Virus record (IMG/VR): IMGVR_UViG_3300036766_000032
Coordinates: 1 to 64,000 of that record
Strand: one strand, 5' to 3'
DNA: 64,000 nt
Source: a virus
This document shows, piece by piece, positions 1-64,000 of this stretch; the stretch's first letter is position 1; each line of letters begins with the position of its first letter. The notes under the pieces were generated by a model. That model did no database searches, was not told the origin of the DNA, and saw only the letters and a list, made by a program, of their open reading frames with translations. The translations under genes were made by a program, and so were the position numbers.

Positions 1-48
1 CCCCCCAAACACTCCAACTGCCGATCAACCATCGAGAAGTCCTCATGA
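1..48 (+). CDS. C-terminal end of an upstream gene (partial)
   Basis: An open frame enters from the left edge of the window and ends at TGA 46-48, which overlaps the ATG of the next gene as ATGA. This four-base coupling is the commonest gene junction in the left half of this phage, which is the main reason to believe the fragment. Only the last 15 codons are visible and nothing can be said about function. Confidence 0.4.
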   Translation, partial: PPKHSNCRSTIEKSS

Positions 49-275
49 CAACCCTGAACGAAGCATGGCTAGAGCTCGAGAACGTAGCTTTACAGAATGC
101 GACGATCCTGCGACGCTTAGAGGCGCAACGAGTCTTCTACGCGGGGGCGTCGGTTGTGCTCGGTGGACTGGTGCGCGCGGGGGAAGCCGAAGGGGGTGCA
201 GCGTTTGGTGAATTGCGCATGATGCTAGCCGAGTGCCGTGCGTTTTCCAAAGCTGTAGAAGAGGGGCGCGCTTGA
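45..275 (+). CDS. Small phage protein of unknown function
   Basis: A 76-residue protein I do not recognise. It is rich in Ala, Glu and Leu and looks largely helical, with no Cys pair, membrane segment or signal peptide. The ATG overlaps the stop of the preceding frame and a GAGAAG purine stretch lies just upstream. It opens a run of small genes on the + strand that precede the replication block. Confidence 0.6.
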   Translation: MTTLNEAWLELENVALQNATILRRLEAQRVFYAGASVVLGGLVRAGEAEGGAAFGELRMMLAECRAFSKAVEEGRA

Positions 276-304
276 CGTACTTACCGAACCCGAGGAGAAG
301 CTGA

Positions 305-532
305 GTGTATAAGTGTAGACGGTGTCACAAGAAAACGAAAACCAGAGCCGAGCTGAAGTGCACTCGGTGCGACGAGACGCTGGCAGCGGAGGCTGGCACG
401 ACTCCGACGTGGACGACCGCTCATTATGAGATGGTCCCCGACCCGAAGGGATTCTCCGGAGGCGGGGGCAGCTTTGCAGGTGGTGGCGCAAGTGGGCGTT
501 GGGAAGACAGCGGTTCGAGCGGGGGAGATTGA
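305..532 (+). CDS. Small zinc-ribbon protein with glycine-rich tail
   Basis: A 75-residue protein starting at GTG 305, nine bases after a GAGGAG ribosome site. The N-terminal 30 residues hold two CxxC pairs (CRRC and CTRC) spaced like a zinc ribbon. The C-terminal third is almost only Gly, Ser and Ala with a few Asp, and is probably disordered. Such proteins often bind nucleic acid or protein partners, but no specific role can be assigned. The following gene starts only three bases after its stop. Confidence 0.65.
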   Translation: MYKCRRCHKKTKTRAELKCTRCDETLAAEAGTTPTWTTAHYEMVPDPKGFSGGGGSFAGGGASGRWEDSGSSGGD

Positions 533-535
533 CTG

Positions 536-1093
536 ATGTATGCTTACTATACGGAGGGCGGGAAAAAATGGAAGACTACGATGACTGACTTCAGAGAAGA
601 TCCCTCGGTGCAGGACTGGCTCAATAAAGAGATGGACAAGCAGTATCCGCAAGGCTCAGTGCTGCCCGAGGGTGGATTCGTCTCGTTCGCGGTAGGCTCC
701 GAGCGGGGGGTGGTCATGATGCGATTCCCATACCCTATCCGCTGGTTGGAATTCCCTCCAGAGGGCGTGATCCATGCGGCGTACACTCTGTTGAACCACG
801 CTAGGCGAGCGGGACACTCGGACGTCCCGGAGTTGAAACATCAGTTGAAGTGGCTCCCCTCTCCGTGCGTTCCCGGACTCTACTACTTCCATCCGCACGG
901 AGCTCCGACGGACCAGACGCAACTGGCACAGGTAGTTCCGACCAAGAGTTCGGGCCTGATTGCAGGCATCCTCGGCGTTCCGGGACTGCGTTCGTTGGGG
1001 GAGTTACTCGGTAACTGGTGGGGACCACTGCCGGAGCCTGTGGGGCCACCGCCGGAGTCGTCCAGAATATTCACGCCAAGGATAGTACGATAG
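536..1093 (+). CDS. Hypothetical protein
   Basis: A 185-residue protein without a family I recognise. The first 15 residues may not be translated: an alternative ATG at 581 gives a start at MTDFRED. The centre is a mixed hydrophobic region (residues about 40-120) and the last 40 residues are Pro-rich. It is followed by a GC-rich hairpin and then the von Willebrand A gene. Confidence 0.55.
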   Translation: MYAYYTEGGKKWKTTMTDFREDPSVQDWLNKEMDKQYPQGSVLPEGGFVSFAVGSERGVVMMRFPYPIRWLEFPPEGVIHAAYTLLNHARRAGHSDVPELKHQLKWLPSPCVPGLYYFHPHGAPTDQTQLAQVVPTKSSGLIAGILGVPGLRSLGELLGNWWGPLPEPVGPPPESSRIFTPRIVR

Positions 1094-1102
1094 AACTGTG
1101 AA

Positions 1103-1129
1103 GCCCGCGCACAGTCAATCCTCGCGGGC
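1103..1129 (+). other. GC-rich hairpin upstream of the vWA gene
   Basis: GCCCGCG (1103-1109) is complementary to CGCGGGC (1123-1129) around a 13-base loop. No T run follows, so it is not a convincing terminator. It lies in the only spacer between the hypothetical gene ending at 1093 and the vWA gene, and may stabilise or regulate the downstream mRNA. Confidence 0.45.
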
Positions 1130-1147
1130 ACATAGGAGGTAGCAAAG

Positions 1148-1753
1148 ATGAGTGAACAAGACGCAGCGAAGTTAAGTGAGTACGACTTCATCGTGATGAT
1201 TGACAAGTCCGGGTCGATGAGCGAGCCAGACATGCCGGGCAAGCGGTCACGGTGGGATTACGTACAAGAGACCGCGATCGCGTTCTGTCGTGAAATCGAG
1301 AAAATCGACAGTGACGGTCTCGGGTTGGTCCTGTTCAGCGGCACGAACATCGTCAAGGAGGACGGAGTCAACACCGACAAGATCAAGGCTGTCTTCGCAG
1401 CGAACCGCCCCGGTGGCTCAACCCCACTAGCGGAAGCTCTGGAGGCCGCGTTCCAACTGGCGGGTAAGTCATCCAAGAAGGACTTCATCATCTGCTTTAC
1501 CGACGGCATCCCGGATGACGGGGCCAAAGTGGCACAGCTGATCAAGAGCCACGCGGCCAAACAGGACACCGACGACGCGTGCACGATCCTGTTCGTACAG
1601 GTAGGCTACGACGCAGGAGCTTCGAAGTATCTGAAGAGTCTGGACGACGACTTGACGGGAGCGAAGTTCGACATCGTGGATACCAAGACGATGTCCGAGG
1701 CGGAGAAGTTTTCATCGGTGGTCGACTTGATCATCACAGCCATTAACGACTGA
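1148..1753 (+). CDS. von Willebrand factor A domain protein (TerY-like)
   Basis: A 201-residue protein that is essentially one vWA domain. The metal-ion-dependent adhesion site is clear: DKSGSM near residue 19 (DxSxS), a conserved Thr in the GGSTPL segment, and the FTDGIPDD segment supplying the last Asp. The layout resembles TerY-type proteins that bind partners through a divalent metal. No signal peptide or membrane segment is present, so it should act in the cytoplasm. TAGGAGGTAG gives a strong ribosome site. It stands between a hairpin and a terminator, so it may be a separate transcription unit. The partner is unknown. Confidence 0.9.
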   Translation: MSEQDAAKLSEYDFIVMIDKSGSMSEPDMPGKRSRWDYVQETAIAFCREIEKIDSDGLGLVLFSGTNIVKEDGVNTDKIKAVFAANRPGGSTPLAEALEAAFQLAGKSSKKDFIICFTDGIPDDGAKVAQLIKSHAAKQDTDDACTILFVQVGYDAGASKYLKSLDDDLTGAKFDIVDTKTMSEAEKFSSVVDLIITAIND

Positions 1754-1764
1754 TAACCAGGAAT

Positions 1765-1790
1765 GAAGGGCGCTTCAGCGCTCTTCCTTT
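1765..1790 (+). terminator. Probable intrinsic terminator after the vWA gene
   Basis: GAAGGGCGC (1765-1773) pairs with GCGCTCTTC (1778-1786) through nine base pairs including one G-U, around a TTCA tetraloop, and is followed by CTTT. The T run is short, so termination may be partial. Confidence 0.6.
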
Positions 1791-1802
1791 ACAGGAGCAG
1801 AC

Positions 1803-1940
1803 ATGATAGACCTTATTCTTTTAGCGTTCTTTCTCGGGGTGTACTATCTGGGATTCTGGTGCGGGAACAGATTCCACACGTTGACGGCGATGAAGGACGC
1901 CGTAGTGAAGTGGGTCGGCGACTGGAACCGTAGACCGTGA
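1803..1940 (+). CDS. Small single-pass membrane protein
   Basis: A 45-residue frame beginning at ATG 1803 after AGGAGC. Residues 3-19 (DLILLAFFLGVYYLGF) form a hydrophobic membrane segment; the remainder is short and basic. Its TGA overlaps the GTG of the next gene (GTGA), which supports translation. Function is unknown; small membrane proteins among phage early genes often act on the host envelope or exclude other phages, but that is only inference. Confidence 0.6.
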   Translation: MIDLILLAFFLGVYYLGFWCGNRFHTLTAMKDAVVKWVGDWNRRP

Positions 1941-2260
1941 TCCAGTTCGAGCGCAGAACAGTAGACCGCACGGATCTGATGGTGATTAAATACTTCTTCA
2001 TTCAGACCAATCGCGGGGAGGTGAAGGCGGTGAAGCTACGGGGTCTGCATGCACGCTGGACACTGGTAGTGGACGGCGTGCCCTACGGACCGGACGATCG
2101 AGTTCCGTGTACGCAGCTCGGGATGTCTGCACGCGGAATGGACGTAGCGGTTGTAGCGCGCCCCGCTGTGACGCTCGATCCGAGATTCGCTGCTCGCATG
2201 GTGCGAGCGTATTGCGACGCGCCAATTCGGCATGCGTATAGAAATCAACTGGAGTTCTAA
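1937..2260 (+). CDS. Hypothetical protein
   Basis: A 107-residue protein starting at GTG 1937, overlapping the stop of the small membrane protein by four bases. It is basic with a beta-rich central part (residues about 35-75) and no recognisable motif. It ends immediately before the next GTG start, consistent with translational coupling. Confidence 0.6.
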   Translation: MIQFERRTVDRTDLMVIKYFFIQTNRGEVKAVKLRGLHARWTLVVDGVPYGPDDRVPCTQLGMSARGMDVAVVARPAVTLDPRFAARMVRAYCDAPIRHAYRNQLEF

Positions 2261-2929
2261 GTGATGAAGATCAAGCATGTAACGAGCCAACACCGCAATG
2301 ACTTCACAGCGCTCATGGAGTGCGAGTACTGCGGAGGCACGCAGAACCTGCCACGCGGGTACGACGATGCGCACTATCACGACAAGGTGATCCCAGCGAT
2401 GACGTGCAACCACTGCGGGAAGGACCGCTCCGGAGCAGCGCCAATGTACGGCAATGACGGGACTGCACAAGCTGCGCGCGAGCTAGAGCTGTCCGTCATG
2501 CTGACGACCATGTACGCTGACCTTCCCGAGCAGGCTCTGAAGCTGGCGATGAATCCGGCACTGTCGGAGTTGGCGCGCGTGGAGCTGCTGGAGGAACTGG
2601 TAGGAGCCGCTCTGCGCAACGGAGCCGCTCGTCTGAGCGAGGCAGGATTCGCAGCGGAGCATGCGGCGCTTGTCAAGGGGTCGGAGGAGACGTACCAGAA
2701 TATGCGCGCCATGTGCAGAGCCAGCAGCGTCCCGGAGATACTGTTCGCGGACGGCGACGATGTCCTGACGTACCGCCCAGAATCGCCTGTCCGAGAAGCG
2801 TGCTTCATGCTCCGCCTTGGCGCGCGGCACAAGCGCACGGAAGGGGACGGGATGGTCTCTGTTGCGATCCACCCGCTGACACCGCTGCACGCCGCTCTAT
2901 ATGACCTGTACAGCCGGAGAAAGCCATGA
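2261..2929 (+). CDS. Zinc-ribbon hypothetical protein
   Basis: A 222-residue protein. Residues about 21-55 hold CEYC and CNHC pairs, a probable zinc ribbon. The middle (75-150) is Ala/Leu/Glu-rich and helical; the last 60 residues are mixed alpha/beta. The start may be GTG 2261 or ATG 2264. No enzymatic signature is visible. It is coupled by ATGA to the frameshifted gene that follows. Confidence 0.65.
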   Translation: MMKIKHVTSQHRNDFTALMECEYCGGTQNLPRGYDDAHYHDKVIPAMTCNHCGKDRSGAAPMYGNDGTAQAARELELSVMLTTMYADLPEQALKLAMNPALSELARVELLEELVGAALRNGAARLSEAGFAAEHAALVKGSEETYQNMRAMCRASSVPEILFADGDDVLTYRPESPVREACFMLRLGARHKRTEGDGMVSVAIHPLTPLHAALYDLYSRRKP

Positions 2930-3125
2930 GCATCACTCACGGTCAGGAAGAATCTAAGCGCATGCTGGAAGAGATAGCGAAGCACAGGGCTGATCTGGGT
3001 CCCGCAGAAGCAGACCTCATCGAGGACGCGTCTGAGGCGCTTCTAGTGGGGCTAAACTCACGCTCATGCAACGTGAATGGCTAGGGGAGATATGGGACCG
3101 CTTGAGACTGGGGAAGGTGCGATGA
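2926..3125 (+). pseudogene. Frameshifted copy of the small gene at 3199-3399
   Basis: Starting at ATG 2926 the frame gives a 52-residue product ending at TAG 3084. Up to about residue 42 it matches the intact paralogue at 3199 (shared ESKRMLE near the N terminus). After the G run at 3048-3051 the similarity continues in the -1 frame, giving a tail with WDRLRLGKVR that ends at TGA 3125; the paralogue ends WDRLRLGVVR. Adding one G would restore an ungapped alignment, so the cause is a one-base deletion, an assembly error in a homopolymer, or a non-canonical frameshift. Confidence 0.7.
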
Positions 3126-3190
3126 CAGACGCTGGATGGGTAGCGGAGATCAGCAAGATGTACGGTCTAGGCCGGAAGATGAATTCGTAG
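3122..3190 (+). pseudogene. Truncated copy of the gene at 3396-3593
   Basis: A 22-codon frame overlapping the previous stop as ATGA. Its first 13 residues (MTDAGWVAEISKM) align with the start of the 65-residue protein at 3396 (MTNDKWIDKINGM), then similarity ends and a stop follows. Together with the frameshifted copy just upstream it shows that a two-gene unit was duplicated in tandem and the first copy decayed. Confidence 0.5.
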
Positions 3191-3198
3191 GAGACATA

Positions 3199-3399
3199 AT
3201 GGGCGTCGTGCACAGTCAAGCAGAATCTAAGCGTATGTTAGAGAAGATCATGAAGCATGGGTCGAACTTGAATGAGTGGGAGTACGACTTCGTCAACAGT
3301 GTTACCGAGGTGGTCAATGAAGGCGGTCGACTCACTCCCAAGCAGCGCGAGAAGATCGGAGAAGTCTGGGATCGACTACGCTTAGGAGTAGTGAGATGA
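3199..3399 (+). CDS. Small conserved phage protein, intact paralogue
   Basis: A 66-residue protein starting at ATG 3199 after TAGGAGA. It is charged and helical: a KRMLEKI segment, a central WEYDFVNSV segment, then LTPKQREKIGEVWDRL. Short phage proteins with an LT.KQREKL.EIWDRV ending are common near replication genes, but their role is not known to me. The neighbouring frameshifted paralogue (2926-3125) shares this layout residue for residue. Confidence 0.75.
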   Translation: MGVVHSQAESKRMLEKIMKHGSNLNEWEYDFVNSVTEVVNEGGRLTPKQREKIGEVWDRLRLGVVR

Positions 3400-3593
3400 C
3401 GAACGACAAGTGGATAGACAAGATTAATGGGATGTCCCACGTTGAGCTGGCGACGCTGTATAGGTTTGCCCCTGCGGGTCACCCGGAGTTCACGGCCGAT
3501 TCCCCGGTGTCCGCGACCTTCGAGAAGAGATTCAAGGAACTTGGTGGTATGACTCCGAGCGTATCAAAACAGGTAGGATGGGGCGAACAATGA
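3396..3593 (+). CDS. Hypothetical protein
   Basis: A 65-residue protein coupled by ATGA to the gene before it. No motif is recognised. A 13-residue N-terminal segment is repeated in the remnant at 3122-3190, so this gene belongs to the duplicated unit. Confidence 0.65.
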   Translation: MTNDKWIDKINGMSHVELATLYRFAPAGHPEFTADSPVSATFEKRFKELGGMTPSVSKQVGWGEQ

Positions 3594-4039
3594 AAAACAT
3601 AGGGGACTACGTGGATAAGGTCTTATGTGGGATCGCGAAACATGATTGGAGCCTTTTACCTCCTAAGGCGGACCACTGCAACCGGAAAGTTCGAGTGTGC
3701 CTCCGGTGCGGATCGCGGGAGTTCTTCGAGACCGACGCGTTCCATACGACTCCCGAAGGGGTGGACTGGATCCGGCTAAGACCTTCCGAGACCGTAGGGC
3801 AAGGACGAAGTTCGTGGGCGGCTCGTCAGTTGGATTCCATGGACGATGATTTGATAGATCCAGAATTCGAATTGACCCGGGCCTACATTCTCCGATGGAA
3901 TCGCCTGGTTAAAATAGAGAACGACCCGGGTCATATAAAGAAGATGATCCCCATGTGCGCGCTCGAACCCCATGAGTTCGTTCTCGGTCGCTGTCTGTGG
4001 TGCGGGAAAGACCCCCAGGCGGTAAGACGTGGGAGTTGA
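3590..4039 (+). CDS. Protein with two DUF1660-like zinc motifs
   Basis: A 149-residue protein; the start at ATG 3590 is chosen because it overlaps the preceding TGA as ATGA (an in-frame ATG lies at 3578). Two segments share the pattern C-x3-H-x-aromatic followed by CxxC: CGIAKHDW with CLRCG near the N terminus, and CALEPHEF with CLWCG at the C terminus. This resembles the short DUF1660 prophage proteins, here present twice and separated by about 85 residues. The function of such proteins is not known. Confidence 0.7.
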   Translation: MKNIGDYVDKVLCGIAKHDWSLLPPKADHCNRKVRVCLRCGSREFFETDAFHTTPEGVDWIRLRPSETVGQGRSSWAARQLDSMDDDLIDPEFELTRAYILRWNRLVKIENDPGHIKKMIPMCALEPHEFVLGRCLWCGKDPQAVRRGS

Positions 4040-4544
4040 CCGGAGGACCTTGGCGGTCCGGAGGCTGGTGGAGGTACTGTCCAGGAAGTATCAGTTCAAC
4101 CAGGACCAGGTCGAGTCTTACGTTCGAGGATTCACCGCCACTCGAACCAAAGACGCTCTGGGGGAAACATCCGTCGACGGGATTGAGGAGATCATCAGAT
4201 TTCACGGGGAGTTCGACCCCCGGGAGAAGTTATCTTCCCCAAGACCGAAAACTAAGGATGGTTTGAGAAGGGTCGTTGATGTTCCGGTCGGTTCCTCGGA
4301 CAAGGGGGTCAGGCCAGGACGCGTCGCTATCCCGAGGAGAGAATTCAGCATCTGGGTCCATGACCCCGAAGTTAAGTCTAAGTCCACGTTGATCGGGACC
4401 GTGAAGGCCAGGACGTTCAAGGAGTCGATAAGATTCCTAGCCAAGGAGGACCGCAAGTTCTCCCGGAGATTGGACTTCGAGACTCTGACCTACGAGGGGC
4501 GCGTACTGCACGACAACCCTACCGACGCCAAGAAGGATAAGTGA
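4029..4544 (+). CDS. Hypothetical basic protein
   Basis: A 171-residue protein from GTG 4029, overlapping the previous gene by 11 bases. The first 60 residues look helical, followed by a Lys/Arg/Pro-rich linker and a mixed C-terminal part. No family is recognised. It is the last gene before the first promoter-like site, so it probably ends the leftmost transcription unit. Confidence 0.55.
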   Translation: MGVDRRTLAVRRLVEVLSRKYQFNQDQVESYVRGFTATRTKDALGETSVDGIEEIIRFHGEFDPREKLSSPRPKTKDGLRRVVDVPVGSSDKGVRPGRVAIPRREFSIWVHDPEVKSKSTLIGTVKARTFKESIRFLAKEDRKFSRRLDFETLTYEGRVLHDNPTDAKKDK

Positions 4545-4592
4545 TCTGTGATCCTCGGTGTAAGTCCATGATTTTATTACCGGTTAAAGATG

Positions 4593-4632
4593 TTTACATT
4601 ACTCTTCTAATAGATGTATGATGGGGTCATCA
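4593..4632 (+). promoter_or_regulatory. Promoter-like site 1 with operator-like inverted repeat
   Basis: TTTACA (4593-4598) and TATGAT (4617-4622) are separated by 18 bases, as in a sigma70-type promoter. TGATG (4619-4623) and CATCA (4628-4632) form an inverted repeat over the -10 box. The arrangement recurs upstream of the genes at 12067, 22528, 23930 and 25268. The leading GATGTTTAC is also found at the fourth site. Confidence 0.7.
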
Positions 4633-4654
4633 AGTCAACCAGGAGAAGATTTCG

Positions 4655-5683
4655 ATGGCACACCAACTAGATATGAGTAATAACAGGACCAACATGGCAT
4701 TCGTTGGCAACCTCCCATGGCACGGGCTGGGCTTCCAGCTACGCCAAGGCGCCACGATCGAGGAGTGGACGCACGCTGCGGGCTTAGCGTGGAGCGCGGT
4801 CAAATCCACCGTGCGCTACGCTGCACAGGACGGGGACGCCACGCGGGTCCTGGACTTCCCGGACAAGGTCGTGGTGTTCCGCGACGACACGTTCAAGCCG
4901 TTGTCCGTGATGACCAAGAACTACAAGGTTCACCAGCCGAAGGATATTCTGGACATGTTCCGGGGATTGACCGAGTCGATGGGATTTGAGATGGAGACGG
5001 CGGGGTCACTATACGGCGGGCGCCGCATCTGGGCCCTGGCCAAGACCGGGAAGGACTTCAAACTTCCCGGAGGGGACGAGGTCCGCGGGTATCTTCTGGT
5101 GGCGACCAGTTACGACGGTTCACTCCGGACGATCGGGAAGTTCACTTCCATCCGAGTGGTGTGCAACAACACCCTGGGGTTCGCCATGGCCGACGGGGAG
5201 AAGAAGTCAGGTCTGACTCACATGCAAACGTTCAGCGCTAACAAGTTGAAGGATCAGCTCGGATTGGTCGATAAGAGTTGGGAACACTTCTCTGAGTTCG
5301 CGAAGGAGTCCGCCAAACTCCGTCCGACCAAGGACATGGTCGGAGAGTTCCTGGTCAAGGTGTTCGGAGACCCGAAGGCTACCGCGGACGACCAACCGAA
5401 GCGCGTGTTCAAGCAAGTGTGGGATGCCGTTACGAACTCCCCCGGAGCCGCGATGAAGTCGTCCGACGGGACAGCCTGGGGGTTGCTCAACGGTGTCACC
5501 TACTACGTCGACCACGTCATGGGTAACAAGCAGGACACGCGACTGGACTCGGCGTGGTTTGGTCGCGGGGAAGCGTACAAGTCGAAGTCGATGGTGATCA
5601 TCGACGAGTGGATGCGAGTGGACGCCAACGAACGCGAGCTGGTTCCGGCGGCTGCGGTGTCCGACATTTTTCCGAATCTATAG
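4655..5683 (+). CDS. DUF932 (TIGR03299-like) phage protein
   Basis: A 342-residue protein of the DUF932 family widespread in phages and plasmids. The typical N terminus (WHGLGFQL near residue 24) and the central VCNNTLGFA segment are present over the usual full length. The family's biochemical role is not settled; its members sit next to replication genes, as here, where it is the first gene after a strong promoter-like site and a GGAGA ribosome site. It ends just before a small membrane gene and the replication block. Confidence 0.85.
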   Translation: MAHQLDMSNNRTNMAFVGNLPWHGLGFQLRQGATIEEWTHAAGLAWSAVKSTVRYAAQDGDATRVLDFPDKVVVFRDDTFKPLSVMTKNYKVHQPKDILDMFRGLTESMGFEMETAGSLYGGRRIWALAKTGKDFKLPGGDEVRGYLLVATSYDGSLRTIGKFTSIRVVCNNTLGFAMADGEKKSGLTHMQTFSANKLKDQLGLVDKSWEHFSEFAKESAKLRPTKDMVGEFLVKVFGDPKATADDQPKRVFKQVWDAVTNSPGAAMKSSDGTAWGLLNGVTYYVDHVMGNKQDTRLDSAWFGRGEAYKSKSMVIIDEWMRVDANERELVPAAAVSDIFPNL

Positions 5684-5694
5684 AGGAGAATCCC

Positions 5695-5838
5695 TTGTTC
5701 GGTAAAGAAAAAGTTCTGCTGGATAGGAGCACGAAGCAACGCTGCCACGACTCCTGGAGGAGAGGAATACTCCAGGGATTTCTGCTCGTGATGTTCGTGG
5801 CGGGGGCCATGGTATATCTGATTAACCAACTGAGGTAG
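5695..5838 (+). CDS. Small single-pass membrane protein
   Basis: A 47-residue frame beginning at TTG 5695, chosen because GAGGAGA lies just upstream and longer in-frame starts would fall inside the DUF932 gene. The N-terminal half is basic and the C-terminal half (GFLLVMFVAGAMVYLI) is one membrane segment. Function is unknown. Confidence 0.55.
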   Translation: MFGKEKVLLDRSTKQRCHDSWRRGILQGFLLVMFVAGAMVYLINQLR

Positions 5839-5844
5839 ACTAAG

Positions 5845-6357
5845 GTGACTAGAGCGACGAAGCCCTCTCGAGGGGAAACTACGGTTAAGATTACTGACAT
5901 CAAGTTCAACAAGCCGAAGAAGAAACACGTGACGAAGTCTGGGCGTACTGAGTTACCTCCGGAGGTCCCCGTCGGAACCCTCGTTGACAGTCTCCGGAAG
6001 TTGGAGATGAAGAAGGATATTTACAAGGCCCGAATAAAGGAGGTCGAGGTCGAAATCAAGGTCATTGATGAAGAGATTGTCTCCCTCAAGGGAGTAATGT
6101 TTACCGAGTTCGCCAGGTCGGAGATCGACGGAGCGATCGGTAAGTTAGCGAGGGCCGAGGTCAAACGGGAGTTATTCCCCCAGGCGACGGACTGGGCGAG
6201 ATTCTATGAATACGTCAAGAAGAATGATGCGTTCCACCTCCTTCACAAACGGCTGTCGATTGACGCCTATCGTGAAGTCCGTGATTCTGGAGCAATAATC
6301 CCGGGACTCGTGGACTTCGTTAAGATGGACATCAAAGTCACGCCGATAAATAAATGA
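5845..6357 (+). CDS. Phage protein with coiled coil
   Basis: A 170-residue protein from GTG 5845. After a Lys-rich N-terminal 35 residues, residues about 45-85 form a heptad-like coiled coil. The C-terminal part (DWARFYEYV through GAIIPGLVDF) resembles the end of small proteins often found next to phage polymerase genes, but I cannot name a family. Its place two genes before the polymerase suggests a replication accessory role. Confidence 0.65.
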   Translation: MTRATKPSRGETTVKITDIKFNKPKKKHVTKSGRTELPPEVPVGTLVDSLRKLEMKKDIYKARIKEVEVEIKVIDEEIVSLKGVMFTEFARSEIDGAIGKLARAEVKRELFPQATDWARFYEYVKKNDAFHLLHKRLSIDAYREVRDSGAIIPGLVDFVKMDIKVTPINK

Positions 6358-6614
6358 ACTACGAAGGTCTTACCGACGAAGAACTTATCTCGGCTGGGGG
6401 CCGATCCGTCGACCCCCTCGTCCTGGAATTGGTGAAGCGACTCTCCGCCAAAACCAGAACATCGACGAGACACTTTCAGAAAATGGTAGCCGATTACCGG
6501 ATCAATTTAAAGAGCAACCGGCGGGCTCGACCGAGCTCGTCATCAACCGAGGAGAAGAAAGATGCCCAGATCACCGAAGAAGACCGTGTTGAAGACCCCA
6601 GCCAAACCGGGTAA
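6354..6614 (+). CDS. Small hypothetical protein
   Basis: An 86-residue protein linked by ATGA to the gene before it and overlapping the next gene by 53 bases. The first 50 residues look helical and basic; the last 30 are Ser/Glu/Lys-rich and probably disordered. Nothing indicates a function. The long overlap with a better-supported gene slightly lowers confidence in its 3' end. Confidence 0.5.
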   Translation: MNYEGLTDEELISAGGRSVDPLVLELVKRLSAKTRTSTRHFQKMVADYRINLKSNRRARPSSSSTEEKKDAQITEEDRVEDPSQTG

Positions 6615-7407
6615 GACGGGGACCGCGATGGCGGTGTCACAGGGAGTCCAAGACAAATTACGCGTGCGTCTCCAGCAGGACGTCGAACGCGGCGTCCATG
6701 GGGAGAATAACAATATCTCAATCAGCACCCGCGGGTTCACGTTCAAGGGAAACGATCTCGGGTCCGAGTTGGCCATTGTGGTCGTCGACCAGGCCTATCT
6801 GAACGAATGGTATGATCGCCCGTACGACCCGGAGAATCCATCCACCCCGGCGTGCTTCTCGCTATCGTACAAAGGCCCCGTGGTAGATGAGATGATCCCT
6901 CATCCGGATTCCCCGTTGCCACAGGCGGATACCTGCAAGAACTGCGGGCACAACCAGTTCGGGTCGGCCAACACCGGGAAGGGTAAATCCTGTCGGAATC
7001 GTATCCGCCTGGCGCTCATCCCGGCGGACAACCTGCCCGGGGTTGCCACCGCTGAGATGGCGTTCCACTCGTGTGGAGTTAACAGCGCGCTCTCGTTCGA
7101 GACGTACCGGAAGTCTATCCAGCGACTGGACAAGGTCCCCGTCTGTGGAGTGGTGACGCGACTGTTCATCAACACGGACTTCGAGCAACCGGTGGCGGGA
7201 TTTGAGAAGCTCGGGAACATCGACGATGAGAAAATCATCGATTCGATCATGGATAGAACCGCCGAGGCGAACGGTCCCTTGATGCAACCGTATGACAAGT
7301 CGAATTGGACCGCATCCGAAGAAACCCCTAAGAAGTCGGGTCGGACCTCCAGCCGGGGTTCTCCTCCGAAAGGTCGTACCGGTAAAGCCAGCAAGTTCTC
7401 AAAATGA
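6562..7407 (+). CDS. Zinc-binding replication-associated protein, possibly ssDNA-binding
   Basis: A 281-residue protein with GAGGAGAAG upstream. It has a basic N-terminal tail, a globular core (residues about 30-235) containing CKNCG near residue 118 followed by GKGKSCRNR, and a Lys/Arg/Ser/Gly-rich disordered tail. Phage proteins with this CxxC and GKGK.CRNR arrangement often sit directly before the polymerase and are frequently listed as single-strand binding proteins. The binding assignment is inference; the polymerase gene starts within its last codons. Confidence 0.65.
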   Translation: MPRSPKKTVLKTPAKPGKTGTAMAVSQGVQDKLRVRLQQDVERGVHGENNNISISTRGFTFKGNDLGSELAIVVVDQAYLNEWYDRPYDPENPSTPACFSLSYKGPVVDEMIPHPDSPLPQADTCKNCGHNQFGSANTGKGKSCRNRIRLALIPADNLPGVATAEMAFHSCGVNSALSFETYRKSIQRLDKVPVCGVVTRLFINTDFEQPVAGFEKLGNIDDEKIIDSIMDRTAEANGPLMQPYDKSNWTASEETPKKSGRTSSRGSPPKGRTGKASKFSK

Positions 7408-9233
7408 GTCCCCGACCGGTAGCGGTCGACTTTGAGACCAAGAAGATCGAGGACCGCCCGGAGTACCCCCCGGAGCCCGTCGGGGTAGCTATACGCGACG
7501 GCTCCGAGAAGGTGTACTTAGCTTGGGGGCATCCGGACGGGAACAACTGCACTAAGAGAGAAGCGATCGGGAAGATCAAGACTGCGTTCAAGGGCCCATG
7601 CGTTTTCCACAACGCCACGTTTGACGTTGAGGTAGCCGTTAGGAAACTAGGTCTCGACCCACCTAAGTCGGTCGACGATACTCTAGTGATGTCGTTCTTG
7701 GATGACCCAAGGTCCTTGTCGTTGGGACTCAAGGAGTGGGCCGCCGAGCATCTCAATATGCCGGCAGATGAACAGAATGAGCTCAAGCTCTGGATTCTGG
7801 AGAATGTCCCGGGGTCTAAAAAGAGCGACTGGGGCGCGTACATCTCGGAGGCCCCGGGAGGATTGGTGGGGAAGTACGCCATAGGGGATGTGGACCGCAC
7901 GCTCAAGGCGTACGACGTCCTTGAGAAGAGACTTAAGAAGGCGGGGATGCTTTCGGCGTACCAGCGCGAGATGGAGGTGATGCCGATCTTCATGACCATG
8001 TCTCGTGACGGGATCAAGGTAGCGGTCTCGAGATTGGCGAGGGACCTTAAGAAGGCGGAGCTCGAGATCGAATTTCTTCATCGAAGTATCTGTAGGGCCC
8101 TCAAGGTGAAGGACTTGAACCTTGATGCCCCGAACGATTTCGCGGACGCTCTTGAAAGCGCCGGTAAAGTCACCGAATGGGTGAAGACGGCGAAGGGAAA
8201 ACGTAGCGTCTCGAGAGAGAATCTACTGTCCTCGATCAACGACTCAAAATTGATGGACACCATCAACCGGCACGGGATGCTCTCAACGTGCGTGACAACG
8301 TTTTTCAGACCGTGGCTCGAGATTGCTAACAGAGCGGGGGGAAGAATCTACCCGACGTTCCACCAGACCCGTAACGCGGACAACACCCGGGGAACGCGAA
8401 CAGGTCGACCAAGCAGCACGAAGCCGAATCTTCTGAACGTTCCCAAGGATCCTTTCGACCCCGACAAGCCGTGGACGGCGAATCTACCAAACATGCGCGA
8501 CTACCTGGTCCCGGACGATGATTGCGTATTCCTGATACGGGACTACGATCAACAGGAACTTCGGATCCTGGCCCACTACGAAGATGGTCGACTACTCCAA
8601 GAGTACCTGGACGACCCGAGCTTGGACGTTCACAACTTCGTTCAGCGGATGATCCGAGAACTCACGGGGGTGACACTTGCCCGTAAGCCGGTGAAGATTC
8701 TGAACTTCGGCGTCATCTACGGAATGGGGATTCCTGGCATCTCTCGGAAGCTGGACATTGACGCCGACGAGGCTAAGCACTTCAAAGGACTACACTCGAA
8801 GGCTCTTCCGGGAGTCTCTGAGCTGGCCAAGTTGATCAAGTCCATCGTGAAATCCGGGGAGCCGATTCGGACGTGGGGTGGGAGGCTGTACTACGTCGAG
8901 GAGCCATTCATGAAGGACGGTAGACTCTGGACTTTCGACTATAAGATGTTGAACTACCTCATTCAGGGAAGCGCGGCGGACATCACGAAACAGGCGATGA
9001 TCAACATCTCAAAACGTTGTTCCGGTCGAACAGTCCTTCAAGTATATGATGAGGTCATTCAGTGCGTTCCAAAGGATGAAGTCGAGGTCCAGATGAAGGA
9101 GATGAGGGAAGCTATGTTTGACATCGAGGGGATCGATGTTCCCATGCTGTCGACGGGAGCTCTTGGGATAAAGAGTTGGGGGTCGGCTAAGAAATATCTC
9201 GACCCTAAAGACTGGTACCTGGGTCTCCGATGA
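7404..9233 (+). CDS. Family A DNA polymerase with 3'-5' exonuclease
   Basis: A 609-residue polymerase, the main candidate replicase. The exonuclease domain has DFE near residue 9 (Exo I), NATFD near 70 (Exo II) and YAIGD near 158 (Exo III), so proofreading should be active. The polymerase domain has motif A DYDQQELR near 380, motif B KILNFGVIYG near 431 and motif C VYDE near 547. Motif A has DQ instead of the usual SQI, and motif C has Tyr where most have His; both occur in phage enzymes. There is no 5'-3' exonuclease domain, as in T7-like replicases. It is coupled to genes on both sides by four-base overlaps. Confidence 0.95.
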   Translation: MSPRPVAVDFETKKIEDRPEYPPEPVGVAIRDGSEKVYLAWGHPDGNNCTKREAIGKIKTAFKGPCVFHNATFDVEVAVRKLGLDPPKSVDDTLVMSFLDDPRSLSLGLKEWAAEHLNMPADEQNELKLWILENVPGSKKSDWGAYISEAPGGLVGKYAIGDVDRTLKAYDVLEKRLKKAGMLSAYQREMEVMPIFMTMSRDGIKVAVSRLARDLKKAELEIEFLHRSICRALKVKDLNLDAPNDFADALESAGKVTEWVKTAKGKRSVSRENLLSSINDSKLMDTINRHGMLSTCVTTFFRPWLEIANRAGGRIYPTFHQTRNADNTRGTRTGRPSSTKPNLLNVPKDPFDPDKPWTANLPNMRDYLVPDDDCVFLIRDYDQQELRILAHYEDGRLLQEYLDDPSLDVHNFVQRMIRELTGVTLARKPVKILNFGVIYGMGIPGISRKLDIDADEAKHFKGLHSKALPGVSELAKLIKSIVKSGEPIRTWGGRLYYVEEPFMKDGRLWTFDYKMLNYLIQGSAADITKQAMINISKRCSGRTVLQVYDEVIQCVPKDEVEVQMKEMREAMFDIEGIDVPMLSTGALGIKSWGSAKKYLDPKDWYLGLR

Positions 9234-9589
9234 ACAGGATAAAATCAAGAAGGACGGTCGGGGTAGAGCGCCTGGCCATCCGAATCCGGGAATTGCATAG
9301 GGAAGACTCGTTCGACCAGTACACCACGGTCGTCGTCAAGCATGGGTATCGATTGGCTCAAGCGTTCTTAGCGGTTAGAAAAGAAAGGTGGTTTGACTCT
9401 AAACTTAAACTTCCTAAGAAGAATCAAACTGTGGTAGTCTACACGGATAGGGGGGAGATGATGTTCGCTAAATTGGTAGGGTCAGAACCTTTGTGGGTAG
9501 TGGAGTACGAGGAGTCCACAATAACGTCAAACGTCCGATACTGGAAGATTAAACCCACCCCCCCTGGACCTTGGAAGGTAAGAAAATGA
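9230..9589 (+). CDS. DUF551-like small protein
   Basis: A 119-residue protein. Residues about 55-110 have the DUF551 pattern: an aromatic residue, LPKKNQTVVVYT, then a short beta segment and a final YWKIKP. DUF551 domains are common in phage early regions and have no known activity. The N-terminal half is basic and helical. It sits between the polymerase and the RecB-like nuclease with overlaps on both sides. Confidence 0.6.
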   Translation: MNRIKSRRTVGVERLAIRIRELHREDSFDQYTTVVVKHGYRLAQAFLAVRKERWFDSKLKLPKKNQTVVVYTDRGEMMFAKLVGSEPLWVVEYEESTITSNVRYWKIKPTPPGPWKVRK

Positions 9590-10242
9590 ATCTGATAAAG
9601 TCGTGGTCGTATTCTCGTTACGGAGTTTACTCTAAATGCCCGTTGCGAGCGAAGTACAAGTTCGTGGACAAGATGAAAGAACCCTCGTCATTCGCAGCCG
9701 AGCGCGGGACTGAGGTTCATAAGATGGGGGAGAACTACCTCTTGGGAAAGATCACGGGGGTTCCAGCCGGGTTCAATAACTTCAAGGATGAACTGAAGGG
9801 TTTGAAGGCCTTGGGCGCCACTCCGGAAGGAATGGTTTCGTTCGATTCGAAGTGGAGGGTTCTCCCGAAGGATGCCCCGTACGAAAAGAAGTGGTTGATC
9901 TCAGTCCTTGACGCCACAGTCAGAGACAAGAAGACCAGCACGATCGTGGATTACAAGACGGGTAAGATATACCCCGACGACCACAAGGAGCAAGGGGAGC
10001 TGTACGCTCTTGGTGAACTCATGCAGGGGGCTGAGAAGGTGGACGTCGAGATGTGGTATCTAGACCAGAATCACATCGAGCCTTACCAATACCTTAAAAA
10101 GGAGAAGGCGAAACTTCTTAAGAAGTGGAAAACTCGAGGGGATGAGATGATCTCTGCAACGGAGTTCCCCGCGACCCCAAGCAAGGAAGCCTGTCAATGG
10201 TGTCACTTCGCGAAGAAGAAAGAAGGTCCGTGCCCAGTATGA
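9586..10242 (+). CDS. PD-(D/E)XK nuclease, Cas4/RecB-like
   Basis: A 218-residue nuclease. The start at 9586 is preferred to the upstream TTG because ATG overlaps the previous TGA as ATGA and GGAAGG precedes it. The N terminus (SYSRYGVYSKCPLR) is typical of the RecB/Cas4 group, a GTEVHKMGE helix carries the conserved His, and DATV followed by IVDYKTGK supplies the catalytic Asp and Lys. CQWCHF and a final Cys suggest an iron-sulfur or zinc site as in Cas4/AddB. It probably processes DNA ends in recombination with the VRR-NUC protein and helicase encoded next. Confidence 0.85.
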   Translation: MNLIKSWSYSRYGVYSKCPLRAKYKFVDKMKEPSSFAAERGTEVHKMGENYLLGKITGVPAGFNNFKDELKGLKALGATPEGMVSFDSKWRVLPKDAPYEKKWLISVLDATVRDKKTSTIVDYKTGKIYPDDHKEQGELYALGELMQGAEKVDVEMWYLDQNHIEPYQYLKKEKAKLLKKWKTRGDEMISATEFPATPSKEACQWCHFAKKKEGPCPV

Positions 10243-10257
10243 AGGAGAGAGACCTCA

Positions 10258-10611
10258 ATGAGAAGACCCCGCGATGACCGACTGGAAACGTCCATCGAAA
10301 CCGCTTTCGTCAGCGTGGTCGAAGCCGACGGGAACAAAGCCATCAAAATGCGAGACAAGTCCTGGCCTGACAGGCAAGTCCTTCTCAAAGATGGTATCGC
10401 GTATTTCATCGAGTTCAAACGTCTCGGAGAAGAGCCCCGTATTAACCAAAGGTTCACCCACGAGGTCATCCGCAACCTTGGTTTCGAGGTCCTCATCTTC
10501 GACGACCTCGATGAAGCGGTCACCCACTACCGTCGCCTTTCCTCCGTGGGACGTGGACGTGGCCCCATTGTTCGGGTACCAAGAAACAGGGGTTCAACTC
10601 GTAGTCGATAA
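10258..10611 (+). CDS. VRR-NUC domain nuclease
   Basis: A 117-residue protein matching the VRR-NUC fold: an N-terminal Glu (ETSIETAF), WPDRQVLLKDG with the catalytic Asp near residue 40, FIEFKRLG with Glu and Lys near 55, then a QRFTHEVIRNLGFEV helix-strand. The family covers structure-specific nucleases such as FAN1 and stand-alone phage enzymes. The last 25 residues overlap the helicase gene in another frame. Phages often pair a VRR-NUC gene with a SNF2-like helicase, as here. Confidence 0.85.
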   Translation: MRRPRDDRLETSIETAFVSVVEADGNKAIKMRDKSWPDRQVLLKDGIAYFIEFKRLGEEPRINQRFTHEVIRNLGFEVLIFDDLDEAVTHYRRLSSVGRGRGPIVRVPRNRGSTRSR

Positions 10612-12004
10612 TCGATACATGGGTCTCCTATGGGCCCCGGGCAGAGCCAAGACCCGTACGATACTGGAGGGGTTCAAACGTTTGAAGGATCGGGGGGAAG
10701 CTAAGCGGATCCTCGTCATAACGAAACTCCGTCCGATGCAATTGGCGTGGCCCCAGGAAGTATCGAAGTGGGGATTTGGGTTCAAGGTCGTGATGCTCCA
10801 CGGACCTAACAAGAATGTCCTGTTCAATTCTGACGCCGACGTCTTCCTGATGACCTACGACGCCATACCGTGGCTGGTGAAGACCGTCCTCCGGAACGGA
10901 CGAGTTCCGGCCGACATGCTCGTCATGGATGAGTCGTCAAAACTCAAGAACTGGAACGCCAAGACCCGGATGAAGAAGCTCAAGATGATTTTAAGGAAGT
11001 TCTCTCGTCGATACATTCTGACCGGGTCGTTCCGGCCGAACAACATACAGGACATCTTCGCCCAGGTATACGCCTTGGACGAGGGGGAGGCGCTGGGGAG
11101 GTTCATCACGGCGTTCCGAAACACGTACATGGAACCTTGTGGGTACATGGGATACGAGTACAGACTTCAAGAGGGAGCGTCCGAGAAGATAAGAGATAAG
11201 ATCAAACACCTGGTCCACGTCTTAGATTACGACTACGCTAACCTTCCACTGAAGACAATGGTCAGACACCTCGTACGACTTCCCAAACCCGCCGCCATGG
11301 TGTACCGGGAGATGGAGGAGCAGGCCGTGGTCCTGTTCTCCCGGGGTCACGCGTCGTTCGCCAAGCACGCCGCCGTCGTGAGGATGAAGTTGATGCAGAT
11401 CGCCAACGGAGCCCTGTTCGTTGAGGACTTCGGGGACACTGTCCGGAAGTTGGAAGCTTACGCCATGAAGGGGTTCAAACAACACAAGGCCCCCGATGGA
11501 AGAACGTGGGTCCACCTCCACGACGGTAAGATCGAAGCTCTTCGGGACATCGTTGAGGAGTTGGGCGGGGAACCGATCCTCGTAGCTTATAAGTTCCAAC
11601 ATGATTTACAACGGCTCCAGGAAGCATTCCCACAGGGGGAATACATAGGGGGAAAGATGAAGTTGAAGGAGGTCCAGGACGTTGAGCGCAGATGGAACCT
11701 GGGGGAGATTCCTATACTGTTCGGGCATCCTGCGTCAGTAGCTCACGGATTGAATCTTCAGGAGTACGCCTGGAACGTTGCTTATTTCGGATTCACGGAC
11801 AGCCAAGAGGACCACGAGCAGTTCTTCGACCGAGTGTGGAGAACGGGACAGAAGCATAGCGTCGTTGGTCACCTCATCGTCGTGGAGAAATCCGTGGACG
11901 AGGTAATCGTATCAGCAGTGGACAAGAAAGAGGGTGATCAGAGGACGTTCAATAAGCTTCTCCAAGAAGAATTCGAAAAATATGTTGCCTCAATTACTAG
12001 ATAA
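10511..12004 (+). CDS. SNF2-family helicase / DNA translocase
   Basis: About 497 residues if ATG 10511 is used; later GTG codons at 10553 or 10559 are also possible because homology begins at FGYQETGVQ. Motif I is degenerate (APGRAKT, Lys and Thr kept near residue 47), motif II is DESS near 140, motif III is ILTGSFRPN, motif V is HGLNLQ and motif VI is DRVWRTGQKHSV, a typical SNF2/Rad54-type ending. It should move on double-stranded DNA using ATP. The start lies inside the VRR-NUC gene, so the pair is tightly coupled. It ends just before promoter-like site 2. Confidence 0.85.
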   Translation: MKRSPTTVAFPPWDVDVAPLFGYQETGVQLVVDNRYMGLLWAPGRAKTRTILEGFKRLKDRGEAKRILVITKLRPMQLAWPQEVSKWGFGFKVVMLHGPNKNVLFNSDADVFLMTYDAIPWLVKTVLRNGRVPADMLVMDESSKLKNWNAKTRMKKLKMILRKFSRRYILTGSFRPNNIQDIFAQVYALDEGEALGRFITAFRNTYMEPCGYMGYEYRLQEGASEKIRDKIKHLVHVLDYDYANLPLKTMVRHLVRLPKPAAMVYREMEEQAVVLFSRGHASFAKHAAVVRMKLMQIANGALFVEDFGDTVRKLEAYAMKGFKQHKAPDGRTWVHLHDGKIEALRDIVEELGGEPILVAYKFQHDLQRLQEAFPQGEYIGGKMKLKEVQDVERRWNLGEIPILFGHPASVAHGLNLQEYAWNVAYFGFTDSQEDHEQFFDRVWRTGQKHSVVGHLIVVEKSVDEVIVSAVDKKEGDQRTFNKLLQEEFEKYVASITR

Positions 12005-12022
12005 TGGTGTATGATGAATCAT
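11985..12022 (+). promoter_or_regulatory. Promoter-like site 2 with ATGATGAATCAT operator
   Basis: TATGAT (12010-12015) lies within GGTGTATGATGAATCAT, nearly identical to the sites at 22.5 and 25.2 kb. TTGCCT (11985-11990), 19 bases upstream, is a plausible -35. The -35 lies in the end of the helicase gene. It would drive the histone-like gene and the modification operon. Confidence 0.65.
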
Positions 12023-12066
12023 CCATCTAAGAGGATGGACCTGATAAACAACCGGAGATCTTTTAA

Positions 12067-12501
12067 ATGAACGAAACGACCACTTCAACTAGTGCATCAA
12101 AAATCAATCCCACCAAAATTGTTAAAACGGCGGCTAAGGCAACTGCTAAGACTGCGGCCAAGCCCGTTGCCAAGGCAACTACTAAGCCCGTTGCCAAGCC
12201 CGTTGCCAAGCCCGTTGCCAAGGCAACTACTAAGCCCGTTGCCAAGGCAACTGCCAAGGCAACTGCCAAGGCAACTGCGAAAAAGGACGGTTCTGGTAAG
12301 AAGGGGAAAAAGTCTTACACTCAGAAGCTTCGCGAGATGTTCGCCAACGGGAAAACCCATACGATCGCCGGGGTCTCTTCTGCTCTTGGCTGTGACCTTC
12401 GCAATGCTCTGGTCGCGATAAGTATCGCTAAGAATCCGAAGCGTTCAACTCCGACCATCAATATTGAACGAGTGGATGGCACGGATAAATACAAGGCCTA
12501 G
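12067..12501 (+). CDS. Histone H1-like Ala/Lys/Thr/Pro-repeat protein with C-terminal DNA-binding-like domain
   Basis: A 144-residue protein. Residues about 15-75 consist of short repeats of the type PVAKATTK and ATAKATAK, like histone H1 tails and bacterial AlgP/Hc1 proteins that coat DNA. Residues about 80-144 form a compact domain (YTQKLREMF, TIAGVSSALGCDL, a helix, then a beta-like end) that could be a small winged helix. The DNA is repetitive here (copies of GTTGCCAAG), so repeat number may vary between relatives. It is the first gene after promoter-like site 2, suggesting early, strong expression. Confidence 0.75.
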   Translation: MNETTTSTSASKINPTKIVKTAAKATAKTAAKPVAKATTKPVAKPVAKPVAKATTKPVAKATAKATAKATAKKDGSGKKGKKSYTQKLREMFANGKTHTIAGVSSALGCDLRNALVAISIAKNPKRSTPTINIERVDGTDKYKA

Positions 12502-12502
12502 T

Positions 12503-12898
12503 ATGCTTCTTCCGGAAAAATATTCGTACAGCCCGTGGCGGATGCTCTGCGTCTGCCTCGTGCTGAATCGGAGTAAGGGGTCGACCCCTATGGGTCCAAT
12601 TGAGAAACTGTTTGAGGCGTTTCCGGAGCCCGAGTTGATGGCTTCTGCAAACTCTTCAAAGGTCTCGGTCATACTCAAACCGACCGGATTCCCGGACCGG
12701 AAGGCGGAGGCTCTCATCCGACTATCGAAGGCTTACTCCACTCGATGGGGGAAGAGTGACTTCGACCTGAAGAAACTTCCCGGGGTTGGTAAGTACGCCC
12801 AGGAGTCCTGGAGAATATTTATCGACGGGGACACCAACTTTGAACCGGAGGATCGGAAACTTAAGGCCCACGTGACAAAGGCGAAGAATGATAAATGA
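12503..12898 (+). CDS. Mini HhH-GPD DNA glycosylase, MBD4-like
   Basis: A 131-residue protein starting at ATG 12503, right after the previous stop. The sequence follows the glycosylase domain of MBD4: SPWRMLCVCLVLNRS at the N terminus, a PTGFPDRKAEALIRLS helix, the helix-hairpin-helix LPGVGKYAQESWRIF, and PEDRKL, whose Asp (about residue 117) matches the catalytic Asp of the family. No catalytic Lys (endonuclease III) or iron-sulfur cysteines are present, so it should be a monofunctional glycosylase removing a base such as T or U from mismatches. It is encoded with nucleotide-modification genes. Confidence 0.75.
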   Translation: MLLPEKYSYSPWRMLCVCLVLNRSKGSTPMGPIEKLFEAFPEPELMASANSSKVSVILKPTGFPDRKAEALIRLSKAYSTRWGKSDFDLKKLPGVGKYAQESWRIFIDGDTNFEPEDRKLKAHVTKAKNDK

Positions 12899-13337
12899 GA
12901 AAATGTTGGGTAGTCTTGTGGGGCAGATGGCCCCCCTTGTTGATGATCCATCGAAGTGGGTGGGAGTTGACGACTTGATTGAAATATACCTTGAGGAGTT
13001 TAATCGATTTGAGAAGACGGTCGTCCACACTAATCCCGATCTGAAGACCAAGTTCTGGCGGGACTCCCTCGGGTTGATCCGTAGCCGGATCCGAGGTCAG
13101 GAGAAGTCAAACATTGACCTCCTTCGTCGGAAGCATGCCGCGTACGGGGGTAAGTCCCTAATCTGGTGTGGTCATCTTGGAGTGGTGACCCGGAGCCTGG
13201 ACAAGTTAGCCCGGATCAAGAACCTGGGGAATAATCCGGGGGTCGACAATCTAAATGAGTCGACCAACGATTCTTGGTCGGATCTTTTCAACTACGCCGT
13301 CCTGGGGTATCTTTTGTCGAAGGGGGGGATCACCTGA
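12888..13337 (+). CDS. DUF1599 / nucleotide-modification-associated domain protein
   Basis: A 149-residue protein. RKHAAYG near residue 80, then WCGHLGVVTRSLDKLARIKNL and an NDSWSDLFNYAVLGYLL ending match the DUF1599 (Nmad1) pattern with its conserved Lys, Gly, Asp-Lys and Asp-Asn-Tyr. This domain occurs in phages near enzymes that modify bases; its chemistry is unknown. The start at 12888 overlaps the glycosylase by 11 bases; ATG 12903 is an alternative. It is followed, with a one-base overlap, by the amidotransferase. Confidence 0.75.
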   Translation: MINEKMLGSLVGQMAPLVDDPSKWVGVDDLIEIYLEEFNRFEKTVVHTNPDLKTKFWRDSLGLIRSRIRGQEKSNIDLLRRKHAAYGGKSLIWCGHLGVVTRSLDKLARIKNLGNNPGVDNLNESTNDSWSDLFNYAVLGYLLSKGGIT

Positions 13338-14722
13338 TGTGCGGAGTCAACTACACTCCTCTCGGAAGGGAGGTAGCTGAAAAGATGAATGAGTCGATCG
13401 CCCACCGTGGTTTGGTCGGACGATCGAATGTGGACATGATCGGTCGACAGGGTCATTTAGGTCACGTCCGGCTTCCGATCCAGGGACTGTCGACGGAGCA
13501 CGATCAACCGTACCACGGAGGAGAGGGGGGACGATGGACGATGGGATTCGTCGGAGAGGTGTTCAACTTCCGGGATTTTGATCCGGAAGCCTCCAGCGAC
13601 GTAGAGGTCCTGATGGAGACGTGGGATTCGGACGGACTGAATATATTCCCCTTGTTCGACGGGTTCTGGGCGTGCATCATCCACGACCTAATGGAGGACG
13701 TCGTTCATGTGGTCACCGATCCGTTGGGAAAGAAGCCGCTGTACATACACGCGGCCTCATGTTCAATCTCATCTGAGATTAAGGCCCTCATTGAAGTGGC
13801 CGGAATTGACGCCCGGATAGAGTTCGATGAACTGTACTTCTCATCTGTCCAGAAGTGGGGGTACCACGTCGGGGACGAGACTCCGATCAAAGGGATCTTA
13901 AAGATCCGACCATCAACTCATCTAGTAATCCGAGATGGGAGGATCGTCTACGGGGAGAAGTACGTTGCAGTCAAACCGCGTAAAGTCGACCTACGTAACG
14001 CGATTGAGGTCTCAGTAAGTAACCGGATGGTTTCAGACGTTCCGGTAGCGTGTCTTCTGTCCGGAGGTCTAGACTCAAGCATCGTGTTCAAATTGATGCT
14101 ACGTCACCGCCAGGATTTTACCGTGATTCACGTTGACAACGGGGAAGAGGAGTTCCTGAACTATCTGGACATCCCATCATCAGTTACCGTGATCAAGGTC
14201 CCAAAGATAGACGATGCCGTTTCGATTGAGACCCTAAAGCAGATAGTGTTGGCTAATGAGAGTCCGTCCGATCTCGGGTCGATGATCCCTCAGTACCGGA
14301 TGTCAAAGGCCCTTAAGAAGAATGGTATCCACGTGGTCATGACCGGGGACGGCGCCGACGAACTGTTTGGGGGATACCGCCGGTCTCAAGAGTACGACAG
14401 TCAGTGGAGCGACGTCTTTCAGGAACTGGTCTACTATCACCTGCCCCGGCTTGACAAATTGTCCATGGCGCACACTGTCGAACTTCGCAGCCCGTTCCTT
14501 AGCTTACCCGTCGTCGAAGCCGCCTTGGCGTTACCGTATGGGAGCCGCATCGATAAGAACGGGTTGAAGAGCGTGTTCACGGATATTATCCCGGCTCCGA
14601 TCCTGGCACGTCCGAAACTCCCGCTGAAGTCCCCCCAAGTCAAGAATCTAGGCCTTGAATGGGTCCGACACCTGTGCAACGTCTACAAGGAGGCGATCAA
14701 TGAAAGTTACAGAAACGGATAA
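13337..14722 (+). CDS. Asparagine synthetase (glutamine-hydrolysing) family protein
   Basis: A 461-residue two-domain enzyme. The start ATG 13337 puts Cys at position 2 (MCGVNYT), the nucleophile of class II glutamine amidotransferases, so longer frames are rejected. AHRG and the GEVFNFRD segment belong to the glutaminase half; DPLGKKPLYI leads to the synthetase half with the PP-loop SGGLDSS near residue 242 and the TGDGADELFGGY motif. The family uses ATP and glutamine nitrogen to amidate a carboxylate, normally aspartate. Placed between DUF1599 and dUTPase, it may instead serve base or nucleotide modification; that is inference. Confidence 0.9.
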   Translation: MCGVNYTPLGREVAEKMNESIAHRGLVGRSNVDMIGRQGHLGHVRLPIQGLSTEHDQPYHGGEGGRWTMGFVGEVFNFRDFDPEASSDVEVLMETWDSDGLNIFPLFDGFWACIIHDLMEDVVHVVTDPLGKKPLYIHAASCSISSEIKALIEVAGIDARIEFDELYFSSVQKWGYHVGDETPIKGILKIRPSTHLVIRDGRIVYGEKYVAVKPRKVDLRNAIEVSVSNRMVSDVPVACLLSGGLDSSIVFKLMLRHRQDFTVIHVDNGEEEFLNYLDIPSSVTVIKVPKIDDAVSIETLKQIVLANESPSDLGSMIPQYRMSKALKKNGIHVVMTGDGADELFGGYRRSQEYDSQWSDVFQELVYYHLPRLDKLSMAHTVELRSPFLSLPVVEAALALPYGSRIDKNGLKSVFTDIIPAPILARPKLPLKSPQVKNLGLEWVRHLCNVYKEAINESYRNG

Positions 14723-15320
14723 ACTCCAAAGCATCTTCCAGAAGCAAGGGGAGCTGATCGAGAAGTTCCACCCCATCGAAGCCGCCAATGGGTTGCTCCA
14801 TCACCCTGACGTTCCGGTTCCCCTCGACGACAAGTTCGGGCAGGCTCATCTTCGGGACCTGGCGTGGAGAATCGTCGAGGAGATCTCGGAGGCTTATCGG
14901 AGCTATTCCGACCCAGACCACCGGGAAGAAGAGCTGGCCGATGCCCTACACTTCCTCGTTGAGCTGGCAATAACTTCCGGGCTCGAACCCAAAGACCTGG
15001 GGGAATTTCTGGAAGAAGTACCCGGGGTCGACCTCCTTGATGGGTTGTTTGAGTTTGAGCGGATAGAACCCGGGGAGGTCAAGGTAAAGATAGCGAACTT
15101 CATCGGGGACTTAGGCATGTCGATCAACGAGCTGAAGAATCGGGCGTGGAAACAGAAGCACACTCCGACGAACCAGAAGAAATATAAAGACGGAATCAGC
15201 GTAGCGTTTTATAGTTTCATCTGCGTCTGCAAGTCCGTCGGAATGACTGCGAACTCGTTACATGGCCGATACATGGCGAAGCACGCGGTGAATGAAAAGC
15301 GTATCGCTGACAAGTTTTAA
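14700..15320 (+). CDS. Dimeric dUTPase (all-alpha NTP pyrophosphatase)
   Basis: A 206-residue protein starting at ATG 14700 inside the end of the amidotransferase gene. An EEISEAY helix and an EELADALHFLVELAI helix give the metal-binding ExxE and ExxD motifs of the MazG/dUTPase_2 superfamily. The C-terminal WKQKHTPTNQKKYKDG and GRYMAKHAVNEKRIADKF are typical of dimeric dUTPases. It should hydrolyse dUTP to dUMP, protecting DNA from uracil and feeding the pyrimidine pool, which fits the adjacent synthase-like and deaminase genes. Confidence 0.85.
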   Translation: MKVTETDKLQSIFQKQGELIEKFHPIEAANGLLHHPDVPVPLDDKFGQAHLRDLAWRIVEEISEAYRSYSDPDHREEELADALHFLVELAITSGLEPKDLGEFLEEVPGVDLLDGLFEFERIEPGEVKVKIANFIGDLGMSINELKNRAWKQKHTPTNQKKYKDGISVAFYSFICVCKSVGMTANSLHGRYMAKHAVNEKRIADKF

Positions 15321-15339
15321 AACCAGGAGAGGAAAAGTC

Positions 15340-17454
15340 ATGACTAGAAGTAAAGAGAAGTTGACAGCGGTTGGTATAACATGCGGCGTCGGGTCCATGT
15401 TGATCGGAGCGAAGCAGGCTGGGTTCAAGGTGTTAGGTAATATCGAATGGCGGGGGTATTATTCTAGAGTCGATGAACAGGGTCGAAACACCTTCAGAGA
15501 ATACTTCAAAGCCCCTTTAGTCCGCCGGATCGAGGACTTAGCAGCGGACGAAGTCGAACGGATGACTGGAGCGACACTGGCTTTTTCGCATCCGGAATGC
15601 ATCGTGTCAGGAGACGTCCCGGTGTACACAGCGGACGGGTGGCGTCCGATTAAGGGAATCGAGGTCGGGGAACTCGTTATGACCCACAAGGGGAGATTCA
15701 GGCCTGTGGTTCGAGTGTTCCGGAACACGATGGTGAAAGGAGCGCCGAAGATTCGACTATACGCGTCCACCGAGAAGACCCATGGGAAGGCCCTGACTGT
15801 AACGGCCAATCACCCTATTCGGACATCTGATGGCCGATGGGTTCGAGCTGACGAAGTATCCGCTGGGGATTCGATCCGAGTCCTGGCAAGACGATGTGAA
15901 TCGTGCGGTTCGTGGATGCCCATGTGGGCCTCCGATGACGACTCGAAGCGTTGCTCCGTGTCGTGTTCGACGAAGGAAGTCTGGTCCTTGATGGAGAAAG
16001 TCGAGCGTGTCAACCAAACATCAGCGGCCCATGTAAAGACAAGAGCCCGAAGAAACTTCTTGAAGTCCGGACGTTCGAAGCTGGAAGAAACCCTCGAAGG
16101 AAGTCTCGTGGAAGTAGGGATCCCCCCCGAGTCTCAGTACCCGATCGGGGGATACTACGTTGACCTAGCGATCCCAGACAAGAAAATTGCTATCGAGTGT
16201 GACGGGGGAAACTTTCATAACATGGATGATCCGAGACGTCAGGAGGAAATCGAAGCCGCCGGGTGGACTGTACTACGTTTTGATGGATCGTCTATCGAGT
16301 CTGACCCAAGACGGTGCGCTGAGGTTGTCGAACGAGTCTTCCACAACTATTCAGGAAGCTATTCCTCGGTACCCGTGACAGTCACTCGGGTAGAGGTTCA
16401 AACGTCGGAACAGGACCGAACCGTCTACAATTTAGGCGTCGCGGAGGATAGCAGCTACATCGCGAAGGGATTCGTTATGAAAAACTGCGGTAATTTCTCA
16501 AATATGAGAGTCGACAAGACCGCGGCACTGACGGACCCTGGTGACATCCCCTTGGCGATGGACTTGGTCGGTAAGTTGAAACCCCGGTTCTTCGCCATGG
16601 ATGATCTTCCAAAGTCGTTCATGGCGTACACGATGGAAGAGTACGTCAACGCTCTTCCCGACTACGACTTATTTCCGGAATGGATTTCAAATTACAACTA
16701 CGGAAACATCCAGAAAAACCGGAAGAGATTCTTCATGATCGGTGCTCTGAAGAATGAGGGGTTCACTTTTCAGGCCGGGGAAGAACCAAACATCACGACG
16801 GTTCGGGACCTGATTGAAGACCTCGTCCGGTCGCATGGGAAGATTCCGAACACCGAGAAGCACGTGGAAGGGAATGAGAACTGCGGTAGAGCGAAGGATA
16901 TGTACGGGTATGGAAACCGATTCACATGGGCTGACCTCAAGAACTACTTCAAGAACAAACCATCCGGGGAAGTTATGACGTACGACTCAAGTTCCGGAGT
17001 TCGAAAGAGTCGCTTCGGATTTGGTAAGGGTCACTGGGATAGTTACGCCTACGTTCTAACGGGGGGGAGTCCGATCATTCACCCGATCCGGAATACCCCG
17101 ATGAACATTCGGGAACTTGCCCGGATTCAAGGAGCTCCAGACGACTTCGAGTTCTACGGAACCAAGGTGGACTCCAAGGGTAGGTGGAACATCGAGAAGA
17201 ATATACACATGGTCAAGCAGGTGGGGAAGTTCATGCCAGTTCAGTTCTGCAACTACGTTTCTAAACAAGTGTCGGCCCACGTTAACGAGAAAAAATTCAG
17301 GCCGTCGGGCCGTCGATTTCTTGCCCCAAACCAACACATCGACGACGCGAAGATGTGGTACTGCGAGAACGTTGGATACACAAACCAGAAAGGAGCTTGC
17401 ACAGCTTGTTGGGTGTATGACCCCTGCGACGCCAAACACAAGGTGAAAATATGA
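15340..17454 (+). CDS. C5-cytosine DNA methyltransferase precursor with intein
   Basis: A 704-residue precursor; ATG 15340 follows AGGAGAGG. Residues 1-86 and 383-704 form a methyltransferase: motif I ITCGVGSMLIGAKQAGF, motif IV HPECGNFS, motif VIII NRKRFFMIG, a target region ending in HPIRNTPM, and motifs IX-X IRELARIQGAPDDF and VGKFMPVQFCNYV. The usual ENV of motif VI appears as DDL. A 296-residue intein splits motif IV between Glu86 and the catalytic Cys, so the enzyme must splice to act. The last 30 residues are Cys-rich (CENV, CTAC, CDAK) and may bind zinc. The spliced enzyme would be 408 residues. Confidence 0.9.
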   Translation: MTRSKEKLTAVGITCGVGSMLIGAKQAGFKVLGNIEWRGYYSRVDEQGRNTFREYFKAPLVRRIEDLAADEVERMTGATLAFSHPECIVSGDVPVYTADGWRPIKGIEVGELVMTHKGRFRPVVRVFRNTMVKGAPKIRLYASTEKTHGKALTVTANHPIRTSDGRWVRADEVSAGDSIRVLARRCESCGSWMPMWASDDDSKRCSVSCSTKEVWSLMEKVERVNQTSAAHVKTRARRNFLKSGRSKLEETLEGSLVEVGIPPESQYPIGGYYVDLAIPDKKIAIECDGGNFHNMDDPRRQEEIEAAGWTVLRFDGSSIESDPRRCAEVVERVFHNYSGSYSSVPVTVTRVEVQTSEQDRTVYNLGVAEDSSYIAKGFVMKNCGNFSNMRVDKTAALTDPGDIPLAMDLVGKLKPRFFAMDDLPKSFMAYTMEEYVNALPDYDLFPEWISNYNYGNIQKNRKRFFMIGALKNEGFTFQAGEEPNITTVRDLIEDLVRSHGKIPNTEKHVEGNENCGRAKDMYGYGNRFTWADLKNYFKNKPSGEVMTYDSSSGVRKSRFGFGKGHWDSYAYVLTGGSPIIHPIRNTPMNIRELARIQGAPDDFEFYGTKVDSKGRWNIEKNIHMVKQVGKFMPVQFCNYVSKQVSAHVNEKKFRPSGRRFLAPNQHIDDAKMWYCENVGYTNQKGACTACWVYDPCDAKHKVKI
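15598..16485 (+). other. Intein with Vsr/DUF559-like endonuclease domain
   Basis: In-frame element of 296 codons in the methyltransferase gene. Block A begins at its Cys1 (CIVSGDVPVYTADG), block B is TVTANHPIR (T..H), block F/G is NLGVAEDSSYIAKGF ending in MKN followed by extein Cys. The penultimate residue is Lys instead of His. Between the splicing blocks lies a CxxC...C segment and a nuclease domain: YYVDLAIPDKKIAIECDG with NFH, a DUF559/Vsr-type PD-(D/E)XK core as in EDxHD homing endonucleases. The splice product joins Glu86 to the catalytic Cys of the methyltransferase. Confidence 0.9.
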
Positions 17455-18332
17455 GTAACTTAGATGTTGAAGTTGAAGTCGAAGAAGTTAATTTAGCAAA
17501 GGTTCGACGTCCGGACGACTACCACTGTTCTTGTAAGTGGTGTAGAAAGTTTCTCGGGGTTCTTCGTAAAAAAGATGGGACGTTCTATAGTCGTAACGAG
17601 CGACGAGCGTACTACTCGAAGGAAGAAATCGCCAGCACTAAGGACGAGGGTGGGGGTCACTTGGCCAAGACCCCTCTTCACATTGCGAGATGGGCGGTTC
17701 AGACGTACACAAAAACGGGGAATGTGGTGTTCGACCCGACGATGGGGGCCGGGACTACGGCAGTCGAATCGTTGCGCCTGGGGAGAGCCACGTTTGGAAT
17801 CGAACTGGAGTTCGTTGATGTGATCCTAGCGAACATCAAAATAAACAATCCTTTCCAGATGAACTGCAAAATAGTGAGAGGAGATGCACTAGACATGACG
17901 AAGATTCTATCCAAGAACTTGGACTGGACCCCGTTCGACCTGATCGTAAATAACCCCCCATACTTCGGGGACCAGAGCCAAAAAGGAATGGGTCAATCCG
18001 GGTATACGTACACTCCGAACGTTAAGAATATCGCTCTGTCAAAGGGGGATTATTACTCGAAGATCGAGAGCCTCTACCGACAATCGAGCGATCACTTAAG
18101 GTCGGGGGGTCACCTGGTCATCGGGGTCAAGGATCAGATGAAGAACAAAAAACCAGACATGCTCCACGAGAAGATCAACAACGTCATCTCGGATACGTGC
18201 GGACTCGTTTACGTTGGAACAGCGATCCTCCCTCACCACCCCAAGACGTTATTCTTGAACTCGTACCCGAAACAATACCCGGGGGTGGTGATTCCCCTGT
18301 ATCAAACCATCGCAGTTTGGAGAAAGCCATGA
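17451..18332 (+). CDS. DNA N6-adenine or N4-cytosine methyltransferase
   Basis: A 293-residue enzyme overlapping the previous stop. Motif I is FDPTMGAGTTAVES near residue 94, preceded by a motif X-like TPLHIARWAV; motif IV is NNPPYF near residue 168. NPPY marks amino-methyltransferases acting on adenine N6 or cytosine N4. An N-terminal CSCKWC cluster may bind zinc. No target recognition domain of known type is visible. With the C5 enzyme next to it the phage has two DNA methyltransferases, useful against host restriction. Confidence 0.85.
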   Translation: MSNLDVEVEVEEVNLAKVRRPDDYHCSCKWCRKFLGVLRKKDGTFYSRNERRAYYSKEEIASTKDEGGGHLAKTPLHIARWAVQTYTKTGNVVFDPTMGAGTTAVESLRLGRATFGIELEFVDVILANIKINNPFQMNCKIVRGDALDMTKILSKNLDWTPFDLIVNNPPYFGDQSQKGMGQSGYTYTPNVKNIALSKGDYYSKIESLYRQSSDHLRSGGHLVIGVKDQMKNKKPDMLHEKINNVISDTCGLVYVGTAILPHHPKTLFLNSYPKQYPGVVIPLYQTIAVWRKP

Positions 18333-19111
18333 AACTATATTCTGACCCAGAAGAAGCTATCAAAGCGACGACGACTCAGATTCAGAGGATGAACCACCTA
18401 ATTCACACGGAGAAGTGGCAGGGATTCGACATCTCGAAGAAACCGGAAGCTGAGATGCATGAGATTCTGGAGTGGGATTTCAAATTCCCCATGGTGGCCG
18501 AAGACCTCGGGTACTACCGGAAGCAGATCCAGCCGAACATCCCATGGGCCGACGACCACTTCGAGGAACGCGTCTCGGGGGAGCCGGTCAATCCCGGAGA
18601 GACGTGGAAGAACTGGCCTTGGGCTAACAAGGCGGATGAGTCCCGAATCTTCGACGGGAAGTTCAGTCACACGTACATGGAACGGTACTGGCCGAAAGTT
18701 ATGAACGGGGTTGGCGTAGAGGGGCACCGATTTCTATATGGAGACTTGGACGACGTCGTCGCGCTTCTGACTAACGAGCCCCTGACTCGTCAGGCTTACC
18801 TCCCAATCTTCTTCCCGGAAGACACGGGAGCGGTCCACGGTAATCGGATTCCATGCACACTAGGCTATTGGTGGATCCGACGAGGGAACCATCTCCACGT
18901 CCACTACCCGATCCGATCATGCGACTTTTACCGTCACTTCCGAGACGACATCTACCTTACGGTTCGTCTTACGATCTGGTTGCTCAAGGAACTTCGAGAG
19001 AAGTCTCCGGAGAAGTGGAACAACGTCAAACTCGGAACTTACTCTATGTGGATCGGAAGTCTTCACCTGTTCCGAAACGATTTCATAAAACTGTTTGGAG
19101 CGACCAAATGA
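18329..19111 (+). CDS. Thymidylate synthase family, probable dCMP hydroxymethylase
   Basis: A 260-residue protein starting at ATG 18329 after GGAGAAAGCC. The ThyA core is recognisable: LTNEPLTRQAYL (phosphate-binding Arg), IPC with the nucleophile Cys176, RSCD at 196-199, and GSLHLF near the end. The residue that is Asn177 in E. coli ThyA is Asp207 here (RDDIY). The same Asn-to-Asp change defines phage dCMP hydroxymethylases (T4 gp42), which add hydroxymethyl to dCMP using methylene-tetrahydrofolate. The His after the catalytic Cys is Thr, and the sugar-binding Tyr is Phe, so the enzyme is divergent. A dUMP-acting role cannot be excluded. Confidence 0.75.
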   Translation: MKLYSDPEEAIKATTTQIQRMNHLIHTEKWQGFDISKKPEAEMHEILEWDFKFPMVAEDLGYYRKQIQPNIPWADDHFEERVSGEPVNPGETWKNWPWANKADESRIFDGKFSHTYMERYWPKVMNGVGVEGHRFLYGDLDDVVALLTNEPLTRQAYLPIFFPEDTGAVHGNRIPCTLGYWWIRRGNHLHVHYPIRSCDFYRHFRDDIYLTVRLTIWLLKELREKSPEKWNNVKLGTYSMWIGSLHLFRNDFIKLFGATK

Positions 19112-19680
19112 GACCGACAAGAGATTCTATTAACCTGAGCATCGCTCGGGTAGTAGCAACCCGGTCGACGTGCCTCAGGCGGTCGGTCGGTTGTGTTCTG
19201 ACAGATGTTAGTGGTCACATACTTTCGACGGGTTACAACGGGGTGGCGCGAGGAGTCCCCCACTGTAATGACTCTATGGTCGCCCGGTTCCATCACTTCA
19301 CCGAGTTCACCTTCGCAGTTGACGGGTTGCGCGCCTCAGGAGTAATCACCAAGGACGCCCAGGTGGAGCCCGCTCCAGAAGGGCCGTACATGGTGTCGTA
19401 TTACCCCGATGCGTGTCGAGGATCGAACTCTCCCAGCGGTACGAACTTAGATGGGTGTGGGGCGATCCACGCTGAGCAGAATGCTTTGCTACAGTGTCCG
19501 GACGTGTCGTTGATCCACACTTGTTATTGCACGACCGCGCCGTGCGTTACCTGCACGAAGCTTCTGATGAACACCGGTTGTCAACGGATCATCTTCATTG
19601 AGGACTATCCCCAGTCAGGAGCGTCGAAGGATCTTGCTGAAAGACGAGGTATATTATGGGAACAAGAACTAATGGTTTGA
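19108..19680 (+). CDS. Deoxycytidylate deaminase family protein
   Basis: A 190-residue zinc deaminase linked by ATGA to the synthase-like gene. RRSVGCVLTD and TGYNG are the N-terminal signatures; the active site is HAEQNAL (zinc His and catalytic Glu) with PCVTC supplying two zinc cysteines; an extra His/Cys pair (HC near residue 52) resembles the second zinc site of phage enzymes. It should convert dCMP to dUMP. About 40 residues are inserted before the active site (around EGPYMVSYY), more than in T4-type enzymes. An alternative activity on a modified cytosine nucleotide is possible. Confidence 0.85.
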   Translation: MRPTRDSINLSIARVVATRSTCLRRSVGCVLTDVSGHILSTGYNGVARGVPHCNDSMVARFHHFTEFTFAVDGLRASGVITKDAQVEPAPEGPYMVSYYPDACRGSNSPSGTNLDGCGAIHAEQNALLQCPDVSLIHTCYCTTAPCVTCTKLLMNTGCQRIIFIEDYPQSGASKDLAERRGILWEQELMV

Positions 19681-19991
19681 TAGAATCTCTCGGCCTTAAA
19701 CGAATCGGGATTCGAAACGTTAGCGGCTTCGTGGGAGTGTCGGTCGGCCGGGATCGAGTCACGGGAAGAATCAAACTGTGGGTGGCTAGTTGTTTGGACG
19801 GGAAAACCGGACGTCAGTTGAATGTAGCGTACTCGGTGTCAAAGAATGGATTCAAAGGGGCCTTTCGACTGGCCGTCACCAAGAGGTCCGAGTGGATCCT
19901 GGGGCGGAAGCTGACCCCCACTGAAGTCGCATCCATCCAACGAAGAGCCCCCGCTATCCCGGAAGGTGTCCCTCATGATCGAATTGATTAG
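19656..19991 (+). CDS. Stand-alone AP2-like DNA-binding protein
   Basis: A 111-residue protein whose ATG lies 25 bases inside the deaminase gene. Residues about 23-70 follow the AP2 domain: GFVGVSVGRD, a central WVAS, then KNGFKGAFRLAVTKRSEW. AP2 domains in phages usually accompany HNH homing nucleases, but no HNH motif is present. It may be a remnant of a homing endonuclease or a small regulator. Confidence 0.6.
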   Translation: MGTRTNGLIESLGLKRIGIRNVSGFVGVSVGRDRVTGRIKLWVASCLDGKTGRQLNVAYSVSKNGFKGAFRLAVTKRSEWILGRKLTPTEVASIQRRAPAIPEGVPHDRID

Positions 19992-20193
19992 GTTCCTGGT
20001 AGCTCTCAAACGGATCAAGAAGCGGATGGCCGAACACGCTGTGGACTTTGAAAAAATTCTTCTTCACCCTCTATTCGAAAGAGCCCTACATTTATACTTT
20101 CTTAAGGTTCTCTCCCTCGAACGATTGGTGGAGGACTCGGCCTACATAAATAAGAATTGTAACTTCATCTACTCTAGAGGATTACTCGCATGA
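19975..20193 (+). CDS. Small hypothetical protein
   Basis: A 72-residue protein from ATG 19975, with GGAAGG just upstream. Mostly hydrophobic and basic helices; no clear membrane segment and no known motif. Overlaps the AP2 gene by 17 bases and the DHH gene by four. Confidence 0.5.
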   Translation: MIELIRFLVALKRIKKRMAEHAVDFEKILLHPLFERALHLYFLKVLSLERLVEDSAYINKNCNFIYSRGLLA

Positions 20194-21080
20194 ATACAGA
20201 ATCAAAGAAGGGACTGTGCATCTATCACGGAGGCGGATGCCTCGACGGTTTCACTTCGGCGTGGGTCGTCCATGAACAATTCGGGGAAGACCTTGAGTAT
20301 CACCCTGGAGTATACCAAGAAGCGCCGCCGGACGTGGCCGGACGGAATGTCCTCCTGGTCGACTTCTCGTACAAGAGAGACGTGATCCTAAAGATGTTAA
20401 TAAATGGGGCCAAGTCGATCATTATTCTGGATCACCACGAGTCGGCCGTAAGGGAGCTGCAACCTTTACTCGACGACGAAGTGATAGATGGGATTCTTGA
20501 CACGAAGAAGTCTGGGTGTCGCCTGACGTGGGAGTGGTTCAACGGTGCGTCGACATCCGTCCCAGAGATACTCTTACGCGTCGAGGACCGCGACCTATTC
20601 CGGTTCCAGTACGAGGACACGAACGAGGTGGTGGCCGCGCTAGCGTCATACCCGCAAGACTTCGAGACGTGGAGTGTGCTTATGAAGGATCCGACTCCAG
20701 AGATGGACTTGTCGGACGAAGGTCGCCACATACTGCGTAAGCATCACAAGGAGGTCCACGACGCAGTCAATGACCCGTCGCGAAGACTGACTCTGACCAT
20801 TGGCGAATATACCGTCCCCGCTATCAACGCTCCTCATACGCAAGCGTCTGACATCGGTCACGAACTGGCGAAGGGGGCACCGTTCGGCGTGGTGTTTCAC
20901 TTAACTGCTGACGGCGGTGTTAGCTTCAGTCTGCGCTCTGAAAAGGGCAGCGGCACCGACGTCTCTCTCATAGCCGAGCAGTTTGGTGGAGGAGGGCACC
21001 GTAACGCGGCTGGGTTTAAGAGTAGTCTAGACGTTCTCTGCGGATTTATGGGCCATGGTCTTATGGGATGCGGACTATGA
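20190..21080 (+). CDS. DHH-family phosphoesterase
   Basis: A 296-residue protein with the DHH superfamily motifs: CLDGFTSAW (motif I, with the first Asp of DxDG replaced by Cys), VDFSY (motif II), LDHHES (motif III, the DHH signature) and a C-terminal FGGGGHRNAAGF substrate-binding DHHA1 motif. Relatives include oligoribonuclease NrnA, exopolyphosphatase-like proteins and cyclic-dinucleotide phosphodiesterases. In a phage it could degrade short RNA or DNA pieces or host signalling nucleotides; the sequence does not decide. The Cys in motif I may alter metal binding. Confidence 0.8.
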   Translation: MNTESKKGLCIYHGGGCLDGFTSAWVVHEQFGEDLEYHPGVYQEAPPDVAGRNVLLVDFSYKRDVILKMLINGAKSIIILDHHESAVRELQPLLDDEVIDGILDTKKSGCRLTWEWFNGASTSVPEILLRVEDRDLFRFQYEDTNEVVAALASYPQDFETWSVLMKDPTPEMDLSDEGRHILRKHHKEVHDAVNDPSRRLTLTIGEYTVPAINAPHTQASDIGHELAKGAPFGVVFHLTADGGVSFSLRSEKGSGTDVSLIAEQFGGGGHRNAAGFKSSLDVLCGFMGHGLMGCGL

Positions 21081-21364
21081 ACGGAGAACTGGAACCCGGA
21101 GTCCCACATCCTTGCGCGCTCGACGCTGTTCGGTGGATCCACGAGAATCTCAGCGCGGTAGATCTGCTTCAATGGCGTGAAGCGTTCGCATCTTCAGCAC
21201 TGGCGGGGAGCGTAATCGGTGACGTGTGCGGAGAGACGCTGGACCGCTTTCTAGATAACAAGCCCGTCTCGGACAGGTATGTCCTTGGACTCGCATGGAT
21301 GCTTCGTGAATGCCACGTTCCTAACGCATCCGAGAAAGACCACAGCCAGGAGGAGTCGCAGTAA
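21077..21364 (+). CDS. Hypothetical protein
   Basis: A 95-residue protein coupled by ATGA to the DHH gene. It is acidic and mainly helical. No known motif. It precedes a zinc-motif protein and the ligase gene. Confidence 0.6.
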   Translation: MNGELEPGVPHPCALDAVRWIHENLSAVDLLQWREAFASSALAGSVIGDVCGETLDRFLDNKPVSDRYVLGLAWMLRECHVPNASEKDHSQEESQ

Positions 21365-21561
21365 TGCTTAAACATGTAGGATGTATCCTTGGGATTCATA
21401 AGTGGGTCCAGAGCCGTCCTCTAGTACAGGCCGACGCGTTCCCACCACCATTCGTGAAATACGACACACCGACGCGCAAGTGTGAGCACTGTAGTAAAGG
21501 ACAGAACTGGCTCCCAGGTTACGGAGGTAGCGAATTCGGATGCTGGATAGACAAAGTATGA
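21364..21561 (+). CDS. DUF1660-like zinc protein
   Basis: A 65-residue protein starting on the last base of the previous stop. CILGIHKW followed by CEHC gives the C-x4-H-x-W...CxxC pattern of DUF1660-like prophage proteins, the same pattern seen twice in the protein at 3590. Function unknown. Confidence 0.65.
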   Translation: MLKHVGCILGIHKWVQSRPLVQADAFPPPFVKYDTPTRKCEHCSKGQNWLPGYGGSEFGCWIDKV

Positions 21562-22442
21562 GGCCGATGCTTGCAGCCAAACTGGACGACATGCCCGCGC
21601 GCTATCCTCTCCTCGCATCCCCGAAGTTGGACGGAGTGCGTGCCTTGATCATCAACGGGGAAGTGCTGAGCCGTTCACTGAAGCCGATACCGAACCAGCA
21701 CGTCCAGGAACTGTTCGGGCGTCAGGCACTAGAGGGATTCGACGGCGAGTTGATCGTCGGCTCTCCGGTAGCGTCGGACGCATACCGCGCCACGATGAGC
21801 GGAGTCATGAGCCAGAGCGGCGAGCCGGACGTGACGTTCCACGTGTTCGACAACTACACGTTAGCGTACGAAACCTTCGATGTCCGGTTGGCTTCCGTGG
21901 TCCGCGCGATCATTAAACTGCGAAACGGAAACAGGCGCATTCACAGCGTCCCCCACATTCTGGTGTCGCACGACGAGGATCTATTACGGTACGAGACGTG
22001 CATGCTATCAGAGGGTTATGAAGGGGTCATGCTCCGTCACCCGGACGGGGTCTACAAGCATGGGCGAGCTACCTTGCGCGAAGGGTCGCTAATGAAGTTG
22101 AAACGTTTCGAAGACTCCGAGGCCGTGGTACTGGGATGCGACGAGCTGATGCACAACGCCAACGAGGCGACGCGCGACGAATTGGGGCGTACGAAGCGAT
22201 CGAGTCACAAAGCGGGTAAGGTAGGGCGTGGCACTCTCGGAGCGCTCCACGTGCGGGATGTCAAGTCTGGCGTTGAGTTTGACATCGGCACGGGATTCGA
22301 CGACGCGACGCGCAAGGCGCTGTGGGGTGTTCGCACTACCTTGCCGGGGAAACTCGTCAAGTACAAGTATTTCCCCAGCGGTTCGAAGGACAAACCCAGA
22401 TTTCCCGTGTTCTTAGGTTTCCGAGACCTTACCGATCTGTAA
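21558..22442 (+). CDS. ATP-dependent DNA ligase
   Basis: A 294-residue ligase; ATG 21558 overlaps the previous TGA and is preferred to the ATG 18 bases upstream. Motif I KLDGVR near residue 23 carries the Lys that is adenylated; FDGELIVG (motif III), SEGYEGVMLRH (motif IV) and LMKLKRF (motif V) complete the adenylation domain, and an OB fold with a final KYKYFP segment follows. It seals nicks in DNA during replication and repair. It is the last gene before the 93-base repeat. A second, unusual ligase domain is fused to the prohead protease at 53404-55671. Confidence 0.92.
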   Translation: MRPMLAAKLDDMPARYPLLASPKLDGVRALIINGEVLSRSLKPIPNQHVQELFGRQALEGFDGELIVGSPVASDAYRATMSGVMSQSGEPDVTFHVFDNYTLAYETFDVRLASVVRAIIKLRNGNRRIHSVPHILVSHDEDLLRYETCMLSEGYEGVMLRHPDGVYKHGRATLREGSLMKLKRFEDSEAVVLGCDELMHNANEATRDELGRTKRSSHKAGKVGRGTLGALHVRDVKSGVEFDIGTGFDDATRKALWGVRTTLPGKLVKYKYFPSGSKDKPRFPVFLGFRDLTDL

Positions 22443-22533
22443 GTTGTTGATTGTAGGTATATTAAAACGCTTTACTTAGAGGGCTTCATCTGGTGTATGA
22501 TTAATCATACCCACTGGAGAGAAAGCCATGAAA
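22441..22533 (+). repeat. 93-base leader repeat, copy A
   Basis: These 93 bases recur at 25181-25273 with three mismatches in the body and cover a spacer, promoter-like site, operator palindrome, ribosome site (GGAGAGAAAGCC) and the first two codons of the following gene. Confidence 0.9.
22471..22509 (+). promoter_or_regulatory. Promoter-like site 3 with perfect 14-base palindrome
   Basis: TTTACT (22471-22476; TTACTT one base later) and TATGAT (22496-22501) are spaced 18-19 bases apart. TATGATTAATCATA (22496-22509) is a perfect palindrome beginning at the -10 box, so a protein bound there would block or reposition RNA polymerase. Confidence 0.7.
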
Positions 22534-22806
22534 GCCCTAGTCCAAGCCACTGAGACCTTCCTAGATGGTTCCAACGATAAGACAAGTCGTGAAGCTATTT
22601 CCCTCTATACACTGACTAGCAAGAAGTTCTTCCCCTGGACTAACGGAGTCCCTTCTGATCCCAACGAAGTCCTGTCGATAATGGGCATCCCGAAGAGTCT
22701 GGTCTCCGACGTTCACTACTTAATCAGCGGTAATGGCCGCGTCCTTGTTGCTACCTACAACAACGAAACCCAGCTAGTGGTCAACGTCACCCCGATAGAG
22801 GAGTAG
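22528..22806 (+). CDS. Small unknown protein expressed from a repeated leader
   Basis: A 92-residue protein with no recognisable domain; the N-terminal half is mixed, the C-terminal half (residues 60-90) beta-rich. Its leader, ribosome site and first codons are the same as those of the unrelated gene at 25268, so both should be expressed at the same time and strongly. Such short early proteins often act on host factors, but there is no direct sign of this. Confidence 0.65.
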   Translation: MKALVQATETFLDGSNDKTSREAISLYTLTSKKFFPWTNGVPSDPNEVLSIMGIPKSLVSDVHYLISGNGRVLVATYNNETQLVVNVTPIEE

Positions 22807-22811
22807 CCATC

Positions 22812-23069
22812 ATGGGAATTTACAAGTACGAAGTAATCGAGTCCCGCCGCTACGTACGCGATGACGGCGCAAAGGCTTCCATCTACGGTGCCTGTCCGTG
22901 GCAGAGCGCGGCTGAAGAAGCTCGCTGGAAGATTGAGACCGTAGGATACACGGTGCGCAATCCGTACACCGGACAAGTCGGTATCGGCCGTGCCCCCTGG
23001 AAGACTAGCGAAGAGGCGCAAGCCTTCGCCAACCAATTCCCCGCAAATCGCACTCCTATAGGAGACTAA
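22812..23069 (+). CDS. Small hypothetical protein
   Basis: An 85-residue protein starting five bases after the previous stop. Beta-rich, with Trp/Tyr-rich central segment; not recognised. Part of the four-gene unit driven by promoter-like site 3. Confidence 0.6.
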   Translation: MGIYKYEVIESRRYVRDDGAKASIYGACPWQSAAEEARWKIETVGYTVRNPYTGQVGIGRAPWKTSEEAQAFANQFPANRTPIGD

Positions 23070-23070
23070 C

Positions 23071-23373
23071 ATGCCCCCAAGATCGTTCGACGACGCAATC
23101 TGCAACGCGATAGACCGAGTTCCTATCCCACCCCCGGACCACATCAAGACGCTAGGTTTCGTGTTCCAGCTCATCCAAAACTCGGAAGACTGGATGCTTT
23201 CGATCGACACGACTATACCCAAGACCATGACCGCAATAGTGCGCGAGTCCATCATGTACTACGTCGGGGTGGAGCCGACATTCACCGAGGTCAGCGCGAA
23301 AGCAGTACGCGTGACGTCCATCGGGCGTCGTGCTCAAATGTGTGAACAGTTCGTAGCGAGCATCCTCCCATGA
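23071..23373 (+). CDS. Small hypothetical protein
   Basis: A 100-residue protein with GGAGAC upstream of its ATG. Mixed alpha/beta composition, no known motif, no signal peptide. It overlaps the next gene by four bases. Confidence 0.6.
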   Translation: MPPRSFDDAICNAIDRVPIPPPDHIKTLGFVFQLIQNSEDWMLSIDTTIPKTMTAIVRESIMYYVGVEPTFTEVSAKAVRVTSIGRRAQMCEQFVASILP

Positions 23374-23840
23374 CGATTAAGTTCGAACTCGGTGAACGTG
23401 TCGGCATACAACCTGCCCGCACATACGCAAACGCCGAGCTCTGGTCAACTGGGACAATAACGAGAGTCACGAAGACCTTGGTCGAAGTGACTACGGACAG
23501 CGGGTCGAAGAAACGCTTCCGCATCTCGGACTGGCGCGACGCCGATTCTTCATCCGAGTGGAATCGAGCCTTCCTTTGCATCGAAGCGCATGCTCTGGAA
23601 CACAATGTCTCGGCCAGGAAGAAGCAAGAGACTCAGCGCGCTCGCACTGAGTTAACCAAGACAATCGCGGAAGCTTCCCCTGACCACGTGCTCAGGCTCC
23701 GTGCGCTGGTGGCTGCGTTCATGGTCGATGAAGCTGAGCGTGTTAGAATTCAAGGACTCGTCGATGCGAAGTTACAGGGTGGGGGAACGACTTGCGAGGA
23801 AGCGCGCTCTGCCTCTACGGACAGCTACCTGGATAAGTGA
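23370..23840 (+). CDS. Hypothetical protein with Tudor/KOW-like N terminus
   Basis: A 156-residue protein. Residues about 5-55 look like a small beta-barrel (LGERVGIQ, STGTITRVTKTLVEV, KKRFRISDW), the pattern of Tudor or KOW modules that bind nucleic acids or proteins; the rest is helical. The domain call is tentative. It is the last gene before promoter-like site 4. Confidence 0.55.
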   Translation: MTIKFELGERVGIQPARTYANAELWSTGTITRVTKTLVEVTTDSGSKKRFRISDWRDADSSSEWNRAFLCIEAHALEHNVSARKKQETQRARTELTKTIAEASPDHVLRLRALVAAFMVDEAERVRIQGLVDAKLQGGGTTCEEARSASTDSYLDK

Positions 23841-23864
23841 TTGTCCTGCAATTAGATTTAGATG

Positions 23865-23900
23865 TTTACTTTCCTATCTAACCTGGGTGATTATTAATCA
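23865..23900 (+). promoter_or_regulatory. Promoter-like site 4 with TGATTA-T-TAATCA operator
   Basis: TTTACT (23865-23870) and GATTAT (23889-23894) are 18 bases apart. TGATTA and TAATCA (23888-23900) form an inverted repeat around one base, a variant of the palindrome at sites 3 and 5. The preceding GATGTTTAC is shared with site 1. Confidence 0.6.
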
Positions 23901-23929
23901 TCAGCTAGAAACAACCAGGAGAGAAGACC

Positions 23930-24058
23930 ATGCGCAAGACCCGACTCACCGACCGCCGCTACATCAAGACCCTGATCAAGATGTACCTGCGAATCAAATA
24001 CGCCGAATTGATGCTGGCGCTAGACGCCGCACCCACTTCACTGAAGTTCGCCGCTTAG
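23930..24058 (+). CDS. Very small basic protein
   Basis: A 42-residue frame beginning at ATG 23930 after AGGAGAGAAGACC, the ribosome-site block seen at several genes of this phage. The product is strongly basic at the N terminus (MRKTRLTDRRYIKTLIK) with an amphipathic helix. Function unknown; its position right after a promoter supports expression. Confidence 0.6.
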   Translation: MRKTRLTDRRYIKTLIKMYLRIKYAELMLALDAAPTSLKFAA

Positions 24059-24069
24059 GAGAATGCAAA

Positions 24070-24318
24070 GTGTCTAACTACGAAACGTTCCTGTCTGTCT
24101 ATGGAAATCACTTGAAGTACTACATTCAGAAATATCCAAACTCGTATTCATACCAAATAGAAGAAGTTCCATCAGTGGCGTTGAAAATGGTAGCCGCGCT
24201 GAAGAAAGGCTCTGCGAGCATCGTATCCCCGGCTATTCGGCAGACGTGCAAAGACTTAGACATCCGATGCAGCGTCTCAAGTATAGTGAGTTATTTAAGC
24301 GAGGAGAGAAAGCCATGA
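24070..24318 (+). CDS. Small hypothetical protein
   Basis: An 82-residue protein starting at GTG 24070, after TAGGAG. Tyr-rich N-terminal 30 residues followed by helices. No motif recognised. It is joined by ATGA to the exported protein gene that follows. Confidence 0.5.
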   Translation: MSNYETFLSVYGNHLKYYIQKYPNSYSYQIEEVPSVALKMVAALKKGSASIVSPAIRQTCKDLDIRCSVSSIVSYLSEERKP

Positions 24319-24965
24319 AAACATTAATCGCCGGAGTCGTTCTGCTTGTCAGTGCTGTACAGGTCCAGGCTTCATGCAAAGAATTCCTGGAAGAGGTCAA
24401 GCCTTATCAGATCAACTATGCAGTGGCCACTACGATTTTCCAACAACAAGCAGCCTTGACGGGTATGCTCCTGGTCCAGAATCAGCACTCCGGGGAAGCT
24501 TGTAAATTCGATCCCAGTGCCTACGCTGGACAGGTCGCCAAGGAGCGCGCTCGGGTTCGAAGGAACGAGGAGGAAGCTGCGCGTAGGGAGGAGGAAGAAA
24601 AGATCAAAGCCGACGTTCAATCAATAATAATGGAACACAAGAAGGCGACAAAGGAATACAACCTCTGCGTCAAGACACAGACGGGGGACGTCCTGTCATG
24701 GTGTACCGAGATAATGACCAAAGGCTCTTCGATAGAATATCTGAAGAGTCAGTCTCTGGCAAGGAAGCAACGATCCGAACAGGCTGAGACAGTCAGGATT
24801 GCCGCCGCCCGTCAGGTTGAGTCTGAGATTAAACGACGCCAAGAATTCGATCTTTGCTTGACGTCCACCAACTTCGAACTGATCAACCGCTGCCGCGAGT
24901 TACTGAGAAATAAGGAGCTCACTCTGGAGACCCTGAAAGCCAACGTCGAAGGGAGCCTCCGATGA
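24315..24965 (+). CDS. Exported coiled-coil protein with paired-cysteine repeats
   Basis: A 216-residue protein. MKTLIAGVVLLVSAVQVQA is a clear signal peptide with likely cleavage before SCKEF. Residues about 75-110 are a charged Glu/Arg coiled coil. Two later segments repeat: YNLCVKTQTGDVLSWC and FDLCLTSTNFELINRC, each with two Cys 12 positions apart that could form disulfides, so it is suited to the periplasm. GGAGAGAAAGCC precedes the ATG. A role in envelope change, such as blocking secondary infection, is possible but unproven. Confidence 0.7.
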   Translation: MKTLIAGVVLLVSAVQVQASCKEFLEEVKPYQINYAVATTIFQQQAALTGMLLVQNQHSGEACKFDPSAYAGQVAKERARVRRNEEEAARREEEEKIKADVQSIIMEHKKATKEYNLCVKTQTGDVLSWCTEIMTKGSSIEYLKSQSLARKQRSEQAETVRIAAARQVESEIKRRQEFDLCLTSTNFELINRCRELLRNKELTLETLKANVEGSLR

Positions 24966-25174
24966 GTTCCTACAGTTACTGTGTGACCTGCGAAGTCCCG
25001 ATACACCCTGCTACCCTGTGGGAGATTATCGACGGAAAACAAGAGTGTGTTTCTGGGCATGTCAATCCACCGAACAGAACTAAGGACGAATTCTTACTGG
25101 ATTTGGCAGAGCGCGTACAAGTGCTTGAGATGCTGGGTCGGCAGCGTAGCGACAAATTGAAGAGTAATCTATGA
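24962..25174 (+). CDS. Small Cys-containing protein
   Basis: A 70-residue protein coupled by ATGA. CVTC near residue 7 and a later C..H could hold zinc; the C-terminal half is a helix. Not recognised. It ends just before the second copy of the 93-base leader. Confidence 0.55.
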   Translation: MSSYSYCVTCEVPIHPATLWEIIDGKQECVSGHVNPPNRTKDEFLLDLAERVQVLEMLGRQRSDKLKSNL

Positions 25175-25180
25175 AGTACT

Positions 25181-25273
25181 AAGTTGTTGATTGTAGGTAT
25201 ATTAAAACGCTTTACTTAGGGGACTTCATCGGGTGTATGATTAATCATACCCACTGGAGAGAAAGCCATGAAA
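25181..25273 (+). repeat. 93-base leader repeat, copy B
   Basis: Near-identical to 22441-22533 (offset 2740 bases), with three differences between the -35 and -10 boxes. It ends in the ATG and second codon of the gene at 25268. Confidence 0.9.
25211..25249 (+). promoter_or_regulatory. Promoter-like site 5 with perfect 14-base palindrome
   Basis: Same elements as site 3: TTTACT (25211-25216), TATGAT (25236-25241) and palindrome TATGATTAATCATA (25236-25249). It drives the last + strand gene before the convergent late genes. Confidence 0.7.
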
Positions 25274-25534
25274 AACAAAGACCGAGTTGTCGAAGTCGCT
25301 GCCAAAGCTTTCAAAGTCTCGGGCCAATATAAATCTGTCCTCGAAGCCGCCCGTGCCATTGCGCAGTATCGGTCAGAATCTGAAGCCGCTTATAAAGTCT
25401 ATCTGGAGTCTGAAGGTCAGGTGTCTCAGGAGGCTTACAAGGACGCAGCTCTCGCAGTACAGAGAACGAATGTAGCCTACAAGGCTTATAAAGCATTCCT
25501 GGTCGCTGAACTTTCCGCAGCTCGCGCAAGCTAG
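25268..25534 (+). CDS. Small helical protein, last early gene
   Basis: An 88-residue Ala/Lys/Tyr/Glu-rich helical protein with no recognised family. Internal similarity is visible between AAYKVYLESEG and VAYKAYKAFL, suggesting a helical repeat. Its TAG at 25532-25534 overlaps the stop codon of the convergent gene in the palindrome CTAG. Confidence 0.65.
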   Translation: MKNKDRVVEVAAKAFKVSGQYKSVLEAARAIAQYRSESEAAYKVYLESEGQVSQEAYKDAALAVQRTNVAYKAYKAFLVAELSAARAS

Positions 25535-25893
25535 GTCTGCTTGGCAGGGGCGTAGTACCTGCGCAGCGCCGCCTTGTCCGCGTTGCAGCGCTCTAGCGTC
25601 TTCAGCAACGCCTTTGCTTTGGTCCGGCGCGGCAGTGGGCAGTCCTCCAGCAAGTAAGCGGGTGGTGGAGGTGCGCTACGCGTCAAGGCGTCCAGCGCGG
25701 ATCGCAGAGCGACGTCACCCCCCTGTAGCCGCGTGTCTCCGTCGCTCACTTGCGACGCCATGAAGCCCGTCGAACCGGTCAGCGCTGCGATGAGCGCGGT
25801 CACAGCCAGCACCGCCGTCTTCGTTCCCATCAGTTGCACGATGCCGTCCACTACGACTACAACACGGTTCTTTGGTTCTGCGGTCATGTTCAT
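25531..25893 (-). CDS. Membrane-anchored lysis-region protein, possible spanin or holin-like
   Basis: A 120-residue protein with one membrane segment at about residues 24-48 (KTAVLAVTALIAALTG) and a C-terminal domain of about 70 residues with two Cys and a basic end. It lies directly after the endolysin gene. A membrane anchor plus an external helical domain fits an inner-membrane spanin or a class III-like holin; the sequence does not decide between them. It is the last gene of the late - strand operon and converges with the early genes. Confidence 0.55.
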   Translation of the reverse strand: MNMTAEPKNRVVVVVDGIVQLMGTKTAVLAVTALIAALTGSTGFMASQVSDGDTRLQGGDVALRSALDALTRSAPPPPAYLLEDCPLPRRTKAKALLKTLERCNADKAALRRYYAPAKQT

Positions 25894-25904
25894 GCACTAC
25901 CTCC

Positions 25905-26390
25905 TCACGTTTGCACTGTTACCGGCGCTGCGATCAGGCTGAGCAACTCAATGAACCGCCTTCTTGCTTCCGGTCCGGAGTTCGGGTACACGTACGCTCC
26001 GTCCTTGTCCCGCGCCCAGAGCGTCTTGCGTCCGTTCAATAGCGGCCTCAGGTCCAGGTGCAGCATCGGCCCCGGATGCGTGAACGGGTATAGTCCGATC
26101 CCGCCCCACCACTCCTCCATCTCCACAGCGAGCAGCCACGCCTCACTGACGTCCCCCTTGGGGAATACATCGACTGCGTCGGATAGACGTCCCACGGCGT
26201 AGTGGCGTGACGTTGGCGCCCCGTCTAGGCGTGCGAGCGCGCCCTTGGCCGGTGACGGGGTCAGTGGGTGCTTATAGATCTCGCGGAAGTTGTCGAGTAG
26301 CAGAATCAACGCCGGGTCCGCATACGTGTCCGGGTCTTCTGGGAACTCTGACGGTTTGAAGTACTTGATCTCGGTCCAGTCTATCGGCAC
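25905..26390 (-). CDS. Endolysin-like M15 family peptidase
   Basis: A 161-residue protein matching the M15-type (Peptidase_M15_3-like) zinc peptidases. KYFKPSEF at the N terminus, SRHYAVGRLSDAVDVF with zinc His and Asp near residues 81-93, and LHLDLRP with the last His near 130 form the active site. Such enzymes cut peptide bonds in peptidoglycan. No signal peptide or cell-wall-binding domain is present, so release would need a holin, consistent with the membrane protein encoded next. Confidence 0.82.
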   Translation of the reverse strand: MPIDWTEIKYFKPSEFPEDPDTYADPALILLLDNFREIYKHPLTPSPAKGALARLDGAPTSRHYAVGRLSDAVDVFPKGDVSEAWLLAVEMEEWWGGIGLYPFTHPGPMLHLDLRPLLNGRKTLWARDKDGAYVYPNSGPEARRRFIELLSLIAAPVTVQT

Positions 26391-26405
26391 GTGGGCATCC
26401 TCCTG

Positions 26406-27344
26406 TTAGCGAATCACACAGCCGCTGCGCACGCCGCTGTGCATTGCGGTACATGCCATCTGCCCGGCTGCGTTGAGGGCGTTGATCATGTACGTGTCGG
26501 GCAGAAGCAAGGGTAGGCCAGACGACCAGACAGCGCCGGTGCTCCCCAGCGCACCAACGTACACACCCGAGTCGTTGATGTCCGCCGCAAGCGCTCCCTC
26601 CTCCGTGTAGTGCGCACCGTCTGCGTAGTCCACGATGGACATCGGTACTCCGTAGAAGACGAACCCGACGACTGCGTCCCCATGATTGTTGATCGCAGCG
26701 GTCTTCGGAGTGCCGAAGGCGAAGAATGCCGTTGCCGAGTCCTCTGTGTCTTGGTCGCTGAATCGCGCGATGCCGTTCTCATCCGAGCCGACGATAGTCT
26801 TGTGACACACTCCGTCGCCGAGGTCATTGAGTGCGTAGACCTCTGCGCACGTCGCAGGCTTGATGTTCATGCCGTCGTACGTGAGTGCCGCCCCGCCGCT
26901 GCTGTAGGCGGTGTTGCTGACTGCGTCAACCTGCAACCCAATAACCTGCGCAGGAGCGCCGTTGGTCCATAGGGTAGCCACCGGCAGACTCGCCTTAGCC
27001 CCTTGACTAGCGCCACCGATGTGGATGCCGTCGGAGCTGACCGCTGTTACACGCGTGTCCGTCTTACCGGCGGCCGGAGTCAGCCACGCTATCTCATTGG
27101 CGGAGTCGAACCGGAACGAGAAGTTGCGCTGGTAGCTGCAACAGAAGCGGTTGACGTACTTCTTCCATGTGTAAGTCGCGTTGCAATAAGCGTTCCCGTA
27201 GTCATCGACTGCCACACACTCCACAGAGCGAGTCGCTGTCGTTGGAACTGTAGACGTAACCGGTGGAAGAGGACTGACTTCAACGACTGCCGCCTGTGCG
27301 AAGGACAAGACGAAGCTCAACACTAACAGAATCAGAATACGCAT
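26406..27344 (-). CDS. Secreted HAF-repeat-like protein
   Basis: A 312-residue protein with a signal peptide (MRILILLVLSFVLSFAQA, likely cut before AVVEV). The body has repeated short blocks such as AINNHGDAVVGFV, ALNDLGDGVC, DINDSGVYVGAL and ALNAAGQMACTA, the pattern of HAF-type extracellular repeats, which likely form a beta-propeller. Several Cys near residues 43-70 and at the end may form disulfides. It lies between tail fibre and lysis genes. A secreted propeller is unusual in a phage; it could bind surface sugar or be added to the virion after export. Confidence 0.65.
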   Translation of the reverse strand: MRILILLVLSFVLSFAQAAVVEVSPLPPVTSTVPTTATRSVECVAVDDYGNAYCNATYTWKKYVNRFCCSYQRNFSFRFDSANEIAWLTPAAGKTDTRVTAVSSDGIHIGGASQGAKASLPVATLWTNGAPAQVIGLQVDAVSNTAYSSGGAALTYDGMNIKPATCAEVYALNDLGDGVCHKTIVGSDENGIARFSDQDTEDSATAFFAFGTPKTAAINNHGDAVVGFVFYGVPMSIVDYADGAHYTEEGALAADINDSGVYVGALGSTGAVWSSGLPLLLPDTYMINALNAAGQMACTAMHSGVRSGCVIR

Positions 27345-27368
27345 ATCTATTCTCCTTTCGTGGTTGTA

Positions 27369-28187
27369 CTACGTTGTCGGTTCACTAATAATCCACGCTA
27401 CGCTCGACGTGTCCGCTCCGCTAGTGGACGTTATGTTGAACGACGTGCCCGGTGTACGCGCGGAGACATAGAGCGCTCCAGGCGTACCCCCAACTACATT
27501 AGAGGTCAGGAAGATGCGGCTAGTCGTCGTCACTGCCGTGGTAGGGACCGTGATCGTCCCGCCCGACAGTGCGATTAGTCCCTGTCGATCATCGCCAGCT
27601 CCCAGCTCCTTCACCTCCAGCCCCAACTTCTCCACCTTTTCATCTTGCAACTCTCGCAGCGCCGCATGCACCGTCTGGGCTATGAGTCCGCCGGTTGTAG
27701 AAGAGAACGCTACCTGCTCAGCAGTTAGAGCTATTATCTCATCATGGAGTTCCCGCAGCGCCGCACCTACCGTCTGCGCTAGTAGCCCACCCGTGGCGGA
27801 GGAGTAGGACAGGTTCTCTGCACTGTGTGCAGTGCCCGACGCTAGATGGCTGCTTAGGGCAGCGTCGACATCGAGTATCTCGTCCTGTAACTCGATCAGC
27901 GCCGCATGCACCGTCTGGGCTATGAGTCCGCCCGTGGTGGAGGAGAACGCGATTTGACTGGCAGCTAGAGCTAATATCTCGTCCTGGAGTTCCCGCAGAG
28001 CGCCAGCTACCGTAACCGATACGATGCCTCCGGTAGCGGACGTGAACGTAATCATCGTTGCGTCGATGTAGTCAATGAAAGCAGCGAGAGTCAACTTGAA
28101 GTTGCTGCCCGCCTGAACGACCACGACCAACTCAGAACCGTCTAGCGCCGCTGCCGCTGATAGCTGACTGATCTTCTGGTTAGGCAT
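27369..28187 (-). CDS. Tail fibre-like protein with internal repeats
   Basis: A 272-residue protein. The N-terminal 40 residues (PNQKISQLSAAAALDGSEL) look like a fibre attachment module. Residues about 45-195 contain four or five copies of a unit FSSTTGGLIAQTVHAALRELQDE, and a longer 80-residue period is visible; the DNA has identical stretches at 27661 and 27901. The C-terminal 70 residues are Thr/Ser-rich beta structure ending in WIISEPTT, as in phage fibre tips. It probably forms part of a trimeric tail or tip fibre. Confidence 0.7.
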   Translation of the reverse strand: MPNQKISQLSAAAALDGSELVVVVQAGSNFKLTLAAFIDYIDATMITFTSATGGIVSVTVAGALRELQDEILALAASQIAFSSTTGGLIAQTVHAALIELQDEILDVDAALSSHLASGTAHSAENLSYSSATGGLLAQTVGAALRELHDEIIALTAEQVAFSSTTGGLIAQTVHAALRELQDEKVEKLGLEVKELGAGDDRQGLIALSGGTITVPTTAVTTTSRIFLTSNVVGGTPGALYVSARTPGTSFNITSTSGADTSSVAWIISEPTT

Positions 28188-28368
28188 TGGCAGTCACCTT
28201 CCTTAGTTCGTCGAGGATCGGACGGAACTCTATCCAGCCGTTCTCAGTCAGTTCTTCATCTGTCTTCGCCTGCATCAGCAAGCAAGTCTCAGCCGTTGCA
28301 GTCAAGGTTCCGGACCTGTCACGGCGAAGCACAAGGTCGCCTCCTACGTATTTGAGTTCCATACTCAC
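28180..28368 (-). CDS. Small hypothetical protein
   Basis: A 62-residue protein between fibre genes, overlapping the next gene by eight bases. Mixed beta N terminus and helical C terminus; perhaps a fibre chaperone, judging only by position. Confidence 0.5.
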   Translation of the reverse strand: MSMELKYVGGDLVLRRDRSGTLTATAETCLLMQAKTDEELTENGWIEFRPILDELRKVTANA

Positions 28369-28375
28369 ACCCCCA

Positions 28376-28993
28376 CTAAGTTAACATCCGTTGCCACTCT
28401 AACGTGACGGCCCCGTTGCGAGCAGCCAGAGTCACATTAACTCCGTCCGACCAAAGAAACCCCATTCGCAAAGGGGAGCCAGATTCCACCCACACCCCTG
28501 AAAAATTCAGTCGTAGACGCACACCAGACCCAGAGGTGGCAAAGTTGTACCATCCTGGAGCATCCGCGACCCATCCGGTATTATTTGGCATGTACAGACT
28601 TCCTACAGTTCCGGAGGACTTGTCTACGTCTCCACCGACGAACCCGATCCCATCCTGAATGCCCGTATATGGGATCACAGCTCCATCTCCCCCGTCGTGA
28701 TTGTGACTGTACCCGTTGGTCACCATCTTTGACGAAACATCAGTCGCAAGAGTTGCAGCCGTGACGCTTCCCAATGCGAACTTCTCGTCCGTAGCGGCTT
28801 GATCTCTAACGGTTGCCGCCGTCACCGCCTGAACTCCCGATCCTTGATCCAGTGCTGCTGCCTGGATCCGTGGCGCTGTCGCACCACCGTCAGAGATCGC
28901 CAGAGGATTGTCCCGAAGCGCCACGAGCAGCGCAGACGTGATCGGGCTGCGCGGGTCAATGTCGGTCTCAATGATCGTTGTGAATGCAGTCAT
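28376..28993 (-). CDS. Tail appendage protein, paralogue 1
   Basis: A 205-residue protein, one of three tandem relatives. The N-terminal 105 residues, starting MTAFTTI, are shared with the two upstream genes and end in a His-rich SHNHDGGDG block. The C-terminal 95 residues are beta-rich and differ from the other copies. Conserved base and variable tip are typical of receptor-binding or tail-tip proteins. Confidence 0.7.
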   Translation of the reverse strand: MTAFTTIIETDIDPRSPITSALLVALRDNPLAISDGGATAPRIQAAALDQGSGVQAVTAATVRDQAATDEKFALGSVTAATLATDVSSKMVTNGYSHNHDGGDGAVIPYTGIQDGIGFVGGDVDKSSGTVGSLYMPNNTGWVADAPGWYNFATSGSGVRLRLNFSGVWVESGSPLRMGFLWSDGVNVTLAARNGAVTLEWQRMLT

Positions 28994-28997
28994 GAGC

Positions 28998-29627
28998 CTA
29001 GCCTATGGTGTAATAGTAAATGTAACGGGTGTCGCCGGACGTGTTGTAGATCCGTTGATTTTCTCCATCGTAAATGAGACTGACGCATAGTTGTGAACTT
29101 GAAATTGATGCTACGCGCCACCCCCACGAGAAAGTGTACAGCTCCAACCTTAGTAAATTATTTGGATCTAGAAGCATGATCAATCCCGGTGGGATGGCGT
29201 CCTGCGGTAAGTAGTCATTCCCTCCGATTGTGGTCACGCCCGCATGTCCTACCCCCTTGTAGATCTTCGCATTCCGGATAGTGTTAGCTAGAATGGAGGT
29301 CGTGTTTACCTGTCCTCCATCTCCTCCGGCGTGGTCATGACTGCTACCATTAGTGACCAGACCTGCGGAGATCGCTGCCGACACTTTGGCTAGCGACACG
29401 GCGAGTGCGCCAATCTTCGCAGTCGTAATGTCCGCATTGCGAATGTTCGCAGTCGCGACCGCCTGCGCACTCGCTACCTGATTCAGCGCCGCCGTCTGGA
29501 AGCGGGGAGCTCCCGCAGCGCCTTCTGCAATCGCGAGCGGGTTGTCACGGAGTCGCTTCTTCAACGAGTACACAATAGGACTCTCTGCGTCTACTTCCGT
29601 GCTTGCGATGGTTGTGAATATGGTCAT
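28998..29627 (-). CDS. Tail appendage protein, paralogue 2
   Basis: A 209-residue relative of its neighbours. It starts MTIFTTI, has the RLRDNPLAIAEGAAGAPRF segment near residue 25 and the SHDHAGGDG block near 105. The tip domain (residues 120-209) is different in sequence from those of the other two copies. Confidence 0.7.
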   Translation of the reverse strand: MTIFTTIASTEVDAESPIVYSLKKRLRDNPLAIAEGAAGAPRFQTAALNQVASAQAVATANIRNADITTAKIGALAVSLAKVSAAISAGLVTNGSSHDHAGGDGGQVNTTSILANTIRNAKIYKGVGHAGVTTIGGNDYLPQDAIPPGLIMLLDPNNLLRLELYTFSWGWRVASISSSQLCVSLIYDGENQRIYNTSGDTRYIYYYTIG

Positions 29628-30290
29628 CTAGTAGTCCCACTTCTGGTAATAGACATACCTGGTCGGTCCGGTAAAGTTATTGTTGTACACGTACGTGTAG
29701 AGTCCATCGAACCAGAATAGACCATTGGTCCACGCATTTATAGAGCTGAACGGTTGTCCTGGAAAGATCATAATCAGCACTACATTATCACTGACCGTGT
29801 TCCAATCCATAACGATGTTGTAGAATCCTTGTGCGGGGGTATATGCGGTGTTGGGTGGCAGGGTCCACCGACCGTTAATAACATTACCGTTCCGGTCCTG
29901 CATCAAATTAGGGTAGACCTTCGCTCCTCGAAACGCGTCCGCTGCGAAAGCTGCGTTTCCCAGCGGATCCCCACCACCCGCTCCTAGATATGATGCATGA
30001 TTGTGTGCGTCCCCGTTAGGAACCAGTTTCTGCTGTCCCGATGCGTCCAGCTTGTTCACGGCGAGCGTAGCGTTCGAGATCTTGGCAGTGGTGAAGCACC
30101 CGTCGCGCATAGTCGCCGTTGTCACCGCTGCGCTCGCTCCCGTCTGAAGCCCTCCCGACAACACCTTCGGCGCGCCTGCCGCGCCCTCCGTCATCGCGAT
30201 CGGATTGTTCGCGAGTCGTTGATAGAGCGACTCCTTCAGACAGGACTCCGGGGACACTTCCGAATCTGAAATAGTTGTGTAGGCGGTCAT
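29628..30290 (-). CDS. Tail appendage protein, paralogue 3
   Basis: A 220-residue protein starting MTAYTTI, with RLANNPIAMTEGAAGAPK matching paralogue 2 and an AHNHASYLGAGGGD form of the His block. The last 100 residues are rich in Asn, Tyr and Trp and probably form the binding tip. It directly follows the tail hub gene in transcription order. Confidence 0.7.
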   Translation of the reverse strand: MTAYTTISDSEVSPESCLKESLYQRLANNPIAMTEGAAGAPKVLSGGLQTGASAAVTTATMRDGCFTTAKISNATLAVNKLDASGQQKLVPNGDAHNHASYLGAGGGDPLGNAAFAADAFRGAKVYPNLMQDRNGNVINGRWTLPPNTAYTPAQGFYNIVMDWNTVSDNVVLIMIFPGQPFSSINAWTNGLFWFDGLYTYVYNNNFTGPTRYVYYQKWDY

Positions 30291-30303
30291 GTGTCTCTCT
30301 CAC

Positions 30304-32619
30304 TCATGTAATCTTGTAGCACGTTGCATCGTCAGAGAACACCCCAGACTCGGGACTGATCCATGAATATTGCGCTTTAAGCGCGTCGGACGCACCGACT
30401 TCCGTAGCGGACTCCAGCATCAGAAAGAATCCAGTCTCCAAAATAATGAACGCTCCCGACTCCATGAGTAGGTAGTCGGAACTGTAGTTCGGAAGCGTCA
30501 CTAAGTAAACACTCGTCCCGTCCGGAGTTACGGCCCACGGAGTGATCACTGCTGCAACGCGCGTCGCCCCCGTGTACGCGATCACTTCGTTGGTCTGCCC
30601 AGCTCCAGTGCCGGAAACGATTCGGACGACGTGGCCAACGTACACCCCATCTTCGCTAGATGCGCTGGATGCGAACGTAATCGTGTCAGGGGTAGCAGCG
30701 ACTACCAGCGCGGTATCGTCGAACCCGATGACGCCGTACTTGCCGGTGAACGCGTACTCCTGCGCTAGATACTCCACCGTCGAACCGACCATCGTCTCTT
30801 TAGTTTCAAGAATGACGACGTCCATCAACAGATTTGACCCGTCGAAGTTCTGAATAGACTGAGTATCTAGCGTGTAGTATTCCCCAGTCTCGACGGAGTC
30901 CTTCGCGTCCAGACTGAATTGGATAACGCGCGGGTTGTCTTTGAACAATGTTAGCGTTCGACCTGCTAACTGGATCGACAGTGCCGCCGACGGGATCCAA
31001 CGGCTGCGAATAATGCGCGCCTTGGTCTCGTCGTACTTATCTATTCCCTCCGCGTCTACGTCGAGCTGAATATACAGGTACTGATAGTTCCACGCCTCCT
31101 TCTCAGTCCAGTCGTCCGGAGCGTACCACACCCACACCTGTGTCACGCGTTGCGCGGGGTCGTCCTTGACTGCCACCGTGTCCGCGAGCAGGTTGTTCTG
31201 GTCCGTTAGTGTTCCAACAGACTGATTCGGAGAGACAGCCTTTATTCGAACCACGGTCGCCAGTTCATCCCACCAGATAGAGAACAGGCAGTTCTCCACG
31301 AGCTCTTCTATCAGCGTGCGCACCCCGACAGGTTCCGACAACACCGAAGTTAGATTGACGGAATTCAACCATGCGACTTTCTCTGCGGTCCACCCGGTCA
31401 AGTCTAACCACACTGTAGCGAGCCCGGCGTTCCGTGTGAATCCCGGCGTCGTCTGATACGCAACGTCCAGAAGTTGCTGGAGGATCGTTACTACATTCAC
31501 CTCGTCCCACACCATACAGAACTGGATGTTGTCTCCTATCTTGTGCGCGTCTGCTGTAGTCCCTTTCTGTGCGCGCGCGGAGATTGTAATCGAAGACACC
31601 GTGCGTGCTGAGTAAGCGAAGATCTCCCGCCCGAAGCGAGCGAAGCCGGACGTTGCGAACTTGGAGGTTTCCAGGTCCAACACTGCGACGGTGCCAATCT
31701 GTATGTCTGTCAGGACTGCGTTAAGAGTCGCGATCGTCGGCTCCGGCACTTGCGATCGGTCGTCGTCGGCGAACTTCAATACGTCCTTGGCTGTTATGGT
31801 GACATTCCCCGCCCGGTCGGGTCCATCGATCCGTTCTATGATGTACGTTCGAGTCTGGAAGTTGGCCGCGTCGTATGCTCCCGTCTCTGTCAGATACCCG
31901 GTGTAGAGAACGAGTTCGCGTCCTTGGTAGTATTTGTTGCGCGTCAGGAACTTCCCCCAGAACGTTCCCTGCTCTTCCGGCGTGTACTGCCGGTTCGCTG
32001 TGTAGAGGTCTGTTCCCCGGTCGTGGTGCGCGAAGTCCTTCAGTCGTACCTGGATCGCAGCGCGATAGCCGAGCCCGACACCGAGTCCCATCCTGGTGGG
32101 CGCGCGCTCAATCCCCATAAGACACGGGGACACGAGCGCGACGTTTGGGACACTCCAGAGAGACTTCGGGAAGTCCGATGACAGTGTGGTGAAAAGGTAA
32201 TTATGGGAGGTTCGGCTAGGAGCGTAGTTGGTAGAGTTCTGGCACGTTGCTCGCGTGTTGTAACACGCCGCCGTTCGGTTCACGATCACGTACTGACTCG
32301 TCGCATCCGGGACGATAGTCCAGGTTCCCCGGATAGTGGCAACGCGCGTTCCGCCAACATAGCCGGTGATGGTCTTCTCCTGTCCGGTGCCGGTGCCTGC
32401 GTAAATCGAGACGGTGTGGCTGTTGTAGACTCCCGTCAGGCCGGAAGCGGTTGCATCGAGAGTGATCGTGTTCGAGGAGCCCGCTGTCGCCGTGCCAGAG
32501 GACGCTCTCCCCGCTGTGCATGGGCTGACTCCATACGCATTCGAACACCAGTCCAGCTTGAGCCGGATCATCTCGAATGGTCGGCGCCCTATCCTCTTCT
32601 TTTCGGCGGTGTACGTCAT
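30304..32619 (-). CDS. Tail hub / tip protein
   Basis: A 771-residue protein placed two genes after the tape measure, the usual site of the central tail hub. The segment with GLGYRAAIQVRLKDFAHHD, WGKFLTRNKYYQGREL and RAGNVTITAKDVLKFADDD (residues about 185-300) resembles tail tip proteins of lambda-like and GTA-like siphophages. A beta module occurs twice: near the N terminus (residues 40-110, GTGTGQEKTITGYVGGTRVA) and near the C terminus (residues 645-710, GTGAGQTNEVIAYTGATRVA). The duplicated module may attach accessory fibres. Confidence 0.75.
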   Translation of the reverse strand: MTYTAEKKRIGRRPFEMIRLKLDWCSNAYGVSPCTAGRASSGTATAGSSNTITLDATASGLTGVYNSHTVSIYAGTGTGQEKTITGYVGGTRVATIRGTWTIVPDATSQYVIVNRTAACYNTRATCQNSTNYAPSRTSHNYLFTTLSSDFPKSLWSVPNVALVSPCLMGIERAPTRMGLGVGLGYRAAIQVRLKDFAHHDRGTDLYTANRQYTPEEQGTFWGKFLTRNKYYQGRELVLYTGYLTETGAYDAANFQTRTYIIERIDGPDRAGNVTITAKDVLKFADDDRSQVPEPTIATLNAVLTDIQIGTVAVLDLETSKFATSGFARFGREIFAYSARTVSSITISARAQKGTTADAHKIGDNIQFCMVWDEVNVVTILQQLLDVAYQTTPGFTRNAGLATVWLDLTGWTAEKVAWLNSVNLTSVLSEPVGVRTLIEELVENCLFSIWWDELATVVRIKAVSPNQSVGTLTDQNNLLADTVAVKDDPAQRVTQVWVWYAPDDWTEKEAWNYQYLYIQLDVDAEGIDKYDETKARIIRSRWIPSAALSIQLAGRTLTLFKDNPRVIQFSLDAKDSVETGEYYTLDTQSIQNFDGSNLLMDVVILETKETMVGSTVEYLAQEYAFTGKYGVIGFDDTALVVAATPDTITFASSASSEDGVYVGHVVRIVSGTGAGQTNEVIAYTGATRVAAVITPWAVTPDGTSVYLVTLPNYSSDYLLMESGAFIILETGFFLMLESATEVGASDALKAQYSWISPESGVFSDDATCYKIT

Positions 32620-32620
32620 G

Positions 32621-33382
32621 TCAGTCTCGAATACCTCGGATACTTACACCGACGTCCAGAAGACTGGCCGAGCTGTACGCAGCCGGACGCGGGTTCCCCT
32701 CCATCCACGCCAAGATAGCGTCGTCGCTGTAAGCCGGGTTCCACGCGAAGAACCACGGTCTAAGCTTGGCATGCTCGACGAACGTACGCCACGCACCGCG
32801 TACGAACGTAAGCGTTTGAAGAGTGAATACCAAGTCCGTCGCTACACCCTGCCGAATCACGGAGCGACCCAGGAATTGTCCACCCTCCGAGACCTGATTG
32901 ACGTACTTGTCGTCGTGCGCCTCATGTGGGAGTATGAAGCCGGAACCCACCGCGCGATCCAACTCCAACGCTTGACCGATGAACGCCAGTCCGATGAACG
33001 GTGCACTGCCTGTGGACGTGATGACGAGACGCCAGTAACGATACGAGGCGGAAGTGAATGTGACGAACATCGGAGCGTTGGTAGTGGGAGTCTTCAGCAC
33101 CGACGCGTCGGTCCACGACGACCCATTCGAACTGTACTGAACCTTGACCGTACCACTGACGTCCGCGAGCGTGTGCGCTACTAGCGCGAAGTAGTCTGCG
33201 ACGTCCGCCGAACCGCGATCCACCGTGAGATAGGCGGTGCCTGCTGCCGTTGGCGACCACCCGTCTACTGTGTTCCAGTCGTAAGCGTTCTCCTTCGGGA
33301 ACCCCGATGCTTCACTGGACGCGGTGACTACGCTTCCACTCAGCGCGAAGAAGTTCTCATACCCGATGCGGGGTGCGCCCAT
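32621..33382 (-). CDS. Distal tail protein with discoidin-like domain
   Basis: A 253-residue protein. Residues about 15-135 follow an F5/8 type C (discoidin) pattern: PKENAYDWNTVDGWSP, an aromatic-rich core, and SYRYWRLVITS, often a carbohydrate-binding fold. The remainder resembles tail proteins found between tape measure and hub in phages with GTA-like tails. It probably forms a ring or side module at the tail end. Confidence 0.7.
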   Translation of the reverse strand: MGAPRIGYENFFALSGSVVTASSEASGFPKENAYDWNTVDGWSPTAAGTAYLTVDRGSADVADYFALVAHTLADVSGTVKVQYSSNGSSWTDASVLKTPTTNAPMFVTFTSASYRYWRLVITSTGSAPFIGLAFIGQALELDRAVGSGFILPHEAHDDKYVNQVSEGGQFLGRSVIRQGVATDLVFTLQTLTFVRGAWRTFVEHAKLRPWFFAWNPAYSDDAILAWMEGNPRPAAYSSASLLDVGVSIRGIRD

Positions 33383-33392
33383 CGTTATATCC

Positions 33393-35801
33393 TCACGTGA
33401 CTCTAATTCCAGTGATATTCATATCCCCGGCCTCATCCCGCAGACGCTCGAACAGCCGCCTCACCGCGCTCTTGCTGATTAAGTCGTCTCCGGAGCCTAG
33501 GTTGATCGACACCCGCGCACCCCGTGGAGCACCCAGCACGGGCGTCGCCGGTAGACTGGGTGCCGACGGCTGTGCAGTTACGGGGGGTGGAGCTCCGCCC
33601 CCTGCACCACCTCTGCCGCCGCCACCTCCCGCACCACCACCACCCGCCGCAGCGCCGCCCCCACCCCCACCCCCGCCGCCTCCACCGCCTCCATACGAGG
33701 TAGACCGGATCTTCTGCACGCGGGCCATACCGGCTGCGGTCGCCGTAGCGGCTGCCACTGCACCGAGCGCGTATCCGACGTAGGGAATGCCCGCTAGCGA
33801 TTTGAACGCTGCCTGCGCGCTCGCAATTGTATCAATGACGGCTTGCGCTATTGCGATCTTCTTGCCGATCTCGAATTGCTTCTTACCCCCACTCATCAGA
33901 ACACTGGCGATGTTCCCCATCATCTGACTGACGACCTGTGCTTTCCCCTCCCACCCGGACTCCCAGAGGGCGTACTCCGCCGATTGACCCGCGTTAGTAA
34001 TTGCTTGCGAGTCCGCACTGTATTGCTGTTGGAGCGCTAGCATGTCTTGGTTCTGCTGTTCCGTGCTCGCTTGGATCGCTCCGTGATACGTCGTCAACGC
34101 TTGAGCTTTCAGTGCGTAGCTAGCGTCGAGTTCCGCTTGCTGAGAAATCGCACCCTCCGATAACGAGGCACCTTGCGCTGCGATGGAGCTGGTCAACCCT
34201 ACCCCTTGAGAGTCGAGGTGTGCGTTGACCTTTGCTGTGTACTCCTCCCAGGATATGTTTCGCATTTGAAGCTGCTTGGTCAACTCGACTGTGTAGTCCT
34301 GCTCTTCGGTCAAACTCTTGTCAGTGTTTGGCATCGGACCCGGTGCTCCTGCGACTGGAGCCTCGAGCACGGGTAATAGTTGATTAGGATTCGGCATTCC
34401 TTTCTCAACCATCTTGTTCTGAATCCTGAGAAATTGCAGAGCAGATAGAACTCCACTATCCATGGCCTTCTGTGCCAGATCTAATTCCTGAGCGAACAGT
34501 TCGGCCGGTGTCTTCAGATCCTCTAACGCTTTCTTAGCGTAGTCGAACACTGTCAGATCTTCCTGGCTGAGGGGTTTGTTCATTTTTCCCCACGCTACGG
34601 ATACCTTGGCGGCTCCTTCTGCACCAACAGTAGCCATGTCGCGAAGCTTGTCAGTTAACTCTACGAGCTTGGTTTTTGTGTTGTCGAGACTCTTCCCGAA
34701 GTCTCCCCAAAATTTAGGGTCTACCTTCGCGGCGATCAGGCCGTCCTGTTGCTTCTTCATAGTCTTTAGGGATGCTTCGGTTTTAAGAATCTCTTCTTGA
34801 AGTTTCCCATAGGGTGCGTTAGCCAATAGGTCAACCCCATTCATCTTCATAGCTAAGATGAGTCGATTGACGTCATCCAGTTTAGAAGGATCTATGTCGG
34901 AGACATTAAATCCATATGCCTTAATGATAGCGGCGTTCGTTTCAATGACAGATGAGAACTTCTCTTGTGCTGTGCTGTTCTCTTTTGACATTGATATGAA
35001 GTTTCGCAGAGCGTTGGTGCCCTCCACGATTGCACCCGCGAACGTAGCCACGACGGAGGCGGCGGCAGCTTTCACGGTTCCCTCCAGCCGCGTGAACGCG
35101 TCATTAGCTTCTTGAAGCTTCGCTAAATCGGTAGCAGAAATCTTCTGACCCATCTCGTCTATGTCAGACGTGATCTTTTTAAATCCAGAGGAACCGGATT
35201 CGATAATCCCCGCGAGCTCCTTAGCTCCTCTACCGAACACTTCCGTAGCTGCACTGGTCTTTGCTGCTTGAGTCCCCAGTTTATTGATCGCATCAGCGGC
35301 TACAAAGAACGCTTCTTCCGGCTTAAGTGTAGACAGATAGTCAACACTCAGGCCAAGATCCTGAAACTTCTTAGTCGCCTCGACTCCTCCAGATGCTGCA
35401 TTGCCTAGTGTACGGTTGAAGATTGACATGGCCGAAGTCAAGTCCCCGGCGGACGCCCCGTTCAATTCGGCCATCTGGTTCAGTGCTTGAAGAGCGTCGG
35501 TAGTCACGCCCACCGAGCGCGCTGCATTGACCAAGGCGTCCCCGGATGCGATGACTTCCTTGGTGAAGTTGGCGATGTACGCCACCCCCGCCACGGCGAA
35601 CGCCGTCTGGATTGCTCCCTTGACTCCGGAGATCGCCCCCGTAATGGTGTCCAGGGACTTCCCTAGACTCTTCCCGAGTCCATCTCCCATGCCCTTACCG
35701 GCTTTCTCGGCCTCCTTCGAAGCAGCTTGGAATCCCTTCTTCAGATCCCCGAGGTCAGCCGTCAGGCGGTAGATTAAAGTTTCAACGTCTTCACTAGCCA
35801 T
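33393..35801 (-). CDS. Tape measure protein
   Basis: An 802-residue protein. It begins with the typical RLTADLGDLKKGFQAASKEAEKAGKGM, continues with hydrophobic membrane-active segments (residues about 55-90 and 670-715) and long helices, and ends with a run of about 30 Gly/Ala/Pro residues followed by a beta-like segment. It sets tail length and helps DNA delivery; at about 1.5 angstrom per residue the tail would be near 120 nm. The poly-Gly tract lies on very GC-skewed DNA (33650-33700) and may vary in length. Confidence 0.9.
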   Translation of the reverse strand: MASEDVETLIYRLTADLGDLKKGFQAASKEAEKAGKGMGDGLGKSLGKSLDTITGAISGVKGAIQTAFAVAGVAYIANFTKEVIASGDALVNAARSVGVTTDALQALNQMAELNGASAGDLTSAMSIFNRTLGNAASGGVEATKKFQDLGLSVDYLSTLKPEEAFFVAADAINKLGTQAAKTSAATEVFGRGAKELAGIIESGSSGFKKITSDIDEMGQKISATDLAKLQEANDAFTRLEGTVKAAAASVVATFAGAIVEGTNALRNFISMSKENSTAQEKFSSVIETNAAIIKAYGFNVSDIDPSKLDDVNRLILAMKMNGVDLLANAPYGKLQEEILKTEASLKTMKKQQDGLIAAKVDPKFWGDFGKSLDNTKTKLVELTDKLRDMATVGAEGAAKVSVAWGKMNKPLSQEDLTVFDYAKKALEDLKTPAELFAQELDLAQKAMDSGVLSALQFLRIQNKMVEKGMPNPNQLLPVLEAPVAGAPGPMPNTDKSLTEEQDYTVELTKQLQMRNISWEEYTAKVNAHLDSQGVGLTSSIAAQGASLSEGAISQQAELDASYALKAQALTTYHGAIQASTEQQNQDMLALQQQYSADSQAITNAGQSAEYALWESGWEGKAQVVSQMMGNIASVLMSGGKKQFEIGKKIAIAQAVIDTIASAQAAFKSLAGIPYVGYALGAVAAATATAAGMARVQKIRSTSYGGGGGGGGGGGGGAAAGGGGAGGGGGRGGAGGGAPPPVTAQPSAPSLPATPVLGAPRGARVSINLGSGDDLISKSAVRRLFERLRDEAGDMNITGIRVT

Positions 35802-35804
35802 ATC

Positions 35805-35978
35805 CTAACCCTCGTCCGGGAACTTGTCCATCAGGTCTTGGAACTCATTCGGGGTCATCCCCTCTTCTTTCTTCGGATACTGCGACGAGTGCCCGCGCGC
35901 GGCTGCGAATGTCTCGAATGACGTAGACCTCCAGAATACTTCCGGGGTCCATTTGAGCACTCCGAGCGCGAACTCCAT
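35805..35978 (-). CDS. Tail assembly chaperone, downstream part (frameshift product)
   Basis: From ATG 35978 this frame encodes 57 residues (MEFALGVLKWTPEVFWRST...), typical of the second tail chaperone. The open frame continues upstream without a start through RPNPDDGRHWVERD to the slippery site at 36020-36026, so it is mainly expected as the C-terminal part of a 205-residue fusion made by -1 frameshifting, as in the G/GT pair of lambda. It overlaps nothing downstream; the tape measure gene starts a few bases later. Confidence 0.8.
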   Translation of the reverse strand: MEFALGVLKWTPEVFWRSTSFETFAAARGHSSQYPKKEEGMTPNEFQDLMDKFPDEG

Positions 35979-35986
35979 GTCCCGTT

Positions 35987-36421
35987 CTACCCAGTGGCGT
36001 CCGTCGTCTGGGTTGGGACGTTTCCCGATTCACCTTCCGGCTTGGCTACGGGGGGAACGTCCGGGTCGATCCCTAATGCGCCGATCAAGAATCGAGCTAG
36101 AGTGTTCTTGCTGTCGCCGTGAGTCAGCGTCTTAATGATACCACTAGCGAAGATCTTATCACCCATCTGCTCCAGAGTGAGATCGAGCTTCGGATTAGCT
36201 GCGCTTGCCCCTGCCCAGACGATGGTTGTCATCTCGAATAGCGTCAGGCCGCGCGTACGCGTGGATACGACCAAGTCCCCCAAAGTTCGATCTAACCGGG
36301 CTTCGATCTCAACGACTGCCGTGTATGTCGGGCGGAGCGTGAACTTCTCCGACCCGACTTCGATTTCTACTTCACCTCTGAACTTGTTTGCCACCTTCGC
36401 TACCTCCTGTTGATTAAACAA
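35987..36421 (-). CDS. Tail assembly chaperone (GTA-type, Phage_TAC_11-like)
   Basis: A 144-residue protein. NKFRGEVEIEVGSEKFTLRPTY and the EARLDRTLGDLVV segment match the family that includes the tail chaperone of gene transfer agents. The last 25 residues are a linker rich in Pro, Glu and Thr. At codon 134 a GGGAAAC heptamer allows slippage to the -1 frame, adding 71 residues. The short and long forms should coat the tape measure before tube assembly. Confidence 0.82.
   Translation of the reverse strand: MFNQQEVAKVANKFRGEVEIEVGSEKFTLRPTYTAVVEIEARLDRTLGDLVVSTRTRGLTLFEMTTIVWAGASAANPKLDLTLEQMGDKIFASGIIKTLTHGDSKNTLARFLIGALGIDPDVPPVAKPEGESGNVPTQTTDATG
36020..36026 (-). promoter_or_regulatory. 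Programmed -1 frameshift site GGGAAAC
   Basis: Read on the - strand, codons TCG GGA AAC contain G GGA AAC, an X XXY YYZ heptamer; the lambda site is GGGAAAG. A -1 slip leads directly into the open frame CGT CCC AAC of the second chaperone, while the zero frame stops at 35987. Confidence 0.85.
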
Positions 36422-37838
36422 TTATGTCTGCGCACGCTAATCCATACCAAGGGAAAGAAGTGAGCGGTGTGAGACTTCCCGTGATGTCAGTGAACGTATT
36501 CCCATTATTAGTGGACCGAATCGTTTCTCCATTGAAGAACCGGATCACCCAAACCCCCCCCCTGTCGCACGCTACAGCAACGGGTAGATTGATCCCAGCC
36601 AGTGGGTAGAGGGGAACCGTTCCGGGGACACTACTCCCGATGTTCGTCCACGCACCCAATCCCACCTTCCTGACAATGACGAACGCGTCAACGGCTTCAG
36701 TCACGGCCCCGACGACGATCCACGTGTCTGTGGATACGCAGTAGTCCAACGACTGAAATTCAAATCCCAGTGTCCCGAGTCCTCCTCCCCAGAAATCTCC
36801 GGCTGCGACGTAGTCCAGCGCATACGTTGCCCCATCATCGTCCGACCTCCAAATGGTAGCCCATCCAGCCACTGCATAAGTCACACCATTAGCGCTCAAG
36901 ACGTCGGGGATAGTCAGGCCCCCGGGATATGGGAGAAAGAATGAGTTCTGACTCCACGAGTTACCGAAGTTGTCCGTGTAGTAAATGCCGTAGTCTGAAC
37001 CAACAACCACTCTTCCGGTGTCCGTTCTAGCCAACCCGAACAGATCATAGAGAGCATCCGTACTAGTGAAGTTCGCCGAGATGTCCGTCCATGTGAGACC
37101 GTCATCGAGTGAGCGGGCTACGTACCCCGCAACGCTAACTATGAGCCACGAACCGAACCCGTTCGAGATCACGCTACTGACATACGCCGCCCCCGGTATC
37201 GCCGGAACTGCGATCATCGCCCACGTAATCCCTCCGTCCGTGGATCGAGCGACGAAGTTTCCCGCAGTGCCCGCGAGCCACGTTCCAGTGACCGGATCTC
37301 GGTAGGGAATTCTACCGTTGAATGTGGGTCCACCGGGACCAGCTTGAAGAGTCCACGCCAATCCATTAGTTGATCTGTCTATCCGGTCAAAGTTCAACGC
37401 AATCCATTCTTGTGTGTAAGCGACGCCCGGAATGGGGCCGGAGCGCGCGAATATAGACATCTGGGAACTGACTAACGCGAGCGTCCATCCCTCTTCGGCG
37501 ACGTGCTCGCCCGGCTTCTCGATCGTAGCGACGAAGAAGTATCCGCTAACTACGTCCCCGTTCTCGAACATAACCCTGAACTCACCCCCCACGCCCGACA
37601 TCGATAGCTCCTCGATGTACTTCTGCGCGGCTGCATTCTTAAACACGGCCGCTCCACTGATACTAAGCTGACGCGCTCCAGCGTCACTCAGCAAGTCCCG
37701 CCAAGGTGCCTCGTCACTGGAGGTGGTATCGACAGTATCGTTGTCCACGACGATGGTGCGGGTTCGTATACCGGCGATCGTGGTGTATACCCCGCCGAGT
37801 AAGACCTTTACCAACACGTTTCGTCCCTTTGCGGCCAT
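36414..37838 (-). CDS. Tail-tube protein fused to Asp-box beta-propeller (short)
   Basis: A 474-residue protein; ATG 37838 is preferred to a TTG two codons earlier. Residues 1-130 are a tail-tube domain related to those at 37893 and 40138 (KGRNVLVKV, TVDTTSSDEAPWRDLL, GEFRVMFENGDVV). Residues about 140-474 hold about six Asp-box repeats such as STDGGITW, SLDDGLTW and SDDDGATY, which form the blades of sialidase/BNR-type propellers. No sialidase Arg triad could be assigned, so binding rather than catalysis is likely. The propeller would project from the tail surface. Confidence 0.85.
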   Translation of the reverse strand: MAAKGRNVLVKVLLGGVYTTIAGIRTRTIVVDNDTVDTTSSDEAPWRDLLSDAGARQLSISGAAVFKNAAAQKYIEELSMSGVGGEFRVMFENGDVVSGYFFVATIEKPGEHVAEEGWTLALVSSQMSIFARSGPIPGVAYTQEWIALNFDRIDRSTNGLAWTLQAGPGGPTFNGRIPYRDPVTGTWLAGTAGNFVARSTDGGITWAMIAVPAIPGAAYVSSVISNGFGSWLIVSVAGYVARSLDDGLTWTDISANFTSTDALYDLFGLARTDTGRVVVGSDYGIYYTDNFGNSWSQNSFFLPYPGGLTIPDVLSANGVTYAVAGWATIWRSDDDGATYALDYVAAGDFWGGGLGTLGFEFQSLDYCVSTDTWIVVGAVTEAVDAFVIVRKVGLGAWTNIGSSVPGTVPLYPLAGINLPVAVACDRGGVWVIRFFNGETIRSTNNGNTFTDITGSLTPLTSFPWYGLACADIIV

Positions 37839-37892
37839 CGTCAATCCTGTAGAGTCTTAAATGAAACACGTGGTTTGTTTGCCACCTGTTGA

Positions 37893-40133
37893 TTAAGCCA
37901 TTGCATCTACAAACCCAAGCCCACCGATACCGCTCACCAACGGTGGGTTTAAAAGCGTCGACCATGTCGATCCGTTATCCAGCGAATCCATGACATATAA
38001 GTCAAACCCAATCGCCCATCTTCCGTTCCCGAATTTCATGGTATACGCATGATCTATGCTCACTCCCGGTGTGATTTCGAACCACGTTAAACCATCATCG
38101 GTCGATTTCAGTATGAACAGTTCCCCACCCGCTTCGGCATGATTTCCAACAATCATCATCACGCCGGCATCGTTCGAAATGCCGCTTACAGTCGTTCCTG
38201 TATTTACAGTTCCGATCAATGTCCATGTCGACCCTTGATCCACTGATCGCCAAACGTCCGAACCTGTCGTCCCTGAAACGCAAATGATTATTCCGGTCGC
38301 GATGTTGTGAATTAAAGTTCCACCTCCACTGTTCGCCCAACCAACAGGGGTGACATTGACCCAGTTGAATCCGCCGTTTGTTGACTTATTCAAATAGGCA
38401 GTATTCCCCAGCGAAACATAATTGCCTGCCTGACCCGCAACGACGCCGACAATGTCTTCACTCGATATCGTCGGTCCTAAGCAGGGGGTCCATGTGAACC
38501 CCTCATCTACAGACACGACCGCTGCGACGCCGCCATATCCGACGATGACGATATCAGTCCCACGATGTCCGGCGATGTGGAATGTTCCATTCGGAAGATT
38601 TCCACCTTTCGAAATAATCGACCATCCAGTCTCACCTTTCCTGTGTGTGGTCGAATAGACGATTCTTTGTTCCCACACAACAAGCCAGCGGGTTCCTGTC
38701 CAGTACGGATCGAGTAAAATCGTGACCGGACTATCCGGGCTATACGTCAGGGATGATCGATTGCCGACACCCATCTGCGCGTTCAGTGTCCATGTGCCGC
38801 CATCATCGTCCGATGTGACCGTGTTGTAATTGTCATCGGTGAACGCGAAATATCCGTCCCCGTAAACAAGAGTCTGCACGTTGCCAAGCGCGACTGATGC
38901 TCCCAAATCAGTCCACGTCAGCCCGTTATCGTCTGACACCCATGTTCGCAAGTTCGTACCGCTGTCAACTCCGACGACTACAGCGCGGGAGCCGGGCTTG
39001 AACGCAACCTTTATGGGACTCTGGGTCGGCGAAAGAACTATCGCCCAAGTCGCGCCGCTATCTGTCGAACGAAAAACTGAAACGCTGTTACACGCGAGGA
39101 AGGTTCCGGTTATCGGGTCTACCGCTACGCCGCCACGTGACACCGTGCCCCATAATGAAGGGGTGACTACCGTCCAAGTCGCTCCAGCAACCGAACGGAT
39201 CACGCGCCCCTTACACGCGGCAACCCAATAAGACGCCCCACGCGCGAAGCCGAATATGCCGGTGTGATTCAATGATACCGACGATGCCAACCATGATTCA
39301 CCTTCGTCGTCGGAATAGTAAATTGCCTTTGCGGTTTCACCGCCTGAATAATAATTTCCGGCGACTATGCGTCCATTCACCGGATCGTACCCAAGCGCCC
39401 CGAACGAATAGCCTGCGCTCCCCAACGTTTGCCCGTTCCATCCCCAGAAATCAGCCCCTGCCTTATCGCTGGTCTTAATCACACCTCTAAAGATGTCGAC
39501 TACAACCCAATTATTCCCCGTCCATATCGCATTGGCATCGGTTTCAGCCGCGCCGCTGTGATAGAACGTGGTCGGATCAAAGCCATATGCTCCATTGTAC
39601 TCATCTGCCTGTGTCACGCCTGACGACATCAACACCCACGCCGCCGTAGTCAGTTGATAGAACGCGCTCCACCCATCAAAGTAAGCCGTCCAATCGACTT
39701 CCCCCGCATAGCCGATCAACAGCCAATTGGAGTACCGTGTGAGCGTCACCGGTCCTGTGCTCGACATCGCGAAGTCAAAGTTCTGTGTGTCCCCGACGCC
39801 TCCTGTATTCGACATGGACGTAACCCGGAAGCTGCCGTCGATGGTGTCGCCATTGCCGAATAAGATTCGGAACACTCCGCTGCGCAACCCCCACGCTAGG
39901 TCTTCCATGTGCTGCGTAGTCACTCCGGTCTTGTACGCACCAGACCCGGAGATGGAACACGATCGGAGTCCGTAGCCGCCTTGCTTCAACTGCCGCCAGT
40001 CTCCGGACTCCGAGTTCGTGATGTCCACTGTATCCCCGCCGATCGAGAACGACTTCGAGCGGACAGCGGCGACCGTAACGTACTGGCCGCTGATGTACGC
40101 CTTAAGAAGAAAGTCTCGGCTGCGAAAAGCCAT
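37893..40133 (-). CDS. Tail-tube protein fused to a large Asp-box beta-propeller
   Basis: A 746-residue protein. Residues 1-130 are a tail-tube domain (SRDFLLKAYISG, TVDITNSESGDWRQL, FRILFGNGDTIDG). The remaining 615 residues contain about ten Asp boxes, for example STDSGATW, SDDDGGTW, SVDEGFTW, STNGGFNW, STDDGLTW and SLDNGSTW, enough for a ten-bladed sortilin-like propeller or two smaller ones. The propeller-encoding DNA looks richer in A and T than its neighbours, a possible sign of separate origin. It could coat the tube as a minority subunit and bind host sugars. Confidence 0.85.
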   Translation of the reverse strand: MAFRSRDFLLKAYISGQYVTVAAVRSKSFSIGGDTVDITNSESGDWRQLKQGGYGLRSCSISGSGAYKTGVTTQHMEDLAWGLRSGVFRILFGNGDTIDGSFRVTSMSNTGGVGDTQNFDFAMSSTGPVTLTRYSNWLLIGYAGEVDWTAYFDGWSAFYQLTTAAWVLMSSGVTQADEYNGAYGFDPTTFYHSGAAETDANAIWTGNNWVVVDIFRGVIKTSDKAGADFWGWNGQTLGSAGYSFGALGYDPVNGRIVAGNYYSGGETAKAIYYSDDEGESWLASSVSLNHTGIFGFARGASYWVAACKGRVIRSVAGATWTVVTPSLWGTVSRGGVAVDPITGTFLACNSVSVFRSTDSGATWAIVLSPTQSPIKVAFKPGSRAVVVGVDSGTNLRTWVSDDNGLTWTDLGASVALGNVQTLVYGDGYFAFTDDNYNTVTSDDDGGTWTLNAQMGVGNRSSLTYSPDSPVTILLDPYWTGTRWLVVWEQRIVYSTTHRKGETGWSIISKGGNLPNGTFHIAGHRGTDIVIVGYGGVAAVVSVDEGFTWTPCLGPTISSEDIVGVVAGQAGNYVSLGNTAYLNKSTNGGFNWVNVTPVGWANSGGGTLIHNIATGIIICVSGTTGSDVWRSVDQGSTWTLIGTVNTGTTVSGISNDAGVMMIVGNHAEAGGELFILKSTDDGLTWFEITPGVSIDHAYTMKFGNGRWAIGFDLYVMDSLDNGSTWSTLLNPPLVSGIGGLGFVDAMA

Positions 40134-40137
40134 TTAA

Positions 40138-40551
40138 CTACGCTCGCATCAACGTTGCGATTCCTGCGCTCTCCATACTGACGGAGTAGGTCTGCTCTGA
40201 AGTGTGCTCACCCGCGTATTCAAACGAGGTTACCTGGAACAGCCCCTGAATGATGTCGCCGTTGCCGAACACCACTTGGAACTCCTCAATCAATCCACTG
40301 AATGCCAAGTTCTCAACGGTGTTGATCGCAGCCTCGTCCTTGAAGACGCCGGAGCCGCTTAGTGACACCGAGCGCAAGCCCGTGTCACTCATCAACTGAC
40401 GCCACGGAGCGTTGTCACTGTCTGTGATGTCCACCGAATCGTTGTTGATGCTGATCGTACGCGACCGGATACCTCCGAGCGTGCTAAATGTTTGCGGGGA
40501 AACTCCATTGCCTATCTTCAAAAGTATACTGCGTCCTTTCTGAGCGGTCAA
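40138..40551 (-). CDS. Major tail-tube protein (single-domain form)
   Basis: A 137-residue protein consisting only of the tail-tube domain found at the N termini of the next two gene products: KGRSILLKIGNG, SVDITDSDNAPWRQLM, SLSGSGVFKDEAA, FGNGDIIQGLFQV. Related to TP901-1-type tube proteins. As the simplest copy it is the likely main tube subunit. It is transcribed right after the glycosyltransferase and methyltransferase cassette. Confidence 0.82.
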   Translation of the reverse strand: MTAQKGRSILLKIGNGVSPQTFSTLGGIRSRTISINNDSVDITDSDNAPWRQLMSDTGLRSVSLSGSGVFKDEAAINTVENLAFSGLIEEFQVVFGNGDIIQGLFQVTSFEYAGEHTSEQTYSVSMESAGIATLMRA

Positions 40552-40568
40552 GATACACCTCCTAATTT

Positions 40569-41228
40569 TTAGTCGAATATGAAAACTCGGTCAGCCCGCA
40601 TTCGCAGAACCTCCCGAGCGCCTAGTGATACTAGATACTTCTCTACTGCGTCGTCCAGATATCCGAACCGCGCACCGTAGCCCTGCTTCACTTCTACAAT
40701 CACCATCGGGTGACAGGTTTTGATCATATACTCCGCGCCCTTCAACGCGAGCAGTTCCGCTCCTTCTATGTCCAGCTTCAACAGATCGACGTCCTGGATG
40801 TTTAAGTCATCGAGTCGGTTAACTGCCAGCGCGCCGCTCCCATTGACGTTCATCCGTATGTACTTCGAACCGGTGTTCCCATCCGCTTGGTGGCGCCGGT
40901 CCCATCCTATGGACGCTGTTCCGTTGACGTCACTCAGGGCGGATTCGCGGGTAGTGATGTTCGAACAGCCCCGCTCACGGATGTTGGCTACCAGACAGTC
41001 GAACGTCTCGCGGATGGGCTCAAAGGCGTACACGCGCTCGAATGATGCTGCCATGCTGACCGCCCACGTGCCGATGTGAGCTCCGCCGTCGATCGCCGTG
41101 CGGAAGTTGTTACAGAACGAAAGCGCTTGCGCTAGTCGGTCGAGTTGGAACCCTTCCGGGTCTGTCGCCAGAAACGCTTCAAAGTAATTATCGTCGTCTG
41201 GCAAGTTCCATCCATGAATCAGTCGCAT
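40569..41228 (-). CDS. FkbM-family methyltransferase
   Basis: A 219-residue protein with the SAM-binding IDGGAHIGTWAVSMA near residue 45, YAFEPIRETFDCL, and LLKLDIEGAELLALKGA near 150, the signature of FkbM O-methyltransferases. Members often methylate sugar hydroxyls. It is the last gene of the sugar cassette and lies 17 bases from the main tail-tube gene. Confidence 0.88.
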   Translation of the reverse strand: MRLIHGWNLPDDDNYFEAFLATDPEGFQLDRLAQALSFCNNFRTAIDGGAHIGTWAVSMAASFERVYAFEPIRETFDCLVANIRERGCSNITTRESALSDVNGTASIGWDRRHQADGNTGSKYIRMNVNGSGALAVNRLDDLNIQDVDLLKLDIEGAELLALKGAEYMIKTCHPMVIVEVKQGYGARFGYLDDAVEKYLVSLGAREVLRMRADRVFIFD

Positions 41229-41995
41229 GCGATATCTCCTCCAGGGAGTTCCGGTGATCGTCCCATACCCTTTCGATTCCCCTTCAGGTGGTCCATGTAG
41301 GTCGCCAGCGGGGACGTGATCCAGACATGCCCGTGTAACGCACGGGACAGGTTATTGGACTTTATGCGATAGCGGCTGCGCACCACGTCGAACACGAACG
41401 AGTCGTGCCACTCCGGCAGATCGAACACGGTGCCGTTAACATAGGTGTCTGCGAAGTCAGTTACGAAGTCGCGCACATCTGAGTTGCTGAGGTCGTAGCC
41501 CACGAAGCCGCACTCGCTATGCGTGCCCTTCCTGCCGAGGTGACACATTTGATAGCCCTCCGGGATGAGCTCGTCCAGGAATTCAGCAGGCATCGGCCTT
41601 AGCGCAACGACGTCCGAGTCGACCCAGAACAGCCGACGTTCTTTAAAGCGCAGCGACGCGTCGAATATGGCGAACACTTTACGGCAAAACTTGTTAGCGT
41701 CGAAGCGGAAGTTGTACCCGACGTCTATCTCCTTCGTCTTCCACTTACCGATGCACGAGTCCTTTCCAAACACGATCGGCGCGCGGTACTTCGCAACGAA
41801 CTTTCTGTAGTAAGGAATGTCTTCTATCTCGAATACGGAGCCTGCGTCAATGCCCGGCACTTCGACCTTGTCTTCACGATAAACTACCAAGTCAATCTCA
41901 TCGAGCGGCCAGTGCTTCTGCACGGACGTCATAAAGCGGCGCCCATACTGCTCGTAGCCCTTGGCGCTGAAGCTTGTCACCACGAGAGGTTTCAC
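41219..41995 (-). CDS. Glycosyltransferase-like protein (GT-A type)
   Basis: A 258-residue protein. MKPLVVTSFSAKGYEQYG is followed by a Rossmann-like half and LFWVDSDVVALRPMP near residue 120, where DSD is the metal- and nucleotide-sugar-binding DxD motif. A CGFVGYD segment and a late His (LHGHVW) resemble polypeptide or sugar transferases with a GT-A fold. The sugar and acceptor are unknown. Overlaps neighbours by four to ten bases. Confidence 0.75.
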   Translation of the reverse strand: MKPLVVTSFSAKGYEQYGRRFMTSVQKHWPLDEIDLVVYREDKVEVPGIDAGSVFEIEDIPYYRKFVAKYRAPIVFGKDSCIGKWKTKEIDVGYNFRFDANKFCRKVFAIFDASLRFKERRLFWVDSDVVALRPMPAEFLDELIPEGYQMCHLGRKGTHSECGFVGYDLSNSDVRDFVTDFADTYVNGTVFDLPEWHDSFVFDVVRSRYRIKSNNLSRALHGHVWITSPLATYMDHLKGNRKGMGRSPELPGGDIACD

Positions 41996-42510
41996 TCACC
42001 GTCCTCCGTGAAGGACAGTCTGTACGAGGTGTCTTTGGCGCTACGCCCCGCTGCCTCGCGGACGCGCTGCTGCCACCATGCGCGCTCCCGTATCGTGACA
42101 TGACAGTCGCGCCCGTCTGGCAGAGTCTTGTGTGACGGCGACGTGGAGACGCCCAAGAACACGAAGCGAGTAGCGAGTGAGAATACCGCGTCCAGCGTTG
42201 CGGCGACCTCTTCCTCAGGGACGTGCTCCATTACATCATTACAAATCACTCCGTCAAATGGTCCGTCGGGCAGAGTGCTCATGCCCATGACGCCGGGATC
42301 ATAGCAGTGCGGCAATATGCCACCCCACAGCATGTGATAGCGCCGGACGAGGTACTGATGCCCGCGCCCGCACCCGTAGTCGAGAAGCGTCTCCGCCTCC
42401 GTGACACGTACGAGCTCTGCGATCTCAGTCAAGTGTCGCTTGATAGAATGCCCGTGGAACCTCTTCGGGTTCGCGTGCATCTGCTGATATTGCTTAGCTA
42501 GCGATTCCAT
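41992..42510 (-). CDS. Class I SAM-dependent methyltransferase
   Basis: A 172-residue protein starting at ATG 42510, with GAGG five bases upstream. Motif I is LLDYGCGRGHQY near residue 43; VICNDVMEHVPEE near 93 is the usual motif IV region of small-molecule methyltransferases. The family commonly modifies sugars in glycosylation clusters, matching its neighbours. Confidence 0.8.
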   Translation of the reverse strand: MESLAKQYQQMHANPKRFHGHSIKRHLTEIAELVRVTEAETLLDYGCGRGHQYLVRRYHMLWGGILPHCYDPGVMGMSTLPDGPFDGVICNDVMEHVPEEEVAATLDAVFSLATRFVFLGVSTSPSHKTLPDGRDCHVTIRERAWWQQRVREAAGRSAKDTSYRLSFTEDGE

Positions 42511-42512
42511 GA

Positions 42513-43148
42513 TCACCTCACATCACTGCGAACGGTAGAGAGGAAATAGTCAGGCTTCTCCAGATCAACTACTCTGTACCCAAGCTCTCTCAGATACGCG
42601 AGAGACGTCATCTGTGCTGCGTTCATTCTTTTCTGAACCAGCCAGATAGCCGGGCGCGCCGAGATGATCAACTCGCGCGCGCCCTTCAGCACCTCCAACT
42701 CGGCGCCATTGGTATGTATCTTTAGCAGGTCTACGTTCTTGAGTTGCTCATCGTCTAAGCGCACACAAGGCACGTCGCCATCCACACTGGCGCCGCCAGC
42801 TTGCGACCCGATCCGGCCTTTCGCTCCGACCGAGAAGTGCACCAGCCCATTGACGGTCCCGCATGCTGTGTTCTTTACAACCACGTTCTTAAGAGGGCGG
42901 GTGTTCATCAAGAGCGCTTCGAAGCTCAGCGGGTCCGGCTCGTACGCAACGACGCGCTCGAACAGCCCCGCCAGCTCAGTAGTCACCGTGCCGACGAACG
43001 CCCCGATGTCTACTGCGGTGCGCCATGCGCGGCACACCTTCCGCAACCGTCCTGTCCTCCCCATCCGGTAGCCAACCTCCGCTTCGCGTAGCGTCTTCGT
43101 GCGTATTCCTGCATCCGACGGGTAGTACCAAGTGCCTATCTGAATCAT
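42513..43148 (-). CDS. FkbM-like methyltransferase, second copy
   Basis: A 211-residue protein. VDIGAFVGTVTTELA near residue 46, VAYEPDPLSFEALL and LLKIHTNGAELEVLKGA near 140 follow the FkbM pattern, though the usual DxEGAE is HTNGAE here, so the acidic residue before the Gly is lost. It may be divergent in activity. It is distinct from the FkbM copy at 40569. Confidence 0.75.
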   Translation of the reverse strand: MIQIGTWYYPSDAGIRTKTLREAEVGYRMGRTGRLRKVCRAWRTAVDIGAFVGTVTTELAGLFERVVAYEPDPLSFEALLMNTRPLKNVVVKNTACGTVNGLVHFSVGAKGRIGSQAGGASVDGDVPCVRLDDEQLKNVDLLKIHTNGAELEVLKGARELIISARPAIWLVQKRMNAAQMTSLAYLRELGYRVVDLEKPDYFLSTVRSDVR

Positions 43149-43861
43149 GGAATTGACCGTAACAGGTGCATGTTATTCTCTTCCGGTGTTGATCCATCTA
43201 CCATCTTACGCGCCTCAGCTATCCACTGGTCCGTGTACCCACTCTTCGCCCACTGCTTCCACCACGGACCCCCTAGGGTGTAGTGTACATTAGCTGGATC
43301 ACTGAGCGGTGGTTCTACATCCACTAGATGGTTCCACTTGGCGGGAAGCTCTCCTATCTCTTCATCCGCCAACCAACGGAGCTTTCGCAAGTAGTCCGCT
43401 GGAACGGCGTTCACCAGTTCCGGCGTCAGCACCTTACACCGCGCACAGTTGAAAATCATAAAGCTGGTCCAATTCTTTCGTTCATACTTCGTCTGCGCCT
43501 GTCCCAGCATCTTGGTCTCTTCCACCGGACGCTGGTCATGCTTCACGACCTGTACGGAATATGCCTTGCTGCGCAACGACCAGAGTTCCTCGACGTCGTC
43601 CAGGATCAACATATCGCAATCCATGAAGAGCGCGAACCCTTGGTAGTTCATCAGATATGGAACGAGGAACCGAGTGAAGCTGAACTCGGTCGATTGCACA
43701 TCGTTAGAACGGCCTTCGAAAACGCTACGGAGCTGCCGCTTAATGAGCGGGTGAATCGTCACCGGGAAACTCGCCCGTGTCATCAGGCTGTCCACCGCCA
43801 CGTGGAAGGCCAAGGATTCCGAAGAATCGTATCCAATGAAGACATCAATAGGAGACATCAC
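43145..43861 (-). CDS. GT8-like glycosyltransferase
   Basis: A 238-residue protein. IDVFIGYDSSESLAFHVA is a typical start; FMDCDMLILDDVEELW near residue 80 carries the DxD motif; YTLGGPWWK near 195 holds the conserved His-x-GG-type ending. This fits GT8 and related transferases that use nucleotide sugars. Start and stop overlap the neighbours. Confidence 0.8.
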   Translation of the reverse strand: MMSPIDVFIGYDSSESLAFHVAVDSLMTRASFPVTIHPLIKRQLRSVFEGRSNDVQSTEFSFTRFLVPYLMNYQGFALFMDCDMLILDDVEELWSLRSKAYSVQVVKHDQRPVEETKMLGQAQTKYERKNWTSFMIFNCARCKVLTPELVNAVPADYLRKLRWLADEEIGELPAKWNHLVDVEPPLSDPANVHYTLGGPWWKQWAKSGYTDQWIAEARKMVDGSTPEENNMHLLRSIP

Positions 43862-44679
43862 AGCGCCCTCCCCGGCTTCAGCCGTTCCCAGACCAGTCCG
43901 GATGCGATCTCCTCAAGCGTCCACTGCGAGTAGGCCAGATTGAACGCCCACTGTTCGCGGTCCGGCATTCGCGGCTCAGCTATACGATTCAGATCACTCT
44001 CAGCCACTGGCCACGCGATCGAGCCCTGATCCATCGCAATGACCGGGATGCCCTTCAGCACCGCCAGCCCCGCACTGGTTGAGTTCCACGTCACGACGGC
44101 CCAAGCAAAGTCCAGGTCGTCAGCGTACGACCGTACTGAGAACTGAGTTCCAGGTATCTTGGGTGTCTCGTGCACGGCTAGAGGATGAGGTCGGAACACG
44201 ACGGGGCGATCCGTCAGCTTCTGTATCGCATACGCAGTAGAGACGCACCACTCAACGATGTTGATATTCCGCACCGACCCGTCCCAAGGAACTTGCCCGA
44301 TCAGTAGGACGTGATCTCCGTTGCTGCGCCACGGCTCGATCTCAATACCAAAGTCGTACCAACGGTCAGCCGGACTGCACTCATTCATGAAATCAGCGTT
44401 CCCCATGATGTCATCCCAGCCGACTGTCCAGTGGCTGAAGCCGTCCCCGAGGACTCCATAGTCCAGGAACAGCGCGCGCCCGCCTTCCCGCTCTACGTGT
44501 TCGATGATCCAAGGGTGCGCGACAGAGGAGTAACCGAACACGACACCCACGTCGCAGTTAGTCGGCTTGTCGCGTATGTCCGCGATGCGGTAAGACTCGC
44601 CATTAGCCGCGAGTCCTTTCGCAAACGCCATCAAGAGTTTGTGCTGAATCTTGTCCCCGGTGGTGAAGATGGTGATCAT
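43858..44679 (-). CDS. GT-B/capsule-type transferase paralogue 1
   Basis: A 273-residue protein; ATG 44679 (MITIFTTGDK) is preferred because a longer frame would run 67 bases into the previous gene. Its C-terminal half (RPHPLAVHETPKIPG, WAVVTWNSTSAGLAVLKGIPVIAM, then YSQWTLEEIASG) resembles capsule polysaccharide synthesis proteins of the KpsC/KpsS type: the SxSA turn and the GIPVI strand form the nucleotide-sugar site. Three similar genes follow upstream. Confidence 0.75.
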   Translation of the reverse strand: MITIFTTGDKIQHKLLMAFAKGLAANGESYRIADIRDKPTNCDVGVVFGYSSVAHPWIIEHVEREGGRALFLDYGVLGDGFSHWTVGWDDIMGNADFMNECSPADRWYDFGIEIEPWRSNGDHVLLIGQVPWDGSVRNINIVEWCVSTAYAIQKLTDRPVVFRPHPLAVHETPKIPGTQFSVRSYADDLDFAWAVVTWNSTSAGLAVLKGIPVIAMDQGSIAWPVAESDLNRIAEPRMPDREQWAFNLAYSQWTLEEIASGLVWERLKPGRAL

Positions 44680-45542
44680 ACGAACCTCCTTACAAAGCGC
44701 CACATGGCGCCGCTCGCCAGCTCCGGAATGGTCCACTGCCACCAGCAGATGTTAGCGATCCACTTTTCCCGGTCTGCCTCACTTGGAACATATAGGGAGT
44801 TAATCATATCTAAACCCCGACTGGAAATCGGTCTAGCAATGCTTGGTCCCAGGGAGATAACAGGCACTCCGTCCAGCGCCGCTTCTACACACGAATTGCT
44901 GTTGTGAACTATGAACACGCGAGCATCCGCCAATATGGAAGACAGGGTCTCAGGAGGAGTAGAGAATCTGGAACCCTTTACGGGGGCCGCCCCTCCCCAA
45001 CTCTGCTTCGGACGATAGATTATCGGAGCGTCAGTCAGTTCAGTAATGGAGTCGATGACCAGATTCGCGTACTCCGTTGCGTCCCCTAATCCATGAAATT
45101 CCGCGTTCTTCTGCGAGGGACCGGCATACACCACGTTCAGTCCACATTTGCGAATGGGATGTATCATCTTCCCGAATGTTTCTTTGATTCGCTCCCACCT
45201 ATCCGCTGGTCGGGCATCCGTCATCAAGTAAGTCAGAGGTTGAAACCCATTCAAGCTGACCTTTACATATTCCATCGAGATACCATCCTCTATGGTGGAC
45301 GGAAGGCGCAAGTAGCCCTTGTCCACGTACAGCACGATCTTTCCAGCAGCTCGATATTCTTCGATCACTTGACGAGTTCTTCCAACGACTCCTCTAGTAA
45401 CCGCAACGTCGACTCCTGGCTCAATCCCAGCGTACTTGTCCCGAAACGAGACACGTACACCCTCCGCAGCAAACCCGCTAGCAATGGCTCCTAGCACGAC
45501 GTGATCAAAGCCTTTGTCAGACATGTAGATTGCCACTTTCAC
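44676..45542 (-). CDS. GT-B/capsule-type transferase paralogue 2
   Basis: A 288-residue relative of the neighbouring genes. PIIYRPKQSWGG, VFIVHNSNSCVEAALDGVPVISLGPSIARPIS and CWWQWTIPELASGAMW align with the same blocks of paralogue 1. The N-terminal half is different, as expected for the acceptor-binding side. It overlaps both neighbours by four bases. Confidence 0.75.
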   Translation of the reverse strand: MKVAIYMSDKGFDHVVLGAIASGFAAEGVRVSFRDKYAGIEPGVDVAVTRGVVGRTRQVIEEYRAAGKIVLYVDKGYLRLPSTIEDGISMEYVKVSLNGFQPLTYLMTDARPADRWERIKETFGKMIHPIRKCGLNVVYAGPSQKNAEFHGLGDATEYANLVIDSITELTDAPIIYRPKQSWGGAAPVKGSRFSTPPETLSSILADARVFIVHNSNSCVEAALDGVPVISLGPSIARPISSRGLDMINSLYVPSEADREKWIANICWWQWTIPELASGAMWRFVRRFV

Positions 45543-46372
45543 AAATGCTCCTCCAAGAACGACTGGAAGATACCGCGCCGCATCTCATAGACGTTCCACT
45601 GACAACACGCAACCTTCTCGAGAAAGTTCTCCACAGCTTGTACGTCCGGGCGTAGCGGAGTTTCTATCTTGTCCAGGGGACGGCTGAATCTCATCGCGAT
45701 GCCGTCATCCAAGAACACCGGGACTCCGCACTCCAGAGCCTTGATAGAAGCGTTCGAGTGATGGGACACCAGTGCCCACGCACCGGGCAGCACCGCCTCT
45801 AGTTCCCCGTCATGGTACTGCGTTCCGTCGATGGGTTGCCGGTCGTCGAACGTGTGCTTTGGAACGTACACGATCTTCCTGTCCGTGTGAAGCCGCAGCG
45901 TTTCGATCGTTTCCGTTTCCCACTGCTCCGGTGCGAATCCATAGACCTTTGCCGCCTTGGCGGACTGCCCTTGCAGGACGATGTGACCCTTCCCAGTCAC
46001 GGAGAAGTCCTTCAGTCGGGAAGCGAATTTCCGATATCGGCCCTTGGGGACTATCCGATCGAAGTTCGGAGTGCCGTGCAGACCGTCCACGGCGAATCGG
46101 TGATAGCCAGTCAATCGCCCACCCTCGGTCCTTCCCCAGTAGCCAAGATCAAGAAGCACCGTCCGGCGTCCTGCGGTCATGTACGCCTTGCGAATTTCGT
46201 TAAGTCTGCCGTGTAACCCGTAGAAGATCGCTACGTCGTGGTCAGGGACGGCGAATCCGCCGTGATATATCGCGCTCGGCGAAATATGAATGTGCGGATA
46301 GCCGCCTGTCACGGCTGAGCACAGCATCCGGGAGCGCTGCTTATCATCGTAATAGAAGGCGACTGTCTTCAC
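45539..46372 (-). CDS. GT-B/capsule-type transferase paralogue 3
   Basis: A 277-residue member of the series: KIVYVPKHTFDDRQPIDG, WALVSHHSNASIKALECGVPVFLDDG and CCQWNVYEMRRGIFQ match the other three. The N terminus MKTVAFYYDD is shorter in its first domain. Probably another transferase of a stepwise pathway. Confidence 0.75.
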   Translation of the reverse strand: MKTVAFYYDDKQRSRMLCSAVTGGYPHIHISPSAIYHGGFAVPDHDVAIFYGLHGRLNEIRKAYMTAGRRTVLLDLGYWGRTEGGRLTGYHRFAVDGLHGTPNFDRIVPKGRYRKFASRLKDFSVTGKGHIVLQGQSAKAAKVYGFAPEQWETETIETLRLHTDRKIVYVPKHTFDDRQPIDGTQYHDGELEAVLPGAWALVSHHSNASIKALECGVPVFLDDGIAMRFSRPLDKIETPLRPDVQAVENFLEKVACCQWNVYEMRRGIFQSFLEEHL

Positions 46373-47211
46373 TGGAGCAGCCTCCGGAACGGCTCACCAG
46401 ACTCAAGTTCTGCAACGGACCACTGCGAGTCGGCGACGTGCTCCAGGAAGTCTTCTCGGTCTTCCGGATAGTACGGAGACTCAATGGAGTCGATAGAGTG
46501 CATCGCCATGCGCCGCGCGATGCTGTACGGACCAATTACGAACACTGGTACACCGTGGATCAAAGCGAGCATAGCGGCCTTGGAGCTCCACGTCACCAGC
46601 GCCCAACAGTCTGCAAGGAGCTGCGGAATGGGCGCTCGGTCGATCCGCACGCCGTCCCCTGTGGTATAGGGGTCTTTGCTCCCAGGCTTCGGGTGAATGA
46701 GGATCGGGCGATCCGTACGGTGACGAAGTTCCGTATGAATTGATTCAAGCCATTTAACAGGCATAGACACCGTGGTGTCCCGATGCCCCATCTGGCCAAC
46801 AACAAGAATGTGACTGCCCGTCTTCCTCCATGGCTTGATCTCGTGCCCGAGGGCGGCGAAGCGCTCTCGGTTATCGGAGCCGTGGTCCCCCCTCCCGTTG
46901 TAGCCTTCCCGCCCTACCGTGTAGACCTTCCTACCGTCTACAGGAGTCACATACCCGTTTTCCATGACGAGCCACGAACCTCCACCAGCGGCGTGCCCCT
47001 TTCCGAGCTTCTCGGCTAGAGAGCCACGCCACGGAGTCCACGTCACCAGCGCGCATTCGGGTCGGCGGTCGAACATGTTGGTTCGTCTTAGACCCATGAC
47101 AGTCATACCCTTGTCGATGCTCGCGTGGGGATACGGGTCTACCCTCCGAACCATGTTAAAGAAAGAGGTCGCGGAGGTCATGTGTGGGGGCCTACGATGC
47201 GAAGAATGCAT
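46369..47211 (-). CDS. GT-B/capsule-type transferase paralogue 4
   Basis: Up to 280 residues; the true start is uncertain (ATG 47211 or 47181). PILIHPKPGSKDPY, CWALVTWSSKAAMLALIHGVPVFVIGP and DSQWSVAELESGEPF place it in the same family as the three genes after it. About 78 bases without a gene separate it from the DUF115-like gene; I see nothing clear in that spacer. Confidence 0.7.
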   Translation of the reverse strand: MHSSHRRPPHMTSATSFFNMVRRVDPYPHASIDKGMTVMGLRRTNMFDRRPECALVTWTPWRGSLAEKLGKGHAAGGGSWLVMENGYVTPVDGRKVYTVGREGYNGRGDHGSDNRERFAALGHEIKPWRKTGSHILVVGQMGHRDTTVSMPVKWLESIHTELRHRTDRPILIHPKPGSKDPYTTGDGVRIDRAPIPQLLADCWALVTWSSKAAMLALIHGVPVFVIGPYSIARRMAMHSIDSIESPYYPEDREDFLEHVADSQWSVAELESGEPFRRLLQ

Positions 47212-47289
47212 GTACCTAGAGCCGGAGGAATAGCTCGCAGATTTCCGGATTTTAGAAGCTCACGTGTGTTCTCTTCACGCTGATGGACT

Positions 47290-47844
47290 CTAGCAAAATT
47301 CATCTATCGTCTCTTTTCTAAAGCACTCAAGGGCTGAGTCTGGGTTAGCGTTCACGATGTCTATTCCCAGTTCCTTAAGAGGTTCGACCAGCGTGGGGAA
47401 GAAGGCGATCATCTTCTCTATACGCCCGGACCGCACCGGATAGCCGTCATGCCAATGCGTCCGGTCCGTGTACTTCATGTCATAGCCTAGCAGAACGATC
47501 TTGCTTGGCTTCATCTGAGCCGCCAAGTTGATCGCTGCGAATCCGCTAGAATTGCCGGTGCGTAGCTGTCCAGGAATCAAGTCTAGCCCAAATGTCCCGG
47601 TGGCTCTGTAGTTAATCACGTCCTTGTCCTTAACCTGTCTGTCCACGGTGATCTTTATCCCTGCGTGGAGGCGGAGCGCCCCCGCGTACCAGTTCCAGAA
47701 CCGCGCATCGCTGAAGTATACGTACTCGGCGCATGGGACGACCTCAAACGCACGGTTGACGGCGATGACGAACTGCCCCTTCAGCACGCGCCAATCGAAC
47801 CCCACCAATGAAGGGCCACCACCGACACAGAAGATGGTCTTCAT
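47290..47844 (-). CDS. DUF115/MAF-like protein
   Basis: A 184-residue protein. CVGGGPSLVGFDWRVLKGQFVIAVNRA at the N terminus, YVYFSDARFW near residue 60, GNSSGFAAINLA near 117 and IVLLGYDMKYTDRTHWHDG near 135 follow the DUF115 / motility-accessory-factor pattern. Relatives act in flagellin glycosylation with nonulosonic acids. Here it opens the sugar cassette, four bases after the tail terminator, and supports a protein-glycosylation role. Confidence 0.75.
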   Translation of the reverse strand: MKTIFCVGGGPSLVGFDWRVLKGQFVIAVNRAFEVVPCAEYVYFSDARFWNWYAGALRLHAGIKITVDRQVKDKDVINYRATGTFGLDLIPGQLRTGNSSGFAAINLAAQMKPSKIVLLGYDMKYTDRTHWHDGYPVRSGRIEKMIAFFPTLVEPLKELGIDIVNANPDSALECFRKETIDEFC

Positions 47845-48224
47845 ACGCGCACCCGAAGCGTCTTGAAGTTTAGTGACAGCTTCGGGCGATAATTTGCATC
47901 GTACCCTAACGGAGTCGGTCCGCTGCTCACGTAGACGAACGTGGAGTTTGGCAGGGCGGAGTCGTTAAGCGCTGCGAACACTCCGTCTAGCTTGGTCCGA
48001 GCATCTTCATACCTGTACGCCGCTGCGCGGACCTGTATCTGAAACGTTATCTCATCCACCCGCGTACCTTCCGTCTGGTCCGCTGGTTCGCCCCCCGTCT
48101 CTGTTACGGCTACCGCTTGATCCGGATCGGGAGGTAGGTAGCCGAGGAATAGCGTCCAGCCGGTTACACCGCCGACGACTCCCGCATTGACCAGAACAGT
48201 TTGAATGTCCGTCAGGAGACTCAC
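47841..48224 (-). CDS. Tail terminator / minor capsid protein
   Basis: A 127-residue protein with PDPDQAVAVTETGG near residue 33 and FQIQVRAAAYRYEDAR near 60, the pattern of tail terminators called bacteriophage minor capsid protein. It caps the finished tail tube and joins it to the head. Encoded between the HK97 gp10-like gene and the sugar cassette. Confidence 0.8.
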   Translation of the reverse strand: MSLLTDIQTVLVNAGVVGGVTGWTLFLGYLPPDPDQAVAVTETGGEPADQTEGTRVDEITFQIQVRAAAYRYEDARTKLDGVFAALNDSALPNSTFVYVSSGPTPLGYDANYRPKLSLNFKTLRVRV

Positions 48225-48598
48225 TTCTTGCCCCCTCGAATGTCATTAAGAAGCTCCCGCTGAGCCTCCCGATAAGGACGTCCCAGATAGTCCGCTTGAC
48301 CGACCTTGTGCTCCGCCAAGGCGTCCTCGTGGACGAACACGGCATAGGGTGCGGCGGGTCCGCCGTAGCCTAGCTCTACAGTAAACCGCTCCCCCTGTTC
48401 GCGGACTTGCACACTGCCAGAATCCTTCAGAGCTCCAGTGAGTACCGGGACCAGCTTCTTAGATTTCGCCATGATCTTCTCTCCGTGCTGATACAGCAAT
48501 CGGCAGATGCGCTTATATTCAGAAGTCGCGCGTTTAGTCATAGCCACCTGTAATCGATCCGGGGCGAGGAGGGTCAGCGTAACGACGGGCTTAGCCAT
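48221..48598 (-). CDS. HK97 gp10-like head-tail protein
   Basis: A 125-residue protein. KIMAKSKKLVPVLTGALKDSGSVQV near residue 42, a beta region and APYAVFVHED near 80 match the HK97 gp10 family of tail completion proteins. Neighbours on both sides are also connector genes. Confidence 0.8.
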   Translation of the reverse strand: MAKPVVTLTLLAPDRLQVAMTKRATSEYKRICRLLYQHGEKIMAKSKKLVPVLTGALKDSGSVQVREQGERFTVELGYGGPAAPYAVFVHEDALAEHKVGQADYLGRPYREAQRELLNDIRGGKK

Positions 48599-48603
48599 GA
48601 GCT

Positions 48604-48921
48604 CTATCCAAAGTAGATTTTGGTGTGGTGGTGCCCCACTTCATCCGACTGTCTCTCCAGCATCACAATCGCTGGAGTGCTGCCGTCTGGGAGCGTGATC
48701 CGGTCGTCCTCTTTGACCAAGACGTACACGCTCAACCAAACGTACCCATTCACCAGAATGTCCGATCCGTCGGCAGCCTTCACCTTAGACGCTTTATGCA
48801 CGACACGCGCCGAGTACGCTACTGGAGTCCCATACAGCGGTTCGCCGTGATCTGTTCTACCGATGAGCGAGGAGTGCTCTACAGTAAACGGCATCATGTC
48901 TGCCCAGTCAGAAACCGGCAT
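48604..48921 (-). CDS. Head closure-like protein
   Basis: A 105-residue beta-rich protein ending in HHHTKIYFG, the size and position of stopper or head-closure proteins between the adaptor and gp10-like genes. The assignment rests mainly on order and on the RITLPDGSTPAIV strand-turn typical of that fold. Confidence 0.6.
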   Translation of the reverse strand: MPVSDWADMMPFTVEHSSLIGRTDHGEPLYGTPVAYSARVVHKASKVKAADGSDILVNGYVWLSVYVLVKEDDRITLPDGSTPAIVMLERQSDEVGHHHTKIYFG

Positions 48922-48950
48922 GGGAAGCCTCTGACCTGTACTGTGTTAGG

Positions 48951-49017
48951 ACCGACCCCGCCTGACGAGTCACCATGGAGGTAGCGAAGGTCTGACTTCT
49001 CACCAGACGGGGTCGGT
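48951..49017 (-). other. Large inverted repeat in a late-gene spacer
   Basis: ACCGACCCCG (48951-48960) and CGGGGTCGGT (49008-49017) are perfectly complementary, with weaker pairing continuing inward and a small internal GTCTG/CAGAC hairpin (about 48989-49007). The element fills most of the 110-base gap between the adaptor and head-closure genes. On the + strand it is followed by TTT; on the - strand, the direction of late transcription, there is no T run. It may be an RNA processing or translation-control structure. Confidence 0.6.
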
Positions 49018-49031
49018 TTTCGGTTGATCGA

Positions 49032-49487
49032 TTATAGATAGTCATCATCCCGGTCCTCGTTAACTGCCGGACGAGGATTGTCATGCAGTCCTCTACGGAA
49101 GTTCGGCTGAACTCGGTCATTGTCCCGTTCCCGCGTATCCTTGTCAGAGACACTGATGCCCCCCGAATACGGTCGTGGAGTCAGCGTACCGGCCATCGGG
49201 TCATTGGCTGAAGCGATCAGATCCTTGGACAGTGCTAGATAGTGGTCGTACCTCTGCGAGTAGCTGATACTAAGATCGCCCACTGACCGGTCCGCTTTCC
49301 GGGCAAACTTGGCCGCGATCGCCGCCGCTACTCCGCCCGCTGCGAGTAGAGTTGTGCCGGTAGTAGTCACCGAGTACGTGATCTCTTCGTCGGAAACCAA
49401 CTGGTCAGTTGAGTCCGTATCCCCCACTAGGAAACGAACTTCGTCGACTGAAGAACTAGACGGATCGCCCGAGTATGACCACGTCAT
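49032..49487 (-). CDS. Head-tail adaptor protein
   Basis: A 151-residue protein. DEVRFLVGDTDSTDQLVSDEEI near residue 14, a hydrophobic helix (AAGGVAAAIAAKFARKAD) and SISYSQRYDHYLALSKDL follow the helical adaptor (gp6/gp15-like) pattern. The last 45 residues are charged and probably flexible. Confidence 0.78.
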   Translation of the reverse strand: MTWSYSGDPSSSSVDEVRFLVGDTDSTDQLVSDEEITYSVTTTGTTLLAAGGVAAAIAAKFARKADRSVGDLSISYSQRYDHYLALSKDLIASANDPMAGTLTPRPYSGGISVSDKDTRERDNDRVQPNFRRGLHDNPRPAVNEDRDDDYL

Positions 49488-49498
49488 GTCGTAATCCT

Positions 49499-49798
49499 CT
49501 AGTCGTAGTACGTGACGTTAAGTATCGCCCCGGAAGCGGCCTGAATGAACTTGACCGTAGATAGATTCCCGGCATACACCATGGAGGCACCAACAGCTAG
49601 AGGCATACCCACCGTGCTAGATGGATCCACACTGTCATCCCTCCATCTAACAATCTGCGCCTCTGCCTGAATGACCGCGATCCGTGCAAAAGACGGAACC
49701 GTTAGACCGACTGCTGACGACAACGAGGTAATCTGCTGATAGCCCTTCGGCTTACGACTTGCGTCAATTGAATAGACGCGGCGCTTGTCTGCACTCAT
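49499..49798 (-). CDS. Conserved virion-associated protein
   Basis: A 99-residue protein. QITSLSSAVGLTVPSFARIAVIQAE, VRWRDDSVDPSSTVGMPL and VKFIQAASGAILNVTYYD form a pattern common in small phage proteins encoded among head genes. It is beta-rich and probably decorates the capsid or connector; no experiment is implied. Confidence 0.6.
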   Translation of the reverse strand: MSADKRRVYSIDASRKPKGYQQITSLSSAVGLTVPSFARIAVIQAEAQIVRWRDDSVDPSSTVGMPLAVGASMVYAGNLSTVKFIQAASGAILNVTYYD

Positions 49799-49799
49799 C

Positions 49800-50162
49800 T
49801 CATCCTCCTGTTAGTGGTCCCATAGGACTCTTCAACACCAGTCTCAGAATAACTCCAACCAAACCACTGACAAGACCCAGCATAACAGTGACCACCAGAA
49901 TTCCTATCTTGAACCACCGTGAACTCTCTTCCTTTACTGTGGTCTTGATGTCTGCCTGAATCCCGTTTACAGACAGCCGTATGTCGGACCTGACTTCCTC
50001 AAAGTTATTTTGAATCTGTGCGTATCGCTCGGTACACACTTTCTCATGCCCTTCAATCTTAACCAACGACGTGGTCGCGATCTCTAATGCCCGTGTATCT
50101 ACCGACGACTGGCGCCGATCTTGGTGGTCAGCCAGCGTCACGAACTTCATCCGGCGTAGCAT
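49800..50162 (-). CDS. Membrane protein with coiled coil
   Basis: A 120-residue protein (start 50162 or 50150). Residues about 30-80 form a helical region with KIEGHEKVCTERYAQI; residues about 85-110 (IGILVVTVMLGLVSGLVGVIL) are one membrane segment near the C terminus. It resembles hemolysin XhlA-like phage membrane proteins, which act in lysis, though here it lies among head genes. Overlaps the next gene by 35 bases. Confidence 0.6.
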   Translation of the reverse strand: MLRRMKFVTLADHQDRRQSSVDTRALEIATTSLVKIEGHEKVCTERYAQIQNNFEEVRSDIRLSVNGIQADIKTTVKEESSRWFKIGILVVTVMLGLVSGLVGVILRLVLKSPMGPLTGG

Positions 50163-50616
50163 CTACTTCTACGATGTCCGCGAAGTTGACTTCCCACTCG
50201 TCCTCGCCGACTGTAACTTCCGCGGTCTTGGCCGCACGAACAACTCGCTTCACGGTCCCAACTTGCTGCACTCCATCCGTCAGAAACGCAACGACTACAC
50301 CCTTGCGAAGCTTCTTAAGTACATCTGCTGAGACTGTCCCCGAATCTGGTGCTTGATTAGAGTCCAGTACTGCTTGCACAGCCCCATCACCACCTTTCTT
50401 CCTTCCTTCCAAAACGTCAATGCGAGCTTCCAATTCAATAAGCTTGTTCCACACCCCATTCTCGTCAGTGAACTCCTCAACGGTACGGGAACCAATCAAA
50501 GCGTTCTGGACCGACGGAGAGATCGCAGCCCATTCGGACTCACTTAGCGTGTCCTGCAGAGCACGACGATTCTTCCCGCCGATCCGAACATTTTTCAAAC
50601 ACCGAATCACCTTCAT
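50128..50616 (-). CDS. Hypothetical protein with KOW-like C terminus
   Basis: A 162-residue protein. The N-terminal 50 residues are basic, a helix follows (VWNKLIELEARIDVLEG), then a linker and a beta-barrel-like part (VVVAFLTDGVQQVGTVKRVVRAAKTAEVTV). Not recognised; its position after the capsid genes suggests a structural or assembly role. Confidence 0.55.
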   Translation of the reverse strand: MKVIRCLKNVRIGGKNRRALQDTLSESEWAAISPSVQNALIGSRTVEEFTDENGVWNKLIELEARIDVLEGRKKGGDGAVQAVLDSNQAPDSGTVSADVLKKLRKGVVVAFLTDGVQQVGTVKRVVRAAKTAEVTVGEDEWEVNFADIVEVDATPDEVRDAG

Positions 50617-50649
50617 TTGACAGCCTCCTCCGATCCGATTAAAGACTGA

Positions 50650-50904
50650 TTATGCACTAGTGACCAACTTCCAGACTGGACTCGCCTTCGTCCCTCCATT
50701 GAGATACAGCTTCATGTTAGTCGTATCCGTACACTCAGAACCCGGTCCGGCCCATCCTGCACCCGTGCCAGTACCCGCTACACCGTTCGCCGGAATGCCC
50801 ACATTCGTGAACTTCCAAACACCTACTCCGATCTGGACACCTCCTTGGAAACTGCCAGCGCCCTTCGGTCCACTTGAAGAACGACGCTTCGTTGTCGCTA
50901 CCAT
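50650..50904 (-). CDS. Small Gly-rich virion protein candidate
   Basis: An 84-residue protein with basic N terminus (TTKRRSSSGPKG) and Gly/Thr-rich beta body. It directly follows the major capsid gene and a hairpin. Decoration or capsid-associated function is only inferred from place. Confidence 0.55.
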   Translation of the reverse strand: MVATTKRRSSSGPKGAGSFQGGVQIGVGVWKFTNVGIPANGVAGTGTGAGWAGPGSECTDTTNMKLYLNGGTKASPVWKLVTSA

Positions 50905-50932
50905 GACTTATCCTCCGTCTCGTTGTTAAGTC

Positions 50933-50956
50933 AGCGGCCCGCCTGAGAGGGCCGCT
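50933..50956 (-). terminator. Hairpin after the major capsid gene
   Basis: AGCGGCCC and GGGCCGCT pair perfectly (eight base pairs, eight-base loop) immediately after the capsid gene. On the - strand the sequence after the stem is GACTTAAC, a poor T run, so it is more likely a partial terminator or an mRNA-stabilising hairpin that sets a high capsid level. Confidence 0.65.
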
Positions 50957-50960
50957 AGCA

Positions 50961-51917
50961 TTACGCCACCGCGCCGCTGAAGAAGTAGCCTGCGTCCGTC
51001 ATGACCACTTTCTGATCATAAGAGAACTCGCCTTCCACGCGGTCCGACTCCAGGTGTTCCATACGGAAGCGCTTAACACGCACGCCACCATTGGCACCTG
51101 AGAACTTCGACCATGTGAACGAGTATCCTGCCGACGGAACCATCAGCCCAGGACTTGGCGCTACGAAGCACAACAGCGCATGCTTGCCAAGTACGAACGC
51201 GTCGACGTCGGTCGCAGCGAGCTCTTCGCTCGTCGTGTAAGACGCTTGTGCTACGATGTACCGATCCACTTCGAAGAAGCGCGCCAATAACGCCGTAGTG
51301 ATCGCATCCGACGTGGTGTGCTTGTACCGATCGGTTATGATCGGATGACGTTTCAAAGCTTGATGCACATCGTACCCGACCACGAGAGTGTTCGGATTCA
51401 GACCGAGAGCCTTGCGGATCTTGGTCTTGCCAGCGTCGATGTCTGCTTCCGGGTCGGATCCACCGTCATCCCAAAGTGCGAAGTCGGTGCTGCCGGTCTT
51501 ATCCGTTCCCCACACGCTGGTGGTGAAATACTTAGTTCCCCAGTTGACTTCTTTCTGGATCAGCATCTGCTGAGTGATGAACTCAGTGGCGCTGCGATCC
51601 ATGTCCAACGAAGGGTCCGCGTTGTTACGGATCTGGTCCGGAACGTCGTGGTGGAACGCGTATACCTCCGCTTTGTAAGTGTCAGTGTCCACGTTGAAGC
51701 CGCTACCGGCGGATTCAGCGCCAGGAGCACGAGGGCGCGCGTTGTTACGACGGAAGTCCCGGCTGCGATACTTGAAATAAGAATCGGACTGGAACTCCAC
51801 GGGAACTGCCGGAAATACTTGCGTCGCGACGAAGTCGGATGCACTCTGAATAGCAGCGACAGCAATGTTAGTCAGTGAACGTACGACGTGCACGTCACCT
51901 CGTGTGGGTTGCGGCAT
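50961..51917 (-). CDS. Major capsid protein
   Basis: A 318-residue protein with the layout of HK97-fold major capsid proteins of the group with a short N arm: SLTNIAVAAIQSASDFVATQVFPAVPV at the start, a HHDVPDQIRNNAD spine helix, LGLNPNTLVVGYDVHQALKRHP near residue 175, and a beta P-domain ending in FFSGAVA. It follows the scaffold and decoration genes as expected and has a strong AGGAGGAT ribosome site. Confidence 0.85.
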   Translation of the reverse strand: MPQPTRGDVHVVRSLTNIAVAAIQSASDFVATQVFPAVPVEFQSDSYFKYRSRDFRRNNARPRAPGAESAGSGFNVDTDTYKAEVYAFHHDVPDQIRNNADPSLDMDRSATEFITQQMLIQKEVNWGTKYFTTSVWGTDKTGSTDFALWDDGGSDPEADIDAGKTKIRKALGLNPNTLVVGYDVHQALKRHPIITDRYKHTTSDAITTALLARFFEVDRYIVAQASYTTSEELAATDVDAFVLGKHALLCFVAPSPGLMVPSAGYSFTWSKFSGANGGVRVKRFRMEHLESDRVEGEFSYDQKVVMTDAGYFFSGAVA

Positions 51918-51976
51918 TGTTAAATCCTCCTAAATAAAGACTCAAAGTGGTTGGTGTACTTCTTCTACCTTACTGA

Positions 51977-52378
51977 TTACGCGTGTTCAACGATGAACGT
52001 CGGGAACCCGACTGTTACCGTGGCCAGTTCCCCGGTCGCAGCACCGACGAGAACCTGTCCTGCCACGTAGTCACCAAGATCAGCGCCCGTGTACGTCTTC
52101 TCAACCTTCGTTGCCTTGCCTAGCGTGGTGGTCCCCCAGTAGTCACCGGCCACCAGAGCTTCTGCCGCCATGACCTTCGTCACTCCCAACACCATTACTT
52201 CACCCGCCATGCCGGAGTCCGGCTTGTCTTGCAACACACCCAGCAGAACTTCACCGTCCGTGTCACAGAGCGAAAACTGATTGTCCGCCGACACCTTGAC
52301 GCACTTGTACTGATTGCTCGCCATGCTGGCGTTCGCAACCAGTGCGCCGATACTGCCAATCTTCTGTTCCCATGCCAT
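51977..52378 (-). CDS. Capsid decoration protein
   Basis: A 133-residue beta-rich protein, placed between scaffold and major capsid genes. GVLQDKPDSGMAGEVMVLGVTKV and GDYVAGQVLVGAATGELATVTV follow the pattern of DUF2190-like head decoration proteins that bind capsid surfaces. Confidence 0.75.
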   Translation of the reverse strand: MAWEQKIGSIGALVANASMASNQYKCVKVSADNQFSLCDTDGEVLLGVLQDKPDSGMAGEVMVLGVTKVMAAEALVAGDYWGTTTLGKATKVEKTYTGADLGDYVAGQVLVGAATGELATVTVGFPTFIVEHA

Positions 52379-52435
52379 TGCGATTTCCTCTTCAGATTGT
52401 TAAATAGACTACGCAGAATTCCGCTGTATTGACTA

Positions 52436-53395
52436 CTAGCGAACTTCGCGCTCCTGCCGTTCTTTCTTGGCGAGATCTGGGTGCTCATCCAGCGCCTTGA
52501 GGAACGCTTGCTCGATTGTGATTTTACCACCATCACGCTTACGGATTTCCTCAGCCTTGCGAGTGAGTTGATCCGTCGCCGTTGCACGATCGCCTTCAAG
52601 ATCCCCACCGGCCGACCCAAGTTCCTTGAAACTCGCAGACATCCCTTTGTCCGCCGCTTTGAGAACTCGATCCAGTTCTTCATACATTGCAGTCGGCATA
52701 GCTTCCGAAGCAGACTTTAGCACCGGACCGAAGCGCGCGGGGTCCACTGACAGGTGTTTCAGATCCGCAGCTTTGGCGATGAATTCCTTCATCTTGCGTT
52801 CGTCACGCTCCTGCTTCAGTACAGCTTCCGACGTGGCGAGTGCCGCCGTGTTCGCACGGTTCTGCTTCCACAGTAGCTCCACGAACGGGCGCATTGCGAC
52901 TGGGATCTTTTCCGAGTCCAATGAACCGTCTGCCTTCATCACAGCTTTACAGGCTTCATCCTCGGACAATGCCGGATCACCCTTTGCTTTCGATTCCATG
53001 GCCGCGTCCGGTTCCTTTGGCTCTTCCGGATACTTGTATCCCGCCATGTCGGCAAGTGTCTTGATGATGTCTTCCGGGAGTTCCCCTTTGACAGACTCAA
53101 GAGCTTTGAGCGCGGTCTTGACTGCGGTCGTTGCATCTTCTGACAGACCTGCTTTCGCAAGAACTTCGGAAAACTTGACATCGGACTTGGCAACGCTTCG
53201 AAGAATCTTGAGTAAGCCACCGTTACCGGCAACCGACTTCAAGACTTCTGCGTCTTCATCTGTACTGACGTTCAAAATAACTTCGTTCATGAGACCTCCT
53301 GCGTTCTTCAGTAAAATAAATTTCCAGCGGTTTGCTGGGTGGTCAACAACCGAGACTTCTGCTACCTCCAAATCAACTAATTCTTTCTGCGGCAC
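52436..53395 (-). CDS. Scaffold-like protein carrying the end of an XkdF protease domain
   Basis: A 319-residue protein from GTG 53395, eight bases after the protease gene. The first 32 residues (LVDLEVAEVSVVDHPANRWKF) look like the C-terminal strand of XkdF-type prohead proteases (EVSLVDxPAN). The rest is acidic and helical, with a Glu/Lys-rich C-terminal part, as expected for a scaffold. Thus the protease unit seems split over two genes. It should be cleaved by the protease during head maturation. Confidence 0.7.
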   Translation of the reverse strand: MPQKELVDLEVAEVSVVDHPANRWKFILLKNAGGLMNEVILNVSTDEDAEVLKSVAGNGGLLKILRSVAKSDVKFSEVLAKAGLSEDATTAVKTALKALESVKGELPEDIIKTLADMAGYKYPEEPKEPDAAMESKAKGDPALSEDEACKAVMKADGSLDSEKIPVAMRPFVELLWKQNRANTAALATSEAVLKQERDERKMKEFIAKAADLKHLSVDPARFGPVLKSASEAMPTAMYEELDRVLKAADKGMSASFKELGSAGGDLEGDRATATDQLTRKAEEIRKRDGGKITIEQAFLKALDEHPDLAKKERQEREVR

Positions 53396-53403
53396 CGATC
53401 ACC

Positions 53404-55671
53404 TCACCTAGTTAGCGGGCGGATAGCTTTTTCTGCAAGCCCGCCTATTGAGAATCCAGTCAATTCCCCTTTCTCTACTTTATTCCATGTTTCGTCGTCA
53501 CTGACTTTAACGGTCATCATCCAAGATCCTTGTTTGATCTTTCTACCTTCTATAGTTAGAGAAACGGGAGCCACCCAGCTCTCAACCACGAAGCAGTGCG
53601 GATTCTGTTGGGCGTGCTGTACTCCCACTGCCCGACTCTTTACTAGATAATTGTGCGCAGCTTGTTCGATTACCTCGGAACTCGCATACTCATCTTGAGT
53701 GTCAAGTTCATCTGGCTCCATCACCAGTCCCGTGACGAGCCGCTTCTTCGCGTTCTTCGTAACGATGGTGACGTCGTTCTTGACCGTCTTCAGTTCTATT
53801 AGTTCTGGCTCGGTGCCCGGTTTCGCCCAGATGAGTTTATCGTGACCCCGTTTCTTCAGATCCGCCACAACGTCTTCAAGTTTCTGAGACTCTGCCATCG
53901 GCGTTTGGTCAACCGGCTTACCGATCATCCACACTCTCCGTGCCGGACCCATCGGAACTGACGCAATGATATAGCGCCCATCGAGCTTGTCACCATGTAC
54001 GAACACTTCCGCGAAGTGGCGGTGTCGCACTCCCATCTGGTAAGTGCCGTGATCAAGCGCGAAGAACTTCGCATACGTGTTAGCGGTCGCGCCGACGCCC
54101 GCTGGTTCCACAAGAAGCGGAGCGCGTACACCGACGTCGAGCCACGGCTTCGGCTGTGCCAGTTTGAACGTGCCTTGTAGTTTGTCGTCTGGTGGAAGAT
54201 GCTCTAATCGGTCCCCTTTTCTATTCGCATCTGTGGTGCCTATGAACGCTGAGAAACCCCACAGAGCGTCGTCAGCTTCGAACCGCAGATCCCCGTGTAC
54301 GCTGTGGTCCGTCTTCATGAGTTCCGCATCACTCAACCCAGTCTCATCCAATTCGTCATTCTTCAGCAACCCGCGCCAGTGGTGTTGATATACAAATCGT
54401 CCGTTGCCAGACTTCGGGTAAGTCCGGAACCAGTTATCCCGCCAGAACTTCTCCGCTGACTCCCCATGCGTATCCCCCTCTTCACCGGCTGCCTTTTTGA
54501 CTTCCTTGTCTTGCAACACACTCCCACGCTGCGCTATGTCGATCGCTTGCTTTGCTGCGTACGGAGCCTTGCGAGTGGGGTCTACGTCCATGACGTTAGC
54601 GCCGAGCCACACCAGAGTCTTCTTTTCTTCGTCGGGGATCAACTCAAGCACGCGAACGGTTATGATGTCACCGACCTTCGCTTTCACCTTGGTGTTGAAT
54701 GACCACCCGAGGTCGACGAATCCGTCCTTCGCAAGCGTCACGTTTTCCCAGCCATCGCTGGGTGATGCGCTCAGTCCGCCGCGATAGTTGTACATACCCC
54801 CGGCCACGTCCTTCGTGTCCAAAACCTGTACCTTCAATTCCGCCACCTTCTTGACCTTGCTCCACTCGTTGGTCTCGCCAACCGGGTAGGGTCCGCTCGC
54901 CGTCTTCGCCATCGCGCCTTCAGAGCGTGGGATGCTGTACGCCTGATGCACTGCGTCGACGAGTTTGTCGTGTGTGTCGACCCATTTCACGGGGGACAGA
55001 CGGATGAATCGGTCATCGAAGAATGAATTCGGAAGTTCTTCAAGCTGCTTACGACGTTCTACGAACGGAAGCTCTGATAGGTCATCCGCGTAGTACGGCA
55101 TGTCGAACAAGGTAACTACAGGAACTTCATTTACAACGAAGACGGGTTTATCGGAGTTGAGTCGCATCAGCTCCGGGCGCGCCAAGCGCTTCCCCTCCTT
55201 CTCTATTCCCAGATCAGCGTCAAAGATCCAGGATCCAGGTATCTTTGCAAATGCAGTCTTAAGATTCGGCAACGTCTCGAACAGATTACGGGAAGCGTTC
55301 CCTTCGGTCCACATCTTCAGTCTGTCACCCTTCTTTTCAACGATGACTCGGAACCCGTTCCACTTCGGCTCGATCGCGACTGGGAGCTTGTCCTTTGCCC
55401 AGTCCCACAGTTCGGTCGTCGAGAATATCTCAGTGAGTCCAGCGAGCGAAGGCTTGGCGGGAACGAACGGCTTGAACGGAGACATCGACTTCTGAACTTC
55501 ACGCTTCAACGTCACCAGCAACGGTCCAATCCGCCCTCCAGACTTTGACACCGCCAGTTGCTCAAGCTCATACAACTGACGAATCAAAGCGCGCGGATCC
55601 GCTCCTGGCAGCTCAAGCTTACCAACTAGCTGGTCGATACAGTCAACGATCTCCGCAGTATCATCACGCAT
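53404..55671 (-). CDS. DNA ligase / XkdF-like prohead protease fusion
   Basis: A 755-residue protein with three parts. Residues about 80-345 are an ATP-dependent ligase adenylation domain: EPKWNGFRVIVE with Lys103 (KxNG rather than KxDG), WIFDADLGIE (motif III, FDAD not FDGE), SEGAMAKT and WSKVKKV. Residues about 400-560 contain FVYQHHWRG and SVHGDLRFEADDALWGFSAF, reminiscent of the LigD phosphoesterase region. Residues about 640-755 are an XkdF-type (S78-like) serine protease: LVMEPDELDTQDEY, GVQHAQQNPH, FVVESWV and GELTGFSIGG with probable His and Ser catalytic residues. Why a head protease carries a ligase is unknown. Confidence 0.82.
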   Translation of the reverse strand: MRDDTAEIVDCIDQLVGKLELPGADPRALIRQLYELEQLAVSKSGGRIGPLLVTLKREVQKSMSPFKPFVPAKPSLAGLTEIFSTTELWDWAKDKLPVAIEPKWNGFRVIVEKKGDRLKMWTEGNASRNLFETLPNLKTAFAKIPGSWIFDADLGIEKEGKRLARPELMRLNSDKPVFVVNEVPVVTLFDMPYYADDLSELPFVERRKQLEELPNSFFDDRFIRLSPVKWVDTHDKLVDAVHQAYSIPRSEGAMAKTASGPYPVGETNEWSKVKKVAELKVQVLDTKDVAGGMYNYRGGLSASPSDGWENVTLAKDGFVDLGWSFNTKVKAKVGDIITVRVLELIPDEEKKTLVWLGANVMDVDPTRKAPYAAKQAIDIAQRGSVLQDKEVKKAAGEEGDTHGESAEKFWRDNWFRTYPKSGNGRFVYQHHWRGLLKNDELDETGLSDAELMKTDHSVHGDLRFEADDALWGFSAFIGTTDANRKGDRLEHLPPDDKLQGTFKLAQPKPWLDVGVRAPLLVEPAGVGATANTYAKFFALDHGTYQMGVRHRHFAEVFVHGDKLDGRYIIASVPMGPARRVWMIGKPVDQTPMAESQKLEDVVADLKKRGHDKLIWAKPGTEPELIELKTVKNDVTIVTKNAKKRLVTGLVMEPDELDTQDEYASSEVIEQAAHNYLVKSRAVGVQHAQQNPHCFVVESWVAPVSLTIEGRKIKQGSWMMTVKVSDDETWNKVEKGELTGFSIGGLAEKAIRPLTR

Positions 55672-58241
55672 TACGCAGCCCTCTTGTTCAGTAGTAACAG
55701 CAACTCATCCTCTGACTTGCGGCGTCTGATGTTCGGTGCTGAGACAATTAGAGGCGCAGAGTGCAGCGTAGCCACCGCGCTTCCTCGCATAAGTATAGGC
55801 CAGATCTCTGCAGAGTACCATAATACCGGCCTCCTGCAAGTCGGTGCACCACCTGCTACCTCTATTCCGCCGTCCGGTTCGTAGCAGTAACAGAGCGCTA
55901 TTCGCGGGTGAACCGACAACCAGCCACGCGGGACGATGCTGATTTCCGCAGCCGGTAAGAAGGTGACGAGCGATGCCCCTCCAGTCTGTAATCCACCAGA
56001 CGCGGTGTATCCGCCGCCGCCTATCAGGGCAGCCTCTGCGGCCCCGCCGCTTTGCAGCCCGCCCGTCGCAGCGTAGTCCTTAGTCTTAGCCTGTGCCGCC
56101 GCGCCGCCGCTGCCTAAGCCACCACCTGCCTCGAACGCTTTGCCCTTGGCTACGCCCGCCGCGCCGCCGCTTTGCAGCCCGCCCAGCGCGGCGAACTCCT
56201 TCGCTTTGGACACCACGGCCACGCCACCCGTCGAAGGACCGCCCGCCGCAATAAAAGACTTTACTTTTACTAAAAAAGAGTATCCGGCGACGTCTATGCC
56301 GCCCTGTGCAGCGAAGTCCTTCGTCTTGGACCAGTCGGCGCCACTGCCCGCAGAGAGGCCAGACACGGCTGAGTACGTCTTGACCTTGACCAGCTCCGCG
56401 ATGCCGCCGCTCTGAAGTCCGCCGCTCGCCGAGTATGAATACGTCTGCCCTCCCCAATAATTTGCGTATCCGTCCGTCAGCACGCCGCCGCTGGAGTCGA
56501 ACGCTTTGGTCTTGGACAAGCCCGCCACACCACCCGTGAGCAATCCACCGGACGCGGAGTAGGCGAGGATGTTCGATTCTGACGTCGTGGCTGCGCCGCT
56601 TACGTCTAGACCGCCCTGCGCAGCGAAGTCCTTGGTCTTAGACCAGTCGGCACCACCGCCCGCAGAGGGACCAGACACGGCGATGTAGTCCTTGGTCTTC
56701 GAATATGGGGACGTCCCGCCTAGAACCGTGCCGCCGAGAACTTCCAGCACCTTCGTCTTGCTTAAACTGGCAGCGCCGCCGCTTTGCAGCCCGCCGCTCG
56801 CAAGGTAGGTATAGACGGCTCCTTCAGACGTGTTCGCCGCGCCGCTTGTTTGCGCGCCTCCTGAAGCTGCGAATGCTTTGGTCTTGGCGAAGTCCGCCAC
56901 ACCGCCGAGCAGCACGCCGCCGCTGACTGCGAACGTCTTCGCCTTCGAGAGCTCCGCCACACCGCCGAGCAGCACGCCGCCGACTCCGGCGTAAGCGTAG
57001 ACGTGCGCACCGACTGAGGTGTTCGCACTGCCGCTCGTCTGTACCAGACCCGTCGCGAGAAAGTCCTTTACCTTCGCAAGCGCTGCAGAACCGGCGACGT
57101 CCACGCCGCCTTGCGCAGCGAAGAGGACAGTCTTAGACCAGTCAGCAGAACCGCCAGTACTCGGACCCGAGACCGCTACGTAGATCTTGACCTTTACTAG
57201 ATCCGCAACGCCGCCAGTTTGAATGCCTCCAGCGGATACAGGCTCCTTCGTCTTTGAAAGACCCGCAACGCCGCCCGTGAGCAAACCCCCGGACGCGACG
57301 TAAACCCCGATGTCGTTCAGCTCAGAAGTAGTTGCCGCGCCGCCTAGACCGATACCGCCGGACGCGATGAAGTCTTTGAGCTTCTGCACACTGGCCGCAC
57401 CATCGAACAGTACGCCGCCCGCGACAGCGTAGTCCTTTGTCTTTGACAGGTCAGCGGAACCGCCAGTAGATAAGCTTCCCGACGCAACGTAGGAGTAGAT
57501 GTTGGACGTGGGGGAAGTGTTCGCGGCACCTCCGCTCTGCAACCCTCCAGCAGCTTCATAAGCCTTGGTCTTAGACAGGTTTGCGGCACCGCCCGTCTGG
57601 ATCCCGCCCACTGCGACGTAAGCACCAACGACGAGACTCTGCTCCGTCGTCGCAATGCCTCCGGTAGAGACGCCACTGACTGCGGAATACGCCTTAGTCT
57701 TCGCGAGATCCGCAACGCCGCTAAGCCCCACCCCGCCGGACGCGATGAACGCTTTGAGCTTAGCGACGTCAGTAGTCCCGCCAGCTAGAACACCGCCGCT
57801 GACGACGTAGTCCTTCGTCTTCGCCAGATCGGCAGCGCCGCTCGCCAGCACGCCTCCAGAAGCGACGTACCCTAGGACGTTGGACTCGGAAGTTGTGGAA
57901 GCGCCGCCCGTGGACACTCCGCCGATTGAGACGTAGGTCTTGGTCTTGGATAGCGCAGGACTGCCGCCAGTGAGCAATCCACCGGAGACCACGTAGTCCT
58001 TCGTCTTGGAAAGTAGTGCTGCACCACCGGAGAGGATTCCTCCGGAAGCTGCGTAAGAACCGATGACGTTTAATTCAGAAGTGGTAGCTGTACCACTAGT
58101 AGAAATTCCACCAGCTACAGTATAGGACTTGGTTCTTGAGAAGTCAGCTACACCACCGGTCTGGAGTCCGCCCGACCCCTCGTACACATAGGTCTGGACT
58201 ACCGACCATCCAAACTGATTCCAGATCTTGACGACATGCAT
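55671..58241 (-). CDS. Long repeat fibre-like protein (36 tandem 20-residue units)
   Basis: An 856-residue protein. After about 17 N-terminal residues it consists of about 36 units of the type (D/A)YxASGGLxTGGxAxLSKTK, mostly 20 residues long with 22-23 residue variants ending in TTSESNVIG. The last 90 residues form a distinct tail with an RRKSEDELLLLLNK end. The regular Gly-Gly turns suggest a beta-solenoid or triple-stranded fibre. It overlaps the ligase/protease gene by one base. A capsid or tail fibre is likely. Confidence 0.7.
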   Translation of the reverse strand: MHVVKIWNQFGWSVVQTYVYEGSGGLQTGGVADFSRTKSYTVAGGISTSGTATTSELNVIGSYAASGGILSGGAALLSKTKDYVVSGGLLTGGSPALSKTKTYVSIGGVSTGGASTTSESNVLGYVASGGVLASGAADLAKTKDYVVSGGVLAGGTTDVAKLKAFIASGGVGLSGVADLAKTKAYSAVSGVSTGGIATTEQSLVVGAYVAVGGIQTGGAANLSKTKAYEAAGGLQSGGAANTSPTSNIYSYVASGSLSTGGSADLSKTKDYAVAGGVLFDGAASVQKLKDFIASGGIGLGGAATTSELNDIGVYVASGGLLTGGVAGLSKTKEPVSAGGIQTGGVADLVKVKIYVAVSGPSTGGSADWSKTVLFAAQGGVDVAGSAALAKVKDFLATGLVQTSGSANTSVGAHVYAYAGVGGVLLGGVAELSKAKTFAVSGGVLLGGVADFAKTKAFAASGGAQTSGAANTSEGAVYTYLASGGLQSGGAASLSKTKVLEVLGGTVLGGTSPYSKTKDYIAVSGPSAGGGADWSKTKDFAAQGGLDVSGAATTSESNILAYSASGGLLTGGVAGLSKTKAFDSSGGVLTDGYANYWGGQTYSYSASGGLQSGGIAELVKVKTYSAVSGLSAGSGADWSKTKDFAAQGGIDVAGYSFLVKVKSFIAAGGPSTGGVAVVSKAKEFAALGGLQSGGAAGVAKGKAFEAGGGLGSGGAAAQAKTKDYAATGGLQSGGAAEAALIGGGGYTASGGLQTGGASLVTFLPAAEISIVPRGWLSVHPRIALCYCYEPDGGIEVAGGAPTCRRPVLWYSAEIWPILMRGSAVATLHSAPLIVSAPNIRRRKSEDELLLLLNKRAA

Positions 58242-58247
58242 GAGCCG

Positions 58248-59951
58248 CTAGTCCGTTAATCGTTTGACGAGGATCGCCGCGAAGGCGCACCCGCTGATTG
58301 CTCCGTGGGCGTGGATGTGAAAGTAGCTGCCAACTTCTAGTAGCCACGGCTCATGGGGAGCCCAACTGATTGTAGAGTTCGCTGGTACTCGGATGATGAC
58401 TTCCGTACCGGGCACCGTAGCGTCGTTGATGTCGTGCACTTCGCAGTAGATCGCGGCTGCGACAGAACAGGAGAACACGATTTCGAAGTCGTACAACTCT
58501 TCATTCGCCACACGCGGAGACCTCGCAAGTGTGGTCTCATCCGCGATTGGCGAAGCGCAGATCTCCCCTTCTGTGAACATTGGTAACGTGGAGACCGATA
58601 GCGTGGCGTACCACTCCGTCGTAGCCGCACCTCCCGTCGTGACTCCTCCGGAGACGCTGGTCAACTTGTCCTTTGACACCTCCGCGACGCCGCCAGTCTG
58701 CGCACCGCCGCTGCCCGTGGGAGCTTTGGTCTTGGCGAGCGTGGCGGTGCCCGCTGTCTGCGCGCCTCCAGACGCGATGTAGCTATGCCCGAACAGCGTC
58801 TGCGCGACGCCACTCGCCGCAATACCACCGGAGACGGGGAAGTCCTTGCCCTTCGCTACAGACGCCGCACCGACTGTAGCCGCACCGCCAGAAGCGAGCG
58901 TGGCCTTTACCTTCAAAACGGCTGAGACACCGCCTGATGCCGCGCCGCCGACGCCCGTGTACAAACCCTTACTCGCGAACATCTGGGTCGTGGCGACACC
59001 GCTCGTGGAGGCACCGCCGACACCCGTGTACGTCTTGACCACGGCGGGATTAGTGAAGTAGCCAAGCCGGTAGGAGTCTACACCCGTGTTGGAGATGTTC
59101 CCCTGCGAGACGTACGAAGCATCAACGCCGACCGTGTCGAACGCATGTGACGCGCCGCCAGGATAGTCGAGCAGGGACGTGGCCGAGTCGTCCTTGTCGC
59201 GCACGCCGTACGTGTAAGTCGTCGCACTAGAGATCGTTTCAATGAGTTGCGCAACTGAAGCTGAGGCAGCAGCGTAGTCGATCCACGAGCCGGACGTCGA
59301 TAGTGAGATGTTCGTGGCGTTGGTAGCGTACACTGCGCTCGACTTGACGTACCCGATCAGGAAATACACATCCCCGTTCGAGCCGTAAGCGTCACAGTTC
59401 TCAGTCCCGTCTACCCCGCACTCGCCCCAGATGTGCGCGTCGCACGCCTGCGTTCGATTGTCCGTTGAGCCGTTCTTGCGAAGTCCGACGTTCGCAGCGG
59501 ACACGCGCTCGAAGATTGCTCCTATCGCCGTATCCGCTCCAGTGTCGGCGGAGATATCTACTCCACGCCAAGCGTCGCCCATGCCGCCGCCACTGAGTGT
59601 CTTGGATACGCCGGTGGTGAAGAACACCGCGTCGTCGGTGTGATAGCCGACGAGCCAGATCTGTACAGACGCGTTCCCGACGTACGCTTCGAAGATGTTG
59701 CTCGCATCGACGCCCACCGCACCCATTCCCTGATAGTGGGTGCCGATGTTGGTTATGCGGTTGTCGGCCGAACCGTTCTTCCGCAGACCCACCGCGTACG
59801 AGGTGGCTGTGCTCGTGTTCTTTACGATCAGCTTGACGCCAGAGATCGATCCAGCAAGGCTGGTTACGAAGAAGCTGTCCAGGTCGACGGCTTGCCAAGA
59901 CCCCGTCGTGACTGGAGTTACATTGACCGGCGTGACTGTGAAGTAGGACAT
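58248..59951 (-). CDS. Fibre-like protein with three large repeats and a knob
   Basis: A 567-residue protein. Residues 1-330 hold three repeats of about 100 residues, each with a (V/Y)GxR(K/D) strand and a GVDAS-like turn (VGLRKNGSADNR; VGLRKNGSTDNR; YGVRDKDDSAT). Residues about 330-450 have six 20-residue units of the same type as in the neighbouring 856-residue protein. The C-terminal 115 residues form a knob-like beta domain ending HAHGAISGCAF. Likely a virion fibre partner of its neighbour. Confidence 0.65.
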   Translation of the reverse strand: MSYFTVTPVNVTPVTTGSWQAVDLDSFFVTSLAGSISGVKLIVKNTSTATSYAVGLRKNGSADNRITNIGTHYQGMGAVGVDASNIFEAYVGNASVQIWLVGYHTDDAVFFTTGVSKTLSGGGMGDAWRGVDISADTGADTAIGAIFERVSAANVGLRKNGSTDNRTQACDAHIWGECGVDGTENCDAYGSNGDVYFLIGYVKSSAVYATNATNISLSTSGSWIDYAAASASVAQLIETISSATTYTYGVRDKDDSATSLLDYPGGASHAFDTVGVDASYVSQGNISNTGVDSYRLGYFTNPAVVKTYTGVGGASTSGVATTQMFASKGLYTGVGGAASGGVSAVLKVKATLASGGAATVGAASVAKGKDFPVSGGIAASGVAQTLFGHSYIASGGAQTAGTATLAKTKAPTGSGGAQTGGVAEVSKDKLTSVSGGVTTGGAATTEWYATLSVSTLPMFTEGEICASPIADETTLARSPRVANEELYDFEIVFSCSVAAAIYCEVHDINDATVPGTEVIIRVPANSTISWAPHEPWLLEVGSYFHIHAHGAISGCAFAAILVKRLTD

Positions 59952-59961
59952 GACCGCTCCG

Positions 59962-61008
59962 TCAGTTCAGTCGTTCGCGAACACGCATGTTGATCGCGTA
60001 ATGTGTAGACACCGTCAACGCCGTCGGCGTGCGCCACGCCACGCCAGAGCCAGGACGGATGACGACCAGCTCTTCTTCCAAACCGCCGAAGTCCATCCGC
60101 GTATGTGCGTGGTTGTCGCTCAGCGGGAGGGTTACAGAAAGGAGCGGAGTACCGGACGTCGTGATGGTTTCGCCAGCCGCTTCCGCCCGGTACGTTGCGA
60201 GCGCCGTTGAGAAGTCTGTGTCTGTAGGTTCCGCCGTCGCCGCCGTCATCAGTACTCGGTCTGCGGATACGCGAATCAGCTCAAGTGCTAGGTTGGTGTT
60301 TGAGAATCCGCCGCCGCCGACCGGCATGTACGCTGCCGTGATCTCCACGTAGTCGAGCAGCACATCGACGCCCGTAGTGGCTGGATTCCACATCATCATG
60401 ACGCCATTGTTCAGCGCTGGAGCCGCCTCCATGTAGCGCGAAGCGAACAGGTAGCCACCGCGCACGGAGCCGGTCGCAGCTGAGCCAAGGTACTGGCTGA
60501 CCGCGCTCGGCAGTACGGACGCTGCGAACCACGGGTTGAACTTCACAACGATCGACGTGCTCGGTGCTGTAGCTTCCGTGGTGACCTTGACGATCAGATA
60601 TGGAATCGCTCCTGCTAGTCCGTTGACGACGCCTTCCAACTTCACTCCGCTGCGAGGACTGCGAACTACGAACGCGTCGATCGGCTTCGAGAACGCAGTC
60701 ACTCCGTCCAGCGACGGGTAGACCTTTACCCAGACGTTCGTCGAGCCCGTGCCGGAAGCCTCGACGACGAGCGTGTACGCGTTGAAGCCGTCTATCCCTA
60801 GACTCGCCGCGCTCGCCGTGTACGTCGTGTTGATGGCAGGCGCCGCTTGATTAAGGAGCGTCGTAAACCCCGGCTGCATCTGACTCTGGTATGGGATAAC
60901 GCGCTCGCGATACACAAGCAAAGAAGCGACCGTGCTCGCCTCCATATCCAGACGCTTGCCGGTAGAGTCGACTGGAATCTGGACATAGGCATCAGCCCCT
61001 TGCGGCAT
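59962..61008 (-). CDS. Virion structural protein, unknown
   Basis: A 348-residue protein; ATG 61008 follows AGGTACTAAG and avoids overlap with the preceding gene. Entirely beta-rich with several Thr/Ala/Ser stretches, and a NAYTLVVEASGTGSTNVWVKV strand pair. It looks like a surface or fibre base protein, encoded before the two repeat proteins. Not assigned to a family. Confidence 0.6.
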   Translation of the reverse strand: MPQGADAYVQIPVDSTGKRLDMEASTVASLLVYRERVIPYQSQMQPGFTTLLNQAAPAINTTYTASAASLGIDGFNAYTLVVEASGTGSTNVWVKVYPSLDGVTAFSKPIDAFVVRSPRSGVKLEGVVNGLAGAIPYLIVKVTTEATAPSTSIVVKFNPWFAASVLPSAVSQYLGSAATGSVRGGYLFASRYMEAAPALNNGVMMMWNPATTGVDVLLDYVEITAAYMPVGGGGFSNTNLALELIRVSADRVLMTAATAEPTDTDFSTALATYRAEAAGETITTSGTPLLSVTLPLSDNHAHTRMDFGGLEEELVVIRPGSGVAWRTPTALTVSTHYAINMRVRERLN

Positions 61009-61009
61009 C

Positions 61010-61261
61010 TTAGTACCTGCTCTTGACCAAGTCCCACAGCGCCATGAGTAGCGCCCCCTCACCAGCATCGACGGGCAAGTCTACCAACCCGTCTACGGAA
61101 CGGTGCCCGTCCGCTGTCTTGAGCAACGCTTGAACATAGGTGCGCCGCACTTCGACCTTTCGAAGAGCCTGTTCTGAGCTCTCCCCAGACCGAAGGTGCT
61201 CAGCCCCTTCCGACGTCACGTCCCGCGCAACGGCGGAGATCAGCTTAAGCGCGACCTCCAT
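61010..61261 (-). CDS. Small helical protein
   Basis: An 83-residue helical protein encoded head to tail between structural genes; its stop and the next start are one base apart. No motif is visible. Confidence 0.55.
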   Translation of the reverse strand: MEVALKLISAVARDVTSEGAEHLRSGESSEQALRKVEVRRTYVQALLKTADGHRSVDGLVDLPVDAGEGALLMALWDLVKSRY

Positions 61262-61262
61262 C

Positions 61263-61517
61263 TCAGACGTAGCCTGCTGCGGCCCCTTCTACCTTGGCTG
61301 GACGACGCAACTCTGGGATGTCTGCCAGACTCGCCTGCGTCAGCGCGGAGAGATCGGCGTCCGATAAAGTGACGACCAGCTTGGTGTTTCCTTTATCGTC
61401 CGTCTGGTGGAATTCCTGTGCCGTGAACTCTGCACCGGACTCGTTGGTATACTTGGAAGTCGTATAGATCCCGACCTTGCCTTTCATCTTTACCCACATA
61501 CCGCGACGAAGTGCCAT
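61263..61517 (-). CDS. Small beta-rich head-region protein
   Basis: An 84-residue protein; ATG 61517 has AGGAGG upstream. RRGMWVKMKGKVGIYTT begins a small SH3-like barrel, the remainder is mixed. Such proteins are frequent near phage head genes; role not known. Confidence 0.6.
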   Translation of the reverse strand: MALRRGMWVKMKGKVGIYTTSKYTNESGAEFTAQEFHQTDDKGNTKLVVTLSDADLSALTQASLADIPELRRPAKVEGAAAGYV

Positions 61518-61629
61518 TTGGTGTTTCCTCCTGCTGGTTGAACATCTTTTGAACTTCGGTGTTTGTGACACGTAGAACTTCGTAACCTAGCTTATTCAGA
61601 ACTGTCGTACGCTTCTTGTCACGCTTTAA

Positions 61630-61666
61630 ATAGGGGGGCGTAATCGACAGCGGCGCACACCCCTAT
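61630..61666 (-). terminator. Hairpin, possible intrinsic terminator
   Basis: ATAGGGG (61630-61636) and CCCCTAT (61660-61666) pair, and inner G/C bases can extend the stem. On the - strand the stem is followed by TTAAAG, a weak T tract. It lies in the 100-base spacer after the gene at 61675. Confidence 0.5.
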
Positions 61667-61674
61667 AGCAAATC

Positions 61675-62079
61675 TTAATCCAAGGTTATTTTAGGCGTGA
61701 CCTTAATCTGATCTCCGTTATTCACGACTTGGTAAGGCCCGTCAGAGAATCTCTCCGCCCACGCAATTCGTCCACTCGACGCACGAGTCATAAAATACCC
61801 GTAGTTATTCTGCGACTGAGAGCCTGCGGTCGATGTGAATGTTTGCTGCGCGTACGCGCCGTCCGATGGAGCTCCTTCGGTTACTACCCAACTCGCTCCT
61901 GTCAACGTCGCCGCTGAGTATCCAGTCCAAGTGGCCTCGGTGTACGTCGCAGCGGTGTCAGTTTCTGCCGGTGTGGTGTTGGATTGATAGAGCCGAAGAA
62001 TTACGTTCTCCGCTGCTGAGAAATTCAAGAGATATTTGAGCATATCTCCTTCGCCATGGTTAGGCACCAGTAGAGTCAC
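61675..62079 (-). CDS. Phage structural protein (head-region)
   Basis: A 134-residue beta-rich protein. MTLLVPNHGEGDMLKYLL, YTEATWTGYSAATLTGASW, and YGYFMTRASSGRIAWAERF follow a pattern seen in small virion proteins of many phages, sometimes as capsid decoration. It precedes the hairpin above and is translated after the short gene at 62117. Confidence 0.65.
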   Translation of the reverse strand: MTLLVPNHGEGDMLKYLLNFSAAENVILRLYQSNTTPAETDTAATYTEATWTGYSAATLTGASWVVTEGAPSDGAYAQQTFTSTAGSQSQNNYGYFMTRASSGRIAWAERFSDGPYQVVNNGDQIKVTPKITLD

Positions 62080-62116
62080 TTTTAAATCCTCCGCCAGCTT
62101 CTAGCTGGTCATTAAG

Positions 62117-62287
62117 TTAAACGACGATACATCCACCACGCGTGTGGAGGACGCTTTCTGCACCTTCCGACTTCCCTTTAAACCGAGTCTTCTTCAAATG
62201 CGCCTTCCACTTCTCCGATAATTCAAGCCACGGCCAATCCTTATCCCATTCCTGTACCTGTACCTGACCGTCCAACCTTCTAACCAC
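62117..62287 (-). CDS. Possible small basic protein
   Basis: A 56-residue frame from GTG 62287 ending at TAA 62117; upstream the frame stays open without a stop for some distance. Lys/Trp-rich (EWDKDWPWLELSEKWKAHLK). It overlaps the preceding gene by eight bases and fills an otherwise empty 200-base stretch. GAGGG lies close to the GTG, but spacing is short. Believable but unconfirmed. Confidence 0.4.
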   Translation of the reverse strand: MVRRLDGQVQVQEWDKDWPWLELSEKWKAHLKKTRFKGKSEGAESVLHTRGGCIVV

Positions 62288-62456
62288 TGCCCTCGCATTC
62301 CATATTCGGCTTGTACAAAGCCTCGTTCAACTTCGCCGCTTCCTGCTTGGCTAGTGCTTCATCGAGCGCTTTATCCAGCGCGTCGTCCCATCGATCGAAC
62401 GGATCCTTACCGGGTTCCGCTGTCGACGAGCTTGGGGGTTTCTCCGGTGTTGTCAT
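62280..62456 (-). CDS. Small acidic/helical protein
   Basis: A 58-residue protein from ATG 62456 after GGAGG. It is Asp/Ala/Lys-rich with a short helix (DDALDKALDEALAKQEAAK). It overlaps the C-terminal end of the MTase/kinase gene by 50 bases. Function unknown. Confidence 0.5.
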   Translation of the reverse strand: MTTPEKPPSSSTAEPGKDPFDRWDDALDKALDEALAKQEAAKLNEALYKPNMECEGSG

Positions 62457-64000
62457 ACTTCCTCCAGGATTTCGCATATGGTTTTAATGCGTCGTAGCTC
62501 TTATCAATACCAGACCCGAATGCCGTGGCCGCGTACACTGGCGGAACAAACCGACCCCCTTTCTTGAACCGCTCGTACGCACGTTGACCGGATTTAAGAT
62601 CGCTGACGTGAACCTGCACCACGTGCACGTCGTACCCAAGTCTGGTCAACTTCTCCGCCATTTTTTCCATCTTTGTGGTATTCTTACCGGTCATATCGAA
62701 CACCGCATTGTGGCGCCCAGCGAGCACCTTACCCATGAAGTCCTTCTCCGCGATGTCCGCCGCGCGCTCGTGATACGCTCCTGCAAGTCTTGGTGTGTAG
62801 CCCGGAAGCGCTTCCATCACTTTGTCCGCGTCTACTGTAGTGTACTCTCCTTTTAGATCCAGATGCTCCTTCCGAACGGTACTCTTCCCAGATCCCGGCT
62901 TGCCCATCATTACGACTGCTTGCGGACGCTCACCCGGAGCTGCCGCAGAATTCGGGTTGATCAACTTGGTCGCAATGTCGGCGTTCTCCGCCTTCGCTTC
63001 AGGTGTGTAGTCCACACCGTTGGTCGTAACTCCAGGATCGTTCTTGTGATCGCCACGGTCCGCGTTCGCCTTGTGCGCTGCGATGACGGCTGGATCTTGC
63101 TCCACTACAATCGAGAAGTCTTTGACAGACGTAGCGGTGAGCGGAGTTACTCCGGTCTCTGTCGATCGCGTTGATGTATCCCCACCACCACCTTCCCCAA
63201 ACCTGCCCGCCTCTCCACGCGGATGCAACGATTCGTCCCAACCGGCTTTCTCGACGGACTCTTCCGTGTTGACAATGCGTACGATGTCGCCTGCTGCGTT
63301 GCGCTCAACCTCCTGCACTGTGCGCGTCGGACGCGGCACGCTGACCTGGATCACTGGAGCGAGTGCTTGTGGAACGTTGACGTGCACTGTAGGCGGTTGC
63401 ACACTGAGCGCCATCGACTTGGAGATCGACTCTAGCAACACCAACGTCTGAGAATAGAATTCCGGGACTGTGTCTTTAGGCCCGATCGTTAGTTGCACAG
63501 GAGTAGGTGCGAACAGCGCACGAGCGGCGAGTAGTTTAGCACGGACCTCGTCGGTGCTGGCCGCCTTGGTGATGCCTCGCAGCGCAGTCGCTACGCGCTT
63601 CATCGTGTTGTCCGGCTTGCGCAGCACGCCATGAACGTTGATCCGATCCCCGCCGCCGATTTCTTCAAGCTCCACTTGCTCGAAACAGGGTCGATCCTCC
63701 ACGAACTTCGGGTTGGTCCAGAACGCGAACGAAGACTTGTTCCAGAACGTCTTGTGGTCTGGGTGTGCGAACGCCCCTTCTCCTCGGGTGGAGGGCGTCT
63801 CGAACTCTAACGTTCCGCCGGGCTTGAGCACTCTGTAAATCTCCCGCATGATCGCGTCGGCGTCAGAACAGTGTTCCAGGAAGTGGAGCGCACGTATCTC
63901 ATCAACCGAGTCGTCCCCGCACGGGATGCCGTTCTCCAAGTCCCATGTGACGTCCGCGTCTGACTCCGGGTTAGAGTCGATGCCGACGAACCCCTCTGCC
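62407..64000 (-). CDS. Methyltransferase / zeta-like kinase fusion (5' end outside window)
   Basis: The frame runs past base 64000, so the N terminus is missing. The visible part begins with the core of a SAM-dependent methyltransferase (GFVGIDS, VDEIRALHFLEHCSDADAI, EIYRVLKPGGTLEFETP). A Pro/Val-rich segment and WDESLHPRGEAGRFGEGG, a linker typical of proteins near phage portal/morphogenesis genes, lead to a C-terminal P-loop kinase (VVMMGKPGSGKSTVRKE, TVDADKVMEALPGY, VFDMTGKN), similar to zeta toxins that phosphorylate UDP-sugars. It may enter the virion or act in the host during assembly. Confidence 0.75.
   Translation of the reverse strand, partial: AEGFVGIDSNPESDADVTWDLENGIPCGDDSVDEIRALHFLEHCSDADAIMREIYRVLKPGGTLEFETPSTRGEGAFAHPDHKTFWNKSSFAFWTNPKFVEDRPCFEQVELEEIGGGDRINVHGVLRKPDNTMKRVATALRGITKAASTDEVRAKLLAARALFAPTPVQLTIGPKDTVPEFYSQTLVLLESISKSMALSVQPPTVHVNVPQALAPVIQVSVPRPTRTVQEVERNAAGDIVRIVNTEESVEKAGWDESLHPRGEAGRFGEGGGGDTSTRSTETGVTPLTATSVKDFSIVVEQDPAVIAAHKANADRGDHKNDPGVTTNGVDYTPEAKAENADIATKLINPNSAAAPGERPQAVVMMGKPGSGKSTVRKEHLDLKGEYTTVDADKVMEALPGYTPRLAGAYHERAADIAEKDFMGKVLAGRHNAVFDMTGKNTTKMEKMAEKLTRLGYDVHVVQVHVSDLKSGQRAYERFKKGGRFVPPVYAATAFGSGIDKSYDALKPYAKSWRKYDNTGETPKLVDSGTR

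What the first reader, a model, noticed from the sequence alone, without database searches (positions are those of the whole stretch)
36414..40551. Three tail-tube paralogues, two carrying C-terminal Asp-box beta-propellers
All three products begin with the same 130-residue tube domain (for instance SVDITDSDNAPWRQL, TVDITNSESGDWRQL and TVDTTSSDEAPWRDL). The first is the bare domain; the other two add about 615 and 340 residues with ten and six Asp boxes (S.D.G.TW). Tube subunits with such large surface domains would make a tail studded with lectin-like propellers. Their position next to the sugar cassette suggests that the propellers or tube are the glycosylation target, or that the propeller binds the same sugars.
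Basis: seen in the sequence. Interest (0 to 1): 0.88.

Follow-up and report, generated by a model that had tools for sequence, protein, structure and literature searches.

The report
Tail-tube paralogues carrying beta-propeller domains
An uncultured siphovirus carries one normal tail-tube gene plus two divergent copies fused to large Asp-box beta-propellers, and in sister phages the propeller half is swapped while the tube half is conserved, which suggests exchangeable, probably sugar-binding, decorations built into the tail.

Summary
T1 (137 aa), T2 (746 aa) and T3 (476 aa) all begin with the RcGTA-type tail-tube domain (Pfam PF06199; PDB 6tba). T2 and T3 add 612 and 341 residues of about 44-residue Asp-box blades: about 14 blades (two propellers) and about 7 (one). 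Structure models support the tube fold well and the propellers only in part.

Two sister phages carry a propeller-tube with a 7-blade-sized extension, placed after the tape measure gene. DNA homology between them (79-85%) stops at the tube/propeller border and resumes at the next gene; tube halves are 88% identical, propellers 30%. Swapping with anchor conservation is typical of adhesion modules. T1 has a strong ribosome-binding site; T2 and T3 do not, so they are probably minority subunits. The sugar cassette also occurs in relatives without propeller-tubes, so it is not specific to them.

Best reading: T2 and T3 are minor decorated tube subunits displaying swappable, probably glycan-binding, propellers. 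That works like the decorated tails of lambda, SPP1 and lactococcal 936 phages, but with separate paralogous genes and much larger domains. Virion incorporation and binding are inferred, not shown.

The parts
40138..40551 (-). T1, bare tail-tube (major tail) protein, 137 aa, TTG start
   Evidence: PF06199 1.2e-34, TIGR02126 above cut-off, PDB 6tba 4.9e-28
40556..40563 (-). Strong Shine-Dalgarno AGGAGGTG of T1
   Evidence: sequence
37893..40133 (-). T2, tube paralogue with C-terminal Asp-box repeats, 746 aa; starts 4 nt after the T1 stop, no Shine-Dalgarno
39735..40133 (-). T2 tube domain (about residues 1-133)
   Evidence: PF06199 1.4e-15; fold match to RcGTA tube, TM 0.66 by target length
37896..39734 (-). 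T2 extension, about 14 blade lengths (613 aa), probably two 7-bladed propellers
   Evidence: 9 strict Asp boxes, blade profile, partial fold matches to YCF48, GH74, sortilin and pseudaminidase
36414..37844 (-). T3, tube paralogue with C-terminal Asp-box repeats, 476 aa; TTG start, or ATG at 37838
37434..37844 (-). T3 tube domain (residues 1-137)
   Evidence: PDB 6tba 5.5e-20
36417..37439 (-). T3 extension, about 7 blades (341 aa)
   Evidence: blade profile, Asp boxes
35987..36421 (-). Tail assembly chaperone, GTA gp10-like; overlaps the end of T3
   Evidence: PF11836 4.3e-07
33393..35801 (-). Tape measure protein, 802 aa
   Evidence: phrog_9483 6.4e-55
32621..33382 (-). Protein with F5/8 type C (discoidin) domain at the distal-tail position; a second possible sugar-binding tail part
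   Evidence: PF00754 2.6e-10

Best explanation
T2 and T3 are minority tail-tube subunits. Their N-terminal domain co-assembles with T1 in the tail tube, and their C-terminal Asp-box propellers project from the tube surface as exchangeable adhesion modules that bind (probably reversibly) host surface glycans, raising the chance of productive attachment. Shown: tube homology, Asp-box repeat architecture, intact reading frames, intact tube signature, exchange of the propeller half between sister phages. Inferred: incorporation into the virion, outward display, low copy number, glycan ligand.
For: Tube homology of all three, with the conserved long loop (VD.T.S...WR.L...G.R) that stacks rings in RcGTA (PMC7296036). 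The tube core of both models is confident (pLDDT about 80-95) and matches 6tba. Asp-box blades far beyond chance. Sister phages: DNA homology breaks at the tube/propeller border, tube 88% against propeller 30% amino-acid identity, dN/dS 0.10 on the tube half. Other tube paralogues in this fold family carry other surface or carbohydrate-type domains (Fn3_assoc/CHB_HEX_C, weakly arabinofuranosidase-like). Propellers related to these occur in other phage proteins beside tail-fibre genes. In lactococcal 936 phages a tube extension (TpeX) bound host cells and not non-hosts (PMC6669499). Ribosome-binding-site asymmetry favours T1 as the bulk subunit.
Against: No virion data and no binding data. The propellers are modelled only in part (mean pLDDT 54 and 61). 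T2 and T3 tube domains sit on long branches, so their interfaces may have changed. The pattern is rare: three genotypes with a seen extension, plus one contig cut before it. Asp-box propellers also bind proteins or are enzymes.
Confidence: 0.55

Rival explanations
1. The propeller-tubes form one or a few dedicated rings at the tail tip (between tube and distal tail protein) and act as a tip-located receptor-binding crown, not as decorations along the shaft.
For: In L009 and L012 (and the cut-off copy in L008) the gene lies between tape measure and the F5/8C distal-tail-position gene; T2 groups with those copies (97/93 in the larger tree). Distal tail proteins share the tube fold (PMC7296036).
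Against: In this window T2 and T3 lie directly behind T1, before the chaperone gene; they resemble tube (40-45%) rather than distal tail proteins; the clade support drops to 65/88 in the smaller tree.
Confidence: 0.25
2. The propellers are enzymes (sialidase-, GH74- or depolymerase-like) that trim surface polysaccharide along the tail.
For: Weak similarity to BNR glycosyl hydrolases and fold matches to GH74 enzymes and a pseudaminidase.
Against: All hits are below curated family cut-offs; Asp boxes are structural and not catalytic (established knowledge); 30% identity between sister phages speaks against one conserved active site. Catalytic residues were not tested.
Confidence: 0.1
3. The propellers or the tube are the target of the neighbouring sugar cassette, or bind the sugar it makes.
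For: Adjacency: cassette at 40569-47211, with FkbM methyltransferases and glycosyltransferase-like genes.
Against: The same cassette precedes the tube gene in relatives without propeller-tubes in the sequence held (L004, L006, L018; partly L017). Glycosylation of the bare tube itself is not excluded.
Confidence: 0.07
4. T2 and T3 are not virion parts: decayed duplicates, or decoys for tube-sensing defence such as DSR2.
For: Long branches; DSR2 senses tail-tube proteins (abstracts).
Against: Frames are intact, the tube signature is kept, and the sister copies' tube half is under purifying selection (dN/dS 0.10).
Confidence: 0.05

Closest known systems
RcGTA tail tube protein Rcc01691 (PDB 6tba) and the TP901-1-type major tail proteins (PF06199, TIGR02126)
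   Same: Same tube domain, same neighbouring chaperone family (GTA gp10)
   Different: RcGTA tube is bare; none of the 80 alphaproteobacterial or other bacterial loci fetched had a second tube gene or an extension
SPP1 gp17.1/gp17.1* (FN3 domain added by frameshift, 3:1 ratio; PMC8718954)
   Same: Bare and decorated tube subunits in one tail; decoration thought to touch cell-wall sugars
   Different: Here separate paralogous genes, two different decorated subunits, and 340-610 aa of Asp-box repeats instead of one FN3 domain
Lactococcal 936 phage major tail protein TpeX extensions (PMC6669499)
   Same: Large variable C-terminal module on the tube protein; TpeX binds host cells specifically
   Different: BppA-like carbohydrate-binding module made by frameshift; here Asp-box propellers on paralogues
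Lambda gpV, T5 pb6, YSD1_22 and JBD30 major tail proteins with Ig-like C-terminal or decoration domains
   Same: Extra domain projecting from the tube surface
   Different: Every subunit carries one small Ig-like domain; here only the two extra paralogues carry a big propeller
Actinophages annotated with two major tail proteins (e.g. Damascus gp17 and gp19; PMC11080557)
   Same: More than one major tail gene per phage
   Different: The text read mentions no propeller extension

Membership tests
RcGTA/TP901-1-type tail tube protein | PF06199 tube domain over its full length | tested here: met
   All three above the Pfam cut-off, profile covered nearly end to end
RcGTA/TP901-1-type tail tube protein | Tube fold | tested here: met
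   T2 and T3 models match 6tba and 6toa chains, probability 1.00, TM by target 0.62-0.66; tube core pLDDT about 80-95, loop low
RcGTA/TP901-1-type tail tube protein | Polymerises into the tube of the virion | not testable with these tools
   Needs proteomics or microscopy
Asp-box (BNR) beta-propeller | Repeated S/T-x-D-x-G-x-T-W boxes at blade spacing | tested here: met
   9 and 4 strict boxes against less than 0.05 by chance; blades about 40-46 aa apart
Asp-box (BNR) beta-propeller | Closed propeller fold | tested here: inconclusive
   Only parts of each propeller are modelled with confidence; those match YCF48, sortilin and GH74
Asp-box (BNR) beta-propeller | Pfam curated cut-off for a BNR family | tested here: not met
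   Best hits PF15902, PF13088 and PF02012 are significant but under cut-off
Frameshift-decorated tube (SPP1, 936 phages) | Extension made by frameshift from the tube gene | tested here: not met
   T2 and T3 are complete separate genes with their own tube domain
Decorated-tube adhesion module | Extension binds host surface | not testable with these tools
   Inferred only

The most novel reading that the evidence does not exclude
A tail built from three tube paralogues in which two carry exchangeable beta-propellers that are a main host-recognition device, so that host range is changed by swapping the propeller at a fixed border while the tube anchor stays, i.e. a receptor-binding system made of tube subunits rather than of fibres.
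Probability: 0.2. Interest if true: 0.75.

Novelty: new variant of a known kind. Interest (0 to 1): 0.57.

Why it matters
Decorated phage tails are known, but with small Ig-like or carbohydrate-binding modules on the tube protein, or added by frameshift. Here gene duplication provides separate decorated subunits with some of the largest tube extensions I know of, and related phages show the propeller being swapped at a clean domain border. That makes the old question of what tail decorations are for directly testable: propellers from sister phages can be expressed and compared for binding.

Tried and rejected
Searching viral contigs with T2 and T3 whole gave no relatives; only the tube domain finds them. 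No phage record in the INPHARED set has tube plus propeller: hits cover the tube domain or propellers in other proteins. L082 looked like a hit to the propeller-type tube but is an ordinary GTA-like cluster with a bare tube. L049 and L056 weak 'second tubes' look like distal tail proteins. The L009 propeller has no relative found beyond its near-identical copy; L012-type propellers have distant relatives in proteins without a tube domain. One origin for all propeller-tubes could be neither shown nor excluded (p-AU 0.21). No Rfam element in 36000-48000.

Full report
OBSERVATION. The three ORFs exist where stated, on the minus strand, in the order T1 (40551-40138), T2 (40133-37893), T3 (37844-36414). 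All three N-termini are tail-tube domains: Pfam Phage_tail_2 at 1.2e-34, 1.4e-15 and 6.6e-20, PHROG major tail protein, and the RcGTA tube protein of known structure. T2 and T3 domains are 40% and 45% identical to T1, and the long loop that stacks rings in RcGTA (VD.T.S...WR.L...G.R) is kept (PMC7296036). T2 and T3 add 612 and 341 residues. Strict Asp boxes number 9 and 4, against 0.045 and 0.020 in shuffled extensions. A blade profile gives repeats about 40-46 residues apart, some without a good Asp box; the lengths fit about 14 blades in T2 and 7 in T3.

STRUCTURE. The AlphaFold2 models have a confident tube core (pLDDT about 80-95, stacking loop low), and Foldseek finds RcGTA tube chains for both. 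The propellers are modelled only in part (mean pLDDT 54 for T2, 61 for T3). The T2 model matches YCF48, sortilin, GH74 enzymes and a pseudaminidase, all propeller proteins. A closed propeller is therefore likely but not shown.

SURROUNDINGS. Downstream come the GTA gp10-like chaperone, tape measure, a protein with an F5/8 type C domain at the distal-tail position, and a tail-fibre-like protein. Upstream is the sugar cassette, then connector and head genes. The major head protein is closest to those of Pseudomonas phage RSP and Roseobacter phages RDJL (43-47% identity). T1 has a strong Shine-Dalgarno (AGGAGGTG). T2 starts 4 nt after the T1 stop without one, and T3 has a weak one. I infer that T1 is the bulk subunit.

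RELATIVES. Scans with the tube alignment gave 72 viral and 80 bacterial loci. None of the 80 bacterial loci has a second tube gene or an extension in the fetched stretch. Among the closest viruses, L009 (99.98% identical to L010) and L012 (identical to L013) have the bare tube gene followed by chaperone, tape measure, and then a second tube gene with about 300 extra residues and Asp boxes, before the F5/8C gene. L008 has a second tube gene at the same place but the contig ends inside it, so its extension is not seen. L004, L006, L017 and L018 have one tube only.

PROPELLER EXCHANGE. Between L009 and L012, DNA homology of 79% runs from the tape measure into the propeller-tube gene and ends at nt 9730, the end of the tube domain. 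It resumes at 10674, the start of the next gene. The tube half is 88% identical and under purifying selection (dN/dS 0.10; bare tube 0.04). The propeller half is 30% identical with saturated synonymous sites, while the neighbouring genes are 78-94% identical. Either replacement or very rapid divergence confined to the propeller explains this; the abrupt border favours replacement. This is how adhesion modules usually behave (established knowledge of phage receptor-binding proteins).

HISTORY. T2 groups with the L009/L012/L008 copies with good support in the larger tree (97/93) but weakly in the smaller one (65/88). T3 does not group with them, yet one origin is not rejected (p-AU 0.21). Both are long branches. 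T2 and the sister copies lie at different places in the tail operon, so the gene has moved or arisen more than once. Decoration of tube paralogues with other domains also occurs in more distant phages: Fn3_assoc/CHB_HEX_C in L039, a weakly arabinofuranosidase-like extension in L066, an unassigned 88-residue extension in L071; L016 has tandem bare tubes.

THE SUGAR CASSETTE. Homologues of the FkbM, glycosyltransferase-like and capsule-type genes precede the tube gene in most viruses of this lineage (L004-L015 and L018, not all genes in every truncated contig; partly L017), with or without propeller-tubes, and in none of the 80 bacterial loci. It is thus not specific to the propellers. Whether it modifies the bare tube, another virion part or the host surface is open.

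MECHANISM. Most likely T2 and T3 insert as minority subunits and hold propellers outside the tube, adding many weak contacts to surface glycans. Precedents: lambda, T5 and YSD1 Ig-like domains, SPP1 FN3 by frameshift in a 3:1 ratio (PMC8718954), and lactococcal TpeX, which bound host but not non-host cells (PMC6669499). A tip ring is the main rival, because of the gene position in the sister phages. Enzymatic activity, the cassette link and a non-virion role are less likely.

VERDICT. Observation confirmed; interpretation partly supported. This is a new variant of a known kind (decorated tail tubes): separate paralogous genes, giant Asp-box extensions and a clean exchange border. Nothing listed in five literature searches describes a propeller on a tube protein (judged from titles, abstract openings and the passages opened), and the library is incomplete.

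Noticed in passing
40569-47211 (-): Sugar cassette with two FkbM methyltransferases, another methyltransferase, a GT8-like gene and four tandem paralogous capsule-type genes; conserved upstream of the tube gene across this viral lineage and absent from the GTA loci.
   Followed up: partly
32621-33382 (-): F5/8 type C (discoidin) domain in the protein at the distal-tail position; a second possible sugar-binding part of the tail.
   Followed up: no
L016 5998-6835 and following: Two complete and one cut-off tube domain in tandem, the complete ones without extension.
   Followed up: no
L039 1096-1929; L066 6001-7323; L071 2161-2808: Tube genes or paralogues with other extensions (Fn3_assoc/CHB_HEX_C, weakly arabinofuranosidase-like, unassigned): decoration of tube copies seems recurrent.
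   Followed up: partly
53404-55671 (-): 755-aa protein with a capsid maturation protease domain at its C-terminus and a stretch resembling ATP-dependent DNA ligase (phrog_114, residues 92-285).
   Followed up: no
50961-51917 (-): Major head protein nearest to those of Pseudomonas phage RSP and Roseobacter phages RDJL, while the tube is GTA-like: head and tail may have different histories.
   Followed up: no
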